The notes under the pieces: model-generated
Told to the model about the DNA's origin: nothing
Database searches by the model: none
What the model saw: the letters and a program-made list of their open reading frames with translations, nothing else
In this document: one piece after another, positions 1 to 64,000 of the stretch
Numbering within the stretch: position 1 is the stretch's first letter
How the letters are laid out: the number at the start of each line of letters is the position of its first letter
Assembly (NCBI GenBank): GCA_036268875.1
Contig: DATATI010000074.1
Coordinates: forward strand, 1 to 64,000
Source of the DNA: Polyangia bacterium
GTDB lineage: Bacteria > Myxococcota_A > Polyangia > Fen-1088
Direction: 5' to 3'
DNA: 64,000 nt
Made by a program: the position numbers and the translations under genes

Positions 1-185
1 GCCCTTTTTTGGGATCCGTCAAAGAGCGCCCTCGTCAGAGGAGCGCAAACGCGCGAAAGCCGCCCTCCAATCGGTTGTTCACCTTCGCCCCGCGCGTAAC
101 GGGCTCGTCTACGAAAATGTGACGAATGTTGAGCCTCCCGCGGGCCCACTCCGTCACTGAAATAGAAGCGTCGGAGTCCCGGAGC
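1..185. other. left edge, no gene recognised
   Basis: No reading frame in this stretch looks like a protein I recognise. It lies downstream of the minus-strand DinB-like gene, so it may be that gene's 3' flank. I saw no clear hairpin followed by a T-run. Confidence 0.4.
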
Positions 186-720
186 CTACGAGCCGGGAGG
201 GCGGTCGCGGGTGGGGGAGGCGTTGTAGGCGGCGGATTGGCCGGGCGGGATACTCAGTGACACCCAGGCTGGCCCGCAGAGTTGCTTGGCCAGAAACACG
301 ATCTGGCCGACGTGATAGCTGGCATGGGCCAGCGAACGGTGCAGCGCCTCGGTCACCGACAGTGGCTGCTGGCGAATGGTGACTGTGCGCGCGAGATCGA
401 GGTCCGACAGATCAGCGAGCGCCGCGAACAAGAGGTCCCAGCCACCGCTCCAGAAATGCGAGTAGCGCGGCGTGCGTGACCTGACGGGAAAGAAACTCGC
501 TGTCGCGATCGCGGTCCGGTTTTTCGCCGTCGCCGGTGAGAAAATCCGTAAAGCGCGAGCGCAGATTGCCGGCCACGTGCCAGGTGATGGTGGCCACCGA
601 ATTGTCGCCGGCGCCCGTCATCTGTCCCAGTTGCACCTCGCTGAGCTGCCGGAAGGCGCCCTCGGCCAGCGCCCGGTATCGCCTGAATTCGCCTTCAATC
701 GACACCACCACGGCCCGCAC
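186..720 (-). pseudogene. DinB/DUF1572-like protein, frameshifted
   Basis: Two minus-strand frames together make one DinB-superfamily protein of about 175 residues, the usual size. The upstream frame (GTG at 720) contains ITWHVAGNL with the first metal-binding His and then drifts into ERWLGPLVRG. Moving the frame by one base at about 441-447 reads ERGWDLLFAALADL and continues through LAHASYHVGQIVFLA, which holds the HxxxH pair of the DinB metal site. So all three His ligands survive and one extra base separates the halves. DinB-like proteins are small four-helix-bundle metalloproteins of mostly unknown substrate. It is divergent from the carbonic anhydrase gene. It could be a recent pseudogene or a one-base sequencing error. 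Confidence 0.75.
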
Positions 721-801
721 GCCGCAACGCTACCATGCGTTCATGGCCGTGAATCATGGCGCTTTTGCTTTTCTGGCCGCTGCGGTGTCCATAATTGTCG
801 G

Positions 802-1434
802 ATGGCCACAGTCGCGACCTCCGTTCCCGTCATTCCTGGACCGCTGCCCGAAGCAGATGCGCTGGACGCCCGCGTCCGCGCGCTGCGCGAACGGTTTCCA
901 CGCGCCATCGTCGATCGATACTTGGCGGCGCTGCCGACGATCGGTGCGCGTGTGTTGTTGTCGGCCGGCGCCGCCGTGGTCGGCGACGTGCAACTGAGCG
1001 ACGACGTGTCTATCTGGTATGGCGCGGTCTTGCGCGGCGATCTGGCGCCCATCGTCGTCGGGCGCGGCACGAACATTCAAGATGGTGCGGTCATTCACGT
1101 CGGCGACGATTCGCCCTGCATCGTCGGGGCGGAGATCGTGGTCGGCCACCGCGCCATGCTGCACGCCTGCCGGATCGAAGACGGCTGCTTGATCGGCATG
1201 CAGTCGACCATCCTGGACGAGGCGGTGATCGGCCAGGGATCGATCGTCGGCGCCGGGGCGCTGGTCACGCAGCGGACGGTCATTCCCCCGCGCAGCTTGG
1301 TCCTGGGCGCGCCGGCGCGGGTGATCAAGCATCTTGACGAATCTGACGAGGCTTTTCATCGGGCCCTGGCCGGGAAATACGCTCGCCTGAAGGAGAACTA
1401 TCGATGCGACGCCTTGAGGAACGATCAACGATGA
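802..1434 (+). CDS. gamma-class carbonic anhydrase family protein
   Basis: Predicted 210-residue left-handed beta-helix hexapeptide-repeat protein of the gamma carbonic anhydrase (YrdA/CamH-like) family, which can interconvert CO2 and bicarbonate at a metal bound between subunits. The Arg-Asp of VLRGDLAPIVVG, the Gln of NIQDGAVIHV and three candidate metal-ligand His (one in VIHV, two in VVGHRAMLHAC) are all present. A C-terminal helix ending LKENYR follows the repeats. The ATG at 802 was chosen because family similarity starts there. CATAAT at 790-795 lies just before it and could be a -10 box for a nearly leaderless message. The TGA overlaps the next gene's ATG (ATGA at 1431-1434), so the two are probably co-translated. 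Some family members lack measurable anhydrase activity. Confidence 0.9.
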   Translation: MATVATSVPVIPGPLPEADALDARVRALRERFPRAIVDRYLAALPTIGARVLLSAGAAVVGDVQLSDDVSIWYGAVLRGDLAPIVVGRGTNIQDGAVIHVGDDSPCIVGAEIVVGHRAMLHACRIEDGCLIGMQSTILDEAVIGQGSIVGAGALVTQRTVIPPRSLVLGAPARVIKHLDESDEAFHRALAGKYARLKENYRCDALRNDQR

Positions 1435-2816
1435 CCAGCGCGGCGGCGCGATTCAGCGTGCTGGTTGTAGCGCTGGGATTCGCCGCTTGCGGCAGCGTCA
1501 CGTCCAACGCCGGCGCCGGCGGTTCAGGTGGAGTGGCCGCTGCTGGTTCGGGCGGCGCGGGCGCGGCCACGGGCACCGGTGGTGGCGGCGCAGGCAATGC
1601 CGACGCTGGCGGCGACGGACCCGCGGTGGTGGTGGGCGACGTGACCTACTACCGCGACGTGCAGCCGATCGTGCAAAAGCGCTGTCAGACCTGCCACACC
1701 GATAATGGCATCGCGCCGTTCGCGCTGCTCACCTACGACGACGCCAAGATGCACGCGCCCGATATGGCCGCCCAGACCACCGCCCGCGTGATGCCGCCCT
1801 GGCTGCCCGCTCCCGGCTGCGGTGATTTTCGCGACAGCCGCCGACTCACCGATCTGGAAGTGGCGACGCTGGCCGCCTGGAACCAGGCCGGCGCTCCCGC
1901 CGGCAACGTCGCGGACGCCCCGCCCAGCGCGGTGCCGGCTGGCGCCAATCTGGGAACGCCCGGCGCCACCCTCGATCCCGGCGCGACCTATCATGCCAAC
2001 GCCGCGCTGACCGATGACTACCACTGCTTCCTGATCGATCCGGCCATCGCCGCGCAGAAAGATCTGATCGGCTTCGATATTCACCCGGGTGTGCGGGCGG
2101 CCGTGCACCACGTACTGCTGTACGCGATCCCCGCCAGCAGCGTCACCGAAGCGAAGACGAAAGACGACGGCGAAGTGGGCATCGGATGGACCTGCTTTGG
2201 CGGCACCGGCGTCACCGGCGCGCAGACCGTCGGCGGCTGGGTGCCCGGCGCGGGCGCCACGGCGTTCCCGGCACCGACTGGGATCCCGATGGCCGCTGGC
2301 ACGCAGATCGTGATGCAGATTCACTACAACCTGCTGGTGCAGAAGGACGTCACCGATCGCACGACGGCGGATCTGTTCTTCTCGGCCACCCCGGTGGCCA
2401 AGCCGGCGGCGATCTTCGCGGTGGCCAACCTGACCTTTGATGTGCCGGCGGGGACGAAATCGCAGACGGTGGTCGGGCAGTTGGCGATCAAATCGAACGC
2501 GGCCTTGTGGGGTGTGGTGCCGCACATGCACTTGCACGGCACCAAGATCCAGGTCGACATCCTGCACGCCGGCGGCGGCACGGACTGCGCCATCGATATC
2601 CCGCAATGGGATTTCCACTGGCAGCAGTTCTATTACTACCAGCAGCCGACCATGGTCGGTCCGGGCGACACCGTGCGCATCTCCTGCACGTTTGACAACT
2701 CGCCGGAGAACCAACCGGTCGTCAACGGCGTGGCCTTGACGCCGGCCGATCTGCGCTGGGGCGAGAAGACCACCGACGAGATGTGCCTGAACTATCTCTA
2801 CGCGGCGATTCCCTAG
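1431..2816 (+). CDS. lipoprotein: cytochrome c-like plus copper type II monooxygenase-like domains
   Basis: 461 residues. A signal peptide ends in a lipobox-like FAAC at Cys20 and is followed by a Gly/Ala/Ser-rich linker to about residue 65. A cytochrome c-like segment then carries one haem motif, CQTCH, with MPPW as a possible distal-ligand region. The C-terminal 300 residues resemble the two-domain fold of peptidylglycine/dopamine monooxygenases: the HH pair in VHHVLLYAIP and the His of MQIHYN for one copper, the HxH of HMHLHGTK and the Met of TDEMCLNYL for the other. A periplasmic or outer-membrane copper oxidoreductase that receives electrons through its own haem is a reasonable inference; the substrate is unknown. 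Its start overlaps the carbonic anhydrase stop. Confidence 0.82.
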   Translation: MTSAAARFSVLVVALGFAACGSVTSNAGAGGSGGVAAAGSGGAGAATGTGGGGAGNADAGGDGPAVVVGDVTYYRDVQPIVQKRCQTCHTDNGIAPFALLTYDDAKMHAPDMAAQTTARVMPPWLPAPGCGDFRDSRRLTDLEVATLAAWNQAGAPAGNVADAPPSAVPAGANLGTPGATLDPGATYHANAALTDDYHCFLIDPAIAAQKDLIGFDIHPGVRAAVHHVLLYAIPASSVTEAKTKDDGEVGIGWTCFGGTGVTGAQTVGGWVPGAGATAFPAPTGIPMAAGTQIVMQIHYNLLVQKDVTDRTTADLFFSATPVAKPAAIFAVANLTFDVPAGTKSQTVVGQLAIKSNAALWGVVPHMHLHGTKIQVDILHAGGGTDCAIDIPQWDFHWQQFYYYQQPTMVGPGDTVRISCTFDNSPENQPVVNGVALTPADLRWGEKTTDEMCLNYLYAAIP

Positions 2817-2873
2817 AGCCCGCTGCAACGCCGGCCCTCGCCGCGGGCGGCGCCGAGGTGCTAGTTTCCGCGC

Positions 2874-4940
2874 GTGGATTATCGCTGGAATGACAACGAG
2901 GCGGCCAAGCACGGCGACGACCTGGCGCAGCTGATCTATCTGTCGAACGTGGTCGGGACGGATCCGACGCTGACCCAACCCGGCGGCGGCAACAGCTCGG
3001 TCAAGCGGCAGGAGACGGACTTTGCCGGACGTACGGTCGACGTCCTGCGCGTCAAGGGCAGCGGCACCGATCTGCGAACCATCGGGAGGGCTGGATTCAC
3101 CGGGCTGCGCATGAACGATCTGGGCTTCCTGCGGCGGCGCGATCGGATGTCCGACGAAGAGATGATGGCGTTCATGCGCGCGTGCATGCTGGATGCGCGC
3201 GAGCCGGCGCCGTCGGTGGAGACGCCGCTGCACTCGGTGCTGCGGCATCGGTTCATCGTGCACACGCACGACTTCGCCACGCAGGCCTTGACCGACACGC
3301 CGCGCCCGGAGGCGCTGGTGCGCGAGGCGCTGGGTTCCGCGGTGGCGTACATCGATTACGTACGGCCGGGGTTTCCGCTGGCGCATGCGGTGTCGCAGCT
3401 GGGGCCGCTGCCCGACGAGGCGAAGGGTTTGGTGCTGGGTCGGCACGGCCTCATCGCCTGGGGCCACACGGCCAAGGATTGCTATGACAGCTTGTTCGCC
3501 CTCATCAATCGCAGCGAAAAATTCCTCGCCGAAAAGCGCGGCTCGCGACCGTTCATCGAGGTGCGCGTGCCGGTGCCGCCGGTCGCAGAGCGACGGGCGA
3601 CGGCGCGGCAGATCTTGCCGCTGCTGCGGGCCGGCCTGGCAACGCAGCGGCCGCCGATCGCTTACCCGATCTTGCATTGGGACGGCTCCGACGAGGCGAC
3701 GTCGTTCGCCGGCTCGGCGCAGGCGGCGGCGCTGGCGGCCCGCGGAATGGTCACGCCCGAGCACATCCTGCGCTGCGGGCGGGTGGCGCTGGCGGTGAAA
3801 GAAGACCTGGCGTCGCTGCCGGTGGCCGACGCTGCCCGGGCGCTGGCGCACGCCCTGGCCGGTTTCGCCGCCGAGACGCGCGTGGTTTACGAACGCCAGA
3901 AGGATCGGACCGCCGCGCCGATGCTGGAGCCGACGCCGCGGGTTGTGCTACTGCCTGGCCTGGGCCTGGTGACAGCGATGAAAGACAAAACCAACGCGGT
4001 GGTTGGCAATCTTTGTTACCGCCATGCCATGCGCGTGATGGAAGCCGCCGAATCGCTGGGTGGCTTTCGATTTCTGGACGAAGCGGATGCGGTTGAATTC
4101 GAATACTGGCCGCTGGAGCTGGCCAAGCTGAACGCGCCCGAGAAAGAGCTGTCGCGGCAGGTGGCGCTGGTGACCGGCGCGGCCAGCGGCATCGGGCGAG
4201 CCATCGCCGAGCGCTTGGCCGCCGAGGGCGCGCACCTGGTGCTGACCGATATTGCCGGCGATGCCCTTCGCCAGACGGCGGCGGCGATCGGCAAGCTGTG
4301 CAAGGACGCGCAGCGGGTGATCGCCGTCGAGGCCGACGCCACCCGCGCCGCCGACGCCGCTCACGCCGTGACCGAGGCGGTGCTGACCTTCGGTGGCCTG
4401 GACATTCTGGTTTGCAACGCCGGGTTCATCCAGGCCGGGCCGATCGACCTGATCGCGCCCGACGACTGGGCCCGTCACTTCGAGGTCAACGTGGGCGGTT
4501 ATTTTCTGGCCGTGCGCGAGGCGGTGGCGGTGATGAAGGCGCAAGGGCGGGGGGCCATCGTCTTCAACGCCTCGAAGGGCGCGTTCGCGCCGACGGCGGA
4601 CAACGCGGCCTACGCCAGCTCGAAGGCGGCGGTGGCGGCGCTGGCCCGCAACCTGGCGACGGAGCTGGGGCCGCACGGCATCCGGGTGAATTACATCAAT
4701 GCTGACTTCGTCGACACGCCGCTGATGAACCAGCTGATCGCCCAGCGGGCGGCGCAAAAAGGCATCTCGCCGGCGCAGCAAACCGACGAATACCGGCGGC
4801 GCAACTTGCTGTCGGTCGGGCCCATCCCACCTTCGGCGGTGGCGGAGGCGGCGCTGTTCTTCTCCTCGCCGCGGGCGCGGTTCACCACCGGCGGCATGCT
4901 GACCGTCGATGGCGGCATCAAAGAAGCGATGCCGCGGTAG
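2874..4940 (+). CDS. bifunctional class II aldolase / short-chain dehydrogenase
   Basis: 688 residues, the usual length for the aldolase-SDR fusions annotated as rhamnulose-1-phosphate aldolase/alcohol dehydrogenase. The N-terminal half is a class II aldolase/adducin domain with GGGNSSVK, zinc-ligand His in LHSVLRHRFIVHTHD and the GRHGLIAWG strand. The C-terminal part is a classical SDR: TGAASGIG nucleotide-binding loop near residue 435, CNAG, an active-site NAS and the YASSK catalytic pair. The aldolase half should cleave a deoxy-sugar phosphate and the SDR half should oxidise the aldehyde product. No isomerase, kinase or sugar transporter lies nearby, so the substrate is open. The start is GTG at 2874, since no upstream ATG is in frame after the preceding stop. 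Confidence 0.88.
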   Translation: MDYRWNDNEAAKHGDDLAQLIYLSNVVGTDPTLTQPGGGNSSVKRQETDFAGRTVDVLRVKGSGTDLRTIGRAGFTGLRMNDLGFLRRRDRMSDEEMMAFMRACMLDAREPAPSVETPLHSVLRHRFIVHTHDFATQALTDTPRPEALVREALGSAVAYIDYVRPGFPLAHAVSQLGPLPDEAKGLVLGRHGLIAWGHTAKDCYDSLFALINRSEKFLAEKRGSRPFIEVRVPVPPVAERRATARQILPLLRAGLATQRPPIAYPILHWDGSDEATSFAGSAQAAALAARGMVTPEHILRCGRVALAVKEDLASLPVADAARALAHALAGFAAETRVVYERQKDRTAAPMLEPTPRVVLLPGLGLVTAMKDKTNAVVGNLCYRHAMRVMEAAESLGGFRFLDEADAVEFEYWPLELAKLNAPEKELSRQVALVTGAASGIGRAIAERLAAEGAHLVLTDIAGDALRQTAAAIGKLCKDAQRVIAVEADATRAADAAHAVTEAVLTFGGLDILVCNAGFIQAGPIDLIAPDDWARHFEVNVGGYFLAVREAVAVMKAQGRGAIVFNASKGAFAPTADNAAYASSKAAVAALARNLATELGPHGIRVNYINADFVDTPLMNQLIAQRAAQKGISPAQQTDEYRRRNLLSVGPIPPSAVAEAALFFSSPRARFTTGGMLTVDGGIKEAMPR

Positions 4941-4974
4941 CACGACGCCGCAGCGGCGTGTACACTCACCGCCC

Positions 4975-6121
4975 ATGGAAATCAGCCCCCTGCGAGAACG
5001 CATCAGCAAGCTGCAAAGCCGCTTGGCGATTCTCCGGGGGCATCTTTGACATCGACGGCAAACGCAGGCGCATAGGCGAACTGGACCACGAGGCGGGCAC
5101 GCCGGAGTTCTGGAACGTCGCAGACAAAGCCCAGGCCACGCTGCGCGAGCAGGCGCGGCTGAAGTCGACCGTCGACGGGTACGAAGGGCAGATGCGCGCC
5201 ATCGAGGACGCGCAGATCCTGGTCGACCTGGCCGACGAGGCCAAGGACGAAGCGACCGCTGCTGAAGCTGCCGCCACGCTGGCCGCGTCGGAGGACGTGG
5301 TCGCGAAGATGGAGTTCGCGCGCATGCTGACCGGTCCGTACGACCGGCAGGGCGCCTTGCTGAGCATCAATGCCGGCGCCGGCGGGACCGAGTCGCAGGA
5401 TTGGGCCGAGATGCTGCTGCGCATGTACTCGCGCTGGGCCGAGCGCAAAGGATACAAGGTCGAGCAGCTTGATCTGCAGCCCGGCGACGAGGCCGGCATC
5501 AAGAGCGTCACCATCGGCATCGAGGGCGAGTGGGCCTACGGTTACCTGCGCGCCGAGTTCGGGGTGCACCGGCTGGTGCGCATCTCGCCCTACGATTCGC
5601 AGGCGCGCCGCCACACCTCGTTCGCCAGCGTGTTCATTTACCCCGACATCGACGAGACGGTGAAGGTGGAGATCGACGACAAGGATCTGCGCATCGACGT
5701 CATGCGATCGTCGGGCGCCGGCGGCCAGCACGTGAACAAGACCGAATCCGCGGTGCGCATCACCCACATCCCCACCGGCATCGCCGTGCACTGCCAGTCG
5801 GAACGGTCGCAGCACAAGAACCGAGGCACGGCCATGCGCATCCTGCGGTCCAAGCTGTTCGAGGTCGAACAAAAGAAAATGGAAGACAAGATGGGCGGCA
5901 TCCACGCCCAGAAGAAAGCCATCGAGTGGGGCAACCAGATTCGTTCGTACGTGCTGGCGCCCTACCGACTGGTCTCCGACCACCGCACCGGCTTGAAGGT
6001 CAGCCAGGTGGACGACGTCCTCGACGGCGATCTGGATCAGTTCATGGTCGCCCAGCTTTTGTTGTTGGCAGGTGACCCCTCTGCCGCGCCGGTGACAAAG
6101 CCGGAGGACGACGACCTGTAA
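4975..6121 (+). CDS. prfB: peptide chain release factor 2 (programmed +1 frameshift)
   Basis: RF2 terminates translation at UGA and UAA. The gene starts at ATG 4975 (MEISPLRERIS) and reads 24 codons to CTT before an in-frame TGA at 5047-5049. A +1 shift then resumes at GAC (5048), giving about 381 residues. The GGQ peptidyl-tRNA hydrolysis motif is present (SSGAGGQHVNKTES). The stop-codon recognition tripeptide reads SPY (RISPYDSQARRHTSF) where E. coli RF2 has SPF. The coiled-coil domain 1 is rich in Glu and Ala. A caller that ignores frameshifting would misplace the start at 4958 in the downstream frame. It lies between the aldolase fusion and lysS; prfB-lysS adjacency is common in bacteria. 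Confidence 0.96.
5034..5050 (+). promoter_or_regulatory. prfB autoregulatory +1 frameshift site
   Basis: A run of CGGGGG, three bases of spacer (CAT), then CTT TGA C. This matches the classical site (AGGGGG-TAT-CTT-TGA-C) except for two bases. In the known mechanism the internal Shine-Dalgarno-like G-run and the slippery CUU force a +1 shift when RF2 is scarce and termination at UGA is slow, so RF2 controls its own synthesis. Confidence 0.95.
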
Positions 6122-6229
6122 TCGGCTTCCAACATGGGAGATTTTCGTACATCTGTGGACAGATTTTGATTCATTGAATATTCACTGCTAGTTGCGGCGC
6201 TGCCGGCTGTTGGTATCCCGTGGAGAAAC

Positions 6230-7810
<1,581 letters not shown>

Positions 7811-7817
7811 CGGCGTC

Positions 7818-9395
7818 ATGCTGGCGCCTGGGTTCGAATGGTTCGTGGCCTGGCGCCACCTGCGCGATCCGGATCGACAATCGCGCAAGACGCTGTTCAT
7901 CGGCTTGACGACCATCGCTCTCGGCGTGGCGGCGCTGGCGCTGGTGCGGTTCGCCCCGTCGCTGTTCACCGTGCGCGTGGGCGATGCCATGGAGATTCTG
8001 TCCAGCCGCCAGACCGTGCTGGCCGAGAACGTGAAGATCGGCGGCTTCATCGCCGTCGGCGCCGGCCTGCTGCTGTCGATCCTGGGCGCGCTCTTCGCCA
8101 GCTTCACGGTGTTCACTGCGTTTTCGATCTTCGGCGTCTTCCTCGGCACTGGCGCGCCGATCATTGCGCTGTCTGTCATGTCTGGGTTCGAGGCCGATCT
8201 GAAGTCGAAGATCCGCGCCACCAAGGCCGACATCGTGGTCAGCACCGACGACGAGCACCCGTTCAAGGACTGGGAAGCCGTCGAGGCGAAGGTGAAATCC
8301 GTCGACGGCGTGGTGGCTTCGATGGCCTACGTCGAAGGCGAGGTGATCGTCAAACACGTCTCGAACCCGGCCGGCATGGGCATCATCCTGCGCGGCATCG
8401 AACCGCGCCGGGCCATGCAGGTGCTGGACCTGGGACGCACGCTGGTGGAAGGCAAGGTCGAGTACCTGCTGCACCCCGAACAGATCGCCACCGACGATCC
8501 GGATCTGCTGCGCCCGCTGGACGAACCGGACAAGGACGGCCAAGGTGGCAGCGAAGCGGGTAAGGCCAGCAAAGAGAAGCTGGCGCCCGCGCCGCGCCCG
8601 GTGCTGCCGGGGATTCTTCTGGGCGACGAGCTTTATGCCCGCACGCTGCGCGTCTACATGGGCAGCGACGTCGACGTGGCCTGCCCGATGTGCGGCGTCG
8701 GCCCCACCGGACCGATTCCCAAGATGCGGCCGTTCCGGGTGGCCGGGCATTTTTACACCGGCATGTACGAGTTCGATTCCAAGCTGGCCTACGCGCCGCT
8801 GGCCGACGTGCAGCGTTTTCTCGATATGCAAGGCGAGGTCACCGGCGTCGAGATCCGCACCCGCGACCCAGACCGGGCGCCGGCCATCGCCCAGGCCATC
8901 AGCGCGGTGTTAGGTCCAGGTTACGAAGTGCGCTCGTGGGAAGAGCTGAACCGCAGCTTGTTCATGGCCTTGAAGCTGGAAAAGATCGCCATGTTCGTGG
9001 TGCTGACCTTCATCGCCCTGGTGGCGTCGTTCTCGATCGTCTCGAACCTGATCATGCTGGTGACGGAGAAGGGCCGCGAGATCGCCATCCTGAAGTCGAT
9101 GGGCGCCCGCGACGGAGCGATCCTGCGCGTGTTCTTCGCCGAGGGCCTTTACATCGGGCTGCTGGGCCTGGCCCTGGGCCTGGCCTGCGGCATCGGCGGC
9201 TGCCTGGTGATCGGCCGCTATGGCCTGCCGCTGGATCCCGACGTCTATTACATCCAGAAGCTGCCGGTGGTGATGCGCGGGGGCGAGATCGCCGGCGTGG
9301 CCCTGGCCGCCCTGGGTCTGTGTTGCCTGGCCACGCTGTACCCGGCGTGGCTGGCGTCGCGCCTGCGGCCGGTGGCCGGGCTGCGCTACGAATAG
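7818..9395 (+). CDS. lolC: LolC/LolE-type lipoprotein-releasing permease, long form
   Basis: Inner-membrane permease of the LolCDE complex, which extracts lipoproteins for transfer to the outer membrane. The C-terminal FtsX-type domain has three membrane helices from about residue 385 to the end, with LVTEKGREIAILKSMGA, the coupling segment seen in Lol permeases. The periplasmic loop starts after SVMSGFEADLKSKI. At 525 residues it is about 110 longer than a typical LolC (about 400). About 85 extra residues with two additional hydrophobic segments lie between the N-terminal ALxxL region and the usual first-helix end. The loop also has an acidic Gly/Lys linker and a CPMCG pair before GPTGPIPK. 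Only one permease is present, so the complex may be a homodimer of this protein with LolD. Confidence 0.88.
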   Translation: MLAPGFEWFVAWRHLRDPDRQSRKTLFIGLTTIALGVAALALVRFAPSLFTVRVGDAMEILSSRQTVLAENVKIGGFIAVGAGLLLSILGALFASFTVFTAFSIFGVFLGTGAPIIALSVMSGFEADLKSKIRATKADIVVSTDDEHPFKDWEAVEAKVKSVDGVVASMAYVEGEVIVKHVSNPAGMGIILRGIEPRRAMQVLDLGRTLVEGKVEYLLHPEQIATDDPDLLRPLDEPDKDGQGGSEAGKASKEKLAPAPRPVLPGILLGDELYARTLRVYMGSDVDVACPMCGVGPTGPIPKMRPFRVAGHFYTGMYEFDSKLAYAPLADVQRFLDMQGEVTGVEIRTRDPDRAPAIAQAISAVLGPGYEVRSWEELNRSLFMALKLEKIAMFVVLTFIALVASFSIVSNLIMLVTEKGREIAILKSMGARDGAILRVFFAEGLYIGLLGLALGLACGIGGCLVIGRYGLPLDPDVYYIQKLPVVMRGGEIAGVALAALGLCCLATLYPAWLASRLRPVAGLRYE

Positions 9396-9583
9396 AGATC
9401 GTGGGCAACGCGTCCTAAGTCCGCCAAGTCTCAATGCTTGTCGTGAGACTGTCGGCGTTGACACCTGGGGGGGCGGCGACTACTTTGGCGGCCCCTATGA
9501 GTCCGGTCGCAACGCCTGCCGTGCCTGCGCTGGCGGCTGTCGGCCACAGTGATGTGGATCGACACCGCCGCGGAGGCGCGCAC

Positions 9584-10252
<669 letters not shown>

Positions 10253-10262
10253 CGCGAACCCG

Positions 10263-12749
<2,487 letters not shown>

Positions 12750-12784
12750 CCTCTGCTAAGCAAGGCCGCGAAAAAGGAGATCAC

Positions 12785-13339
12785 ATGGCACGTTGGTTGG
12801 CACTCGGTTTCTTGCTGTTGGCGTCAAAGCCCTTTCTGGCGCACGCGGAGGACGTCAAGCTGGGCTACGTCGACCTGCAGCGCGCGCTGAACGAGACCGA
12901 CGACGGCCGCAAAGCCAAAGAGGCTCTGAAGAAGGTCTTCGATCAGAAGCAAAAAGAGCTCGACGAGCAGCAGCAGGCCTTGAAGAAGGACATCGACGAC
13001 CTGGACAAGAAGCGAACCCTGCTGCCCGCCGACAAGGTGCGCGACAAGGAAGCCGAGCTGCAGGGCCGCATGCAGAAGGTGCAGCAGACGTATATGCGCC
13101 ACCAGCAGGATCTTCAAAGCAAAGAGCAAGAAGCCACCGCCAAGATCTTCGAGCGCATGACCCGCATCATCAACAAGATCGCCGTGGCCGAGAACTTCAC
13201 GATGATCCTGGACAAGACCCAGTCGGGCGTGGTCTACGCCAAGTCGCATCTGGATCTGACCAACGATCTCATTCGCCGCTACAACGCCGGCGAAGGCGCG
13301 GACAAGTCGGCGGCAGCGGCGCCCGCGGCCAAGAAGTAA
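12785..13339 (+). CDS. skp: Skp/OmpH periplasmic chaperone
   Basis: 184 residues with signal peptide (MARWLALGFLLLASKPFLAHA). The mature start KLGYVDLQRALNET is the usual Skp strand, followed by a long charged coiled-coil (about residues 50-120) rich in Lys, Gln, Glu and Asp, and a closing segment (FTMILDKTQSGVVYAKSHLDLT) that completes the trimerisation core. Skp trimers hold unfolded outer-membrane proteins for BamA. A strong AAGGAG lies 7 bases before ATG 12785, which rules out the longer in-frame starts inside bamA. The C-terminal Ala/Lys tail is unstructured. Confidence 0.95.
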   Translation: MARWLALGFLLLASKPFLAHAEDVKLGYVDLQRALNETDDGRKAKEALKKVFDQKQKELDEQQQALKKDIDDLDKKRTLLPADKVRDKEAELQGRMQKVQQTYMRHQQDLQSKEQEATAKIFERMTRIINKIAVAENFTMILDKTQSGVVYAKSHLDLTNDLIRRYNAGEGADKSAAAAPAAKK

Positions 13340-13364
13340 GCCGGCGCCAAGAAAGCTGCGCCGC

Positions 13365-13856
13365 GTGCTGGACATCCGCGATATCGAGAAGATTCTCCCG
13401 CACCGCTATCCGTTCCTCCTGGTCGACAGAGTCGACGAGCTGGACGACGAGCACATCGTTGCCGTCAAGCAGGTCACGCGCAACGAACCCCACTTTCAGG
13501 GCCATTTCCCCGGCCATCCGGTGATGCCGGGGGTCTTGATCATCGAGGCGCTGGCGCAGACCGGCGCCATCTATGCCGCGCGCCTGGTGAAGTTCGATCC
13601 GGACAAGCAGGTCGTCTATTTCATGGCTATCGACAAGGCCAAGTTCCGGCGGCCGGTGGTCCCTGGTGATTCGCTGCGCCTGGAGGTGACGCCGCTGCGC
13701 AAGGGTGGGGCGATCTGGAAGATGCGCGGCGAAGCCAAGGTAGGGGACGTGGTGGTGGCTGAAGCCGAATTCATGGCCAGCATCCAGCCGCGCCCGACTG
13801 GTCCCGCGGCCGTGGTCGCCGTCGCTGCCAGCGGCGACGACGGCTCCGGCGCCTAG
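13365..13856 (+). CDS. fabZ: 3-hydroxyacyl-ACP dehydratase FabZ
   Basis: 163 residues, hot-dog fold; dehydrates 3-hydroxyacyl-ACP in fatty acid elongation. It has the family start ILPHRYPFLLVDRV, the catalytic His in GHFPGHPVMPGVL and the catalytic Glu in IIEALAQTGA. It starts at GTG 13365, 25 bases after skp. A Pro/Ala/Gly tail of about 20 residues extends past the usual C-terminus. In most Gram-negative genomes fabZ sits between lpxD and lpxA; here neither is present. Confidence 0.96.
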   Translation: MLDIRDIEKILPHRYPFLLVDRVDELDDEHIVAVKQVTRNEPHFQGHFPGHPVMPGVLIIEALAQTGAIYAARLVKFDPDKQVVYFMAIDKAKFRRPVVPGDSLRLEVTPLRKGGAIWKMRGEAKVGDVVVAEAEFMASIQPRPTGPAAVVAVAASGDDGSGA

Positions 13857-13882
13857 CGATGGTCGCGGACGGGAGGCGTCGG

Positions 13883-15652
13883 ATGCGACAGAGCCTCCTT
13901 TTCGGGCTGGGCGTCATCGCGGCAAGCGGGGCAGGGGCCATCGCTTGCCGGCGAACGTCGCTGCTGCCCCGCTCGGACGGCGCGGCGGTGGTGGTGGCCC
14001 CGGCAGCGCCCGCCGGCGATCAAGGCGTCGCCTTCGCGCCCGAGATCGAACCGAACGACACGCTGCCGGCGGCCCAGAAGCTGACGTTCGACGCCGCGCT
14101 GACCCCGATCGGAATCAATGGCCACCTGGAACCGCCGACGGGAAAATCCCACGACGTCGATTTATTCCGCCTGACCATCGCGCCGGCGCCCGGCAACGAC
14201 GCGCCCGTCGCCGCGGACGCCTTGCCGGCGCTGCTGCGCCGTCGGCTGTCGGTCACCGTCGAGCCGGAGCCGGGGCTGGCGGTGATCGTCGACGCCCTGG
14301 ATGATCAAGGCCAGACCCTGATCGCCGCCGGCGGCGCTGGGCCCGGCGAGACCGACGGCTTTCCCAATCTGACGGTGGCGCCCGGGGTTTACTTCGTGCG
14401 GGTGCGCGCCGCCAGCGCCAGCAGCAGCGGCGGCTATCGGCTGGTGGCCCGTCTTTTTCCGCTGGAAAACGGCGAGGAGCGCGAACCGAACGGCAAGGCC
14501 GCGCTGGCCTCCGATGCGCCCGCGACCGGCGAGCTGGTCGGGTACCACGGCTGGCGCCACGACCAGGACTGGTACCGCGTGGCGCTGGCCGGGGTCCCGG
14601 AGGGCAGCGTCCTGGGCGTTGATCTGGAAGCGGTCCCCGGCGTGGCGGCGTCGCTGCTGGTGTTCGACGCCGCCGAGCGCAAGCTGGTCGAATCGCGCGG
14701 CCGCGGCGACGAGCGGGTGGCCGTCCGCAACGTGAAGATCGCGGCCGGCGATCCGCAGCTTTACGTCGTCGTGCGCACCGACGCCGGGCGCAGTGATTCC
14801 GTGCGTTACGATCTCCGCCTGCGCACCGAACTGCCCAAGACCGGCAGCGAGCTGGAACCGAACGACGATCCCGCCCACGCGCAGACCATCGCCGACGGCG
14901 AGACGCTGGGATTTCTCGGCCGCGGCGACATTGATGTCTATCGCTACGCTGCCCCGCCCACGCCGGCCGAACTGGACATCGAGCTTGCGCCGCCGGAACG
15001 GGTCGACGCCAAGCTGGAGGTGCTGCGCGCGGCGGATGATCATCAGATGGGAACCCTGGGAAGGTTCCCAAACCCTCCCGCCACGGACTCCGCTCGGGCT
15101 AAGCCCGAGCTCCGTCCACGCGAGTTGCTGTTGGTGCGCGCCGACGCCGGCAAGCGCCACGAGGCGGAACGCATCCCCAATCTTTTTTCGCCGGGCGGCG
15201 GCGCGTTGCTGATTCGTCTCTCCGCCGGCAAAAGCGACGGCAACACCGACGAGCCATACCGCTTGACCATCAGCAGCCGCGCCCCGGAGCCGGGTGCCGA
15301 GCACGAGCCCAATGCGACCACTGCCACGGCCACGGCATTGCCGGTCGGTCTGGCGGGCAACGGTTTGATCTTCCCGCGCGGCGACGTCGACGTCTGGAAG
15401 ACAGCGTTACCCGCAGGAGCCGCCAGCGCCACGGTCACAGTCACCGGCGTGGCCGGCTTGATCCTGGACGTGCGCGTCCTCGCCGCCGATGAACACGAGC
15501 TCAGGCGCTTCAAGGTCGCGGGCGCCACGCCCATCCCCACGGCGGTGGTCACCAGCGGCAGTGGCTGCTGCTTGGTGCAGATTCGCGATGCCTCCGCCAA
15601 ATCTGCGGCGCCCAACCCGCGCGATCGCTATACGCTGACGGTGGCGCCGTGA
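13883..15652 (+). CDS. lipoprotein with four PPC-like beta-sandwich units
   Basis: 589 residues of unknown function. The start at ATG 13883 has GGGAGG 6 bases upstream; an in-frame ATG at 13859 has none. The signal peptide ends in a lipobox-like AIAC. Four repeats then begin EPNDT, EPNGK, EPNDD and EPNAT, each followed 25-35 residues later by a DVDLF, DQDWYR, DIDVYRY or DVDVWKT strand. This is the signature of bacterial pre-peptidase C-terminal (PPC) domains, small beta-sandwiches usually attached to secreted proteases; here they make up the whole protein. The third unit carries an unusual palindromic insertion (15049-15115). Its stop overlaps the next gene's GTG, and it follows fabZ, so an envelope role is likely. 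Confidence 0.75.
   Translation: MRQSLLFGLGVIAASGAGAIACRRTSLLPRSDGAAVVVAPAAPAGDQGVAFAPEIEPNDTLPAAQKLTFDAALTPIGINGHLEPPTGKSHDVDLFRLTIAPAPGNDAPVAADALPALLRRRLSVTVEPEPGLAVIVDALDDQGQTLIAAGGAGPGETDGFPNLTVAPGVYFVRVRAASASSSGGYRLVARLFPLENGEEREPNGKAALASDAPATGELVGYHGWRHDQDWYRVALAGVPEGSVLGVDLEAVPGVAASLLVFDAAERKLVESRGRGDERVAVRNVKIAAGDPQLYVVVRTDAGRSDSVRYDLRLRTELPKTGSELEPNDDPAHAQTIADGETLGFLGRGDIDVYRYAAPPTPAELDIELAPPERVDAKLEVLRAADDHQMGTLGRFPNPPATDSARAKPELRPRELLLVRADAGKRHEAERIPNLFSPGGGALLIRLSAGKSDGNTDEPYRLTISSRAPEPGAEHEPNATTATATALPVGLAGNGLIFPRGDVDVWKTALPAGAASATVTVTGVAGLILDVRVLAADEHELRRFKVAGATPIPTAVVTSGSGCCLVQIRDASAKSAAPNPRDRYTLTVAP
15049..15115. repeat. in-frame palindromic insert within the PPC lipoprotein gene
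   Basis: Two inverted repeats in tandem. GGGAACC (15049-15055) pairs with GGTTCCC (15063-15069) across a 7-base loop. GCTCGGGCT (15092-15100) pairs perfectly with AGCCCGAGC (15102-15110) across one base, extended by ACGGA (15083-15087) with TCCGT (15111-15115). The insert keeps the reading frame and encodes a Pro/Arg/Lys-rich stretch unlike the rest of the domain. The second hairpin resembles the one at 33058-33076 after ftsH, which suggests a dispersed repeat family. Confidence 0.6.
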
Positions 15653-16317
15653 GCGGTCGGCTTCGCGGCATCGCCCGCCCGCTGGCCGCGGTCATCTGTC
15701 TCTTGGTTGCCGGCTGCGCCCATCCGCCGCCCGGACCGGCGGCCAGCGTCGCCGCCTTCGCCGCCGCCGCCGATAGGGGCGACTACAAGACCGCGTACGC
15801 GCTGACGTCGGCGGACTACCAAAAACGTGTTCCGGTGGCGGCCTTCCGGCTCGAACTCGACGCGCGCGCGGTCGACGGTCGTTCGCTGGCCCAGCGCTTC
15901 GCCCCGCGGACGCCCGGCCTTGCGCGCGTGACCCTGGACCTGGCCGACGGCGAGACACTGCCGCTGGTTCAAGAGGGCGGCACCTGGCGGTTGGATGCGC
16001 CGTCCCTGGAGCCTTTTCCACGCCGGACGCCGCGGGCAGCGTTGCGATCATTCGTGCGCGCGCTGGAGCAGCGGCGCTATGACGTGTTGGTGCGCTTCGC
16101 ACCCGGTCGCTATCGCGCCGGTTTGACCGCCGAAAAACTGCGGCAAATGTGGGAAGGCGAGCACAAGGCGGACAATCAGAAGCTGTTGGCCGAGCTGCGC
16201 GCCAACCTGGAAGCACCGATCGTCGAGCTAGGTGACGAGGCGCACATGCCGTACGGCGACCACGTCGTGCGGCTGGTTCGCGAGGACGGCGCCTGGACCA
16301 TCGTCGATCCCGACTGA
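15649..16317 (+). CDS. lipoprotein of unknown function
   Basis: 222 residues. The signal peptide has a textbook lipobox (LLVAGC). The rest reads as two similar alpha/beta halves: AAFAAAADRGDYKTAYALTS in the first and ALRSFVRALEQRRYDVLVRF in the second, each followed by a beta-rich part ending LPLVQEGGTWRLD and VVRLVREDGAWTIVD. That is the helix-then-sheet pattern of NTF2-like lipoproteins, apparently duplicated. The GTG start overlaps the stop of the PPC lipoprotein gene (GTGA at 15649-15652), so the two lipoproteins are probably made together. I do not recognise a specific function. Confidence 0.75.
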   Translation: MSGRLRGIARPLAAVICLLVAGCAHPPPGPAASVAAFAAAADRGDYKTAYALTSADYQKRVPVAAFRLELDARAVDGRSLAQRFAPRTPGLARVTLDLADGETLPLVQEGGTWRLDAPSLEPFPRRTPRAALRSFVRALEQRRYDVLVRFAPGRYRAGLTAEKLRQMWEGEHKADNQKLLAELRANLEAPIVELGDEAHMPYGDHVVRLVREDGAWTIVDPD

Positions 16318-16444
16318 TCGTGTCGAATCGCCGGTAACCCGGCGCTGCGGCTGGGGAAGAGCGTTTCTAATGTTTGTTTTCCGACATGCCGAACTTGACT
16401 ATAGGTCGAGGATATTGCACGCATTTAACTAGAGGTTTGTTTCG
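16318..16444. promoter_or_regulatory. AT-rich leader upstream of a small ORF
   Basis: This gap is clearly richer in A+T than its surroundings (for example TTTCTAATGTTTGTTTTCC and TTGACTATAGG near 16391). That is typical of a promoter region. I could not fix a convincing -35/-10 pair: TTGACT is present but no -10 lies at the right distance. The small gene at 16445 is the likely target. Confidence 0.35.
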
Positions 16445-16633
16445 ATGCTCGAGCCCTGGATCATTGAACAGATCCGACGCCGCGAGGAAGAAGAGCGGAG
16501 GCGCAACGAGCGACCGCAACTGGAAGTCCCGCTTCACGACGAACGATGGAAACGCCCCGCGGCCGAGGACGAAGAGAAAAAAGACGACGCCAATGACGAA
16601 GGCGAGCGTGGCGTCGTGATCATCGATTTCTAG
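16445..16633 (+). CDS. small highly charged protein of unknown function
   Basis: 62 residues: MLEPWIIEQIRRREEEERRR at the start, a charged middle, and a hydrophobic end GVVIIDF. Small proteins starting EPWIIE and ending in a short hydrophobic tail recur, as far as I recall, in Myxococcota and other proteobacteria without known function. The N-terminal part should form a charged helix. AGAGG lies about 10 bases before the ATG. Its TAG overlaps the stop of the minus-strand lipoprotein remnant by about three bases, so the two converge tail to tail. Confidence 0.6.
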   Translation: MLEPWIIEQIRRREEEERRRNERPQLEVPLHDERWKRPAAEDEEKKDDANDEGERGVVIIDF

Positions 16634-17155
16634 GCGCGGGCGAGTACCCCTGCCAGCCTGAGCCTTGGGGTCGCATTGGCGCGGCTGAACAGCCTCACGA
16701 ATCCGTCCGCGTCGGTAAGATGGGCAGACCGGATACCAACCGCGTCGGCGGGAACCAGTTCTGTCAGCGGGACTTCGCCGACCGCGCCGCTGCCATATTG
16801 CAGTTGGATCTTTTGCCAGGGACTGACGCTGATCCAGCCGGCGAAGGCACGCGCGAAGGCCGTGTCCTTGGCTCAGAGTGAACCACGGTCGCGACGGCAG
16901 CGACCACGGCGACCGCGGCTACCACCAAGACCGGTCTTTCCCGGCGCCCACGCTGAGATCGACAGCCGGTGTAATCGTCGTCGGCGCTGGCGTCGTCGCC
17001 CAGGGGACCACCCGCACTCGGAATCCCCGGTCGGCGGCCGGCAACTCAGCCAGCCGCTCGACCTCGCTAGGGGGGACACGGAATCGAACCGTGCAGCACC
17101 CCTGCGTTGTGGCCGCTGCCAGAACGATCGACAGCCATCGCCAAGACATCGGCAA
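16630..17155 (-). pseudogene. lipoprotein gene broken by two frameshifts
   Basis: On the minus strand an intact start (ATG 17155, MPMSWRWLSIVLAAATTQGC, signal peptide with a GC lipobox-like end) runs to a stop at 16919. Allowing one missing base near 16932 continues the protein as a membrane-like stretch PVLVVAAVAVVAAVATVV. A second one-base shift near 16880 opens the last frame, which reads WISVSPWQKIQLQYGSGAVG and closes at TAG 16632-16630. The rebuilt protein has about 175 residues: lipoprotein anchor, beta-rich region, hydrophobic helix and C-terminal domain. It is either a recent pseudogene or two sequencing errors. No function is recognised. Confidence 0.65.
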
Positions 17156-17310
17156 AATCGTGTAGCCGCGGCGCCGTGGGCTTCTTGAGCCGTCCGAGCC
17201 TGTGCCGGCTCGTCACACTGACGGGCGAGGTAGGTAAGCACACAAATCGTCTCGCCGACCGGCGAGGGGCGTTTTCTGGACGTCCACTCCCACGGTGGTT
17301 AGATGAATTC

Positions 17311-19920
17311 ATGGTGGAGAGTGCTGGGCTATCCATGAAGGGGCTTTGTGGGGCGGCATTTGTGGGGCGGCGGCGGGAGCGGGAAGAACTGGACGCGGCG
17401 CTGGCCCGGGCGGCGAAGTTTCGCGCGCCGCAGATGGTGACGATCCTTGGCCCGCTGGGCATCGGCAAAAGCCGCCTGCTGCGCGAATGGCTGGCCGGCA
17501 AGACCGGCGCCGGCCTGCGCGTGGTCAGCGCCGCCGCGGCCGACGACGCCGGCTCCGACACACCCGCTTACAGCCTGCTGGCGGCGCTGCTGCGCGATCG
17601 CTTCAGCCTGACGGCGGACCTCACCGGCGACGAAGCCGTGGCGCACTTCCGCAGCGAATTGCAGCGGGTGTTCGGCGATCGCCGCGTTGCCGAGGTGGCG
17701 GCCTTGCTGGGCGGATTTCTGGGCTTCGAGATGCCGGAAAGCCCGCTGTCGCGCGCGCTGGCCGGCAAGCCAGAGCAGGGCGCTGACCTGGCGCGCGCCG
17801 TCCTCGGTCGCTTCTTCGAACAGGACGCCGCCGCCCAACCGCTGTGCATCGTGGTCGAGAACCTGCAGCGCGCAGATGAAGCATCACTTGAACTTTTCGG
17901 CAGTCTGGCCGGCGAGCTGGGCGAGGCGCCTATCGTCATCATCGCCACCGCTCGGCCCGATCTGCTGGTGCGCCGCCCCGACTGGGGCCACAAAGGAAGC
18001 CACGCGCGCCTTGATCTCGGCCCGCTGTCGCGCGCCGACCTGGACGTGATGACAAAGTCGATCCTCGACGCCCACGACGTGGCGACGGCGCTGCTAGATC
18101 GCGCGGCCACCGAGTCGGGCGGCAACCCGTTCATCCTGGAACAGCTACTGCGGGTCTATCACCAGCACGGCATCCTGGCCGCGCCGACCGGCGACGCCTG
18201 GTGGTTCGACTTTGATCGGGCGGCGCACGAATCGATGGTGCTGTCGCCCGAGCAAGCGGCGCACGCCCGCGTCGCCAAGCTGACCCCCGCCGAGCGAGAT
18301 GTCTTGGCCCGCGGCGCGGCCTTCGGCCCGGTGTTTTGGACCGGTGGCGTGGTGGCGCTGGGACGCCTGCGCGTCGAGCCGGCGGATCCCGCCGCCGTCT
18401 TCGGCCCCGACGCCGCCATCAGCGAGATTCGCCAGATCCTGGACGGTCTGGCCAGCCGCAACTATCTGGTGCGCCAGCCGTCGTCGTCGCTGCCCAGCGA
18501 CACCGAGTGGGGTTTCCGTCACAACCTGGAACACGAGCTGGTCGACGGCAGCGTCGATCCGGAGCTGATGCGCCGTCGACGGGGCTTCGCCGCGCAGTGG
18601 TTGGAAAGCCGCGCCGGCGACGGGCGTGAGGAACGGCTGGAGACCCTGGGGCATCTCTATCAGCAATCCGGCGACGTGCGCCGGGCGGCGTATTGCTTCG
18701 TCACGGCGGGGGCGCGCGCTCGCCAGGCGGCGCAGCTTGATCGGGCACGGCTGCTGTATCTCAATGCCATTCGCCTGTTGGAGATGGATGACGCCATCTT
18801 GAAGATGGACGCCCTGCACGCGGTCGGCGATCTGGCCGCCCGCCTTGGGCGCACGCGCGAAGCGGTGGTGCATTTCCAGGACATGCTGCGCGTGGCGTGG
18901 CGGCTGGATTTGCCGGCCAAGGGCGGTGTGGCTCACGATCGCATCGGCCGTTTGCACAGCACGCTGGGAGAGCATCACCAGGCCGTGGCCCACCTGGAGC
19001 TGGCGCGCACGCTGTTTCAAGCCGCCGGCGACCTGCCAGGGATCGCTTCGGCGCTAGATGACATCGGTCGGGTTCATTTCTTGAACGGCGCACCGGAACA
19101 GTCGCTGGAGTGCCACCGCGCCGCCCTGGCCGTGCGCGAGCGTCTCGGGGACCAGCGCGGGCGTTCGCTGGCTTTGGCCCGCATGGGGCAAGTCGAGCAC
19201 GAGAGTGGCGAGCTGGGCGCGGCCGCGGCGCACCTGCGCGAGGCGCTGGCCTTGCGCCGGCAGATCGGCGATCGCCAGGGCGTGGTGGCCTCGCTGCTGG
19301 ACGTAGGCAGCCTGGAACGCGACCTGGGGCACCTGGACGACGCGCTGGTGTTCCTGGAGGAAGGCCGGCTGTTGGCCCGCGACCTTGGCGAGCGATTGTT
19401 CGAGTGCAGCTTGAACATGGCCATCGGCGATTGCCACCTGGACGCTGGCCAGCCACGGGATGCCTTGCGCGAGTTTCTGCTGGCCAAGGACATCGCGCGC
19501 AGCTTCGGCGCCAAGCTGCTGCTGTCGGAAGCGGCGCGCGGCGTGGCCGAGTCCGAGCTGGCCCTGGGCAACGCCATCCGCGCCAGCGACGAGGCGCGCG
19601 CCGCCTTCGACCTGGCCCAACGCATCGGGGCGCCGCCGCTGGCGGGCGCGGCCCTGCGCGTGGCCGCCGCCGCCGTGCGCCTGGGCGCCCCCGGCGAATC
19701 CGACCTGGGCGGGGCGCGCGAGATGTTTGACCGCGCGGTCGAGGTCCTCAGCAACGCTGGCGCCGAGCTCGAGCTTGGCCGCACGCTGGCAGCTTACGCC
19801 GACTTCGAAGAATCCAGCGGTCGCCGGCAGGCCGCGGACGAGCTGCGGCGCCAGTCGACGCTGATCGTCGCCCGCGCTCGCCGCGGGGCGGCTACTTCTT
19901 CGCCGCGTCAGCCTTCTTGA
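17311..19920 (+). CDS. AAA_16-type P-loop ATPase with TPR array
   Basis: About 869 residues. FVGRRREREELDAAL starts an AAA_16/NACHT-like ATPase domain with Walker A GPLGIGKS and a Walker B-like CIVVENLQRADEASLELF (the usual ED is EN here). After a winged-helix-like region, residues from about 450 to the end form 8-10 tetratricopeptide repeats (for example LDDIGRVHFLNGAPEQSLEC). This is the ATPase-TPR half of proteins that in myxobacteria often carry an N-terminal Ser/Thr kinase or cyclase domain, or a C-terminal LuxR domain. None is present here. The start is ATG 17311 or 17335; neither has a good ribosome site. The 3' end overlaps the opposing DUF4340 gene by 29 bases. Confidence 0.8.
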   Translation: MVESAGLSMKGLCGAAFVGRRREREELDAALARAAKFRAPQMVTILGPLGIGKSRLLREWLAGKTGAGLRVVSAAAADDAGSDTPAYSLLAALLRDRFSLTADLTGDEAVAHFRSELQRVFGDRRVAEVAALLGGFLGFEMPESPLSRALAGKPEQGADLARAVLGRFFEQDAAAQPLCIVVENLQRADEASLELFGSLAGELGEAPIVIIATARPDLLVRRPDWGHKGSHARLDLGPLSRADLDVMTKSILDAHDVATALLDRAATESGGNPFILEQLLRVYHQHGILAAPTGDAWWFDFDRAAHESMVLSPEQAAHARVAKLTPAERDVLARGAAFGPVFWTGGVVALGRLRVEPADPAAVFGPDAAISEIRQILDGLASRNYLVRQPSSSLPSDTEWGFRHNLEHELVDGSVDPELMRRRRGFAAQWLESRAGDGREERLETLGHLYQQSGDVRRAAYCFVTAGARARQAAQLDRARLLYLNAIRLLEMDDAILKMDALHAVGDLAARLGRTREAVVHFQDMLRVAWRLDLPAKGGVAHDRIGRLHSTLGEHHQAVAHLELARTLFQAAGDLPGIASALDDIGRVHFLNGAPEQSLECHRAALAVRERLGDQRGRSLALARMGQVEHESGELGAAAAHLREALALRRQIGDRQGVVASLLDVGSLERDLGHLDDALVFLEEGRLLARDLGERLFECSLNMAIGDCHLDAGQPRDALREFLLAKDIARSFGAKLLLSEAARGVAESELALGNAIRASDEARAAFDLAQRIGAPPLAGAALRVAAAAVRLGAPGESDLGGAREMFDRAVEVLSNAGAELELGRTLAAYADFEESSGRRQAADELRRQSTLIVARARRGAATSSPRQPS

Positions 19921-21250
19921 GTTCGGTGGTCTTCACCAGCACGCGATCCAGCGACCACTTCGGTATGAGGTACGTGTCGGGCGAGGCGATCGACTGCACG
20001 TTGTAGCTTTGCTTGTCGGTGGTCTGATCGCCGATCTTCAGGCTGCACACGGAGGTCTTTGATTTCGCCACCACGGTGGCGGCCGGTTTGCTGAGGCCGG
20101 TGGCCTTGGGCGAAGGATCGTCGGCGAAGCCAGTGGCCTTCAAATCTTTGAAGGTGGCGGCCACGTTGGTGGCCTTCGCTCCGTCGATCTCCAGCTTGGC
20201 CGGCTTGGTCGCCTTCCACACCCCCTTGTCCTTGGCCAGCGTAAACGACTCGGCACCGTGGGAGACGACGATCTCGGTCAAGTCGGGATCGACGATGTCG
20301 CAGACGGTCTTGTCCTTGAAGTCGATCGGGCGCTTGAACACGTTGGTGATGTTGTACTTCTTCACCAGAAATACCTGCGGCTCGGTGCCGTTCTTCACGT
20401 AGTAATCGTCTTCGCCCTTCTTATTGCCGACCAGCGCCGTGACGGTCTTGCCGCCCTTGAGGCCGACGGTGACGGTCAGAGCCGGGTTGGTAAGGCCGGT
20501 CTCCTGCGGCGTGGCGTTGTCGGCGAAGTCGCTGGCCTTCAGCGACGACAAGGTGGAGATGAGCGTACCGGCGACGCCGTTGTCGGGCTTGTCGATCTTC
20601 ACCGACGATTCGGCGATGGTCCACGGCTCCTCGGCGCCGCCATCTTTTTTTGCCCCGCGCTTGAGCTTGATGGTGCCGCCGGTCTTGCTCTTGATGTCGA
20701 TGGTCTCGGCGTCGCCCGCTGCGAAGGTGATGATGCTCTTGTCGCGCCAGTCGGTGGCCGATTTGTCGAAAGTGTACTTGGCCGCGCCGGCCATCAACCA
20801 GATCTGGTCCTTGCCTACAGCCCGCACCATGGTGCCGGCGCCCTGGCCCTTGCCGATGATGAGGTCGGCCAGCACGGTGTCGCCTTTCTTCGCCGTCACC
20901 CGCAGGCCGTTGTCAGCGACCTCGTATTCGGCCTGCTTTGCCTTCTGATCGCTGACGATGCTGCTGAATTCCATTTTCTCCAGGCCTTCGAAGGCCTGCT
21001 TGGCGGCGGTCTCGTCGGCCTTGTAGTTCGTCGGCTGCAGCACTTGGTAACTGTCGCCGGTCTTCTTGATCACCGCCGTGACGCCGCCCTTCAGCACTGC
21101 CAGGGTGTCGAAGTCACCGGCCTTGAGGCGCGGCACCGGCCGCGGACGCTCGCCTACCACCTCGCCCTTTTCGGGCTGGCGCAGAGCGAAGAACGTGATC
21201 AAGCCGAGGACGACGAAGGCGGCGAAGGCGATCTGTGTCTTGCGATTCAT
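19892..21250 (-). CDS. DUF4340 domain protein, membrane-anchored
   Basis: 452 residues. An N-terminal membrane anchor (IAFAAFVVLGLITFFAL) is followed by a large periplasmic beta-rich part with two similar halves: SFTLAKDKGVWKATKPAKLE recurs in spirit at both ends. DUF4340 proteins are found next to GldG-type ABC auxiliary proteins and are thought to work with them outside the membrane; the substrate is unknown. It is last in a four-gene operon with ABC ATPase, permease and GldG-like protein, 61 bases after gldG. Composition is rich in Lys, Thr and Ala. Confidence 0.85.
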   Translation of the reverse strand: MNRKTQIAFAAFVVLGLITFFALRQPEKGEVVGERPRPVPRLKAGDFDTLAVLKGGVTAVIKKTGDSYQVLQPTNYKADETAAKQAFEGLEKMEFSSIVSDQKAKQAEYEVADNGLRVTAKKGDTVLADLIIGKGQGAGTMVRAVGKDQIWLMAGAAKYTFDKSATDWRDKSIITFAAGDAETIDIKSKTGGTIKLKRGAKKDGGAEEPWTIAESSVKIDKPDNGVAGTLISTLSSLKASDFADNATPQETGLTNPALTVTVGLKGGKTVTALVGNKKGEDDYYVKNGTEPQVFLVKKYNITNVFKRPIDFKDKTVCDIVDPDLTEIVVSHGAESFTLAKDKGVWKATKPAKLEIDGAKATNVAATFKDLKATGFADDPSPKATGLSKPAATVVAKSKTSVCSLKIGDQTTDKQSYNVQSIASPDTYLIPKWSLDRVLVKTTELKKADAAKK

Positions 21251-21311
21251 GGCAGAAGGACGTCCTTGTTTGGATTCGAGGGAACAGCGTCAGTGTCGGC
21301 GAAGCAGATCG

Positions 21312-22967
21312 TCAGAGCTTCTGACCCTGGCGATTGGCCCGGCGCACGCGCCAGCGCAGGATGCCGAAGGCGCAGAAGATGACCGGCAGACCGAAGATGT
21401 TGCCCCACTTGGCCAGCGCGACCTTCTGTTCGGATTCGATCTGGATCGGCCGGGCGGTGATGGTCTTGGCGCGCACCGGGGTCAGCGCTTCATCTTCCAG
21501 CGTCCAGCTGATGGCGTTGAAGAGCAGCTGGGCACCGTTCTGATAAAGCTGCATATAGCGGGCGAGCTGCACGTACTCGTCGGAGGCGAAATCGGAATCG
21601 CCGACCACCATCAACCGCACCGGTTTGACTGATTCGGACGGCGTGAGGCTCGGGTCGGGCGGGGTGGACATGCCAGGCGCGGCCGGCATCGGCGACGGGA
21701 ACGCGCTCTTGAGCGGCCCCAGATACGCGTAGGCCAGGCCGAACGGACCTTTTTCTTTCTTCGGTTCAAGCTGGGCGGCGGGCGAAAAGAAAAAGAAGCC
21801 GCTTTCCTTCCAGCTCTGGTCCGACGACTTGGCCAGCGTCCACAGCGTGCCTTGCGCCGGCTTGCCGCCCTTGAGCGGGCCCACCAGCTCGACCGAGCTC
21901 GCGAACGGGAAGACCAGCGCCCGCACGCCACCCAGCAGCGACTGCTCTTTCGGATCTTTGGTCTCGGGCGTCTCCACGCCGACGAACACTTCCTTGTTGG
22001 CCAGCATGCGCCGCCCGCCGAGATCAATCGGTCCGGGCGCGTTCTGCTTGTCGAGAACGAAGTCGCCGCCGATCTTGAACCCGTACGCGGCGAGGTTCTC
22101 GGTCAGGCCCGAATCATTCGGCTGCCCGACCTTGGGCATGCCGGGCATATCGGCCCCGCCGCGCGGCTGGCTCATCACCATGCCGTCGATGAGGAAGATG
22201 GCGCCTTTGCCCTTCATCAGGAACTTGTCGATCTCGCGGCGTCCCTTCTCGTCGAAGGCTTGCTTGGGGCCGGCCACCACCAGCGCGTCGACGTCGTCGG
22301 CGATGGCCGTCGTCGACGGGTTGACGGTGATGTCGTCGTATTCCTGCTCGATGGCGTGCTTGAGCGCCTGCAGCCCTTGGCTCAGGTCCAGCTCGCCGTG
22401 GCCGGTGGTGAAGGCCACCTTGCGCTTCTTCTGGGTCATCCGCTTGATCAGCGACGAGACCTGGTACTCCATGCCTTCGGCCTGGGCGATCTCCGGGATG
22501 GCCTGGGTCTGGCCGGCGTACTGGAAGCACAGGCCCAGGTAGTACGCGCCCACCTCGAACTTCTGCGAGCGCATCACCTGGATCTGCAGCTTGTTCACCT
22601 TGCAGGCGGTGGCTTCGTCTTCGATCTTCTTGTCGGCGCCCGGATCAGCGGCTTCGAAGTGCAGCTTGCCCTTCGAATAGGTTCGGTACTCGTCCAAAAG
22701 GTCGCGCACGTACCGGCTGACGCTGGCCAGCTCGGGCGGCAGATCCTTGGAGATGTAGGCCTTGATCGTCAGGTAGTCAGGCAGGTTGCGGACGATGTCC
22801 TTCGACGCCGGTGACAGCGTGTAGACCTTGCTCTCGGTCAGGTCCAGGCGGCCGAACACCCGGGTGCCAAGCAGGTTGACGACCACCACGGCGCCGATGA
22901 CGAAGGCCGCGTACAAAAGCGCGTTCGACGCCGAGGCGCGTTTCTTTGAGTTCGAATCGTTGGACAT
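21312..22967 (-). CDS. GldG-family ABC transport auxiliary protein
   Basis: 551 residues. An N-terminal helix (ALLYAAFVIGAVVVVNLLG) leads to DLTESKVYTLSPASKDIVRN, the conserved opening of the GldG/ABC_transp_aux family. A periplasmic Rossmann-like domain follows (AFTTGHGELDLSQG, then MVVGDSDFASDEY), and a second C-terminal helix (IFGLPVIFCAFGILRWRVRR). In Bacteroidetes GldG belongs to a gliding-motility ABC complex with GldA and GldF; outside that phylum the role is unknown. The ATG at 22967 sits two bases after the permease stop; an alternative GTG is at 22979. Confidence 0.88.
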   Translation of the reverse strand: MSNDSNSKKRASASNALLYAAFVIGAVVVVNLLGTRVFGRLDLTESKVYTLSPASKDIVRNLPDYLTIKAYISKDLPPELASVSRYVRDLLDEYRTYSKGKLHFEAADPGADKKIEDEATACKVNKLQIQVMRSQKFEVGAYYLGLCFQYAGQTQAIPEIAQAEGMEYQVSSLIKRMTQKKRKVAFTTGHGELDLSQGLQALKHAIEQEYDDITVNPSTTAIADDVDALVVAGPKQAFDEKGRREIDKFLMKGKGAIFLIDGMVMSQPRGGADMPGMPKVGQPNDSGLTENLAAYGFKIGGDFVLDKQNAPGPIDLGGRRMLANKEVFVGVETPETKDPKEQSLLGGVRALVFPFASSVELVGPLKGGKPAQGTLWTLAKSSDQSWKESGFFFFSPAAQLEPKKEKGPFGLAYAYLGPLKSAFPSPMPAAPGMSTPPDPSLTPSESVKPVRLMVVGDSDFASDEYVQLARYMQLYQNGAQLLFNAISWTLEDEALTPVRAKTITARPIQIESEQKVALAKWGNIFGLPVIFCAFGILRWRVRRANRQGQKL

Positions 22968-22969
22968 GG

Positions 22970-23680
22970 TCACTTCCACTTTCGCGATTCGAGGGACACC
23001 GTGGCCAGCAGCAAGCAGACCACCATCACCGAGACGTAATAGATCACGTCACGCGAATCGATCACGCCGCGGCTGATGTTCTCGAAGTGGGTGTCGATGC
23101 TGAGGAAGACAAACAGCGGCTGCAGCAGCTCGGGCACGAACTGGCTGATGCGCCCAAGCAGGTAAAGCGCAAAGCAGATGGCGAACGACACGATAAAGGC
23201 CACGATCTGATTGCGGGTGTACGACGACGCCATCAAACCGATGGCCGCGTACGCGCCGCCCATCAGAACCAGGCCGACATACCCGCCGATGGTCGGGCCC
23301 TTGTCGAGAGGGCCCATGCTCTTGACCGTCAGGGCGAAGACCAGCGTCAAGGCCAGCGCGGTGCAGACCAGTGCCACCGCGGCCAGGAACTTCCCGACCA
23401 CGATCTCCCAGTCGCGCACCGGCAGGGTGATGAGCAGCTCCAGCGTGCCGGAGCCTTTCTCTTCGGCCAAAAGGCGCATGGTGATGGCCGGGACCAGGAA
23501 CATGAAGAGCAGCGGCATCACGCCGAACAGGCCACGCATCTCGGCCTGCTTTTCAATGAACAGCTGGGTGAAGAACAGGTAGCCGGTGATGATGGTGAAG
23601 ACGGTCACCACGATATAGGCGACCGGCGAGTTGAAGTACGTGCGGATCTCGCGTTTCGAAATGACCAGCGCGGGGCTCAT
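22970..23680 (-). CDS. ABC-2 type permease, GldF-like
   Basis: 236 residues with six predicted membrane helices. It opens ALVISKREIRTYFNSPVAYI, the normal start of GldF/NatB-like permeases, and contains LLAEEKGSGTLELLITLPV, the ABC-2 coupling helix region. The ATG at 23680 overlaps the stop of the ATPase gene (ATGA, 23677-23680), indicating translational coupling. With the ATPase it should form the core of the transporter, and GldG plus DUF4340 the periplasmic part. Confidence 0.9.
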   Translation of the reverse strand: MSPALVISKREIRTYFNSPVAYIVVTVFTIITGYLFFTQLFIEKQAEMRGLFGVMPLLFMFLVPAITMRLLAEEKGSGTLELLITLPVRDWEIVVGKFLAAVALVCTALALTLVFALTVKSMGPLDKGPTIGGYVGLVLMGGAYAAIGLMASSYTRNQIVAFIVSFAICFALYLLGRISQFVPELLQPLFVFLSIDTHFENISRGVIDSRDVIYYVSVMVVCLLLATVSLESRKWK

Positions 23681-24639
23681 GATTTGGCTTCTTCTCCAGT
23701 GGTCAGGTTGCGGAACACGTCTTCCAGGCTGGCCGATTCGCGCACCAGTTCGAGCAGCGGCCACTTGTTGTCGACGGCGGCGCGGAAGATGGCCTTGCGC
23801 AGATCGTCGCTGGCCGCACCGTCGATGGCGAAGGCGTGCGCGCCGGCTTCGCCGCTGACCGTCTCGCAGCGCGAGACGCCGCCCAGGCTGGCCAGGCGAT
23901 CGCGGATGGCGTCCTTGCTGACGCCGTTCGATTCGACCACCACCCGGTAGCGGCCGCCTTTCTCGCGCGCGCGCAACGCTTCCGGCGTGCCGTCGGCGAC
24001 CAACCGCCCGCCGCTGATGATCAAGATGCGGCTGCAGGTGGCCTGGACTTCCGGGAGGATGTGCGTCGACAGGATGACCGTCTTCTCGCGGCCGATCTCT
24101 TTGATCAGGGTGCGAATCTCGGCGATCTGATTGGGGTCGAGACCGCTGGTCGGTTCGTCCAGGATCAAGATATCCGGATCGTGCAACATCGCCTGGGCCA
24201 GGCCGACGCGCTGGCGAAAGCCTTTCGACAGCTCGCCCACCAGCTTGCCGGCGACCTCGGCCAGGCCGCAACGGCCGCCGATTTCTTTGATGCGCGCCTC
24301 GCTGCCGGCCTGGTTCATTCCGCGCATCTCGGAGGCGAACTGCAGGTACTCGCGCACCGTCATGTCGCGGTAGATGGGCGTGTCTTCGGGCAGGTAGCCG
24401 ATCCGTTTACGAACCTCTAACGATTCGTCGAAGACGTCGAAGCCAGCCACCTTGGCCCGCCCGGACGTGGGGGCCAAAAAGCAGGTCAGCATCTTCATCG
24501 TGGTGGTCTTGCCGGCGCCGTTCGGACCAAGAAAACCAAGGACCTCGCCCTTGTGGACGTTGAACGTGACCTTGTCGACCGCGCGGGTGGGGCCATAGTC
24601 CTTGGTCAGACTCTCGACCTCTATCATCACATCCGACAT
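23677..24639 (-). CDS. ABC transporter ATPase, GldA-like
   Basis: 320 residues. Walker A is GPNGAGKTTT, the Q-loop region is IGYLPEDTPIY (typical of GldA/NatA-type ATPases), the signature is LSKGFRQRVGLAQ, Walker B is ILILDEPTSGLDP and the H-loop is LSTHILPEV. About 90 further residues form the C-terminal domain common to this group. First gene of the four-gene operon. TGAGG lies just before the ATG. It powers the partner permease; the exported or moved substrate is unknown. Confidence 0.93.
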   Translation of the reverse strand: MSDVMIEVESLTKDYGPTRAVDKVTFNVHKGEVLGFLGPNGAGKTTTMKMLTCFLAPTSGRAKVAGFDVFDESLEVRKRIGYLPEDTPIYRDMTVREYLQFASEMRGMNQAGSEARIKEIGGRCGLAEVAGKLVGELSKGFRQRVGLAQAMLHDPDILILDEPTSGLDPNQIAEIRTLIKEIGREKTVILSTHILPEVQATCSRILIISGGRLVADGTPEALRAREKGGRYRVVVESNGVSKDAIRDRLASLGGVSRCETVSGEAGAHAFAIDGAASDDLRKAIFRAAVDNKWPLLELVRESASLEDVFRNLTTGEEAKS

Positions 24640-24731
24640 TCACGCCTCATGTTGGAAAAGTCTCGGCACCCTGAATCGCCGAGGGCTGGGGACTATTCCC
24701 GTTCCCGGTGATGGCCGCAAGACTCCTGGGT

Positions 24732-24761
24732 TCCCTACGACAAGGCGTCCAACCCTGTCAA
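24732..24761 (-). promoter_or_regulatory. possible promoter of the GldA-like operon
   Basis: On the minus strand a perfect TTGACA (24761-24756) is followed after 18 bases by TAGGGA (24737-24732), a poor -10 match. It lies about 90 bases ahead of the ATPase ATG, in the gap after the Cys-rich gene. The good -35 is the main support. Confidence 0.35.
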
Positions 24762-24789
24762 GCCGGCGTTCCCCAGGAAAATGCCCCCC

Positions 24790-27147
24790 CTAGCAGTCGC
24801 TGTCACTGAGCGGGTCGCAACCGGTGGGGCAACAACCGTCGGAGATCGCGCCCGAACAGGCGGTGATCGGCAGGTGTCCGCAGGCGGCGGTGCAGCGCGC
24901 CGGGTCGCCGATCAGCCGTTCGTCGGTGCAGCGATCGCCGTCGTCCGGGCAGCTGGTCGGGCAACTGGTCGGGGGATCGCAGGTCTCGCCGCCGCCGATC
25001 AGGCCGTCGCCGCAGGTGCCACCGCAGTCGCTGTCGTTGGCCGCCGCGCAGCCGGGGGGGCAGCAGTGATCGCCGCTGATGCACGCCGTGACCGCCACAT
25101 GCGAGCAGCGCCGCGAACACGCCGCCACCGTGCCCGACGAAAAATCCATGGTGCAGGCGTTTTCGTCATCGCACGAGGCGACGCAGGCGCCGGCCACCCC
25201 GGCGCTGATGCCCCGATCGCAAGACTCGCCGGGTTCGACCACGCCGTTGCCGCAAGTGGGCTGGCAGTCGTCGTCGTCCAGACTGTCGCAGGTGGCCGGG
25301 CAGCAGCCGTCGTCGTTCTGGCAGGTGGTGATGGCGCTGGGCACACAGCGCGCGCTGCAGTCGTTGGCGGACCCCTGCAGCGCGTAGGTGTTGCAGCCGT
25401 TCGACGGCGGGCACGAGCTGGCGCAGGCAGCGGGGTCGGCGCCGAAGTCGCAGCTTTCGCCGGGAGTCTCCACGATTCCGTTTCCGCAGACGGGCGCGCA
25501 GTCGGGATCGACGGCGAAGTGTCCGCCCGGCGGGCAGCAGGCGTCGCCAGGCGCGAAGGTGGTGATGGGGATGAATACGCACGCCGCCTGGCAGGTGCCG
25601 GCCGAAACCAGAAAGTCCGCCGTGCAGGACAGGCCATCGGAACAGCGGGTCGGGCAGGCGCCGGCGCCGCCGACGATGGCGGTGTCGCAGAGCTCGCCGT
25701 TGTGCGCGTCCACCGCGCCGTCGCCGCAGGTGGCGCTGCAGTCGGGATCAGTGGCGGCGTTGCAGCCGGCCGGGCAGCAGCCGTCTTTTTGCGCCGAGCA
25801 GGTGGTCACCATCTGCACCTCGCAGGCGGCGTCGCAATGATCCTTGTCGCCGGTGAGCACGCGTTTGAGACAGGCAGACGGGCTGGCCGGGCATGACGCT
25901 GGGCAGGGCACCGGGCTCGACGCGCCGGGGTCGCACGTCTCGCCTTCTTCCAGCACGCTGTTGCCGCACTTGGCGGGGCAGTCGCTGTCCTGGTTGCGGT
26001 TGCTGCCGCTGGGGCAGCAGCCGTCGCCGGCGGCGAACGAAGTGATCGGCGTATGCGTGCACGTGGCCTGGCAGCCGGTGCCGTTGCGTTGGTCGGCTGT
26101 GCAGGGGTTGCCGTCGTCGCAGCTGGGCGGGCAAGCGCCGGCTTGGGGCGCGGCGATCGCCGGATCGCACATCTCGCCGGGATCCAGCAGGCCGTTGCCA
26201 CACAGGGCAGGGCAGTCGACGTCCAGCGCGGCGGTGACGCCGTCGGGGCAGCAGCCGTCCGGTTGCTGCCCCGACGGGGTGGTGACAGCAAGATGCAGGC
26301 AACGACTTTGGCAGGTCCCGGCCGACGTCAGCAGCACGGTGGTGCAGGGATCAGCGCTCACGCACGAATCGCCGGTGGGGCAGGCGCCGGGAAGGCCAGG
26401 CGTGATGGCCAGATCGCAGGTCTCGCCTGACTCGATGGTTCCGTTCCCGCACGTTGGCGAGCAGTCCGGGTCGTCGGCGTTGCTGGCGCCGGCTGGACAG
26501 CAGTTGTCGCCGGGGAGGCGGTCGGTGCGTTCGGTGTGCACGCAAACGGCCGCGCAGTCGGTGCCGGTCTGGGTGTCGGTGGTGCACAGGCTGCCGTCGT
26601 CGCAGCCGACGGGACAGGCTCCGGGCTGGCCGGCGGCGATGGCGGTGTCGCACGCCTCGCCGGGATCCAGGCGACCGTTGCCGCAGGTGGGGATGACAGC
26701 GTCGGCGGCGCCGTCACCGACCGCACCATCGAAGGCGCCGCCGTCTTGATTGCAGCTTCCCGACGCGCAGGCCAGGATCACGCTGAGGGTCTGGGTGACC
26801 CCGGCGCGCAAGGTCAGGCCGGCCTGGCGACCGCGGGCCACGGTGACGCCTTGGGCGTCGAAGGCGCTGATGTCGACGGTGATGTCGCCGCTGACTTTGC
26901 TGTCGACCTCGGCGGACAGCGTGGTGGGGAAAACGATCGCTGTCCCGTCGGCTTGCGCGTAGCGGCGGGTGATCATGCCGGCGCCGCTGGTCAGCACGAC
27001 CGCCAGCGCCATTACCGGGGGCGGCGAGCCTTGCACGCTGACCTCCAGCAGCAGGATGGGCGGCCCGCGATGGCGCTGACAGCCGGTCCCGTTTTGTAGC
27101 GCCGCCATCAACAGCGCGCACGACAGCCATCGCTCTGCGCGCGCCAT
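24790..27147 (-). CDS. lipoprotein with eight Cys-rich repeats (DUF4215-like)
   Basis: 785 residues. A signal peptide ends in GTGC, followed by about 130 residues of beta-rich sequence. From there eight repeats of about 75-95 residues run to the last residue. Each opens with CGNG or CGDG, then GExCD (for example CGNGRLDPGEACD, CGNGVVEPGESCD; the fourth has CGNS), passes through a CxxxCDDG/C-T segment and an ITxF or TxC stretch, and closes with GCCPxG...DxDC. This is the myxobacterial Cys-rich repeat style, with 10 or so Cys per unit, presumably paired in disulfides outside the cell. The protein stops exactly at the end of repeat 8. Its ATG overlaps the stop of the TPR gene (TGATG). A surface stalk or adhesin-like role is only an inference. 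Confidence 0.85.
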   Translation of the reverse strand: MARAERWLSCALLMAALQNGTGCQRHRGPPILLLEVSVQGSPPPVMALAVVLTSGAGMITRRYAQADGTAIVFPTTLSAEVDSKVSGDITVDISAFDAQGVTVARGRQAGLTLRAGVTQTLSVILACASGSCNQDGGAFDGAVGDGAADAVIPTCGNGRLDPGEACDTAIAAGQPGACPVGCDDGSLCTTDTQTGTDCAAVCVHTERTDRLPGDNCCPAGASNADDPDCSPTCGNGTIESGETCDLAITPGLPGACPTGDSCVSADPCTTVLLTSAGTCQSRCLHLAVTTPSGQQPDGCCPDGVTAALDVDCPALCGNGLLDPGEMCDPAIAAPQAGACPPSCDDGNPCTADQRNGTGCQATCTHTPITSFAAGDGCCPSGSNRNQDSDCPAKCGNSVLEEGETCDPGASSPVPCPASCPASPSACLKRVLTGDKDHCDAACEVQMVTTCSAQKDGCCPAGCNAATDPDCSATCGDGAVDAHNGELCDTAIVGGAGACPTRCSDGLSCTADFLVSAGTCQAACVFIPITTFAPGDACCPPGGHFAVDPDCAPVCGNGIVETPGESCDFGADPAACASSCPPSNGCNTYALQGSANDCSARCVPSAITTCQNDDGCCPATCDSLDDDDCQPTCGNGVVEPGESCDRGISAGVAGACVASCDDENACTMDFSSGTVAACSRRCSHVAVTACISGDHCCPPGCAAANDSDCGGTCGDGLIGGGETCDPPTSCPTSCPDDGDRCTDERLIGDPARCTAACGHLPITACSGAISDGCCPTGCDPLSDSDC

Positions 27148-27752
27148 CAAAATCTCATGTTGCCCAGCGCCGTGGGCGGCATCGTCCGATCGTCGTTGCC
27201 GCGCGAGATCAATACGGCGGTGGTGGCGACGCCCAGCAGCACCACGGCGGTCACGCTCCAGACCCACCACCTTGTCCAGGCCGCGTGCGGCCGTCGGGGT
27301 GGCGGCTGCGGGGGCAGAGGAACGAGCACCACGTCGTTGCTCAGCGATGGCGCCAGCGGTTGATCGGCGAGCGGTCGCGGCGCGGTCAACGCGCGCGGAC
27401 CCAGCGCGGCAACGGCCTGCTCGGCCTCGACGTGGTTGGCGCCGGTCGGGGCAGCGGTCAGATAACGCTGGTAGAAGAACAGCGCGCGCTCGCTGTTGCC
27501 GAGGTGCCGGTAGCAACCGGCGATGGCGAACAGGAACTCCGGATCGGCCTTCAGCTCGTACGCCTTGCGATACTCGGCGATCGCGTCGTGAAAGCGTCCA
27601 GCGTCGGCGTGGCGGCGGCCCTGTTGCGCGTGCGCCGCCGTCTCGACCTCGGACGACGTGGCGCCAAGAACGATCGCCGTAGGCGAAGCCAAGAGCGCCG
27701 CCAGCAGCCAAGTGGCGGTTCGAATGAGCTTAAATAATTTCAGGCTAAACAC
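27147..27752 (-). CDS. exported TPR protein with C-terminal membrane anchor
   Basis: About 201 residues from GTG 27752. An N-terminal hydrophobic segment (ATWLLAALLASPTAIVLG) acts as signal or anchor. Two to three TPRs follow (AGRFHDAIAEYRKAYELKAD, then PEFLFAIAGCYRHLGNSERA), a Pro-rich linker (LPPQPPPRRPHA) and a second membrane helix (WWVWSVTAVVLLGVATTAVLI). This TPR/Pro-linker/anchor layout is common in myxobacterial envelope proteins. The GTG start is supported by a promoter whose transcript would begin about 20 bases upstream; longer in-frame starts would lie upstream of it. It is coupled by TGATG to the Cys-rich lipoprotein gene. Confidence 0.75.
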   Translation of the reverse strand: MFSLKLFKLIRTATWLLAALLASPTAIVLGATSSEVETAAHAQQGRRHADAGRFHDAIAEYRKAYELKADPEFLFAIAGCYRHLGNSERALFFYQRYLTAAPTGANHVEAEQAVAALGPRALTAPRPLADQPLAPSLSNDVVLVPLPPQPPPRRPHAAWTRWWVWSVTAVVLLGVATTAVLISRGNDDRTMPPTALGNMRF

Positions 27753-27777
27753 CCGATTACGCTGACAATCCTGGCGA

Positions 27778-27806
27778 ATTTTGCGCTTCGCGGGCGTGGC
27801 CGTCAA
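27778..27806 (-). promoter_or_regulatory. sigma-70-like promoter of the TPR/Cys-rich operon
   Basis: On the minus strand TTGACG (27806-27801), a 17-base spacer, then CAAAAT (27783-27778): 5/6 and 4/6 consensus matches at optimal spacing. It lies between the DUF6178-type gene's stop and GTG 27752 and gives a leader of about 20 bases. Confidence 0.5.
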
Positions 27807-27840
27807 ACGCTTCGTGTGACGACAGTCAAAAGCGGCTGAA

Positions 27841-29643
27841 TCAGCGCCGACGGCGTCGCGGCGGCGGCTGGCGGACCAGCACCGGCTCGAGCGGGACCAG
27901 GCCATCGACCCAGCGGCGAACCACCTCGGTCACCGCCTCGCCCAGAGCCTTCGGCGACGCTGCGTCCAAGAGTGCTTTCGCTTTTCGCTTTACCTCGCTG
28001 GCCTTCATTCGATCCTCCTCGTCGCCCTTCGATGCTGACACGCGCTTTTCGAATGTACGAATCTCTTCGGGCAGAAGAGGCCGAAAAGATATCGGCAGCT
28101 TGATCGTCGGGCTGGAGTCGAGCACGCCCAGCACCAGCGCGGTGCGCGCCAGCACCGCCGTGTCGACGGCGACCGCGTCGGCGCCGCTGGTTCCTTCCAA
28201 CGCATCGGGAAGGAGACTGGCGGCCCGCACACCCAGCCCCACCAACAACGCCTGCGCCGCACCCGCGCGTTGGATGGCCAGCGTGGCGCGCGCGATGTCG
28301 GCCATGGAAGCAAACGGGCGGTCGTTGGGCTTGGGCGGATCCTCCAGCACGCCGGGAAACAGCGGCCGCAAGCGCGTCACCGCTTCGATGACTGCGGCGT
28401 CGTCCGGCTCGAACAGCGTCCGGCCGGCGGCAGCGAACGGTCCTTTCGATTTCAGCGCCAGGGCCAGCTTGCGTACCTTGCCGACCAGGCTGATGCCCAG
28501 ACGAAACAGCCGCACCAGCGAGACGGTCTTGATCGCTTCCAGGGCGCGGTCTTCGTCGCCGCGGGCCAAAAATTCTACGGCGATGTCCAGCGTCGCCGAC
28601 AACCGGCCCAGGGTCGTGGCCACCGCTTCGTCGTCGCCAGGCGTGATGCGATCGGCGGCCAGCACGCGATTGGTCAGCGCCACCAGCGCGAAGTGCAGAT
28701 CGGCGACCTCTTCCGGCGTGGTCAGGCGACGCGCCGTTCGGGCGAACAGTGACGGCGAGCCCAGCCGTTCGATCAACGCTGCCGGCGCGCGCAGCGAATC
28801 GTCGCCGGTGCCGCTGCCGTCGCGCATGCCACCGGTGGTCCCGACGTTGGTTGGGCGCAGGCGCGTGCCGGGTTTGATCTCGCCGAGACGCACCGACGCC
28901 GGGTCCAACTCGCGGTACACCTCCAGCGCTTCATAGTAATCGGCGAACCCAAGGTCGCTCATGCGGCCCGAGCGCCAGCGGAAGGCCATCTCTTCCAGGC
29001 CGGAGGTCATCTCGGAACGCGCGCCCACCAGCAGCCGGCGAGCCAGTTGTTGATCGGCGCGATAAAGACCCTCGAGAATGCGGACCATCGCCCGCGCCGA
29101 TTCCGGCGGCTCACCTTCGGCCCCGGGGGCCGCCGGCGTCGGTTCATGCTGAGGAAAGCCGATCACGTCCAGGACGAACAGACGGTCCGGTGTCTCATAC
29201 AGGATTCCTTCGCCCTCGCTGGGCGGTTCCTCGAGCGACAGATCGTAGATTCGGCACGATTGGGTCAGCAGCAAGGCGACCAGTTCGGTGTCGAGGCCGG
29301 CGATCCACTCGCCAATCTTTTCGTAAGGAGCCTCGGATATCACTTCGACCCATTCGGCCATCCGTTCCGGCAAAAGCTCGTCGCGCTGCCACAGGCTGAA
29401 ATCCATTACCGCCTGCACCTGCTCGGCGCGGGCATGGACCAAGACCTCGGCGGCTTCGCGGAGACCCAGCTCCTGCACCACGTAGTAAAGCTCGTCACCG
29501 GGCAGCGCGCGGATGGCCCGTTCGGGATCGGGTCCGCCCAGCAGCAGATCGGCGCGGCGCAAGCGTTTGCCGCGTCCCAGCTGGGCGCGGTAACGCGACA
29601 GCGCGATGACGTTGTCTGGCGAGTCGGCTTCCTCGTTGGTCAT
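27841..29643 (-). CDS. DUF6178-type protein of unknown function
   Basis: 600 residues, soluble, no signal peptide. The N-terminal part is helical and acidic (LPGDELYYVVQELGLREAAE, then QVQAVMDFSLWQRDELLPE), with the wording typical of the DUF6178 family in deltaproteobacteria as I recall it. The middle has a degenerate sequence around GTRLRPTNVGTTGGMRDGSG, and the C-terminal third is helical, ending in an Arg/Pro-rich tail (RQPPPRRRRR). The start is ATG 29643, 38 bases from the divergent tilS. Function unknown; it may act in the cytoplasm. Confidence 0.7.
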   Translation of the reverse strand: MTNEEADSPDNVIALSRYRAQLGRGKRLRRADLLLGGPDPERAIRALPGDELYYVVQELGLREAAEVLVHARAEQVQAVMDFSLWQRDELLPERMAEWVEVISEAPYEKIGEWIAGLDTELVALLLTQSCRIYDLSLEEPPSEGEGILYETPDRLFVLDVIGFPQHEPTPAAPGAEGEPPESARAMVRILEGLYRADQQLARRLLVGARSEMTSGLEEMAFRWRSGRMSDLGFADYYEALEVYRELDPASVRLGEIKPGTRLRPTNVGTTGGMRDGSGTGDDSLRAPAALIERLGSPSLFARTARRLTTPEEVADLHFALVALTNRVLAADRITPGDDEAVATTLGRLSATLDIAVEFLARGDEDRALEAIKTVSLVRLFRLGISLVGKVRKLALALKSKGPFAAAGRTLFEPDDAAVIEAVTRLRPLFPGVLEDPPKPNDRPFASMADIARATLAIQRAGAAQALLVGLGVRAASLLPDALEGTSGADAVAVDTAVLARTALVLGVLDSSPTIKLPISFRPLLPEEIRTFEKRVSASKGDEEDRMKASEVKRKAKALLDAASPKALGEAVTEVVRRWVDGLVPLEPVLVRQPPPRRRRR

Positions 29644-29681
29644 GTGCCCCTGTCTTATACGCGCTAAACTGCCGTCGCTCG

Positions 29682-30950
29682 ATGTTGTCGTCGGTGTGGA
29701 AGACGATTCGCCGCGAACAGCTGTTCGCGGCGGGTGATCGTGTGGTGGTGGCGGTTTCGGGGGGACCCGATTCGATGGCCCTGCTGGCGGTGCTATGGGA
29801 ACTGGCGCCGCGGTTGTTGCTGCGGCTTGAGGTCGCCAACGTCGACCACGGTTTGCGCCCCGAAGCCGCCGCCGAGGCAGCGCTGGTCGCCGAGCGAGCA
29901 TCGGCGCTGGAATTGCCGTTCCATCGCCTAGCCGTCGATGTGCTGGGCGCTCGCGCCGGTGGCCGGCCGCGCGGGTCGTTGCAATCGGTGGCGCGCACCC
30001 TGCGCTTGCAGGCTCTGGAAGATCTGGCCGGCCGCTTGGGTGGGGCGCGCGTGGCACTGGGCCATCACGCCGACGATCAGGCGGAGACGATCCTGTTTCG
30101 GATCTTGCGCGGCACCGGGGTGCGCGGACTGCGCGGCATTCCCTACCAGCGCGGCGTCTTCATCCGACCGCTCTTGGATGTTCGCCGGACAGCGATCGAG
30201 GCGTATATCAAACGGCGCTGTCTGCCGGTGGTGCACGATCCATCGAATATGGACTCCCGATTTACGCGGGCGCGGCTGCGGCATCAACTTTTGCCGCTGC
30301 TGCGCCAGGAGAATCCGCGCGTGATCGAGGCGTTGCTGGCGCTCGGGGCCGATGCTCGGCTGGCCCCGATTGCCAGCGTGGACCCCATCGGCCACGTCGG
30401 CCGCGCGGCCACCGCGATCGCCGAGCTGCGGGGGCGCGGCGGCACGGCCGTCGTCGACGTGGCCGGGGGACAGATCATGGTTGCTTACGGTGAGACCACC
30501 CGACTTCCCGGCGCGGCTATTTTGCAATCGGCGCCTCATCACTTGCATCCCGTACGACCGGTGAGCATTCGAAAACCAGGCATGTATTGGTTGGCTGGTT
30601 CGATTGGCGTCGAGATCAAGGAACGGTCATCCGCCGATCCGGCCGTGTCGGACGCGTTCAGCGCCTTCGACGCGGATGCGGTTCCGGCGCCGTTGCTGCT
30701 GCGGCCGCGGCTTCCGGGCGATCGAATGCGGCCGCGCGGCGGACGTGGCAGCCGCAAGCTTTCCGATCTGTTGATCGACGCCAAGATCGCGCGGCCGGCG
30801 CGAGCCGAGCTGCCGGTGCTGGCCGCCGCCGACGGGACGGTCCTGTTTGTGCCGGGCCTGCGCCCGTCGGAGGTGGGACGCCCAACCGAACACACCCGCC
30901 GTTTGGTCCACGTGCGTGGATTGTCGCGGCAAGAGAGAAGCAGTGTTTGA
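29682..30950 (+). CDS. tilS: tRNA(Ile)-lysidine synthetase
   Basis: 422 residues. The PP-loop ATPase motif SGGPDS lies at residues 26-31, with the family's NVDHGLRPEA and GHHADDQAETILFRILRGTG. The C-terminal TilS domain has RPRLPGDRMRPRGGRGSRKL. It converts the anticodon C34 of one tRNA-Ile to lysidine so that it reads AUA, and is essential in most bacteria. The gene precedes ftsH, the classical order, and its stop codon lies within the -35 box of the ftsH promoter. It is divergent from the DUF6178-type gene. Confidence 0.95.
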   Translation: MLSSVWKTIRREQLFAAGDRVVVAVSGGPDSMALLAVLWELAPRLLLRLEVANVDHGLRPEAAAEAALVAERASALELPFHRLAVDVLGARAGGRPRGSLQSVARTLRLQALEDLAGRLGGARVALGHHADDQAETILFRILRGTGVRGLRGIPYQRGVFIRPLLDVRRTAIEAYIKRRCLPVVHDPSNMDSRFTRARLRHQLLPLLRQENPRVIEALLALGADARLAPIASVDPIGHVGRAATAIAELRGRGGTAVVDVAGGQIMVAYGETTRLPGAAILQSAPHHLHPVRPVSIRKPGMYWLAGSIGVEIKERSSADPAVSDAFSAFDADAVPAPLLLRPRLPGDRMRPRGGRGSRKLSDLLIDAKIARPARAELPVLAAADGTVLFVPGLRPSEVGRPTEHTRRLVHVRGLSRQERSSV

Positions 30951-30975
30951 CGGTGGTCCCTTTGAAGGCAATACT
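30947..30975 (+). promoter_or_regulatory. ftsH promoter overlapping the tilS stop codon
   Basis: TTGACG (30947-30952), a 17-base spacer and AATACT (30970-30975) give 5/6 and 4/6 matches at optimal spacing. The tilS stop TGA is inside the -35 box. This gives ftsH a transcript of its own with a leader of about 65-70 bases, besides read-through from tilS. A heat-shock-like CCCTTTGAA (30958-30966) and GGCCATGT (30979-30986) overlap it, but their spacing is short. Confidence 0.5.
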
Positions 30976-31049
30976 TTGGGCCATGTGATCCTAAAGTCGC
31001 CCACTCATGTGGCCGATTCGGGTCCCATCCCCTCGTGAAAGGAAATCGA

Positions 31050-32990
<1,941 letters not shown>

Positions 32991-33178
32991 GGCGGCGCTC
33001 GCTTCGTGGGAGGGGCCGGGCCTCCCACGAACCCACCCGGTCTTCGCCAGGGGGGCCGCGCGGGCAGAGCCCGCGCTCCTGGCTGAATACCGGGCCCTCG
33101 CAAAGTACCTTGCTTCTCCCTTTGGGAGAGGCCGCAAGGTGAAGGCTTGCGGGGTGAGGGTCCGATCTGCCTGGGGCG
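32991..33178. repeat. intergenic palindromic repeats between ftsH and the kinase gene
   Basis: Three hairpin units in convergent-gene spacing. CGTGGGAGG (33005-33013) pairs with CCTCCCACG (33021-33029). GCGCGGGC (33058-33065) pairs with GCCCGCGC (33069-33076), inside an outer GCCAGG/CCTGGC stem. A third module reads TCTCCCTTTGGGAGAGG, then CCGCAAG/CTTGCGG around a 7-base loop, then GGGTGAGGG. Such CTCTCCC...GGGTGAGGG units are widely seen as dispersed intergenic repeats in proteobacterial genomes. The first hairpin could also end ftsH transcription, but no T-run follows. Confidence 0.65.
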
Positions 33179-34690
33179 CTAGAAATTCGGCGTGGCCAGG
33201 CCGTCTTCGTCGGGGCTGGCAGAGCGGGGGCGACGGGCGGTGATGTGGCGCGCCGGTGACTTTTTCGGCGCGTGCGTTTCCTCGGAAGTCGCGGTTGGCG
33301 GTGGCGTCGGAATGATGGCGGGTGCTTCTTTTTCCAGGGCGGCGTGCAGGGTGCGGTCGCCGTTGTGTTCGATGGTCAGCGCCTTGGCTTTATAGCCGTC
33401 CAGCCTGAAGACGTATTCAATCTTGCTGGTGCCTTTGGGCACCTTCACTTCGACGGGCACCTCGCCCAGATCTTTTTCATCGTTGAAGACGTGCACGCCT
33501 GACGGCGTCGCTTCCATGCGGAGGGTCACTGTGGCCGGCGCGGGGGGAGGCGTGACCGGCACCGGAGGCGCAGCTGGCGTTGGCGCGGCGGTGGTGGCCT
33601 TGGTCGTCGGCTCATCATTGGACGAGGGTCGCTTCAGAAAGACCACCGCCAGCACGCCGGCGGCGACCAATGCCACCGCGCCCACCGCCAGGCCCGAACG
33701 GCCGCGAGGCGGTTTCAGATCGTCTTCGATCTCAGATGACGCCGATGACAGCGTGGTGGACTGAGCGGCGGGCGGCGGCACGGTCGAGCTGGTGGGGCGC
33801 ACGGCCGCGGTTCGCATGATGGTCGGGATCTTGTTGCCCGCGGCACCATTGACGAGGGCCACCCGGAACTCTTCCATCGTGGAAAAACGCTGTTCCAGAT
33901 TCTTGGCCAGCGACTTCATCACCGCCGCGGCCAGGGCCGGCGGGGTCTCCGGCGCGAAGTCGATCAACGGGGGTGGGGCTTCCAGCATGTGTTTGGCGAA
34001 GAGCTCGCCCACGCCTTCGGCCATGAAAGGCGGGCGCCCGGCCAGCATCTCGTAGATCATCACGCCCAGTGAATAAATATCCGTCCGGTGGTCCAGCGTT
34101 CCGCTGCCCCGACATTGCTCGGGCGACATGTAGAGCGGCGTGCCCATCAGAGATCCGGTGCGCGTCTTTACCGACTGACCGCCGGTGTCGGTGGCGCCGA
34201 GAATCTTCGCCACGCCGAAGTCCAGCAGCTTGATGATCGACTTGCCGTCCATGTCCGTCGAGATCAGCACGTTGTGCGGCTTGAGATCGCGATGAATGAT
34301 CCCTTTGTTGTGGGCGGCGGTCAGCGCGCGGCAGATCTGGTCGGCGATTTGCACGGTCTCGGTCGGCGAGATGGGCCCCCGACTCATGCGCTCGTTCATC
34401 GACTCGCCGGACAGGTACTCCATGATGAAGTAGGGCTGTCCGTCGGTCGTCTGCCCAAAATCCATTATCTCGACGATGTTCGGGTGTCCGATGGTGTGGA
34501 TCGCCCGCGCTTCGTTGAAGAAACGGCCGACGATTTCAGGGTCGCGGGCCAGAGAAATGTGCAGCACCTTGATGGCCACCTTGCGGCCAATCACCGGGTG
34601 TTCCGCCAAGTAGACGGCGCCCATACCCCCTTCGCCGAGAAGCTTGATGACCTTGTAATTACCGACAGTCTGATTAATCAGGGTAATCAA
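33179..34690 (-). CDS. membrane Ser/Thr protein kinase with PEGA domain
   Basis: 503 residues. The N-terminal Hanks-type kinase is complete: GEGGMGAVYLAEH glycine loop, the Lys of VAIKVL, the catalytic loop HRDLKPHNVL, DFGVAK and the GTPLYMSPEQ activation segment. A Pro/Ser-rich linker, one membrane helix (LAVGAVALVAAGVLAVVFLK), another Pro-rich stretch and a PEGA domain (ATPSGVHVFNDEKDLGEVPV) outside the membrane follow. Kinases of this layout phosphorylate cytoplasmic partners in response to an external signal; partners are unknown here. The start is TTG 34690, with GAGG about 7 bases upstream. It follows the PEGA protein gene by 41 bases on the same strand. Confidence 0.92.
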   Translation of the reverse strand: MITLINQTVGNYKVIKLLGEGGMGAVYLAEHPVIGRKVAIKVLHISLARDPEIVGRFFNEARAIHTIGHPNIVEIMDFGQTTDGQPYFIMEYLSGESMNERMSRGPISPTETVQIADQICRALTAAHNKGIIHRDLKPHNVLISTDMDGKSIIKLLDFGVAKILGATDTGGQSVKTRTGSLMGTPLYMSPEQCRGSGTLDHRTDIYSLGVMIYEMLAGRPPFMAEGVGELFAKHMLEAPPPLIDFAPETPPALAAAVMKSLAKNLEQRFSTMEEFRVALVNGAAGNKIPTIMRTAAVRPTSSTVPPPAAQSTTLSSASSEIEDDLKPPRGRSGLAVGAVALVAAGVLAVVFLKRPSSNDEPTTKATTAAPTPAAPPVPVTPPPAPATVTLRMEATPSGVHVFNDEKDLGEVPVEVKVPKGTSKIEYVFRLDGYKAKALTIEHNGDRTLHAALEKEAPAIIPTPPPTATSEETHAPKKSPARHITARRPRSASPDEDGLATPNF

Positions 34691-34731
34691 GAGTTACCTC
34701 AACCCTCCCACGGTGGGCCGGAGAAGTCGAA

Positions 34732-35967
34732 CTAGAAGTCGAACTCCGCCATCAGCCCTCCGGCTGACGCGCTGGCGGTGGGAAATATTCTGAGGCCCCG
34801 CGAGGCGCTGGTCGAGGAGCCATTGCTCTCGCTGTCCAGGTAGCCTTTGTACAGCAGATATCCCCCGGCGACGGCGAAGGGAGGAATCAACCCGACAAAC
34901 ACCCACTGCAACACCTGGGCGCGGTTGCCATCGTCGGTCTTGCTGGCCACCGTCCCTTTTTCGGCCAGTGTCAGCGGATTGGCCGCGTCGCCATCCTTGT
35001 TGCAAAGGCCGGTGGGCGACTGGTTGCAGCTGTAACGGCGCAGCGGATCCAGATCGCGGTTCGCGCTGGTGACGTCGGTCCCGAATTTCACCGCCAGCGC
35101 CGCCGAGGCCGCCGCGCCGACCAACGCCGTCCAGAATCCAACCCGCGCTAGACTGGCCGAGGCGCTGCCACCGCTCGCCGCGCCACCGTCGTCGGTCCGC
35201 CGCACCACCACCGCGTCGGGTGGCGCCACCACGCCCAGGGTTTCTGGTGTCAGCGTCATTCCCAGCGGCAGGTTCTGTCCGGCCGCCACGGTGAAATCCT
35301 GGCGCGTTGTCGCATAGCCCTGTTTTTCGGCGGCGAGTTGATGATGCCCGGGCGAAACATCGGCAACCGAGACCGGCAACGTGTCGGTGAGCCCCACCGC
35401 CACGCCATCCAGCGTGATGGTCGCACCGGTGACATTGGCGCGCACGGCCAGGCTGCCCGTGGTCTCCCGGCCGGTCAGCTTGGCCAGCCAGCGCGCGGTG
35501 CGGGTTTGAAACACGGTTGGTTCGGCGCGCTTGATAGGAATCGAGTCGGACGTCGCGCCCTCGACGATCGCCCGGGTCACGTCGACGTTCTTCAAGGTGA
35601 TCATGTAGTCCGCGCCGACGCGGCGGACGTTGCCGAAGATCAGCTTGGCGGCGCCCAGCGTGGTGCCTGCCTGGGCCATGCACGCCGACGATTCGTCGGA
35701 GCAGGCGAAGATCAGTTTGATCTCGACCAGATCCTTGCCTGCGACCAACAACAGTCCGGGCGTGGCGGCGATCTTCTGCCGCAAGGCCTCGGTCACTTCT
35801 TGCGCCACGGTGTCGGGGACGTCGATCGCCTCCACGCCTAGGACCGAGATGGCCGCGGCCGCCGGCGACGGTGCAGCCGGGGGCGCGGCGAGCGCAGGGG
35901 AAATGCTCCCTCCGATCAGCGCGGCCAAGACGGCCATTTTCCACCGTGTGGTCATTGGACACGGCAT
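34732..35967 (-). CDS. exported PEGA-domain protein
   Basis: About 411 residues. A signal peptide (AVLAALIGGSISPALA) is followed by a domain of about 130 residues (ISVLGVEAIDVPDTVAQEVT, then VAGKDLVEIKLIFAC), reminiscent of the AMIN/TolB-like sensing domains found with PEGA in myxobacteria. A PEGA unit follows (GSLAVRANVTGATITLDGVA) and, near the end, two hydrophobic segments that may cross a membrane. It is cotranscribed with the downstream PEGA-domain kinase, so it may act as its ligand-sensing partner; that is an inference. Start ATG 35967 or 35955. Confidence 0.7.
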   Translation of the reverse strand: MPCPMTTRWKMAVLAALIGGSISPALAAPPAAPSPAAAAISVLGVEAIDVPDTVAQEVTEALRQKIAATPGLLLVAGKDLVEIKLIFACSDESSACMAQAGTTLGAAKLIFGNVRRVGADYMITLKNVDVTRAIVEGATSDSIPIKRAEPTVFQTRTARWLAKLTGRETTGSLAVRANVTGATITLDGVAVGLTDTLPVSVADVSPGHHQLAAEKQGYATTRQDFTVAAGQNLPLGMTLTPETLGVVAPPDAVVVRRTDDGGAASGGSASASLARVGFWTALVGAAASAALAVKFGTDVTSANRDLDPLRRYSCNQSPTGLCNKDGDAANPLTLAEKGTVASKTDDGNRAQVLQWVFVGLIPPFAVAGGYLLYKGYLDSESNGSSTSASRGLRIFPTASASAGGLMAEFDF

Positions 35968-36121
35968 TGTTTCCGCAGGCTTCTATCATGTCAATTACCG
36001 CCCTGTCTGCCCTCAATGGTTATCCACCGCTCGTCGACACGGCCGCGTTGACTGAGACACCGCAAGGCCTTGCCGGCACAAATGTCGGCGCCGCCGCCGG
36101 CGTGTTAGCGTTACAGGCGTC

Positions 36122-37735
36122 ATGCGTCTTGGCGTGTCGGGAAAGGTGCTGCTCGCCTTCGCCGTTTTGTTGCTGGCGTTCGGCGCCAACGCCACCTTCA
36201 CCGTCGTCACCATTCACCGCGCCCGCCAAGGCGTGGTCGCCAACGAGGCCTACCTGGATCTGCAAGGGTCGGTCGACGCGGCCTGGAAATCGTTGAACGA
36301 CTTTGCCGCATCGCTGGGTCGCAATCTGCGCCTCGATCCCAACCTGGCCCTGGCCTTTCGCATGGCTCGCAAAAACCTGGACGATGCGGTGGGCGCGATC
36401 GATCGCTATTTGGAGAAAGAACCGACGTCGTTTCGGCGGCCGGACTTTGAAGCCAAGCGCAGCCAGTTGCTGGTGCTCAAGCAGCAAGCCGACGCGCTGG
36501 CCGGGCAGCTCGGCGCCGCCGAGGTGGCGTCCGATCCGAAGGCGCGCCCCGACTTCGAAAGTCACTTCGCCACCCTGACCCACAGCCTGAACCGCATGCG
36601 GCGCCCGCTGCACGGCGAGAACGGGCAGATCGCCCAGCGCCTGAGCGACGACGAGGAGACCGCGCTTCAAGTGGCGCTAGGCCTGGGCCTGGCCGGGTTG
36701 TTTCTGGCGCTGGTTTCGTTCTTGTTCATCTTCCGAACTTTGCGGCCGCTGCGGGTTTTGCGCGCCCGGGTGCGCGAAGTGGCCAAGGGCGATTACGCCC
36801 GCCGCACCGGCGTGGTGTCGCACGACGAGATCGGCGATCTGGCGCGCGAGTTCGATTCGATGGCCGGCGCCCTGCAAGAGCGCGAGCAGCAGCTGATCCG
36901 TTCCGAGCGACTGGCCACCGTCGGGCGCATGGCCGCGCAGATCACCCACGAGGTGCGCAACCCGCTGGCGTCGATCGGCCTTTACGCCGAGCTCTTGGGT
37001 GACGAGATCGGCGGCAGCAGCGACGGTGAATCGCGGCGCTTGTTGTCGTCGATCAGCAGCGAGGTCGATCGCCTGACCGAGATCACCGAGACCTACTTGC
37101 GCTTTGCCCGCTTACCGCGCGCCAAGCTGGAACGCGAAGATCTGGGCGCCATCGTCACGTCGGTGCTCGAGTTCGCCCGGGCCGAGCTGACCCAGGCCGG
37201 TATCACCTTGACGATCGAAGTCGGCGACGCCTTGCCAGAGATCCTGGCCGACGAGAGCCAGCTGCGACAGGCGCTGCTGAACCTGGTGCGCAACGCGCGC
37301 GAGGCGCTGGAAATGCCCAGGCAGGGTGAGGGCGGCGGTCGCTTGCGGGTGGCGCTGGACGCGCGCGCCGCCGGCGTCGACGGTGCGCCGTCATCGGGCG
37401 TGCGCTTGCAAGTGGAAGACAACGGCGCCGGGATCCCGGGCGAGAACATCGAGAAGATCTTCGATCCGTTCTTCTCGACCAAGGCCAAGGGCACCGGCCT
37501 CGGCTTGGCGCTGGTGCAGCAGATCGTTCTCGAGCACTGTGCCACCATCAACGTCAGCAGCGAGATAGGGCGCGGCACGACGTTCGTCATCGTGTTCCCG
37601 TTGATCCCGGCGACGGTCGCGGCGCCGGCCGCACGCGCCGGCAGCGAGGCGTTGGCGGCGGACGCAGACGCGGCGAAGGGGACCGCGGAGACGCGCACCG
37701 CCGGTCTTGGGCCCTGGGTCAAGCAGTCGCCGTAG
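36122..37735 (+). CDS. orphan sensor histidine kinase (HAMP type)
   Basis: 537 residues. Helix 1 (VLLAFAVLLLAFGANATFTV), a periplasmic four-helix-type sensing domain, helix 2 (VALGLGLAGLFLALVSFLFIF) and a HAMP domain come first. The DHp domain has phospho-acceptor His in ITHEVRNPLASIGL. The ATPase domain has N-box LRQALLNLVRNAREAL, G1 VEDNGAGIPG, F-box FDPFFSTK and G2 GTGLGLALVQQIV. It should autophosphorylate on His and pass the phosphate to a response regulator, but no regulator gene is adjacent, so the partner is elsewhere. The Ala/Thr-rich C-terminal tail is unusual. Divergent from the PEGA protein gene. Confidence 0.93.
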   Translation: MRLGVSGKVLLAFAVLLLAFGANATFTVVTIHRARQGVVANEAYLDLQGSVDAAWKSLNDFAASLGRNLRLDPNLALAFRMARKNLDDAVGAIDRYLEKEPTSFRRPDFEAKRSQLLVLKQQADALAGQLGAAEVASDPKARPDFESHFATLTHSLNRMRRPLHGENGQIAQRLSDDEETALQVALGLGLAGLFLALVSFLFIFRTLRPLRVLRARVREVAKGDYARRTGVVSHDEIGDLAREFDSMAGALQEREQQLIRSERLATVGRMAAQITHEVRNPLASIGLYAELLGDEIGGSSDGESRRLLSSISSEVDRLTEITETYLRFARLPRAKLEREDLGAIVTSVLEFARAELTQAGITLTIEVGDALPEILADESQLRQALLNLVRNAREALEMPRQGEGGGRLRVALDARAAGVDGAPSSGVRLQVEDNGAGIPGENIEKIFDPFFSTKAKGTGLGLALVQQIVLEHCATINVSSEIGRGTTFVIVFPLIPATVAAPAARAGSEALAADADAAKGTAETRTAGLGPWVKQSP

Positions 37736-37765
37736 GTGTCGCCCTCTTCGCCGTCCTGGCAGTCT

Positions 37766-40456
37766 CTAGGGCGCGCGGGCGGCGGTGGTGTGCGTGGCGG
37801 CGCGCGCGGTGTCGCCGAGGCGGGTGTAAAGACCGGCTAGCGCACGATGGATCTCCGCGGCGTCGGCGGGGGCGGGGCCAAACAGCAGCGCGGTCTCGAA
37901 CAAACGCGCCGCCGCCGCCGGCTGGCCGCTGCTGGCCAGCGCGCGGCCGACGGCGGCGTGAATGTCCGGGTCGGCGGGATCGATGAAGGTCGCCGTCTCG
38001 CCGAGGGCGATCACGCGACTTAGCCGGCCGGCCCGCGCGCTGGCCAGCATGGCCTGCTTGGCCACACCGATGTTCTGGCTTTCCAGACGCAGCGTCGCTT
38101 CCTGTTCAGCGAGCTTGTCATCAGCGCGGCCCATGTCACCCAGCAGCTCGGTGAGCAGGGCGTGCGCTTCGACGCGGGTGGGATCGAAGGCGATGGCCTT
38201 GCGCAGGTGGATCTCGGCCTGGGCCTGGTTCTGGCGATGAATCTCCGCCAGAGCCAGCCGTACGCGCACGTCGTAGCCGTCGCCGCGTCCGTCCGGTAGC
38301 GCCAGCAAGCTTTCCAGGGCAGCGATGGCCGGCGCGGCGTCGCGGCGGCTCAAGGCCAGCTCGGCGGTCAGGAACAGCGTCGCCGCCGCGTCGCCGTCGG
38401 CGGTGGGCGCCAAGGTGGTGGCTTTCGTCAGCGCGGCGGCGGCGGTTTTTTGATCGCCGTGGGCCAGCGCCGCCAGTCCCCAGGCGATCTGCGCCTGGAC
38501 GTTTTTGGGCGCCACCGCCGCTTGCTGCTCGGCCTCGGGCAGCGGACGGCGCAGCGTCTGGGTGGGAAGGTACTGCCGATCGTAACGCGTAGTCTGGCGG
38601 GCGAAATCCTCGCGGAACGCTGCCTCCAGGGCGTCGATCTTCATTCCCGACAGCGCTTCCAGCACGGTGGCGCCGCGCTGGCCGCGACCGTATTGCACCA
38701 GCGCGGCGCGAATGGCGGCGAAACCGAAGCGCCGGTCGAGAAAATCCAGCGCCGCCGCGGCGTGCGCGTAAGCGGCCGTGGCATCATCGGGATCCACGGC
38801 ACTGGTGAACGCCGACGAGAGGTTGACCAACGTCGGCAAGCGACCGGTCTTGAGCGCGCCCCAGATCGCGATGTCGTCGTGCCGGTTCCACTCGGGTCGG
38901 GCACGCATGGTCTCAAGCTCGGCCAGGCCTTCGGTGAACCAGCGCGGGACGCGCGAGCGCGACAGCTCGATGGAGAACACGTGCGCCAGCTCGTGCGACA
39001 AGACCATGGCCCAGTTGAAGGCGTGGTTGGTGGGCGACTGCGAGGTGATCACCCGCCCGAAGCACACGCCCGCCACGCCGATCGCCGGCAGCCCGACGGT
39101 GCGCACACCGTAGTGCGCGGGATCGGCGTAAAGCTCGAGAACGATCGGCCCGCGCGGCGTGAATCCATAGCGGGTGACATAACGGGCGTAGGTCTGCTCC
39201 AAGAACGGCGCCACCACGGTTTCAATCGCCACGCGGGAGGACAGCGGCACGCGAAAGCGCAGGTGGGCGGTGCTGACCACCGTGTACTGGCTGGGGATGA
39301 TCTTGTCGAAGAGGTTGAGCAAGTTGTACGTCCGCACGTCGTAGGGATCGCGCTTCCAGGCCCGGCGCAGCGCCGACAGGCCGTCGTCTTCTTCACCCAG
39401 GCGCAGCAGCGTTGTCCCCAGCGACGAGAGACAGCGGGCGCTTTGCGGGTCGACGCGCACGCCTTCCTCGGCGACGGCGCGGGCGTCGTCGTAACGGCGG
39501 TGGTGGTTCAAGGCTTCGGCGACGAAGGCGAAGAAGTCGCCGTCCATGGCGTTGATGGCCAGCCGGCGGTCGCGCTCTTGTTCATAGCCGGCGCGATCGT
39601 CGCGCAGCAGATCCGAAGCGGCGGCGATGCGCGCGGCGCCGCCGTCGTGCAGGTTCACCTTGCGCAGCGCCGCCACCTCGGCCGCCGCGGCGGCGAAGTC
39701 TTCACCGTCGAGGGCGATCTCCGCGCGCAGGGTCAGCGCGCCGGCGTGGCGCGGGTTGACGGCCAGCGTCCGTTGCAGCTCGGCGCCAGCGGCCGCCACG
39801 TCATAACGTTCTTCCAGCAGCACGCGGGCCAGGCCCACGTGCGCGTCGGGGTTATCCGGATCCACCTTCAGCGCGTCGCGGAACGACGCCTCGGCATCGC
39901 CAACGGCGTGCTTCTCGAGAAACACAAAACCCCAGTCGATGTTGGCGGCGGCGGCCTTGGGTTCGGCCCGAACCGCGTCGCGAAGGGCGTCGCCGGCGTC
40001 TTTCCAGTTGTTGTCCAGGCGGACGGCGGTGGCGACGGCGATCAGATCCGCGGCGCGGGCCTGGTCCACGCGGCCGTTTTTCCAATCGTCATAGGTGCGA
40101 TCGATGAGCGGCGCCAGCGCACCCCGCTGGCCGGTCCCCTCGTAAAGGCGCATCAGGCAGTCGCGCAAGGGCAGGTTGTCGGGCGCAGCATCGCTGGCAT
40201 CCTCCAGCAGTTTGCGCGCGGTTTGATCTTGCCCCAACGCCAAGGCGGCGCGCGCGGCGATGATCGTGGCGGTGGCGTCGCCGCGGTTGGCCTTGCCAGG
40301 CTCTGCGGCCAGGCGGAAGGCGGTCTCATAGCGTCCGGTGCGCAGGGCGCGTTCGGCGTCAGCGCGGGTGGCGGCGTTTATCGCCGGGCGCCCGGCGGCG
40401 GTGCCACCGGCGGCGGCCAGCCCGGCCAGAACAACAAGCCCGATCCCGCGCGCCAC
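37766..40456 (-). CDS. exported TPR protein with gluzincin peptidase domain
   Basis: About 896 residues from GTG 40456. A signal-like N-terminus (GIGLVVLAGLAAAGG) precedes TPRs covering most of the first 420 residues. A peptidase MA-like domain follows, with the zinc motif HELAH (in MVLSHELAHVFSIEL) and the third ligand region RWFTEGLAELE. More TPRs run to the end. Such proteins are envelope metallopeptidases with protein-protein interaction modules; the substrate is unknown. A start at 40519 would overlap the divergent gene and begin inside it, so GTG 40456 is preferred. It is divergent from the small membrane protein gene. Confidence 0.85.
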   Translation of the reverse strand: MARGIGLVVLAGLAAAGGTAAGRPAINAATRADAERALRTGRYETAFRLAAEPGKANRGDATATIIAARAALALGQDQTARKLLEDASDAAPDNLPLRDCLMRLYEGTGQRGALAPLIDRTYDDWKNGRVDQARAADLIAVATAVRLDNNWKDAGDALRDAVRAEPKAAAANIDWGFVFLEKHAVGDAEASFRDALKVDPDNPDAHVGLARVLLEERYDVAAAGAELQRTLAVNPRHAGALTLRAEIALDGEDFAAAAAEVAALRKVNLHDGGAARIAAASDLLRDDRAGYEQERDRRLAINAMDGDFFAFVAEALNHHRRYDDARAVAEEGVRVDPQSARCLSSLGTTLLRLGEEDDGLSALRRAWKRDPYDVRTYNLLNLFDKIIPSQYTVVSTAHLRFRVPLSSRVAIETVVAPFLEQTYARYVTRYGFTPRGPIVLELYADPAHYGVRTVGLPAIGVAGVCFGRVITSQSPTNHAFNWAMVLSHELAHVFSIELSRSRVPRWFTEGLAELETMRARPEWNRHDDIAIWGALKTGRLPTLVNLSSAFTSAVDPDDATAAYAHAAAALDFLDRRFGFAAIRAALVQYGRGQRGATVLEALSGMKIDALEAAFREDFARQTTRYDRQYLPTQTLRRPLPEAEQQAAVAPKNVQAQIAWGLAALAHGDQKTAAAALTKATTLAPTADGDAAATLFLTAELALSRRDAAPAIAALESLLALPDGRGDGYDVRVRLALAEIHRQNQAQAEIHLRKAIAFDPTRVEAHALLTELLGDMGRADDKLAEQEATLRLESQNIGVAKQAMLASARAGRLSRVIALGETATFIDPADPDIHAAVGRALASSGQPAAAARLFETALLFGPAPADAAEIHRALAGLYTRLGDTARAATHTTAARAP

Positions 40457-40492
40457 CCCGGGAGCGTAGCGCAGGTCTGCTAGAATGACCGC

Positions 40493-41008
40493 ATGTCCAG
40501 CGAGGCGCGCGATCAGCACAAGGACTCTGACCCGAAGCCCGAGGTGTTTGACGACTACGACGCCTTCCTGAAGCAGGCCATCCGCGACTATTACGACCGC
40601 GGCTGGAAAAGCCGGCGCGGAAACTTCATCGCCCTGGTGATCGCGTCGGGTCAGATGACGTCGATGGCCGCCGATTCGATCCGCGACGGGTCAGGCCTCA
40701 AACGGGCGGCCATCGGCGCGGCCGGCGTGGTGGCCTTGCGGGTGGGTCTGCGGTACGCGCTGTCCGGTCCGCTGGGCATCATCCTCACCGGCGCCGCCGC
40801 GCTGTCGGCGGTCAGCTATTTGGTGAAAAACCAAAAAGAGATCTCCACCAAGGTGGCCGCTTACCGCGCGCTGATCGCAGTGGTTCGCACAAAGTTCGAG
40901 GAAACCCAGGGCGGCTATCGCGCCGGCCGCTACGACGCCGCCAGTCGCAACCTGATGGTCGACGGCTTGCTCAAACGCTTTCTCGAAGACATCGACGCGG
41001 TCGAGTGA
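40493..41008 (+). CDS. small membrane protein of unknown function
   Basis: 171 residues. The N-terminal part is charged and acidic (DQHKDSDPKPEVFDDYDAFL), probably cytoplasmic. A central hydrophobic region (AAIGAAGVVALRVGLRYAL, then GIILTGAAALSAVSYLV) suggests one hairpin or two membrane helices, and the C-terminal 60 residues are helical and charged (FEETQGGYRAGRYDAASRNL). No family is recognised. It lies between two minus-strand genes, 3 bases from the convergent zinc-finger gene's stop. The start is ATG 40493; the 37 bases to the divergent gene's GTG leave little room for a promoter. Confidence 0.65.
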   Translation: MSSEARDQHKDSDPKPEVFDDYDAFLKQAIRDYYDRGWKSRRGNFIALVIASGQMTSMAADSIRDGSGLKRAAIGAAGVVALRVGLRYALSGPLGIILTGAAALSAVSYLVKNQKEISTKVAAYRALIAVVRTKFEETQGGYRAGRYDAASRNLMVDGLLKRFLEDIDAVE

Positions 41009-41011
41009 CGC

Positions 41012-41803
41012 TCACTGGAGCATCACGGACTTCAATCCGCCGTTGGTGAAGCGGACCAGCAAACTCGAACGCAGGACGTTTTCTATCTTGCCGCGGCCGT
41101 ATTCGGGGTGGGAGATGATCTCGCCTGCCTTGTAGCGACCTTTCGGATCGAAGGGACGGATGTCGGCGGCGGCTTGGACCTCTTGCACCAGGACGCGCTG
41201 CAGTTCGGCGCGCCGGGCGACTTCGGGATCGCCGGCGGATTTTCCGCGCGAATCGCCGGCGGTGACGGCGGTCTCGGTGTTCTTCGGGCGGGCCGGCGTG
41301 GTGCGATAGGCGTGGCGTGAGTTGCAGACCTGACAGAGGACCTGCTTGGCCTCGGAGCCCACCATGGCCACGATGTTGTGGGTGGTGCTGGCGCCGCACT
41401 TGCCGCACCAGGCTTCCGCTTCGCCGCCTACGCGCAGGGCGGGGCCGCCGGTCACGCCGCGCCCGTGGCTCCACGAGACGCCGGTGATGCGCCTTTCACC
41501 GACGGAAGAGGTGCCGGCCAGACGATCGGGCGTGCTCTCGCCACTGACCTGCGCCACCTTGGGCAGCAGTGACGCCAGTCGCTTGACATCGACGACGCGG
41601 CGACCCAGCGTGCGATCGACCCGGATTTGCTCGCCGGCCGACAATGCGCCGTACATCTCGCGATAACGGCTGGAAAGGCGCTCGACCCCTTCCTGCGCCG
41701 TGCGCACCAGGTCCCGTTCTTCGGGCCTTTCCTGGGCCAGGTGCACTTGCAGCGTGACGTCTCTCAGCTCCTCCGAAATCTGGTCCAGCGTAGGGATGCT
41801 CAC
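41012..41803 (-). CDS. zinc-finger protein with CarD/PcrA-Tudor-like C-terminus
   Basis: 263 residues from GTG 41803 (SIPTLDQISEELRDVTLQVH). A helical N-terminal half is followed by a four-Cys zinc site (WCGKCG, then LCQVC 20 residues later) and, at the end, a short beta domain (YKAGEIISHPEYGRGKIENV). That end resembles the CarD N-terminal or UvrD/PcrA Tudor-type domains that bind RNA polymerase or other protein partners. A regulatory or transcription-related role is inferred, not shown. It is divergent from the OmpA-type gene and converges on the membrane protein gene. Confidence 0.65.
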   Translation of the reverse strand: MSIPTLDQISEELRDVTLQVHLAQERPEERDLVRTAQEGVERLSSRYREMYGALSAGEQIRVDRTLGRRVVDVKRLASLLPKVAQVSGESTPDRLAGTSSVGERRITGVSWSHGRGVTGGPALRVGGEAEAWCGKCGASTTHNIVAMVGSEAKQVLCQVCNSRHAYRTTPARPKNTETAVTAGDSRGKSAGDPEVARRAELQRVLVQEVQAAADIRPFDPKGRYKAGEIISHPEYGRGKIENVLRSSLLVRFTNGGLKSVMLQ

Positions 41804-41970
41804 GGATGCGGTTATTTCCCACGGTTGAAGCCCAACTGCAATGGCAACGGCAAAGTTTGCAATTGGCCCGGCTCTTGGCCGCAGCCCTAAATGGATGATT
41901 TCCCGAAACCGGGCGGCAGAGTAATGTAGTCGACGGTCGCGGTCCCAACTTACTTGTGGTGAATAAACCG

Positions 41971-44019
41971 ATGATGCAATTGCTGCGTGGCCTTGGTCTG
42001 TCTGTAGTCCTTTCGGTTCTGCCGGCCGTCGCTTTCGCGCAAGGCGGGCCGGAAGAGGAACCCATGCCGCCGAACTTTCAGGACGCCAAGCCCCTGTCAG
42101 CGGCGAAATCACCAGCCGAGGAGACATTGGCCACGTCGCCGGCCCCCGTGATGCCGGTGGCGACCGGCGACGCGGATTCGTACTTGCCCTCGCTATCGGG
42201 ACCGATCGGTCTTTATCGCGTCTCGACCGCCGAGGTCGGGCCACGCAACCACCTGCGGCTGGCCCTGCACGGCGAGTTCTTCAGCTCGTCGCAGTTGCTG
42301 GTGGACGGAGATCAGGACAAGCGCCTGCTTGGTGAATTCACCTTTGGCTTCACGCCCCACAAGAACGTCGAGGTCTTCGGCGGCCTGATGTCGTCGAGCA
42401 ACCGGAACCGTCGCGTCTCGGAAGAAGGCCGCCGTGATCCCGAGCTGATCAAATCGTTCGGCGATCTGGTACTGGGGGGCAAGGCGGCGTTCCCGGTGGC
42501 GACTGGAATCAGCGTTGGTTTCGAAGGCGCCTTCAAGTTCCTGTCGTCGATCTCGGACCTGTCGTTCTCGGCGGATTCGACGTCGTTCTGGCTGGGGCCG
42601 TTGATGACGGCGGACCTGCGCGCGCTGGCCGGGGTTCCGCTGCGGGTGCACGTCAACGCCAATTTCTACGCCGACAACTCGCGCAACCTGCACGACCTGA
42701 ACGATCCCACGGTCACGCAGGCCACGAAGTGGGTGGCGCAGTTCGCCTACGGCATGGGCGCCAGCCGCTTCCGTACCGCGCTGGGCGTGGACGCCTTGTT
42801 CGACAAGCTGCCGGTGCCGCTGCAGCCGTTCGCCGAATACCATGCCGAAATCGTCACCGCCGACGCTGACTCGTCGTTCGCGTCCTACATGCCGCCGGCT
42901 TGTAACCTGCCGGGTGGCAACCTGTGCAAGGACAACCGCGACCAGCAATGGTTCACCTTGGGCGCGCGCGCCCGGGTATTGAAAGGCCTCACCGCGGATG
43001 CCGGCGTGGACATTCGTATTCGTTCGGTGGGCTTTCCTTATGGACCACCGCTGCCGCCGTACAACGTGGTGTTCGGCCTTTCGTACCCGCTGGACATCGA
43101 CGCCTTTCGCCGCCCGGTGATCGTCACCATCGAGAAAGAACCACCGGCGCCAGTCGAGGGCACCGTGGGTGGCCAGGTCAAGAGCAGCAAGGACGGCGCG
43201 CCGGTGCCGGGCGCCATCGTCGCCGTGACCGGCCGGCCGCGCGCCCGCGTCGCCACCGACCCGGATGGTTCCTTCCAAAGCGTGCCCCTGGCCCCGGGCC
43301 CGGCTGATCTGGAGGTCTCCGCTCCCGGCTTCGAGTCAGCCAAGGTCACGGCCAAGGTCGTCGCTGGCCATCCCATCGACGTGGCGGTGGCTCTGACACC
43401 GAAGCTCGCCACCGGCAATGTGCGCGGCAAGATCTCCGACGACAAGGGTCAGGGCCTGCAGGCGTCGTTGAAATTCATGGGCCCGGACAACTTCGAGGCC
43501 CGCTCGGATGCTGCGGGTCTGTTCTCGGCATCGTTGCCGATCGGGCCGTACAAGGTCGTGGCAGAAGCGCCGGGCTTTCCGACCAAGGAGGCGCTGCTGG
43601 ACGTGGCGGCGGCCCAGGACAAGCAGCTGGACATTTCGCTGCGGAACCGTCCGGCCAACCCCAATGTCACCCTGAATGACACTGGCATTGCCCTGAAGCG
43701 GCCGTTGCGCTTCGACGCCGCCGGCAAGTTGCAAGCGGCAGCGCAGCCGGGGTTGGATGGGGTCGCGGACGTCATGGAAGATCACGGCGAGATCCGCACG
43801 CTGCGGATCGAAGCCAACTGGGATACCACCGCCGGCGCCAAGGCCAAGGACCTGACTCAGTCCCAGGCCGACGCGGTGAAGGCTTATCTGGTGAAAAAGG
43901 GCGTGCCCGAGGGCCGCATCGAGGCAGTGGGGATGGGTTCGGAGAAGCCCCTGGTGCCAAACATCGGGCCGGCCAGCAAGACCAAGAACCGCCGCGTCGA
44001 CCTGATTGTCGTCAAATAG
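41971..44019 (+). CDS. OmpA-type outer-membrane barrel protein with Cna/carboxypeptidase-like repeats
   Basis: About 682 residues. The signal peptide (LLRGLGLSVVLSVLPAVAFA) is clear. An N-terminal beta-barrel of about 300 residues ends near GLSYPLDI. Two carboxypeptidase regulatory-like beta-sandwich units follow (GTVGGQVKSSKDGAPVPGAI and VRGKISDDKGQGLQASLKF). The OmpA C-terminal peptidoglycan-binding domain reads LTQSQADAVKAYLVKKGVPE and ends NRRVDLIVVK. It should anchor the outer membrane to the cell wall. The start is ATG 41971, 41974 or GTG 41956; none has a good ribosome site. Confidence 0.85.
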   Translation: MMQLLRGLGLSVVLSVLPAVAFAQGGPEEEPMPPNFQDAKPLSAAKSPAEETLATSPAPVMPVATGDADSYLPSLSGPIGLYRVSTAEVGPRNHLRLALHGEFFSSSQLLVDGDQDKRLLGEFTFGFTPHKNVEVFGGLMSSSNRNRRVSEEGRRDPELIKSFGDLVLGGKAAFPVATGISVGFEGAFKFLSSISDLSFSADSTSFWLGPLMTADLRALAGVPLRVHVNANFYADNSRNLHDLNDPTVTQATKWVAQFAYGMGASRFRTALGVDALFDKLPVPLQPFAEYHAEIVTADADSSFASYMPPACNLPGGNLCKDNRDQQWFTLGARARVLKGLTADAGVDIRIRSVGFPYGPPLPPYNVVFGLSYPLDIDAFRRPVIVTIEKEPPAPVEGTVGGQVKSSKDGAPVPGAIVAVTGRPRARVATDPDGSFQSVPLAPGPADLEVSAPGFESAKVTAKVVAGHPIDVAVALTPKLATGNVRGKISDDKGQGLQASLKFMGPDNFEARSDAAGLFSASLPIGPYKVVAEAPGFPTKEALLDVAAAQDKQLDISLRNRPANPNVTLNDTGIALKRPLRFDAAGKLQAAAQPGLDGVADVMEDHGEIRTLRIEANWDTTAGAKAKDLTQSQADAVKAYLVKKGVPEGRIEAVGMGSEKPLVPNIGPASKTKNRRVDLIVVK

Positions 44020-44084
44020 CCCGGGTCGGGCGGCGGTTTGCCAGGCGCGTGGCACGTTCGGCCAGCAGGGCTCATAATTCAGTG

Positions 44085-44888
44085 ATGCGCGACCTGATGG
44101 AACGCCTGAACGGCATCCGCTTCGAAGGGACCCGGCGTGCGGTGGCCGGGCTCTGCCTGAGCCTTTTCATCGCGCTTTATCTGCTGGTCTCGCTGAACCC
44201 GCCGCCCGGCTGGGGCCCGGCGTTCATCGCGCTGGCGGCCTGCTATCTGATCGCCTTCGTCGGCGTGGTCGCCGAGTGGTTCTGGGGTCGCTGGTTCGCC
44301 GCCGGATTGGGCTGGTCCGGGGTCATGGTGGCGGGCGCCAGCCTGGCGATGATCGGCTGGCTTCCGCAGTTGGCCATCTACGGCGGCTTGCACGCCTTGA
44401 TCGTGCTGACGTTGACCGGCAAGTCGATGGCCGCCCGTTACGACCTGCAGGCGAACTGGCGCGAGCGTTACGGCATGGACGAATTCGCGGTGGCCCGGCT
44501 GCGCAAGACCGTCACCCGCGCCTCGGCGTCCTTGCCGACCTTGATCTTGTACGCGCTGGCGCCCAAGGAAGGCGACGGGCAGGGGATATTGTTTGCGGCG
44601 GCGGGCATTGGGGCGCTGTTGCTGGCGGCGGCTAGCCTGCGCGGGTTGATCCTGCTGCGCACGTGGGGGGTGTTGACGGCCGCGGTGGCGGCAGCGGGCC
44701 TGTGGATCTTGGGAACGTCCTCAAGCGCGCTGGTCGTTCACCCGTACCTGAGGGGAGACTTCGGCGCGTACTTTCACCGACTGCAGATCGATGTCAGCGT
44801 CGGCGCCTTGTTCTCCGCGACTCTGCTGACGCTGGCGGTGCTTCCGTTCGCCGGCCCGGCGGTCCGCTTCGTGCGCGCTCGCCGGTAG
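44085..44888 (+). CDS. multi-pass membrane protein of unknown function
   Basis: About 267 residues with some eight hydrophobic segments (for example LSLFIALYLLVSL, FIALAACYLIAFVGVVAEWF, GILFAAAGIGALLLAAASL). No family is recognised. A cytoplasmic loop (MAARYDLQANWRERYGMDEF) and a C-terminal charged end suggest orientation with the N-terminus inside. It lies between the OmpA-type gene and the convergent hppA, 11 bases from the latter's stop. Start ATG 44085; a GTG at 44049 is in frame. Confidence 0.65.
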   Translation: MRDLMERLNGIRFEGTRRAVAGLCLSLFIALYLLVSLNPPPGWGPAFIALAACYLIAFVGVVAEWFWGRWFAAGLGWSGVMVAGASLAMIGWLPQLAIYGGLHALIVLTLTGKSMAARYDLQANWRERYGMDEFAVARLRKTVTRASASLPTLILYALAPKEGDGQGILFAAAGIGALLLAAASLRGLILLRTWGVLTAAVAAAGLWILGTSSSALVVHPYLRGDFGAYFHRLQIDVSVGALFSATLLTLAVLPFAGPAVRFVRARR

Positions 44889-44899
44889 CGCCGCGCTGG

Positions 44900-47353
<2,454 letters not shown>

Positions 47354-47397
47354 GTCCGGGATCTCCCTGTGGATGAGACCAAGTGGCCGACAAAACA

Positions 47398-47421
47398 AAG
47401 GCGCCCTCGGAGGGGCGCCTT
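47398..47421 (-). terminator. rho-independent terminator after the ExbB/ExbD operon
   Basis: On the minus strand AAGGCGCCC (47421-47413) pairs perfectly with GGGCGCCTT (47406-47398) across a 6-base loop, and the next bases read TGTTTTG. It stands 55 bases after the last ExbD stop. The first bases of the hppA transcript from the nearby promoter would start inside this stem. Confidence 0.7.
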
Positions 47422-47450
47422 GATATAACGAGATCGTTTCTTGAAGTAAA
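47422..47450 (-). promoter_or_regulatory. possible hppA promoter abutting the terminator
   Basis: On the minus strand TTTACT (47450-47445), a 17-base spacer and TATATC (47427-47422) give 4/6 matches each at optimal spacing. Transcription would begin near 47415, within the terminator stem, so the intact hairpin would form only in read-through RNA from the ExbD genes. Confidence 0.4.
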
Positions 47451-47475
47451 GCGAACGCGCGCCGCAGCCGTGGCT

Positions 47476-48036
47476 CTAATCCTTCGATTTCAGAACCAGA
47501 AGGCGATAGTTCGCATAACCGGCCTGACCACAGGAGTAGATGACCTCGGTCAGTAAGCGATACGGCGTGGTCTGGTCAGCGATCAGCATCAGCTGGGCGT
47601 CGAACTTTTGCCCGGTCAGCTCGGCGACCTTCTTTTCCTTGCGAGCGTGCTTTTCCAGAATGTCCACCAGCGGGGTGATGTAATAGCCGTTCTCGCCGTC
47701 GCGCTTGACCGCGGGATCAACCTTGCCGGCGTTCACCGGGGCGATGGCATCGCCCTCGACCAGGATGACCTTCTTGGTCACCGTCACGCTGACCGCCTCT
47801 TTGGGCTTGAGCTGGGTGATGGACTTGGGAACCTGCAGGTTCGAATCAAACGTGATGGTCGACGTCGACGAGGCAAAGCTCTTGAGCAGGAACACCAGGA
47901 TGATGGTCATCATGTCCATCATGGGGGTGATGTTCAGGTCTTTGATGACCTCGGGCTCGGCCAGCTTGCGGGCAAAAGATCGGATGGCCTTCTTGCCCTG
48001 AAGCCGGGTCATCGTATGCGCGTCACCGCCCGACAT
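47476..48036 (-). CDS. ExbD/TolR-like protein 2
   Basis: 186 residues. The cytoplasmic start is followed by LNITPMMDMMTIILVFLLKSF, the single helix of the ExbD/TolR family with the proton-path Asp (PMMD). The periplasmic domain is larger than usual, with a Lys-rich middle (EKHARKEKKVAELTGQKFDA) and the ending LMLIADQTTPYRLLTEVIYS. Together with the ExbB-like and first ExbD-like proteins it should form a proton-driven motor. The ATG overlaps the preceding gene's stop (TGATG). It is the last gene before the terminator. Confidence 0.88.
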   Translation of the reverse strand: MSGGDAHTMTRLQGKKAIRSFARKLAEPEVIKDLNITPMMDMMTIILVFLLKSFASSTSTITFDSNLQVPKSITQLKPKEAVSVTVTKKVILVEGDAIAPVNAGKVDPAVKRDGENGYYITPLVDILEKHARKEKKVAELTGQKFDAQLMLIADQTTPYRLLTEVIYSCGQAGYANYRLLVLKSKD

Positions 48037-48563
48037 CAGAGAATCCCCGCCGCGAACGCCACGTCCGGGAACAGGACCTTGCCTTCATCTGTCTGTCTCA
48101 TGGCATCCAGCGTGGCCACCACGACGTCGTAGGGAATGTTGGCGTCAGCGTTGAAGTTGGCCTTGGTCTCCTCGGCGTTGTCCTTGTCGGACTTGATCTC
48201 CAGCAGCTTGGAGGTCAACGACTTGTAATCATACTGGCCGCTGCCAAGCTTGGGGATCACCGGCAAGACGCCGCCAGACGCCGCCACGGTAAAGCCGCTG
48301 GCGCCAACCGAGACGGTCAGGTTCAGCGGCTTCTTGTCGGGCTGGTCGTCAGACGATGCGCCACCGCCGCTGGACAACGTCGGCACCGTGACGTTGACGT
48401 TGCCCAGGCCCACCTGGTTCACCACCGACGCCAGCAAGAAGATGATGATGTTGGTGACGATGTCCATGTAGGGGACCAGGTTCAGCTCGCCAGCCTCTTC
48501 CTCGATCTCCTCGTTGTGTTCTCTCATCCGGCGCGTGGCTGCCCGGACTTGGCTTCGCGTCAT
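48036..48563 (-). CDS. ExbD/TolR-like protein 1
   Basis: 175 residues. An acidic cytoplasmic start (EHNEEIEEEAGELNL) precedes LVPYMDIVTNIIIFLLASVV, the membrane helix with the conserved Asp of this family. The periplasmic part ends DANIPYDVVVATLDAMRQTD. It lies 40 bases after the ExbB-like gene and overlaps the second ExbD gene. GAGG sits about 8 bases before ATG 48563. Confidence 0.88.
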   Translation of the reverse strand: MTRSQVRAATRRMREHNEEIEEEAGELNLVPYMDIVTNIIIFLLASVVNQVGLGNVNVTVPTLSSGGGASSDDQPDKKPLNLTVSVGASGFTVAASGGVLPVIPKLGSGQYDYKSLTSKLLEIKSDKDNAEETKANFNADANIPYDVVVATLDAMRQTDEGKVLFPDVAFAAGIL

Positions 48564-48603
48564 GAAGGCCCTCGTCGCATCAGATGATGGGACGTTTGGT
48601 TGT

Positions 48604-49245
48604 TCACGCCTTGGCCGCGCCGCCCTGGGCGGATTCGGCCAGCAGGTTCTCCAGCTTCAGTGCGAACGCTTCCAGGTCACCGACCTGCTTCTTCGAGGCG
48701 GACGACAAGAAGGCGTGGGCGATGATGCAGGTGACGGCGATGCCGAGACCCATGGCGGTGTTGTTCAGCGCCTCCGAGATGCCTTTCGCCAGCAGGGCCG
48801 ACCGCTCTTCCGGTTTGGCGGCGGCGACGGCGCCGAACGCGCGAATCAGACCGACCACGGTGCCGAGGAGGCCGACCAAGGTGGCGATGTTGGCGATCGA
48901 CCACAGAATCTGGACGCGCTTTTTCAGAAGCGGGGTGACGTCGACCAGGGTCTCTTCGATCGCCTGAGCGATGGCGATCTCGCCGCGGTGAACGCGTTGC
49001 AGACCCGCGCGCGCCACTTGCGCCACCGGGGCTTCGGTCGCCGAGCACAGCTTGACGGCGCGGTCGATGTTGTTGGCCAGCACCAGCTTCCGGATCTGCT
49101 CCAGGAACGCGCGGGCGTTCACCGAGCCTTTGCCCAGAAAGAAGATGGCGCGGTCAACAATGATCGCCAAGGTGATGATCGACACCACCAAGTTGACGTA
49201 CATCAGGGTACCGCCTTGCTCTAAGAACTGGGCGAGTCCTTGCAT
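48604..49245 (-). CDS. ExbB/TolQ/MotA-like proton channel protein
   Basis: 213 residues with three membrane helices: MYVNLVVSIITLAIIVDRAIF, ILWSIANIATLVGLLGTVVG and MGLGIAVTCIIAHAFLSSAS. The LLGTVVGLIRAF segment and the loop before it are diagnostic of ExbB/TolQ. It energises the two ExbD-like partners from the proton gradient. A one-channel, two-ExbD set like this resembles the Agl/Tol-type motors of myxobacteria, some of which drive gliding; which one this is cannot be told. GGAGGAAGAG precedes the ATG. Confidence 0.9.
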   Translation of the reverse strand: MQGLAQFLEQGGTLMYVNLVVSIITLAIIVDRAIFFLGKGSVNARAFLEQIRKLVLANNIDRAVKLCSATEAPVAQVARAGLQRVHRGEIAIAQAIEETLVDVTPLLKKRVQILWSIANIATLVGLLGTVVGLIRAFGAVAAAKPEERSALLAKGISEALNNTAMGLGIAVTCIIAHAFLSSASKKQVGDLEAFALKLENLLAESAQGGAAKA

Positions 49246-49439
49246 CTCTTCCTCCGCGTGCGCTTAGCGCCGCAATCGAACTCTTAGGGTTTACAGAAAC
49301 GGTTGCGAACCGGGGCTGGTGGGATTGTGGGATTTAGTGTGCCTAGCAGGGTCTTTTAGGCGGGTGGTTATGGTTCTGTGGCCGCTATCTTATAGGCGCC
49401 GCCTGGGGTGTCAAGCAATCGCATTGACGGTGTCGACGA
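49246..49439. other. gap upstream of the ExbB operon, no gene seen
   Basis: About 190 bases that are less G+C rich than the flanking genes. It should hold the ExbB operon promoter on the minus strand. I could not fix a convincing -35/-10 pair and saw no structured RNA. Confidence 0.4.
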
Positions 49440-49720
49440 ATGCGCGCGCGATCTTTAGTGGGGCTTGTCAGTGTCAGTGCAACGGGATCGGCGCGCGCGA
49501 ACATCACGCCAGGGCAGAACGGCGAAATCGCTGAAGGGCTTGAGATACGTTTCGTGGGCGGTGTGGTGGCTTTGCGCATGGGCAACACCGGCTCCGCCGA
49601 AGCGCGCTTTCGCCGAGCCGCGCGCCTTGATCCCGTGCACGAAAAGCTCTGCACAACCTGGCGCTGCAGGAAGGACTGTGTCCGCCCGCCAGCGAACAGT
49701 CGTTCACACTGATGAAGTGA
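49440..49720 (+). pseudogene. small exported TPR protein, frameshifted
   Basis: An ATG at 49440 opens a signal-peptide-like sequence (MRARSLVGLVSVSATGSARA), then GGVVALRMGNTGSAEARFRR, a TPR helix pair. In the AAAA run at about 49639-49642 the frame drifts. Adding one A gives ALHNLALQEGLCPPASEQSF and a stop at 49720, the expected TPR ending. A homopolymer slip makes sequencing error at least as likely as true decay. Its stop is about 25 bases from the convergent M16 gene's stop. Confidence 0.5.
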
Positions 49721-49745
49721 CCGCGTCGCCGGCCAATCACCGTGG

Positions 49746-51341
49746 CTATTCTTTGTTCGGCGCGAGCAACAAATTGCCGTCCAGGTCGCGGACTTCGACA
49801 GAGCCGTACTTGCCCAGCGGCTCGCGCAGCGATTTTTCGTCGCCCACCACCACCACGGCCAGGCGAGCTGGCTCCAGGTACTTGCGGGCCACGCGGCGGA
49901 CGTCGTCCTTGGTGACGGCCATGATCTTGCGCGTGTAATCCTTCAGGTACGAATCGGGCAGGCCGTAGACAGCGATATCGGCCAGCTGGCCGGCCACCGA
50001 GCCGCGGGTGGCGAAGCGGGCGGGGAACGATTTGACGATCTGATCTTTTGCCCGCGCCAGCTCGGCGTCGGTGACGTCGGCATCGCGCATGCCGTTTATC
50101 TCGCGCAGGATCTCGCCAACGGACTCGGCGGTGTGAACAGCGACGAACTCGCCGCCGGCGGAGAACGGGCCGGGCGTCTTGCGCGCGTCGAAGCTCGAAC
50201 GGGCGCCGTAGGTCCAGCCTTTGCCCTCGCGCAGGTTCAGATCCAGCCGGTAAAACCCGCCGCCCAGGATCAGGTTCATGACGATCACCGCGTGATAGTC
50301 GGGGTTCTGTCGATCGATCCCCACCAGGCCCACGCGCACCGACGACTGCGGCGCCGCCGCCTTGTCGATGAGCGCGATGTGCGTCTTGCTGCCGGCGGGC
50401 GTGGCGGCTGGCGCCGGCGGCGCTGCCAGCTTGTGGGCGGCGATCCGGCCCGGCTTCCAGCTTTTCAAAAGCGGCGTCAGCTTGGCGCGCAGCTCGGCCT
50501 CGGTGGTGTCGCCGGCGACGATCAGCACGGCGTTGTTGGGGCGATAGTTCGCTTGATAGAACTTCTTCAGGTCGGCGGTGCTCAGCTTTTTCAGCGAATC
50601 TTCGACGCCGGCCAAGGGCCAGCCGTACGGGTGCCGCATCCCGAACAACACGCGCACCAGGGCCAGCTGTGCCACCGTGGGCGGCGAATCCTTCCGGCGG
50701 GTGACGGCCGTGAGGACGTTGTCGCGCACGCGGGTGAACTCCGCCTCGTCGAATTTCGGACTCTGGACAATGTCGGCCCAGACCGCCAGCGCGCCGTCCA
50801 GGTTGCGAGTCAGCGTGGACAAGGCCACCGTCGACGAATCCCAGCCGCTGCCGGTGCTGAGGTTGGCGCCCAGGACGGACAGCTGATCGGCGATCTGCAG
50901 CGCGCTGCGGGTGGTGGTTCCCTCGTCCAGCATGTTGGCCGTCATCTCGGCCAGCCCCGGCAGCTCGGGCGGGTTGGCGCCGCCGCCAGACTTCACGTAA
51001 AGGTTGAAGTCGCACAACGGAAGGTCGTGGAACTCGGCGAGGACCACCTCCAGGCCATTGGGAAGCTTGAATCGCTTGAAGGCCGGCACGGTGAACTGCG
51101 GCTCGGGACCAGGCGGCGGCGCTTCGGCGCGGAAGGGCGCGTCCGGCGTCGTGCGCGGCGGCGAAGGCGGCGGTTCGGTGGTAGCCGGCGGCGCGCTGGA
51201 GACAACCGGAGTCACCCGCGGCGCCGCGATGGCGGGGATCGCCACCGCCGGTGGTGCGGGTGGGGTGGCGCACGCCGCGACCAGCAACATCGCGCCGCAA
51301 AAGGATCCGAACCCGCGGATGGTCCCGAGCGGCGTTTTCAT
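49746..51341 (-). CDS. M16-family lipoprotein, catalytically degenerate
   Basis: 531 residues. The signal peptide has a good lipobox (LLVAAC) and a long Pro/Ala/Thr-rich tether. The two M16 halves then begin FKRFKLPNGLEVVLAEFHDL. Where the active enzymes have HxxEH, this one reads LPGLAEMTANMLDEGT, so the zinc ligands and the catalytic Glu are missing. The second half keeps LILGGGFYRLDLNLREGKG, the R/Y region that binds substrate. Such proteins act as partner subunits of an active M16 chain (as in the mitochondrial processing peptidase alpha/beta pair). The ATG overlaps the stop of the active gene (ATGA 51338-51341). Confidence 0.9.
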   Translation of the reverse strand: MKTPLGTIRGFGSFCGAMLLVAACATPPAPPAVAIPAIAAPRVTPVVSSAPPATTEPPPSPPRTTPDAPFRAEAPPPGPEPQFTVPAFKRFKLPNGLEVVLAEFHDLPLCDFNLYVKSGGGANPPELPGLAEMTANMLDEGTTTRSALQIADQLSVLGANLSTGSGWDSSTVALSTLTRNLDGALAVWADIVQSPKFDEAEFTRVRDNVLTAVTRRKDSPPTVAQLALVRVLFGMRHPYGWPLAGVEDSLKKLSTADLKKFYQANYRPNNAVLIVAGDTTEAELRAKLTPLLKSWKPGRIAAHKLAAPPAPAATPAGSKTHIALIDKAAAPQSSVRVGLVGIDRQNPDYHAVIVMNLILGGGFYRLDLNLREGKGWTYGARSSFDARKTPGPFSAGGEFVAVHTAESVGEILREINGMRDADVTDAELARAKDQIVKSFPARFATRGSVAGQLADIAVYGLPDSYLKDYTRKIMAVTKDDVRRVARKYLEPARLAVVVVGDEKSLREPLGKYGSVEVRDLDGNLLLAPNKE

Positions 51342-52720
51342 TTCTTCACCCGTCCCATGATCGGCGCCTCGGGATTGGGATCGACGGTGACCACCACGCG
51401 GGCGTCCTTCCTCAGGTACTGCGCCGCCACCTTCTGCAGCGTCCCGGCGTCCATCGCCAGGTAAAGGCGCAGGTCCTCGGTCAGGAATCCCGGATCGCCG
51501 ACGCCGTCGTTGTACGCCTGCAGCCGTTCGGCGCGGGCCAGCAGCGATTCCAGGCTGCGCACGGTGTCCGATTCGATCTGGTTTTTGCCTCGCTCCAGAT
51601 CGCGCGCGTCGATCGGAGTGGCCCGCAATTTTTCGACCTCCTCGTCGATCACCGCCAGGATCTCGTCCAGGGTGTGACCCGGCAGAGGCGAGGCGGCGAT
51701 CTCGAACGTGCTGGCCAGCTTTCGACTTTGCTGCGACGCCGTCACGGACTGAGCGATCTTCATCTCGTAGACCAACCGCTGATAAAGGCGCGACGACTTG
51801 CCGCCGGCCAGCACGTTGGCGATCAGATCCAGTTCGCGATCACCCGGCGCGAAGTTGGCCGGCGTCGGATAGTTGATGAAGATCTCCGCCTGCTGGACCT
51901 TGGCTTCCATGGCGATGCGCTTTTGTCGATCCAGCTTCGGCGTCACCGCCGCCTCGCGCACGATGGGATCGCCGGCCGGGATGGGTCCGAAATATTTTTC
52001 CACCAGCTCTTTGGTCTTGGCCCGATCCAGATCGCCGACGATGGTCAGCGTGCAGTCGTTCGGCGTGTAGTACTTGCGGAAGAACGCTTTGACGTCCTCC
52101 ACGCTGGCCGCCGACAGATCCTCCATCGACCCGATCACTTCGTGAAAATAGGGATGCGTCGGCGGATACAGCGCTTCCAGCATCACTTGCGACACCAGGC
52201 CCATGGGAAAATTCTCGACGCGCTGACGGCGCTCGTTCTTGACCACGTCGCGCTGGTTGTCCAGCGTCTCCTTGAAGCCGGGGCGCTCGAGAAGAAAGCC
52301 CATACGGTCGCTCTCCAGCCACAGCGCCAGTTCCAGTTGGTTCGACGGCACCACCTCGTAATAGTTGGTGTGGTCGCTGCCGGTCGAGCCGTTGACGTTT
52401 GAGACGCCGGCCTTCTGCAGGTACTCGAAGTATTTGTCCTCGCCGATGTGCTTGGTGCCCTGGAACATCACGTGCTCGAACAGATGGGCAAAGCCGGTGC
52501 GGCCGACCACCTCGTCTTTCGACCCGACCTTGTACCAGAGGTCCACCGCCACCTGCGGGATGCGGTGATCTTCGTGCAGGATGACCTCCAGGCCGTTGCC
52601 GAGGGTGTACTTCTCGAACGGCAGCGACACCGCGCGTGCGGGCGGCGGCGCAGGCGCAGGGACGACGCCGGGAAAGTTGGCTGTCAACAGTGGCAGCAAC
52701 AAAGGAAGCAACGCCTTCAT
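51338..52720 (-). CDS. M16-family zinc peptidase, active
   Basis: About 460 residues. The signal peptide (LLPLLLPLLTANFPGVVPA) predicts secretion to the periplasm. The N-terminal half has the inverted zinc motif HLFEH (FAHLFEHVMFQGTKH) and the Glu 70-80 residues later (NQRDVVKNERR). The C-terminal half has LANVLAGGKSSRLYQRLVYE-type substrate binding. Together with the degenerate lipoprotein it should form an envelope peptidase of the insulinase/MPP type that degrades small peptides. The start ATG 52720 was chosen because the signal peptide begins there; an in-frame start at 52843 would add 41 residues without signal character. Confidence 0.93.
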   Translation of the reverse strand: MKALLPLLLPLLTANFPGVVPAPAPPPARAVSLPFEKYTLGNGLEVILHEDHRIPQVAVDLWYKVGSKDEVVGRTGFAHLFEHVMFQGTKHIGEDKYFEYLQKAGVSNVNGSTGSDHTNYYEVVPSNQLELALWLESDRMGFLLERPGFKETLDNQRDVVKNERRQRVENFPMGLVSQVMLEALYPPTHPYFHEVIGSMEDLSAASVEDVKAFFRKYYTPNDCTLTIVGDLDRAKTKELVEKYFGPIPAGDPIVREAAVTPKLDRQKRIAMEAKVQQAEIFINYPTPANFAPGDRELDLIANVLAGGKSSRLYQRLVYEMKIAQSVTASQQSRKLASTFEIAASPLPGHTLDEILAVIDEEVEKLRATPIDARDLERGKNQIESDTVRSLESLLARAERLQAYNDGVGDPGFLTEDLRLYLAMDAGTLQKVAAQYLRKDARVVVTVDPNPEAPIMGRVKK

Positions 52721-52923
52721 GGGCGCTGTCTTATCACGACCGCTCGCGCGCGGCTGCCCCCGACGGTGCAGGGTCACCTCCGTCGGTGGCGATTCCCAGA
52801 AAAGGGTCTTGATCGGTTTGCGCGGAGGAGGGACTTTAGCCACCCCGGAGCGCTGACGGGTCAGGCTGTCCGTCGGGCTATCCGCCGGGATCGAGATCTG
52901 GGAGAATTCGAACGGGTGAGGGA

Positions 52924-53625
52924 ATGACCACCTCCGAAAAGCCGACCGAGCCGCCGCCCGCCACGACCGCGACGACCGCCGCGGGGACGGCGCGCGCCGA
53001 CGGGGCGGCGCCCGGCGCCGTTGACCAGGCGAACGCCGAATCGGATCTGGCGCTGGTTGAACGCGCGCGCAACAAAGACTACGCCGCCTTCGAACAGCTG
53101 CTGGCCCGATACGAAGACAAGGTGTTTCGCCTGGCCTATCGTTTCGTGCGCAACGAAAGCGAAGCGAAGGAGATCTTGCAGGACACCTTCCTGGCCATCT
53201 GGCGCAAGCTGGACACCTTCAAGGGCGACTCCCAGTTTTCCAGCTGGGTGTACCGGGTAGCCGCCAACGCGGCGTTGATGCGCCTGCGGAGCCAGCGCCG
53301 CCACCCGGAAGTGTCGACCGAAGAACTGCCCGCCGGCTTCCTGGACCAGCAGCAATACGGGCAGATTCTGTCGCCTGGCGAAAACTGGGCCCGCCGCCCC
53401 GACGAAGAGCTGCAATCAGAGGAAGTGCGCCAGCACATCCAAGCCGCCGTCGACGCCTTACCGGAGATCTACCGAACTGTGTTCCTGGTGCGCGACGTGG
53501 AGGGCCTGTCGACCGAAGAGACCGCCGAGCTGCTGGGCATCTCGGTGCCGACGGTGAAGACGCGGCTGCACCGGGCGCGCATGGCCCTGCGCGAGACCAT
53601 CACCGCCTACTTCGACAAGAAATAG
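52924..53625 (+). CDS. ECF RNA polymerase sigma factor
   Basis: 233 residues. A Thr/Ala/Pro-rich start of about 45 residues is followed by region 2 (FEQLLARYEDKVFRLAYRFV, then EAKEILQDTFLAIWRKLDTF) and region 4 (LPEIYRTVFLVRDVEGLSTE, then TAELLGISVPTVKTRLHRAR). It should direct polymerase to promoters of an envelope or stress regulon. ECF factors are usually held by an anti-sigma factor encoded next to them; none is here. The next gene starts 50 bases on and encodes the transglutaminase-like protein. Confidence 0.94.
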   Translation: MTTSEKPTEPPPATTATTAAGTARADGAAPGAVDQANAESDLALVERARNKDYAAFEQLLARYEDKVFRLAYRFVRNESEAKEILQDTFLAIWRKLDTFKGDSQFSSWVYRVAANAALMRLRSQRRHPEVSTEELPAGFLDQQQYGQILSPGENWARRPDEELQSEEVRQHIQAAVDALPEIYRTVFLVRDVEGLSTEETAELLGISVPTVKTRLHRARMALRETITAYFDKK

Positions 53626-53675
53626 CGCCGCCCGTCGGAGCGCGACACGATGGCTCGGCTATACTGTCTCCGGCC

Positions 53676-56600
53676 ATGATGCGTGCGACGGCCGGCGCCC
53701 GCGCCGGCGGTGTTCTTGCCGCGAAGCCTGGCAGACGGGCGGCGCTGGTGCTGGGACTGGTCGGGGCGGCGGCGGCGAGCAGCCTGTCGACGCCGGCCCG
53801 GGCGGCGGACAATCCTTATGACCGCGTGCTGCGGCGGCAGCTCGATCGCCTGACCACGCTGCGTGGCCGGCCCGAAGCGATCGCGCCGCTGGCGGTGCTT
53901 TCGGCGTTGGTCGATGACTTGCCGCCGGCCGCGATCGAGGGCGCGTTTCGATCGGTGGCCGACGACGCGGCGGCGGATCCGCTGGTGGCCGCGCAAGCGT
54001 CGGCGGCCCTCGCTGATCTCGTGGAGCAGCGGGGCGCCGCCGCCGAAGCCGACAAGCGGCGCGTGGCGCTGGGACTGCTGAGCCACCCGTGGGTGGTCGG
54101 TCCCTTCGGCGACGGACGGCAAAGTTTGGCCCAGGCGTTCCCGCCCGAAGGTGAAAGCGGCGCCATTGATCCGCGGCGCACCTATGCCGGGAAGGAACGA
54201 GCGGTGTCCTGGCGGGCGGGTGTGTCGGCGGTGCGCCAGGGCGCCCTGATGGTCGACGGTCTGCTTCGCCCCGACAGTGAGACGGCGGCGTATGTGGCGT
54301 GGGCGGTCAGCAGCGACAGCCCGCGCGAGGGGGTCCTGCGCCTAGGCACCGTCGGACCATTCAAGGTGTGGATCAACGGTCGGCTCGGCGCCGCGCGCGA
54401 CGTGGTGCGAACGGCGTCCCTGGATCAGGACGCGGTGGCGATTCGCTTGCGGCGCGGAACCAACCGCATCTTGCTCAAGACCGTGGTCACCGACGGCGCG
54501 TGGCGCGTGTTCGTCCGGTTGACCGACGGAATGGGGCGGACGCTGGCGGTGCGCGAAGACGATCCGACCAGGGCCCAAGACGCCTTGCCGCCCTCGAGCA
54601 ACGTCCCGGTGGCGCGCGGCGGGCACACCGCCCTGCGCGCGCTGGAGCCGCTCTTGCGCGCCCGGGCGACGCAGGCGGCGGCCGGACCCGGCGGGGCGCA
54701 AGCCTGGTTGGATCTGGCGCAATTCCTGATCGCCACCACGCCGTCCGATCGCGACGCCCGCGACGATGTCGCGGCGCTGGAACAGTCGATTGCGCTGGGA
54801 CCGTCGGTAGCGGCGCTATCGGCGCTGGCGGACGTGGGCCGCGACGATGACGAGCGGCGGCGCGCCCTGGATCGCGCCGCCGCGCTGGCCGCCAACGCCG
54901 GCGACGACGATGCCCGCGCCGACGGCGCCTTGGTGCAGGCCAAGCTGGGCGACGTCGCCAAGCAGCAACACCGCGACGCGGTGGCCGTCGCGCGCTGGCG
55001 GCAGGCGCTGCAGACCGACGCGGGTTGCTGGCCGGCGGCGGTGGCTCTGGCGGAAGAAGAACAGTCCGCCGGCCTCTCGCGCGCGTCGACGGCGCGGCTG
55101 GAAGCGCTGCCGGTTTCTTTGCGCGCGGTTCGCCGCCTGGGCCTGGCGCTGGTGCGGCAGTGGGAGGCCGTCGAACGTCGCGCCGATGCCGACAAGCTGC
55201 TGGCCGAGCTGGCCCACGCCCGCCAAGGCGATCCGGAGATCGCGCACCAGCTGTCCTTGCGCGCTCGCCAGCGCGGCGAGACCACGGAGGCCATCGCGGC
55301 GCTGTCGTCGCCTGCGCAGCAACGGCCGGATCTGCCGTCGCTGACCATCGATCTTGCGCGCTTGGTGGAAGGCAGCGGCGACGGCACGCAAGCGGTGGCG
55401 CTGCTGACCGAGCTTTGCACGCGCTTGCCTGACGACGCGGCGGCGGAGGCGGCGCTGGGAAAGCTGCTGTTTCGCCTGGGCCGGCGGCAGGACGCTCGAC
55501 AGCGGCTGGCGATGGCAGTGGCGCGTAAACCGCAGGACGCGGCTTTGCGCCGGTACGTCGAACGCGCGGCCAGCGGCGACGAGCAATCAGCCGATCAGTC
55601 GAAGGCGAACGAAGATCTGGGCCGACGCTATGCCGCCGATCCGCTGACCCTGATACCGGCGTCGTGGCGAGCGGGCGCGGCGATCGGCGAGAAGCAAGCG
55701 GGGCTGGCCGCGGATCCAGCGGTGGTGTTGCTGGATCGCCGGGTGGTGCGGGTGCACCGCAACGGCCTGGCCGACACCTTCGCGCAGCGGGTGGTGGCCA
55801 TCGCCACCGATCACGGCGCCGAGGACAACAAGGAATTTCTGGTGCGCTATCAACCGGGCGACGAAGACGTCGAGATCCGTCAGGCCCGCATCTACCGCCG
55901 CCTGCCTGGCGGCGACGTGCAGATCTTGCAAGCAGGCGATCGCGACGACCGCGATCTGTCCGAACCCTGGTACGGCCTTTACTATGATCAGCGCGCGTCG
56001 GTGGTGCGGTTCGAAGGTCTGCGGGCCGGCGACGTTCTGGACGTGCAGTATTCGATCACCGACCTGGCCAGCGAGAACGAGCTGGCCGATTATTTCGGCG
56101 ACCTGCAGTTCCTGGGCGAGACCATTCCCAAGCAACGCTGGGACTACACGCTGGTGGGGCCGAAGAGCCGCGCCTTTCACACCAACACGCCCCGCACGCC
56201 GACGCTGACCACCACGACGACCGAAGAGGGCGACGAACAGATCCTGCGCTTCGCGGCCCACGATCTGCCGAAGATCGAAGTCGAACCGGCCATGCCCGGC
56301 TTCGCCGAGGTGACGCCTTATCTGCACGTCAGCACCTACGCCAGCTGGGCCGACGTCGGCGCGTGGTACTGGCGCCTCATCGCTGACCAGCTGGCGTCGG
56401 ACGAGACGCTGCGCCAGGCGGCGCGCGGCGCGGTCGGGCGCGCGACCACCGACCGTGAAAAGGTCCGGGCCATTCACGCCCTGGTGCTGACCGGCACGCG
56501 CTATGTCGGCCTGGAATTCGGGATTCACGGATTCAAGCCGTACAAGGTCACGCAGGTGCTCTCGCGGCGCTTTGGCGACTGCAAGGACAAGGCGTCTTTG

Positions 56601-57512
56601 ATGGTCGCGCTGTTGCGGGCGGTAGGCGTCGACGCCCAACTGGTCTTGCTGCGCACGCGCCGCGCCGGCCGCATCGACACGCAGCCGGCGTCGCTGGCCG
56701 TGTTCGATCACGCCATCGTGTACGTGCCCAAGCTGGGCACCTACCTGGACGGGACCGCTGAATTTTCCGGGATGGACGAGCTGCCCAATCAGGATCAAGG
56801 CGTGATGGGTCTGCGGGTCGGCGCCGCCGGCGCCCAGCTGATCGAAACGCCGGTGCTGTCGTCAAGCCACAACCTGGCTCAGCGTCAATGGGCCATCGAT
56901 CTTGATTCGTCCGGGCAGGCCCGCATCGACGAGACGCTGAGCATCGCCGGCCAGGCGGCCGCCGACTGGCGCGAGCATTACCAGACCCCGGGCGAGCGTC
57001 TGGATCGATACAGCAAGGTGTGGACGGCGGGCCATCCGGGCGCGGTGCTGGCAAAGGTGGAGATGCCGGGCCTCGAGGATCGCAACCGGCCGGTGGTGGT
57101 GCGCGCCCAGGCCACGGTCCCGCGTCTCGGCGAACCGTATGGCGACCACGAGCTGGCCGTGCCCATCACCGCGCGCGAGAGCGACTTCACCCGCGCCTAT
57201 GCCCGGCTGTCCACGCGCACGCAGGAGCTGATCATCGCGTACCCCTGGCAGCACGAAGAGGAGATGATCTTTCACCTGCCGCCGTCGCTGCACGTGGCGC
57301 ACTTGCCGACCGCGCGCACGGTGACCTCGGACTTCGGGTGTTTTCGCCTGGACGTCAGCACCGACGCCAGCGGGCGCGTGCACGTGCGCTCTGCCCTGGA
57401 CGTCACTGGCTTTCGTCTGACGGCCGCCGAGTACCCGCGCTTCCGTCAATTCCTGGGCGCCATCGACGCCGTGCTGGCCGATCGGTTGGTGGTACGGACG
57501 GATCCCTCGTGA
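53676..57512 (+). CDS. secreted TPR-DUF3857-transglutaminase-like protein
   Basis: 1278 residues. The signal peptide ends near PARAADN. TPR-like helical repeats occupy about residues 220-640. A DUF3857 beta-domain follows (about 680-880), then a transglutaminase-like core. Here the catalytic triad is visible: Cys969 in RFGDCKDKASL, His1012 in VFDHAIVYV and Asp1025 in YLDGTAEF. A further beta-rich C-terminal domain ends the protein. DUF3857/transglutaminase proteins are periplasmic, and I know no established reaction for them; peptide hydrolysis or crosslinking is possible. Its stop overlaps the GTG of a paralogue (GTGA 57509-57512). Confidence 0.85.
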   Translation: MMRATAGARAGGVLAAKPGRRAALVLGLVGAAAASSLSTPARAADNPYDRVLRRQLDRLTTLRGRPEAIAPLAVLSALVDDLPPAAIEGAFRSVADDAAADPLVAAQASAALADLVEQRGAAAEADKRRVALGLLSHPWVVGPFGDGRQSLAQAFPPEGESGAIDPRRTYAGKERAVSWRAGVSAVRQGALMVDGLLRPDSETAAYVAWAVSSDSPREGVLRLGTVGPFKVWINGRLGAARDVVRTASLDQDAVAIRLRRGTNRILLKTVVTDGAWRVFVRLTDGMGRTLAVREDDPTRAQDALPPSSNVPVARGGHTALRALEPLLRARATQAAAGPGGAQAWLDLAQFLIATTPSDRDARDDVAALEQSIALGPSVAALSALADVGRDDDERRRALDRAAALAANAGDDDARADGALVQAKLGDVAKQQHRDAVAVARWRQALQTDAGCWPAAVALAEEEQSAGLSRASTARLEALPVSLRAVRRLGLALVRQWEAVERRADADKLLAELAHARQGDPEIAHQLSLRARQRGETTEAIAALSSPAQQRPDLPSLTIDLARLVEGSGDGTQAVALLTELCTRLPDDAAAEAALGKLLFRLGRRQDARQRLAMAVARKPQDAALRRYVERAASGDEQSADQSKANEDLGRRYAADPLTLIPASWRAGAAIGEKQAGLAADPAVVLLDRRVVRVHRNGLADTFAQRVVAIATDHGAEDNKEFLVRYQPGDEDVEIRQARIYRRLPGGDVQILQAGDRDDRDLSEPWYGLYYDQRASVVRFEGLRAGDVLDVQYSITDLASENELADYFGDLQFLGETIPKQRWDYTLVGPKSRAFHTNTPRTPTLTTTTTEEGDEQILRFAAHDLPKIEVEPAMPGFAEVTPYLHVSTYASWADVGAWYWRLIADQLASDETLRQAARGAVGRATTDREKVRAIHALVLTGTRYVGLEFGIHGFKPYKVTQVLSRRFGDCKDKASLMVALLRAVGVDAQLVLLRTRRAGRIDTQPASLAVFDHAIVYVPKLGTYLDGTAEFSGMDELPNQDQGVMGLRVGAAGAQLIETPVLSSSHNLAQRQWAIDLDSSGQARIDETLSIAGQAAADWREHYQTPGERLDRYSKVWTAGHPGAVLAKVEMPGLEDRNRPVVVRAQATVPRLGEPYGDHELAVPITARESDFTRAYARLSTRTQELIIAYPWQHEEEMIFHLPPSLHVAHLPTARTVTSDFGCFRLDVSTDASGRVHVRSALDVTGFRLTAAEYPRFRQFLGAIDAVLADRLVVRTDPS

Positions 57513-60500
57513 CGGCGGCGGCCTCACGGCGACCGGCGGGACTTCTGGTGGCGGCGATCATCACCGCCGCGGGGTGCGCGACCACCAACGCCGGTTTTGA
57601 TGATCCGCTTCGGCTGACGCCAAACGCGGCGGCCGGCTGGCAAGCCTTGTTCGACGGCCACGGCGCCGAGGCAGCGGCGAAATTTCAAGGCGGCCAGGGC
57701 GACTCTACCGACGATCTGCTGAGCGCGTTCGGCCGCGCCACCATCGCCTACGAGACCGGTGATCGCCCGCGGGCCATCGCCGGCTACCAGGCCGTGCTGT
57801 CCGCGGTGGCCAGCGGCGACGACGACGGCGCCTGGTCGCAGTCCCTGGCGCCGGTCGCGGCTGGCCGCTTGCTGGCCTTGCTGGAAGACGTGCCGGATGC
57901 CAATGACAACCGCGCCGTCGAGGACGCGCTGTTGTCGTTGCCGCGGCAGCGGCTGCCGTGGCCGGCGCAGCTCGATCTCGGACGGTTGGGCGATCGGGCG
58001 GCCCGTCGGCGGCGCGATCCGGCGCTGCTCGAGCGCGCGGCGGCCGCCGCCGGTTGCGCGCGCTTCGTTTATCAGGCCGGTGCCGGCGGCCGGTTGCCGC
58101 ACGTCGATCTGGACGAAGACGGATCCAGCGCGCCGCTGCCGCCACCGTCGGCGTGGCGGCTGGCCGACGCCGCGGGCTGCCGCTTGTCAGTGTCGTCGTG
58201 GGATGGCCGCAGCGGCGTGCAAGTGTTGCGGGCCGCGGTCGAAACCGACGCCGGCGTGGCTGATCTGGTCCTGGATTTTGCCGGCGAGGCGCGCTTCCGC
58301 GTCGACGGCGGGCCATGGCAGCACCACGGCGGCGAGCTGGACGCCGGCCCCACCGTCGGCGCCACCGCCGTGCAGTGGTCCGAGGGACGCCACCTCATTG
58401 AACTGCGCCTGGCCACCGTCGGCGTCGACGCCGAGCTGACGTTGATGGTGCTGCCAGCGCGCGCCGACGCCACCACGCCATTTGTTGACCCTCGCCCGAT
58501 GCCAGCCGGCGCCGCCGCAACCACGATCGAAAGACCGGTGCCGCCGTTCTTGTCGCCGCCGGCCGCCGCTGTACCGGCCGCCTGGCGACCGCTGCTGGCC
58601 TACGCGCAAACCTATGCCGCTGATCGGGTGGGCGACGCCGACGCCGCCGACGAAGCGCTGGTGCGGCTGACGGCGAACGGACGCTTCGCGGTGGGCCTGG
58701 CTCTCGCTGGCGCGGTGGTACAAAACGACGTCAACCGGCCGCCGGCATTTGCGCGCGACGCGGCCCAGGCCTATTTCCGTCGGGCAGTGACGATTGACGC
58801 CTCGCTGGCCCGATCGTGGCTGGCCCTGGCGGGCATCGAGTTCGAGGACGATCGCCCGCACGAGAGCATCGACGACGCGGGCGCCGCCATCCGCGCCGCG
58901 CCCGCTTGGCCGGCGCCCGAGCTGACCTTGGCGGCGGCGCAGGCCGCGCGCGGCCTGGAGTTCGACGGCGATCAGGCGCTGGATCGCGCCGAGAACAAGG
59001 CCTCGCCGCCGGGCCGCGCCTCGTGCGCGACCGACGAGGCGTTGCTCCGGCGCGCCGAGCAGCGCCGCGATCTGCGGGTGCGCGATCAGCTTGCCGATCG
59101 CTTGTTGGGCTGCGATTCAGAGATCGATGCGCGCGCCGATCGCTTGCGCGGCCGTGGCGATCTGGCGGGCGCGCTGGCGTGGCTGGAAAAAGCGGCCCCG
59201 CTGACCCCGCGGCGCGACGATCTGCGCCAGACCATCGCGGCGCTGCGGCTGGCCACCGGCGACACCGCAGGCGCCATCGCCGAACGACGCGCGCTGGTGA
59301 CGCGGGCGCCGCGCGACGTCCGCCAGCGCATCGCCTTGGCCGACGCGCTGGCGGCGGCCGGGCAGGGCGAGGCCAGTCGGCGCACGCTGGTCGATCTGCT
59401 GGCCACCGAAGGCGGCGCGGAGGAGGTGCGCCGGGTGGCGCGCGCCGCCGGCCTGCCGTTGCCGCTGGACGACTATCGTCTGGACGGCGCGGCAGTGATC
59501 GCCGCCTTTCGACAGAGCGGCCGGGCCTACGAAGCGCCGGCGGTGGTGGTTCTGGATCGCAGCGTGGATCGCGTGCTCGGCAGCGGAGAGCAATTGATGC
59601 TGACCCACACCATCGTCCGCGTGCAGACGAAAGAGGCCATCGATCGCTGGGGCGAGGTCAACGTGCCATCGGGGGCCGAGCTGCTCTTGCTCCGCACGCA
59701 CAAACCGGACGGCACCACCCGCGACGCCGAAGCGGTCAGCGGCAAGGACAGCATCTCGGCGGCGGATCTGGCGGTCGGTGATTTCCTTGAATGGGAGACG
59801 CTGGAAGCGAAGGACGCCTCCGACGCGTTCCCCGCTGGTTTTCTTGGCGATCGGTTTTATTTCCAATCGTTCGACGCGCCCCTCGATCGCAGCGAGTTCA
59901 TCGTCATCACGCCGGCGGCGCTGGCCGTGGACGTCGATCGGCGCGCCGGGGCGCCCGCCGGGGTGCGCGGCGCCGGCCCCGACGGCTCGGTGGTCACCCG
60001 CTTTGTCGCCGAGCACGTGCCGCAGCTGTTCGCCGAGCGCGCGTCGGTGCCGGCGATCGAATTCGTCCCGTCGGTGCGTCTGTCCAGCGGCCTGTCGTGG
60101 ACAGCCTGGGCGCGGTTCCTGCGCGAGCAGATCTACGGCACCGCGCGCTCGTCGCCGGCCATCCGCCAGTTGGCCGCTTCGATCGCCAAGACCGTGCCGG
60201 CCGGTGCCGGCGATGAGGCGCGGGCGCGCGCCGCCGCCGTCGTCGCCTGGGTGACCACGAACATCGAAGCGGCCGACGATCTGCGCGACGCCGCGCCGTT
60301 GGCATTGGCGCGCGGGCGCGGCAACCGCCTGGGCCTGGTCTTGGCCCTGGCCCGTGAGCTCGGCGTTACCGCACGCCCGGTGCTGGCGCGCTCGCGGTTG
60401 TCGGGCGACGCCAGCCGCGCCCCGGCCCCGCTGGAACTGGAGGACTTTGCCGATTCCCTCATCGCCTTCGATCTGCCTAACGCGAAGGGACAGCTACGAC

Positions 60501-61360
60501 CGCCCCCGACCACAATATTCGCCGATGTCCGTCTCAAGCACGCTTCTTTCGGATATCTTCCCCCGAACTTGGATGGCGCCGACACGCTGTCTCTGGACAC
60601 CGCGCAGATGGGCCGCGCGGACAGTCGAGGCCTGCCCGATCAGCGGGTGGTGGACATGACCATCCGCATGGACGAAGACGGTTCGGCGCAGGCGCTGGCC
60701 ACCGAAGAGCTGACCGGCTGGCCGGCGCTGGAATGGGCCGAGCTCATCGATCGGCTGGGCGCCGATCGCGCGCAGCTGCGCCAGGATTTTGAACAGCGCT
60801 GGCTGGGGGCGAATTTTCCCGGCGCGCGGCTGAAAGATCTGCAGGTCGACTTCATCGGCCCAGTCGAGGGCGCGCCGGCGGTCAGCGCGCCGGCGGCCGA
60901 GACGCGGGCGGTGCGGGTGCGCTATTCCTTCGTCAGCCCGAACTTTGGTCTGCGCGGCGATCGCGAGCTGAAATTGTCGCCGACCTTCTTTCGCTCGCAG
61001 CCCGGGCGCCGGTTCGCTGTCGAGCCCGATCGGCACACCGGCTTGATGATGGGGTCGGACGTGCCGTTTCGGCTGACGGCGACGGTGCAGCTGCCGCGTT
61101 CAGCGACTGGGGTGGATCTGCCGGCGGGTGCCACCGACGTGGTGGCGCGGCAGGGCGGCTATCGTTTCGTCGAGGAGCGCACGGCGCGGGCCGGATCGCC
61201 CGAGGTCTTGATCCTGCGCCGCGAATCCGCGCTTCCCCTGATGCGCGTCTCGCCCAAGGAATACGGCGGGGTGGCCGCCGATCTTCGTCGTGTCGACGGC
61301 CTGGAACAGCAGGAGATCCGCATTCGCTTGCAGCCGCGATCCGGGGGCAGCGCGCCTTGA
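57509..61360 (+). CDS. lipoprotein paralogue with degenerate transglutaminase domain
   Basis: 1283 residues. The signal peptide ends in AAGC, so it is a lipoprotein. The layout copies the previous gene: helical/TPR region (for example AGIEFEDDRPHESIDDAGAA), a DUF3857 domain (AVVVLDRSVDRVLGSGEQLM) and a transglutaminase-like fold. But the Cys motif is replaced by GRGNRLGLVLALARELGV, and the His region reads FADSLIAFDL, so the triad is gone. A separate beta-rich region near residue 220 (CRLSVSSWDGRSGVQVLRAA) is specific to this copy. It may be a substrate-binding or inhibitory partner of the active copy. The TTGA overlap at 61357 couples it to the next gene. Confidence 0.8.
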   Translation: MTAAASRRPAGLLVAAIITAAGCATTNAGFDDPLRLTPNAAAGWQALFDGHGAEAAAKFQGGQGDSTDDLLSAFGRATIAYETGDRPRAIAGYQAVLSAVASGDDDGAWSQSLAPVAAGRLLALLEDVPDANDNRAVEDALLSLPRQRLPWPAQLDLGRLGDRAARRRRDPALLERAAAAAGCARFVYQAGAGGRLPHVDLDEDGSSAPLPPPSAWRLADAAGCRLSVSSWDGRSGVQVLRAAVETDAGVADLVLDFAGEARFRVDGGPWQHHGGELDAGPTVGATAVQWSEGRHLIELRLATVGVDAELTLMVLPARADATTPFVDPRPMPAGAAATTIERPVPPFLSPPAAAVPAAWRPLLAYAQTYAADRVGDADAADEALVRLTANGRFAVGLALAGAVVQNDVNRPPAFARDAAQAYFRRAVTIDASLARSWLALAGIEFEDDRPHESIDDAGAAIRAAPAWPAPELTLAAAQAARGLEFDGDQALDRAENKASPPGRASCATDEALLRRAEQRRDLRVRDQLADRLLGCDSEIDARADRLRGRGDLAGALAWLEKAAPLTPRRDDLRQTIAALRLATGDTAGAIAERRALVTRAPRDVRQRIALADALAAAGQGEASRRTLVDLLATEGGAEEVRRVARAAGLPLPLDDYRLDGAAVIAAFRQSGRAYEAPAVVVLDRSVDRVLGSGEQLMLTHTIVRVQTKEAIDRWGEVNVPSGAELLLLRTHKPDGTTRDAEAVSGKDSISAADLAVGDFLEWETLEAKDASDAFPAGFLGDRFYFQSFDAPLDRSEFIVITPAALAVDVDRRAGAPAGVRGAGPDGSVVTRFVAEHVPQLFAERASVPAIEFVPSVRLSSGLSWTAWARFLREQIYGTARSSPAIRQLAASIAKTVPAGAGDEARARAAAVVAWVTTNIEAADDLRDAAPLALARGRGNRLGLVLALARELGVTARPVLARSRLSGDASRAPAPLELEDFADSLIAFDLPNAKGQLRPPPTTIFADVRLKHASFGYLPPNLDGADTLSLDTAQMGRADSRGLPDQRVVDMTIRMDEDGSAQALATEELTGWPALEWAELIDRLGADRAQLRQDFEQRWLGANFPGARLKDLQVDFIGPVEGAPAVSAPAAETRAVRVRYSFVSPNFGLRGDRELKLSPTFFRSQPGRRFAVEPDRHTGLMMGSDVPFRLTATVQLPRSATGVDLPAGATDVVARQGGYRFVEERTARAGSPEVLILRRESALPLMRVSPKEYGGVAADLRRVDGLEQQEIRIRLQPRSGGSAP

Positions 61361-62964
61361 AGCGACCAGCGACCGGGGCGCGGGCGGCGTCGCTCGCGCT
61401 GATGCTGCTTGCGCTGGGTGGCGGCGGCGCCTGCCAAAGCTCGCTGGCGTTGGGCCTGCCCACGGCGGCGCAGCCGGCCGATCGATTGGTCGTCGCGCGT
61501 CCCGCCGACGCCGTCAATCTGGATCCGGCGCGCGCCACCGACATTGAATCGCTGGAAGTCGCCGAACAGGTCTACGGCCGCCTGGTGCGCTTCACCGCCG
61601 GGCGCCTGGAGCCGGAGCCTGATCTCGCGACCTCCTGGTCGGTCAGCGAGAACGGCACGGTCTGGACCTTCGAGCTGCGACCGAACGTGGTCTTTCACGA
61701 CGGCACGCCGTTCAACGCCGACGCGGTGGTGTTCTCGTTCGAACGACAGATCGTCCCCGACCATCCCGCCCACGAAGCCGACTTTGCCTGGCCGCGCGCC
61801 TTCCAGAATATCCGGCGCATCGTCGCCGTCGGCCCCCTGCGCGTGCAGTTCCAGATCGATCGCCCGTACGCGCCGTTCCTGGCCAACCTGGCCGTCGGTC
61901 CATCGGCCATCGTCTCGCCGACGGCGGTGCGGCGTCTGGGCAGCAGCTTTGGTCGTCATCCGGTCGGCACCGGGCCCTATCGCTTCGTCGAATGGATTCC
62001 GGGTGATCGCATCACGCTGGAACGCAACGATACGTACTGGGATCAACCGGCGCGCACGCAGTACCTGGTCTTGCTAGCCATGCCCGACGCCCGCCAGCGC
62101 ATGCAGGCGCTGGAGTCGGGCGCCGCCGACATCATTCAACAGCTGGATCCCGATGACTTGCCGCTGGTGCGCCTGCACCCGGATCTGCGGCTTGAGACGG
62201 CGCCGGCCGCGCTGGTCTCGTACCTGGCGATGAACACCCAGCGCCGCCCGCTGAACGACAACCGCCTGCGCCGGGCCATCGCCCACGCCATCCGCCGCGA
62301 GGCGCTGGTCAAGCTGGTCTATCAAGAGCTGGGCATTCCCGCCGTCGGTCCGCTGCCGCCGAACGTGTGGGGCGCGCGTTCGGACGTGGTGACCTATCCG
62401 TATGATCCCGTCCGCGCGCGCAAACTGCTGGCCGAGGTCATGCCGACCGGATTTCACGGCCCGCCGCTGAAACTGTACGCGCCGGCGGTGGCGCGCCCAT
62501 ACATGCCCGCGCCCGAACGGGTGGCCAGCATCATCAAGAATTGCCTGCAAGAGGTCGGCATCCCGGTCGAGGTGATCCTGGCCGATCCCGCCGAACACCA
62601 GCGCGCGCTGTGGGCCGGCGAGCATGATCTGGCCTTGCACGGCTGGTTCAACGAGAACGGCGACCCCGACAATTTCTTGTATACGCTGCTGGATTCGGAC
62701 AACACCACCGGATCGCGTCCGTCGAACATCGCCTTTTACAACAGCGGCTGGTTCCACGACGTCATCGGCGTGGCCCAGCGGACCACCGACCGCACCGAAC
62801 GCGAACGGCTGTACTGGCAGGCGCAGGCCATCCTGGCCGCTGACGTGCCGTGGGTGCCGCTGGCGCATTCGAAGGTTGTCTTCGCCGCGCGCAGCTCCAT
62901 CACGGGACTGGTGGTGCAGCCGTCGGCGATCGGTCTTTATCGCTGGGCGGAGCGAGCGCGATGA
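61357..62964 (+). CDS. extracellular solute-binding lipoprotein, family 5 (peptide type)
   Basis: 535 residues. The start is TTG 61357, overlapping the preceding TGA. The signal peptide ends GGGGAC, so it is a lipoprotein. The DppA/OppA fold is complete: ADAVNLDPARATDIESLEVA, VTWTF-like WTFELRPNVVFHDGTPFNAD, VGTGPYRFVEWIPGDRITLE and ALHGWFNENGDPDNFLYTLL. It should bind peptides, nickel or sugars. No permease or ATPase of an uptake system is nearby, so it may serve sensing or delivery to the flanking proteins. Coupled by ATGA to the sensor gene. Confidence 0.92.
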   Translation: MKRPATGARAASLALMLLALGGGGACQSSLALGLPTAAQPADRLVVARPADAVNLDPARATDIESLEVAEQVYGRLVRFTAGRLEPEPDLATSWSVSENGTVWTFELRPNVVFHDGTPFNADAVVFSFERQIVPDHPAHEADFAWPRAFQNIRRIVAVGPLRVQFQIDRPYAPFLANLAVGPSAIVSPTAVRRLGSSFGRHPVGTGPYRFVEWIPGDRITLERNDTYWDQPARTQYLVLLAMPDARQRMQALESGAADIIQQLDPDDLPLVRLHPDLRLETAPAALVSYLAMNTQRRPLNDNRLRRAIAHAIRREALVKLVYQELGIPAVGPLPPNVWGARSDVVTYPYDPVRARKLLAEVMPTGFHGPPLKLYAPAVARPYMPAPERVASIIKNCLQEVGIPVEVILADPAEHQRALWAGEHDLALHGWFNENGDPDNFLYTLLDSDNTTGSRPSNIAFYNSGWFHDVIGVAQRTTDRTERERLYWQAQAILAADVPWVPLAHSKVVFAARSSITGLVVQPSAIGLYRWAERAR

Positions 62965-64000
62965 AAAACCGACGCGGCGACGGCGACGGCACTCCCGAAC
63001 GCGATCGCGATCGCGAGACCCTGCGCGACATCAGCCCGGTGGTGGGGACGGGCGTGCCGGACGCGCAGGCCCGATCGCAGACGCCGCTGGCGGGTACGCC
63101 GGCCGCGTACAGCAAGCCGGGACGATCGAACCCCAACATGCGCGCCTCGGGCCTTTACCGGCTCTCGGGCATTTTCCTGCCGGTGCGCGCGCAGGCCTCG
63201 GCGTCGTCGTTCACGGCGCTGGCGCCCATGCGCCGCCGCGGGCTGCGCCGGCGCATCTCGGCCATTCTGATCGTCGCGACGCTGAGTCCGGTGATCGCCG
63301 TGTCGGCGGTGGCCATCGCGTTGATTTTCTCCAGCGTCGAACAAGGCATCGCCTTCGAGGCCATCCGCGGCTTGCAGGTGGCGCGAGGGTTGTTCCTGCA
63401 GCAGGTGCAGACGGTGGCCCGACGAGCGGCCAACGTGTCGGTGGATCCGCCGCTGCTGCACGCGATGGGTGGAAAACCCGGTGACGTGCGCGACCGCTTG
63501 GCCCAACTTTCTGACGCTGGTGTGCCGGTGCAACTGGAGGTGACCGACGCCGTCGGGCGAGTGATGGCGCGTTGCTCGCAGGGGGTGTGCTCCGACGTGG
63601 CGGCGGAGGCAGCGAAGTCGCGCGGTGTGCCGGTGGCGCGTTCGCCGCTGGTGGTGCGCGCGCTGTCTTACGAACGCACGGTCAGCATCGAATCGCTGGG
63701 CGATCGCCTGGTGGTGCGGGCGGCGCAGCCGCTGGTCGATCCGGCGTTGCGCATTCTGGGCGTGGCGGTGGTGTCGCTGAGCGTGGACGGTCCGATGACC
63801 GATCGCTTGAAGGCGTCGCTGGGGGCAGGGCGCGAGCTGGTCATCTACCGCGACGTCGAACCCAGTGCGTCGACGTTCATGGCTTCCACCGGGGCGCGGC
63901 TGCCGCCGCCGGCGGTGCCTCCGGAAGTCTTGACCAAAGATCTTTCGACGCTGGTCCCGGTGGTGCCGCTGGAGATCGGCGGCCATTCGTACTCGGTGGC
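62961..64000 (+). CDS. membrane sensor protein, N-terminal part (cut by window end)
   Basis: 346 residues visible, no stop inside the window. A basic cytoplasmic N-terminus of about 90 residues (including RGDGDGTPERDRDRETLRDI) is followed by a membrane helix (AILIVATLSPVIAVSAVAIA) and a periplasmic domain of about 230 residues resembling a Cache sensor fold (QLEVTDAVGRVMARCSQGVC, then RLVVRAAQPLVDPALRILGV). The missing part probably contains a second helix and an output domain, such as a histidine kinase. Its ATG overlaps the stop of the peptide-binding lipoprotein gene. Confidence 0.75.
   Translation, partial: MKNRRGDGDGTPERDRDRETLRDISPVVGTGVPDAQARSQTPLAGTPAAYSKPGRSNPNMRASGLYRLSGIFLPVRAQASASSFTALAPMRRRGLRRRISAILIVATLSPVIAVSAVAIALIFSSVEQGIAFEAIRGLQVARGLFLQQVQTVARRAANVSVDPPLLHAMGGKPGDVRDRLAQLSDAGVPVQLEVTDAVGRVMARCSQGVCSDVAAEAAKSRGVPVARSPLVVRALSYERTVSIESLGDRLVVRAAQPLVDPALRILGVAVVSLSVDGPMTDRLKASLGAGRELVIYRDVEPSASTFMASTGARLPPPAVPPEVLTKDLSTLVPVVPLEIGGHSYSV

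Follow-up and report, generated by a model that had tools for sequence, protein, structure and literature searches.

An outer-membrane biogenesis operon of a Polyangia bacterium without lpxD and lpxA suggests loss of the lipid A pathway

Lipopolysaccharide (LPS) is held to be the lipid that defines the outer membrane of gram-negative bacteria, and in most cases to be indispensable. Within the 64,000-nucleotide stretch of Polyangia DNA analyzed here (the window), fabZ follows skp directly in a cluster of outer-membrane genes, and the question is whether the missing lpx genes mark a lineage that lost lipid A, as an initial annotation based on the sequence alone had proposed. The explanation that we favor, with a probability of about 0.87, is that the cluster represents a typical operon for outer-membrane biogenesis whose lpxD and lpxA would have been excised in an ancestor, in the course of losing the entire lipid A/LPS pathway, from synthesis to export.

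The cluster and its spacers

The genes of the cluster lie on the forward strand in the order lolCE-lolD-bamA-skp-fabZ-lip1-lip2 (Table 1). bamA, skp and fabZ keep their canonical order, but lpxD (between skp and fabZ) and lpxA (behind fabZ) are missing, and lpxB is likewise absent from the cluster. The initial description of fabZ as standing directly after skp, with no lpxD, lpxA or lpxB, is thus borne out by the spacers and by the Pfam and NCBIfam identities of the genes. Since both spacers are very short and the lip1 and lip2 reading frames overlap by 4 nt, no space is left for lpxD, lpxA or an lpx remnant. Neither lip1 nor lip2 matched a Pfam or NCBIfam family. The outer-membrane assembly genes retained in the window are those of BamA, Skp, the Lol system and an OmpA-domain protein (41956–44016).

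Table 1. Genes and spacers of the window cluster, with the evidence for each assignment
Feature	Coordinates	Strand	Evidence
lolC/E-type lipoprotein-releasing permease	7818..9395	+	NCBIfam TIGR02212 lolCE E 1.3e-85, 287.8 bits (below cut-off 362); Pfam FtsX E 1.4e-15; syntenic in relatives
lolD-type ABC ATPase	9434..10252	+	Pfam ABC_tran E 1.8e-34; syntenic in relatives, 50–79% identity
bamA	10263..12749	+	NCBIfam TIGR03303 BamA 663 bits, above cut-off; five POTRA + Omp85
skp (OmpH-type periplasmic chaperone)	12785..13339	+	Pfam OmpH E 3.3e-29; ATG at 12785, GGAG upstream of start
skp-fabZ spacer, 25 nt	13340..13364	.	lpxD site in f59/f60 relatives (gap there ~1.05–1.09 kb)
fabZ	13365..13856	+	NCBIfam TIGR01750 FabZ 183.7 bits, above cut-off; motifs HFPGxPVMPG and IEALAQ
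fabZ-lip1 spacer, 2 nt	13857..13858	.	lpxA site in f59/f60 relatives (gap there ~0.9–1.0 kb)
lip1, predicted lipoprotein	13859..15652	+	Four EPND-type (pre-peptidase-C-like) repeats and lipobox-like AIAC, read by eye; orthologues 33–54% identical; synteny
lip2, predicted lipoprotein	15649..16317	+	LVAGC lipobox; weak NTF2-like matches; orthologues 29–54% identical in lpx-positive and lpx-negative relatives

As a chance control, LpxA was sought at 80 fabZ loci taken from a collection with one genome per species. A match was present at 75 of them, usually immediately after fabZ, and by this measure the skp-fabZ-lip1 arrangement is not due to chance. The five remaining loci include those of palsa_1153 (L062) and palsa_1104 (L063), which are the two nearest Myxococcales metagenome-assembled genomes (MAGs) of the set and fall outside the window's order on a LolD+BamA+Skp+FabZ tree, and locus L066, where a lip1-like gene also follows fabZ.

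Two further groups of genes, both on the reverse strand, were noticed elsewhere in the window. A DUF4340 protein, an ABC auxiliary protein (PF09822, GldG-like) and an ABC ATPase are encoded consecutively at 19892–24639, resembling a gliding-type ABC module. At 44903–52843, a membrane H+-pyrophosphatase adjoins an ExbB/ExbD/ExbD set (47479–49245) and two M16 peptidases (49749–52843).

Lipid A, LPS and sphingolipid genes across the order

The genome that contains the window (6.15 Mb in 95 contigs, 96.8% complete) was searched together with its order, 18 genomes in all, the relatives being 70–97% complete and many of them drafts, probably MAGs; a wider class sample comprised 59 genomes and the phylum sample used for LpxC 286. 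LpxC (PF03331), LpxB and WaaA/KdtA were not found in any of these 18 genomes, including the window's own, while control genomes were positive. LpxA (PF13720) was likewise found in 0/18 genomes of the order versus 12/59 in the class sample, LpxD (PF04613) in 0/18 versus 7/59, and the export permeases LptF/LptG (PF03739) in 0/18 versus 14/59, the LptF/G-positive families being approximately the same as the LpxA-positive ones. Because the LpxA, LpxD and LptF/G profiles match class members, they are shown to function at class level, and the absence from the order is specific. A complete lpx set elsewhere in the genome, for which the initial annotation had advised looking, was accordingly not encountered.

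LpxC occurs in 146 of the 286 genomes of the phylum sample, so that its absence is widespread and patchy across the phylum, and where the class has LpxC the protein is divergent. LptD (PF04453) gave no match in any of the 59 class genomes, those with LpxA and LptF/G included; its absence was therefore dropped as evidence, and LptD may have diverged in this class. A lone LpxA in an otherwise lpx-negative genome (G299 contig C410; L202:6344–7453, reverse strand) is alphaproteobacteria-like, lies away from fabZ and is probably a contaminant. At the start of the window, a hexapeptide-repeat protein (472–1431) is neither LpxA nor LpxD according to the genome-wide family searches.

Sphingolipids could stand in for LPS, as in Sphingomonas, cited in PMC11324152 as LPS-lacking sphingolipid bacteria. 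The same paper cites Keck et al. 2011 (doi 10.1074/jbc.M110.194209) for Sorangium cellulosum So ce56 as an LPS-lacking myxobacterium, and PMC10667739 cites this Sorangium paper for sphingolipids. Despite these precedents, substitution by sphingolipids is improbable here, although it is the best surviving of the alternatives. The window's genome holds no intact α-oxoamine synthase; its only candidate is a broken BioF-like gene (L061; contig C95:56184–57390, reverse strand) in four fragments in shifted frames with one TAG, of which relatives keep an intact copy. This broken gene may reflect either biotin auxotrophy or an assembly error. The other genomes of the order carry one α-oxoamine synthase each, except G016 with three, and most of the copies compared form one group. 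L055 and L050 are BioF-like, with bioF as best NCBIfam model just below its cut-off, and the best PDB match of L055 is also BioF; in G016, the NCBIfam scan identified L060 as Kbl and L053 as a BioF-like protein of unclear assignment. No scanned copy from the order reaches any NCBIfam cut-off for serine palmitoyltransferase. Strong class-wide hits to TIGR01825 were also considered as serine palmitoyltransferases and rejected, the four that were scanned being Kbl, one of them also by PDB sequence search.

With no serine palmitoyltransferase identified, the order is not expected to make sphingolipids by the known route. The sphingolipid suggestion of the initial annotation thus finds no support, and its analogy with Sorangium holds in one respect, that of a myxobacterium lacking LPS, and fails for the sphingolipid part.

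Comparison with relatives that keep lipid A

The fabZ neighborhoods of 40 relatives were compared with the proteins of the window. Families f59 and f60, from the same class, display the order lolCE-lolD-bamA-skp-[lpxD]-fabZ-[lpxA]-lip1-lip2. At the four lpx-positive loci L170, L173, L183 and L184, which also follow the canonical bamA-skp-lpxD-fabZ-lpxA order, the skp-fabZ gap is ~1.05–1.09 kb and the fabZ-lip1 gap ~0.9–1.0 kb; in L170 and L173, these gaps were read to hold the LpxD and LpxA reading frames. The window and its order share the gene order of this canonical cluster and differ from it by the removal of lpxD and lpxA. Among the 17 other genomes of the order, 15 have a skp-fabZ gap of 6–250 nt and a fabZ-lip1 gap of at most ~240 nt (between matched stretches), and the synteny is closed up in 16/18 genomes of the order, the window's included. 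The gaps are also closed in families f5, f7, f8, f58, f62 and f65, where both flanking genes are measurable. LpxD and LpxA occupy the canonical skp-lpxD-fabZ-lpxA places in f2 and f12; in f11, a greater distance separates lpxD-fabZ-lpxA from skp.

The initial annotation had two lipoproteins taking the place of lpxA. Synteny speaks against this: lip1 and lip2 lie downstream of lpxA in lipid-A-bearing f59/f60, which makes them old neighbors that moved up when lpxA went and rules them out as replacements. Throughout the class, this pair of lipoproteins (13859–16317 in the window) is conserved beside the Bam/Lol cluster, whether lipid A is present or not.

This synteny with lpx-positive relatives argues for loss rather than primitive absence, and the comparison of gene order indicates that an ancestor common to the order and at least six other families lost lpxD and lpxA in place. 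Together with the absence of the lpx, WaaA and LptF/G genes from all 18 genomes, it supports the original idea that the window belongs to a lineage that lost lipid A. Starting from an operon for a Lol transporter, BamA, Skp, LpxD, FabZ, LpxA and two lipoproteins, lpxD and lpxA would have been excised in place while the whole of LPS synthesis and export was lost alongside. The cells would still be diderm, FabZ being presumably retained for general fatty-acid synthesis, and their outer leaflet may consist of phospholipids or another non-LPS lipid together with lipoproteins, probably without ceramides from a canonical serine palmitoyltransferase.

A divergent or non-homologous pathway for a lipid-A-like glycolipid might go undetected by the profiles, given that the class LptD is already missed by its Pfam model and that LpxC, where the class has it, is divergent. 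We consider this slightly less probable than substitution by sphingolipids, because the other profiles do find members of the class, six protein families would all have to escape together, and LpxD and LpxA are missing from their syntenic places.

On the tree of LolD, BamA, Skp and FabZ, the order and families f5, f7, f8, f58, f62 and f65 form a single lpx-negative superclade (92/95), which is sister to the lpx-positive f59/f60 (100/100). Family f9, also lpx-negative, falls outside the superclade plus f59/f60, and all lpx-negative rows were united in just 1% of bootstrap trees. A second, independent loss in f9, which would bring the losses in the class to at least two, is likely on this topology, and the count is not certain because the branch that places f9 outside has a support of only 88/74. 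In f9 (L185, L188 and L193), a tandem skp pair stands between bamA and fabZ, where lpxD would be located.

On the LpxA tree, the LpxA of f59/f60 clusters with that of three families from its own class, f2, f11 and f12 (90/87), and apart from the other phyla sampled; it thus looks inherited, and a re-import of lpx genes into f59/f60 is unsupported. The same data bear on a scenario in which the class ancestor was devoid of lipid A and f59/f60, f11, f12 and f2 gained it. Many class families are without LpxC or LpxA, and simple parsimony would count few steps for such gains; however, we hold them for very improbable, given the canonical places of LpxD and LpxA in f59, f60, f2 and f12 (with the displaced lpxD-fabZ-lpxA of f11), the class LpxA forming one group apart from other sampled bacteria, and LptF/G tracking LpxA across families. 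Such gains would have to bring a pair of genes into one and the same pair of gaps several times over, which is improbable. Least probable of all is that lpx genes were missed in incomplete or badly binned genomes: the fragmentation and completeness values given above leave some room for this, but six protein families are absent from 18/18 genomes, closed-up synteny recurs in 16 of them, and the lone LpxA in the lpx-negative part of the sample looks like contamination.

Extent of the proposed loss and precedents

In-place loss of lpxD and lpxA as part of a loss of the whole pathway is thus the reading retained. A broader proposition is tentative, and we would sooner doubt than accept it as a whole: the entire order, and probably a larger clade, may build an outer membrane without lipid A or canonical sphingolipids, with an outer-leaflet coat undescribed for myxobacteria, LPS having been lost at least twice independently in the class. 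As sister families appear to present the whole pathway or its absence around the same syntenic site, they constitute a natural experiment on the dispensability of lipid A. Comparison across the class can reveal what leaves with lipid A (LptF/G) and what stays (BamA, Skp and Lol), and bears on what replaces LPS when sphingolipids are apparently not made either.

Sorangium is an earlier example of LPS loss among myxobacteria; what appears new here is the clade-wide extent, the clean excision in place and the apparent lack of sphingolipids as a substitute. So ce56 and, judged by its genes, the window's lineage are alike as myxobacteria without LPS, and differ in that Sorangium is linked to sphingolipids, whereas the window's order has no match for serine palmitoyltransferase. 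Sphingomonas is similarly a diderm without LPS, as the window's lineage would be, but it relies on sphingolipids, and the enzyme that starts their synthesis was not found in the window's order. Among other gram-negative lineages reported to lack Kdo2-lipid A genes are Spirochaetaceae and Anaplasma/Ehrlichia (PMC3087551). Members of the latter group are obligate intracellular bacteria, whereas the window's lineage, with genomes of 4.5–6.5 Mb, is probably free-living.
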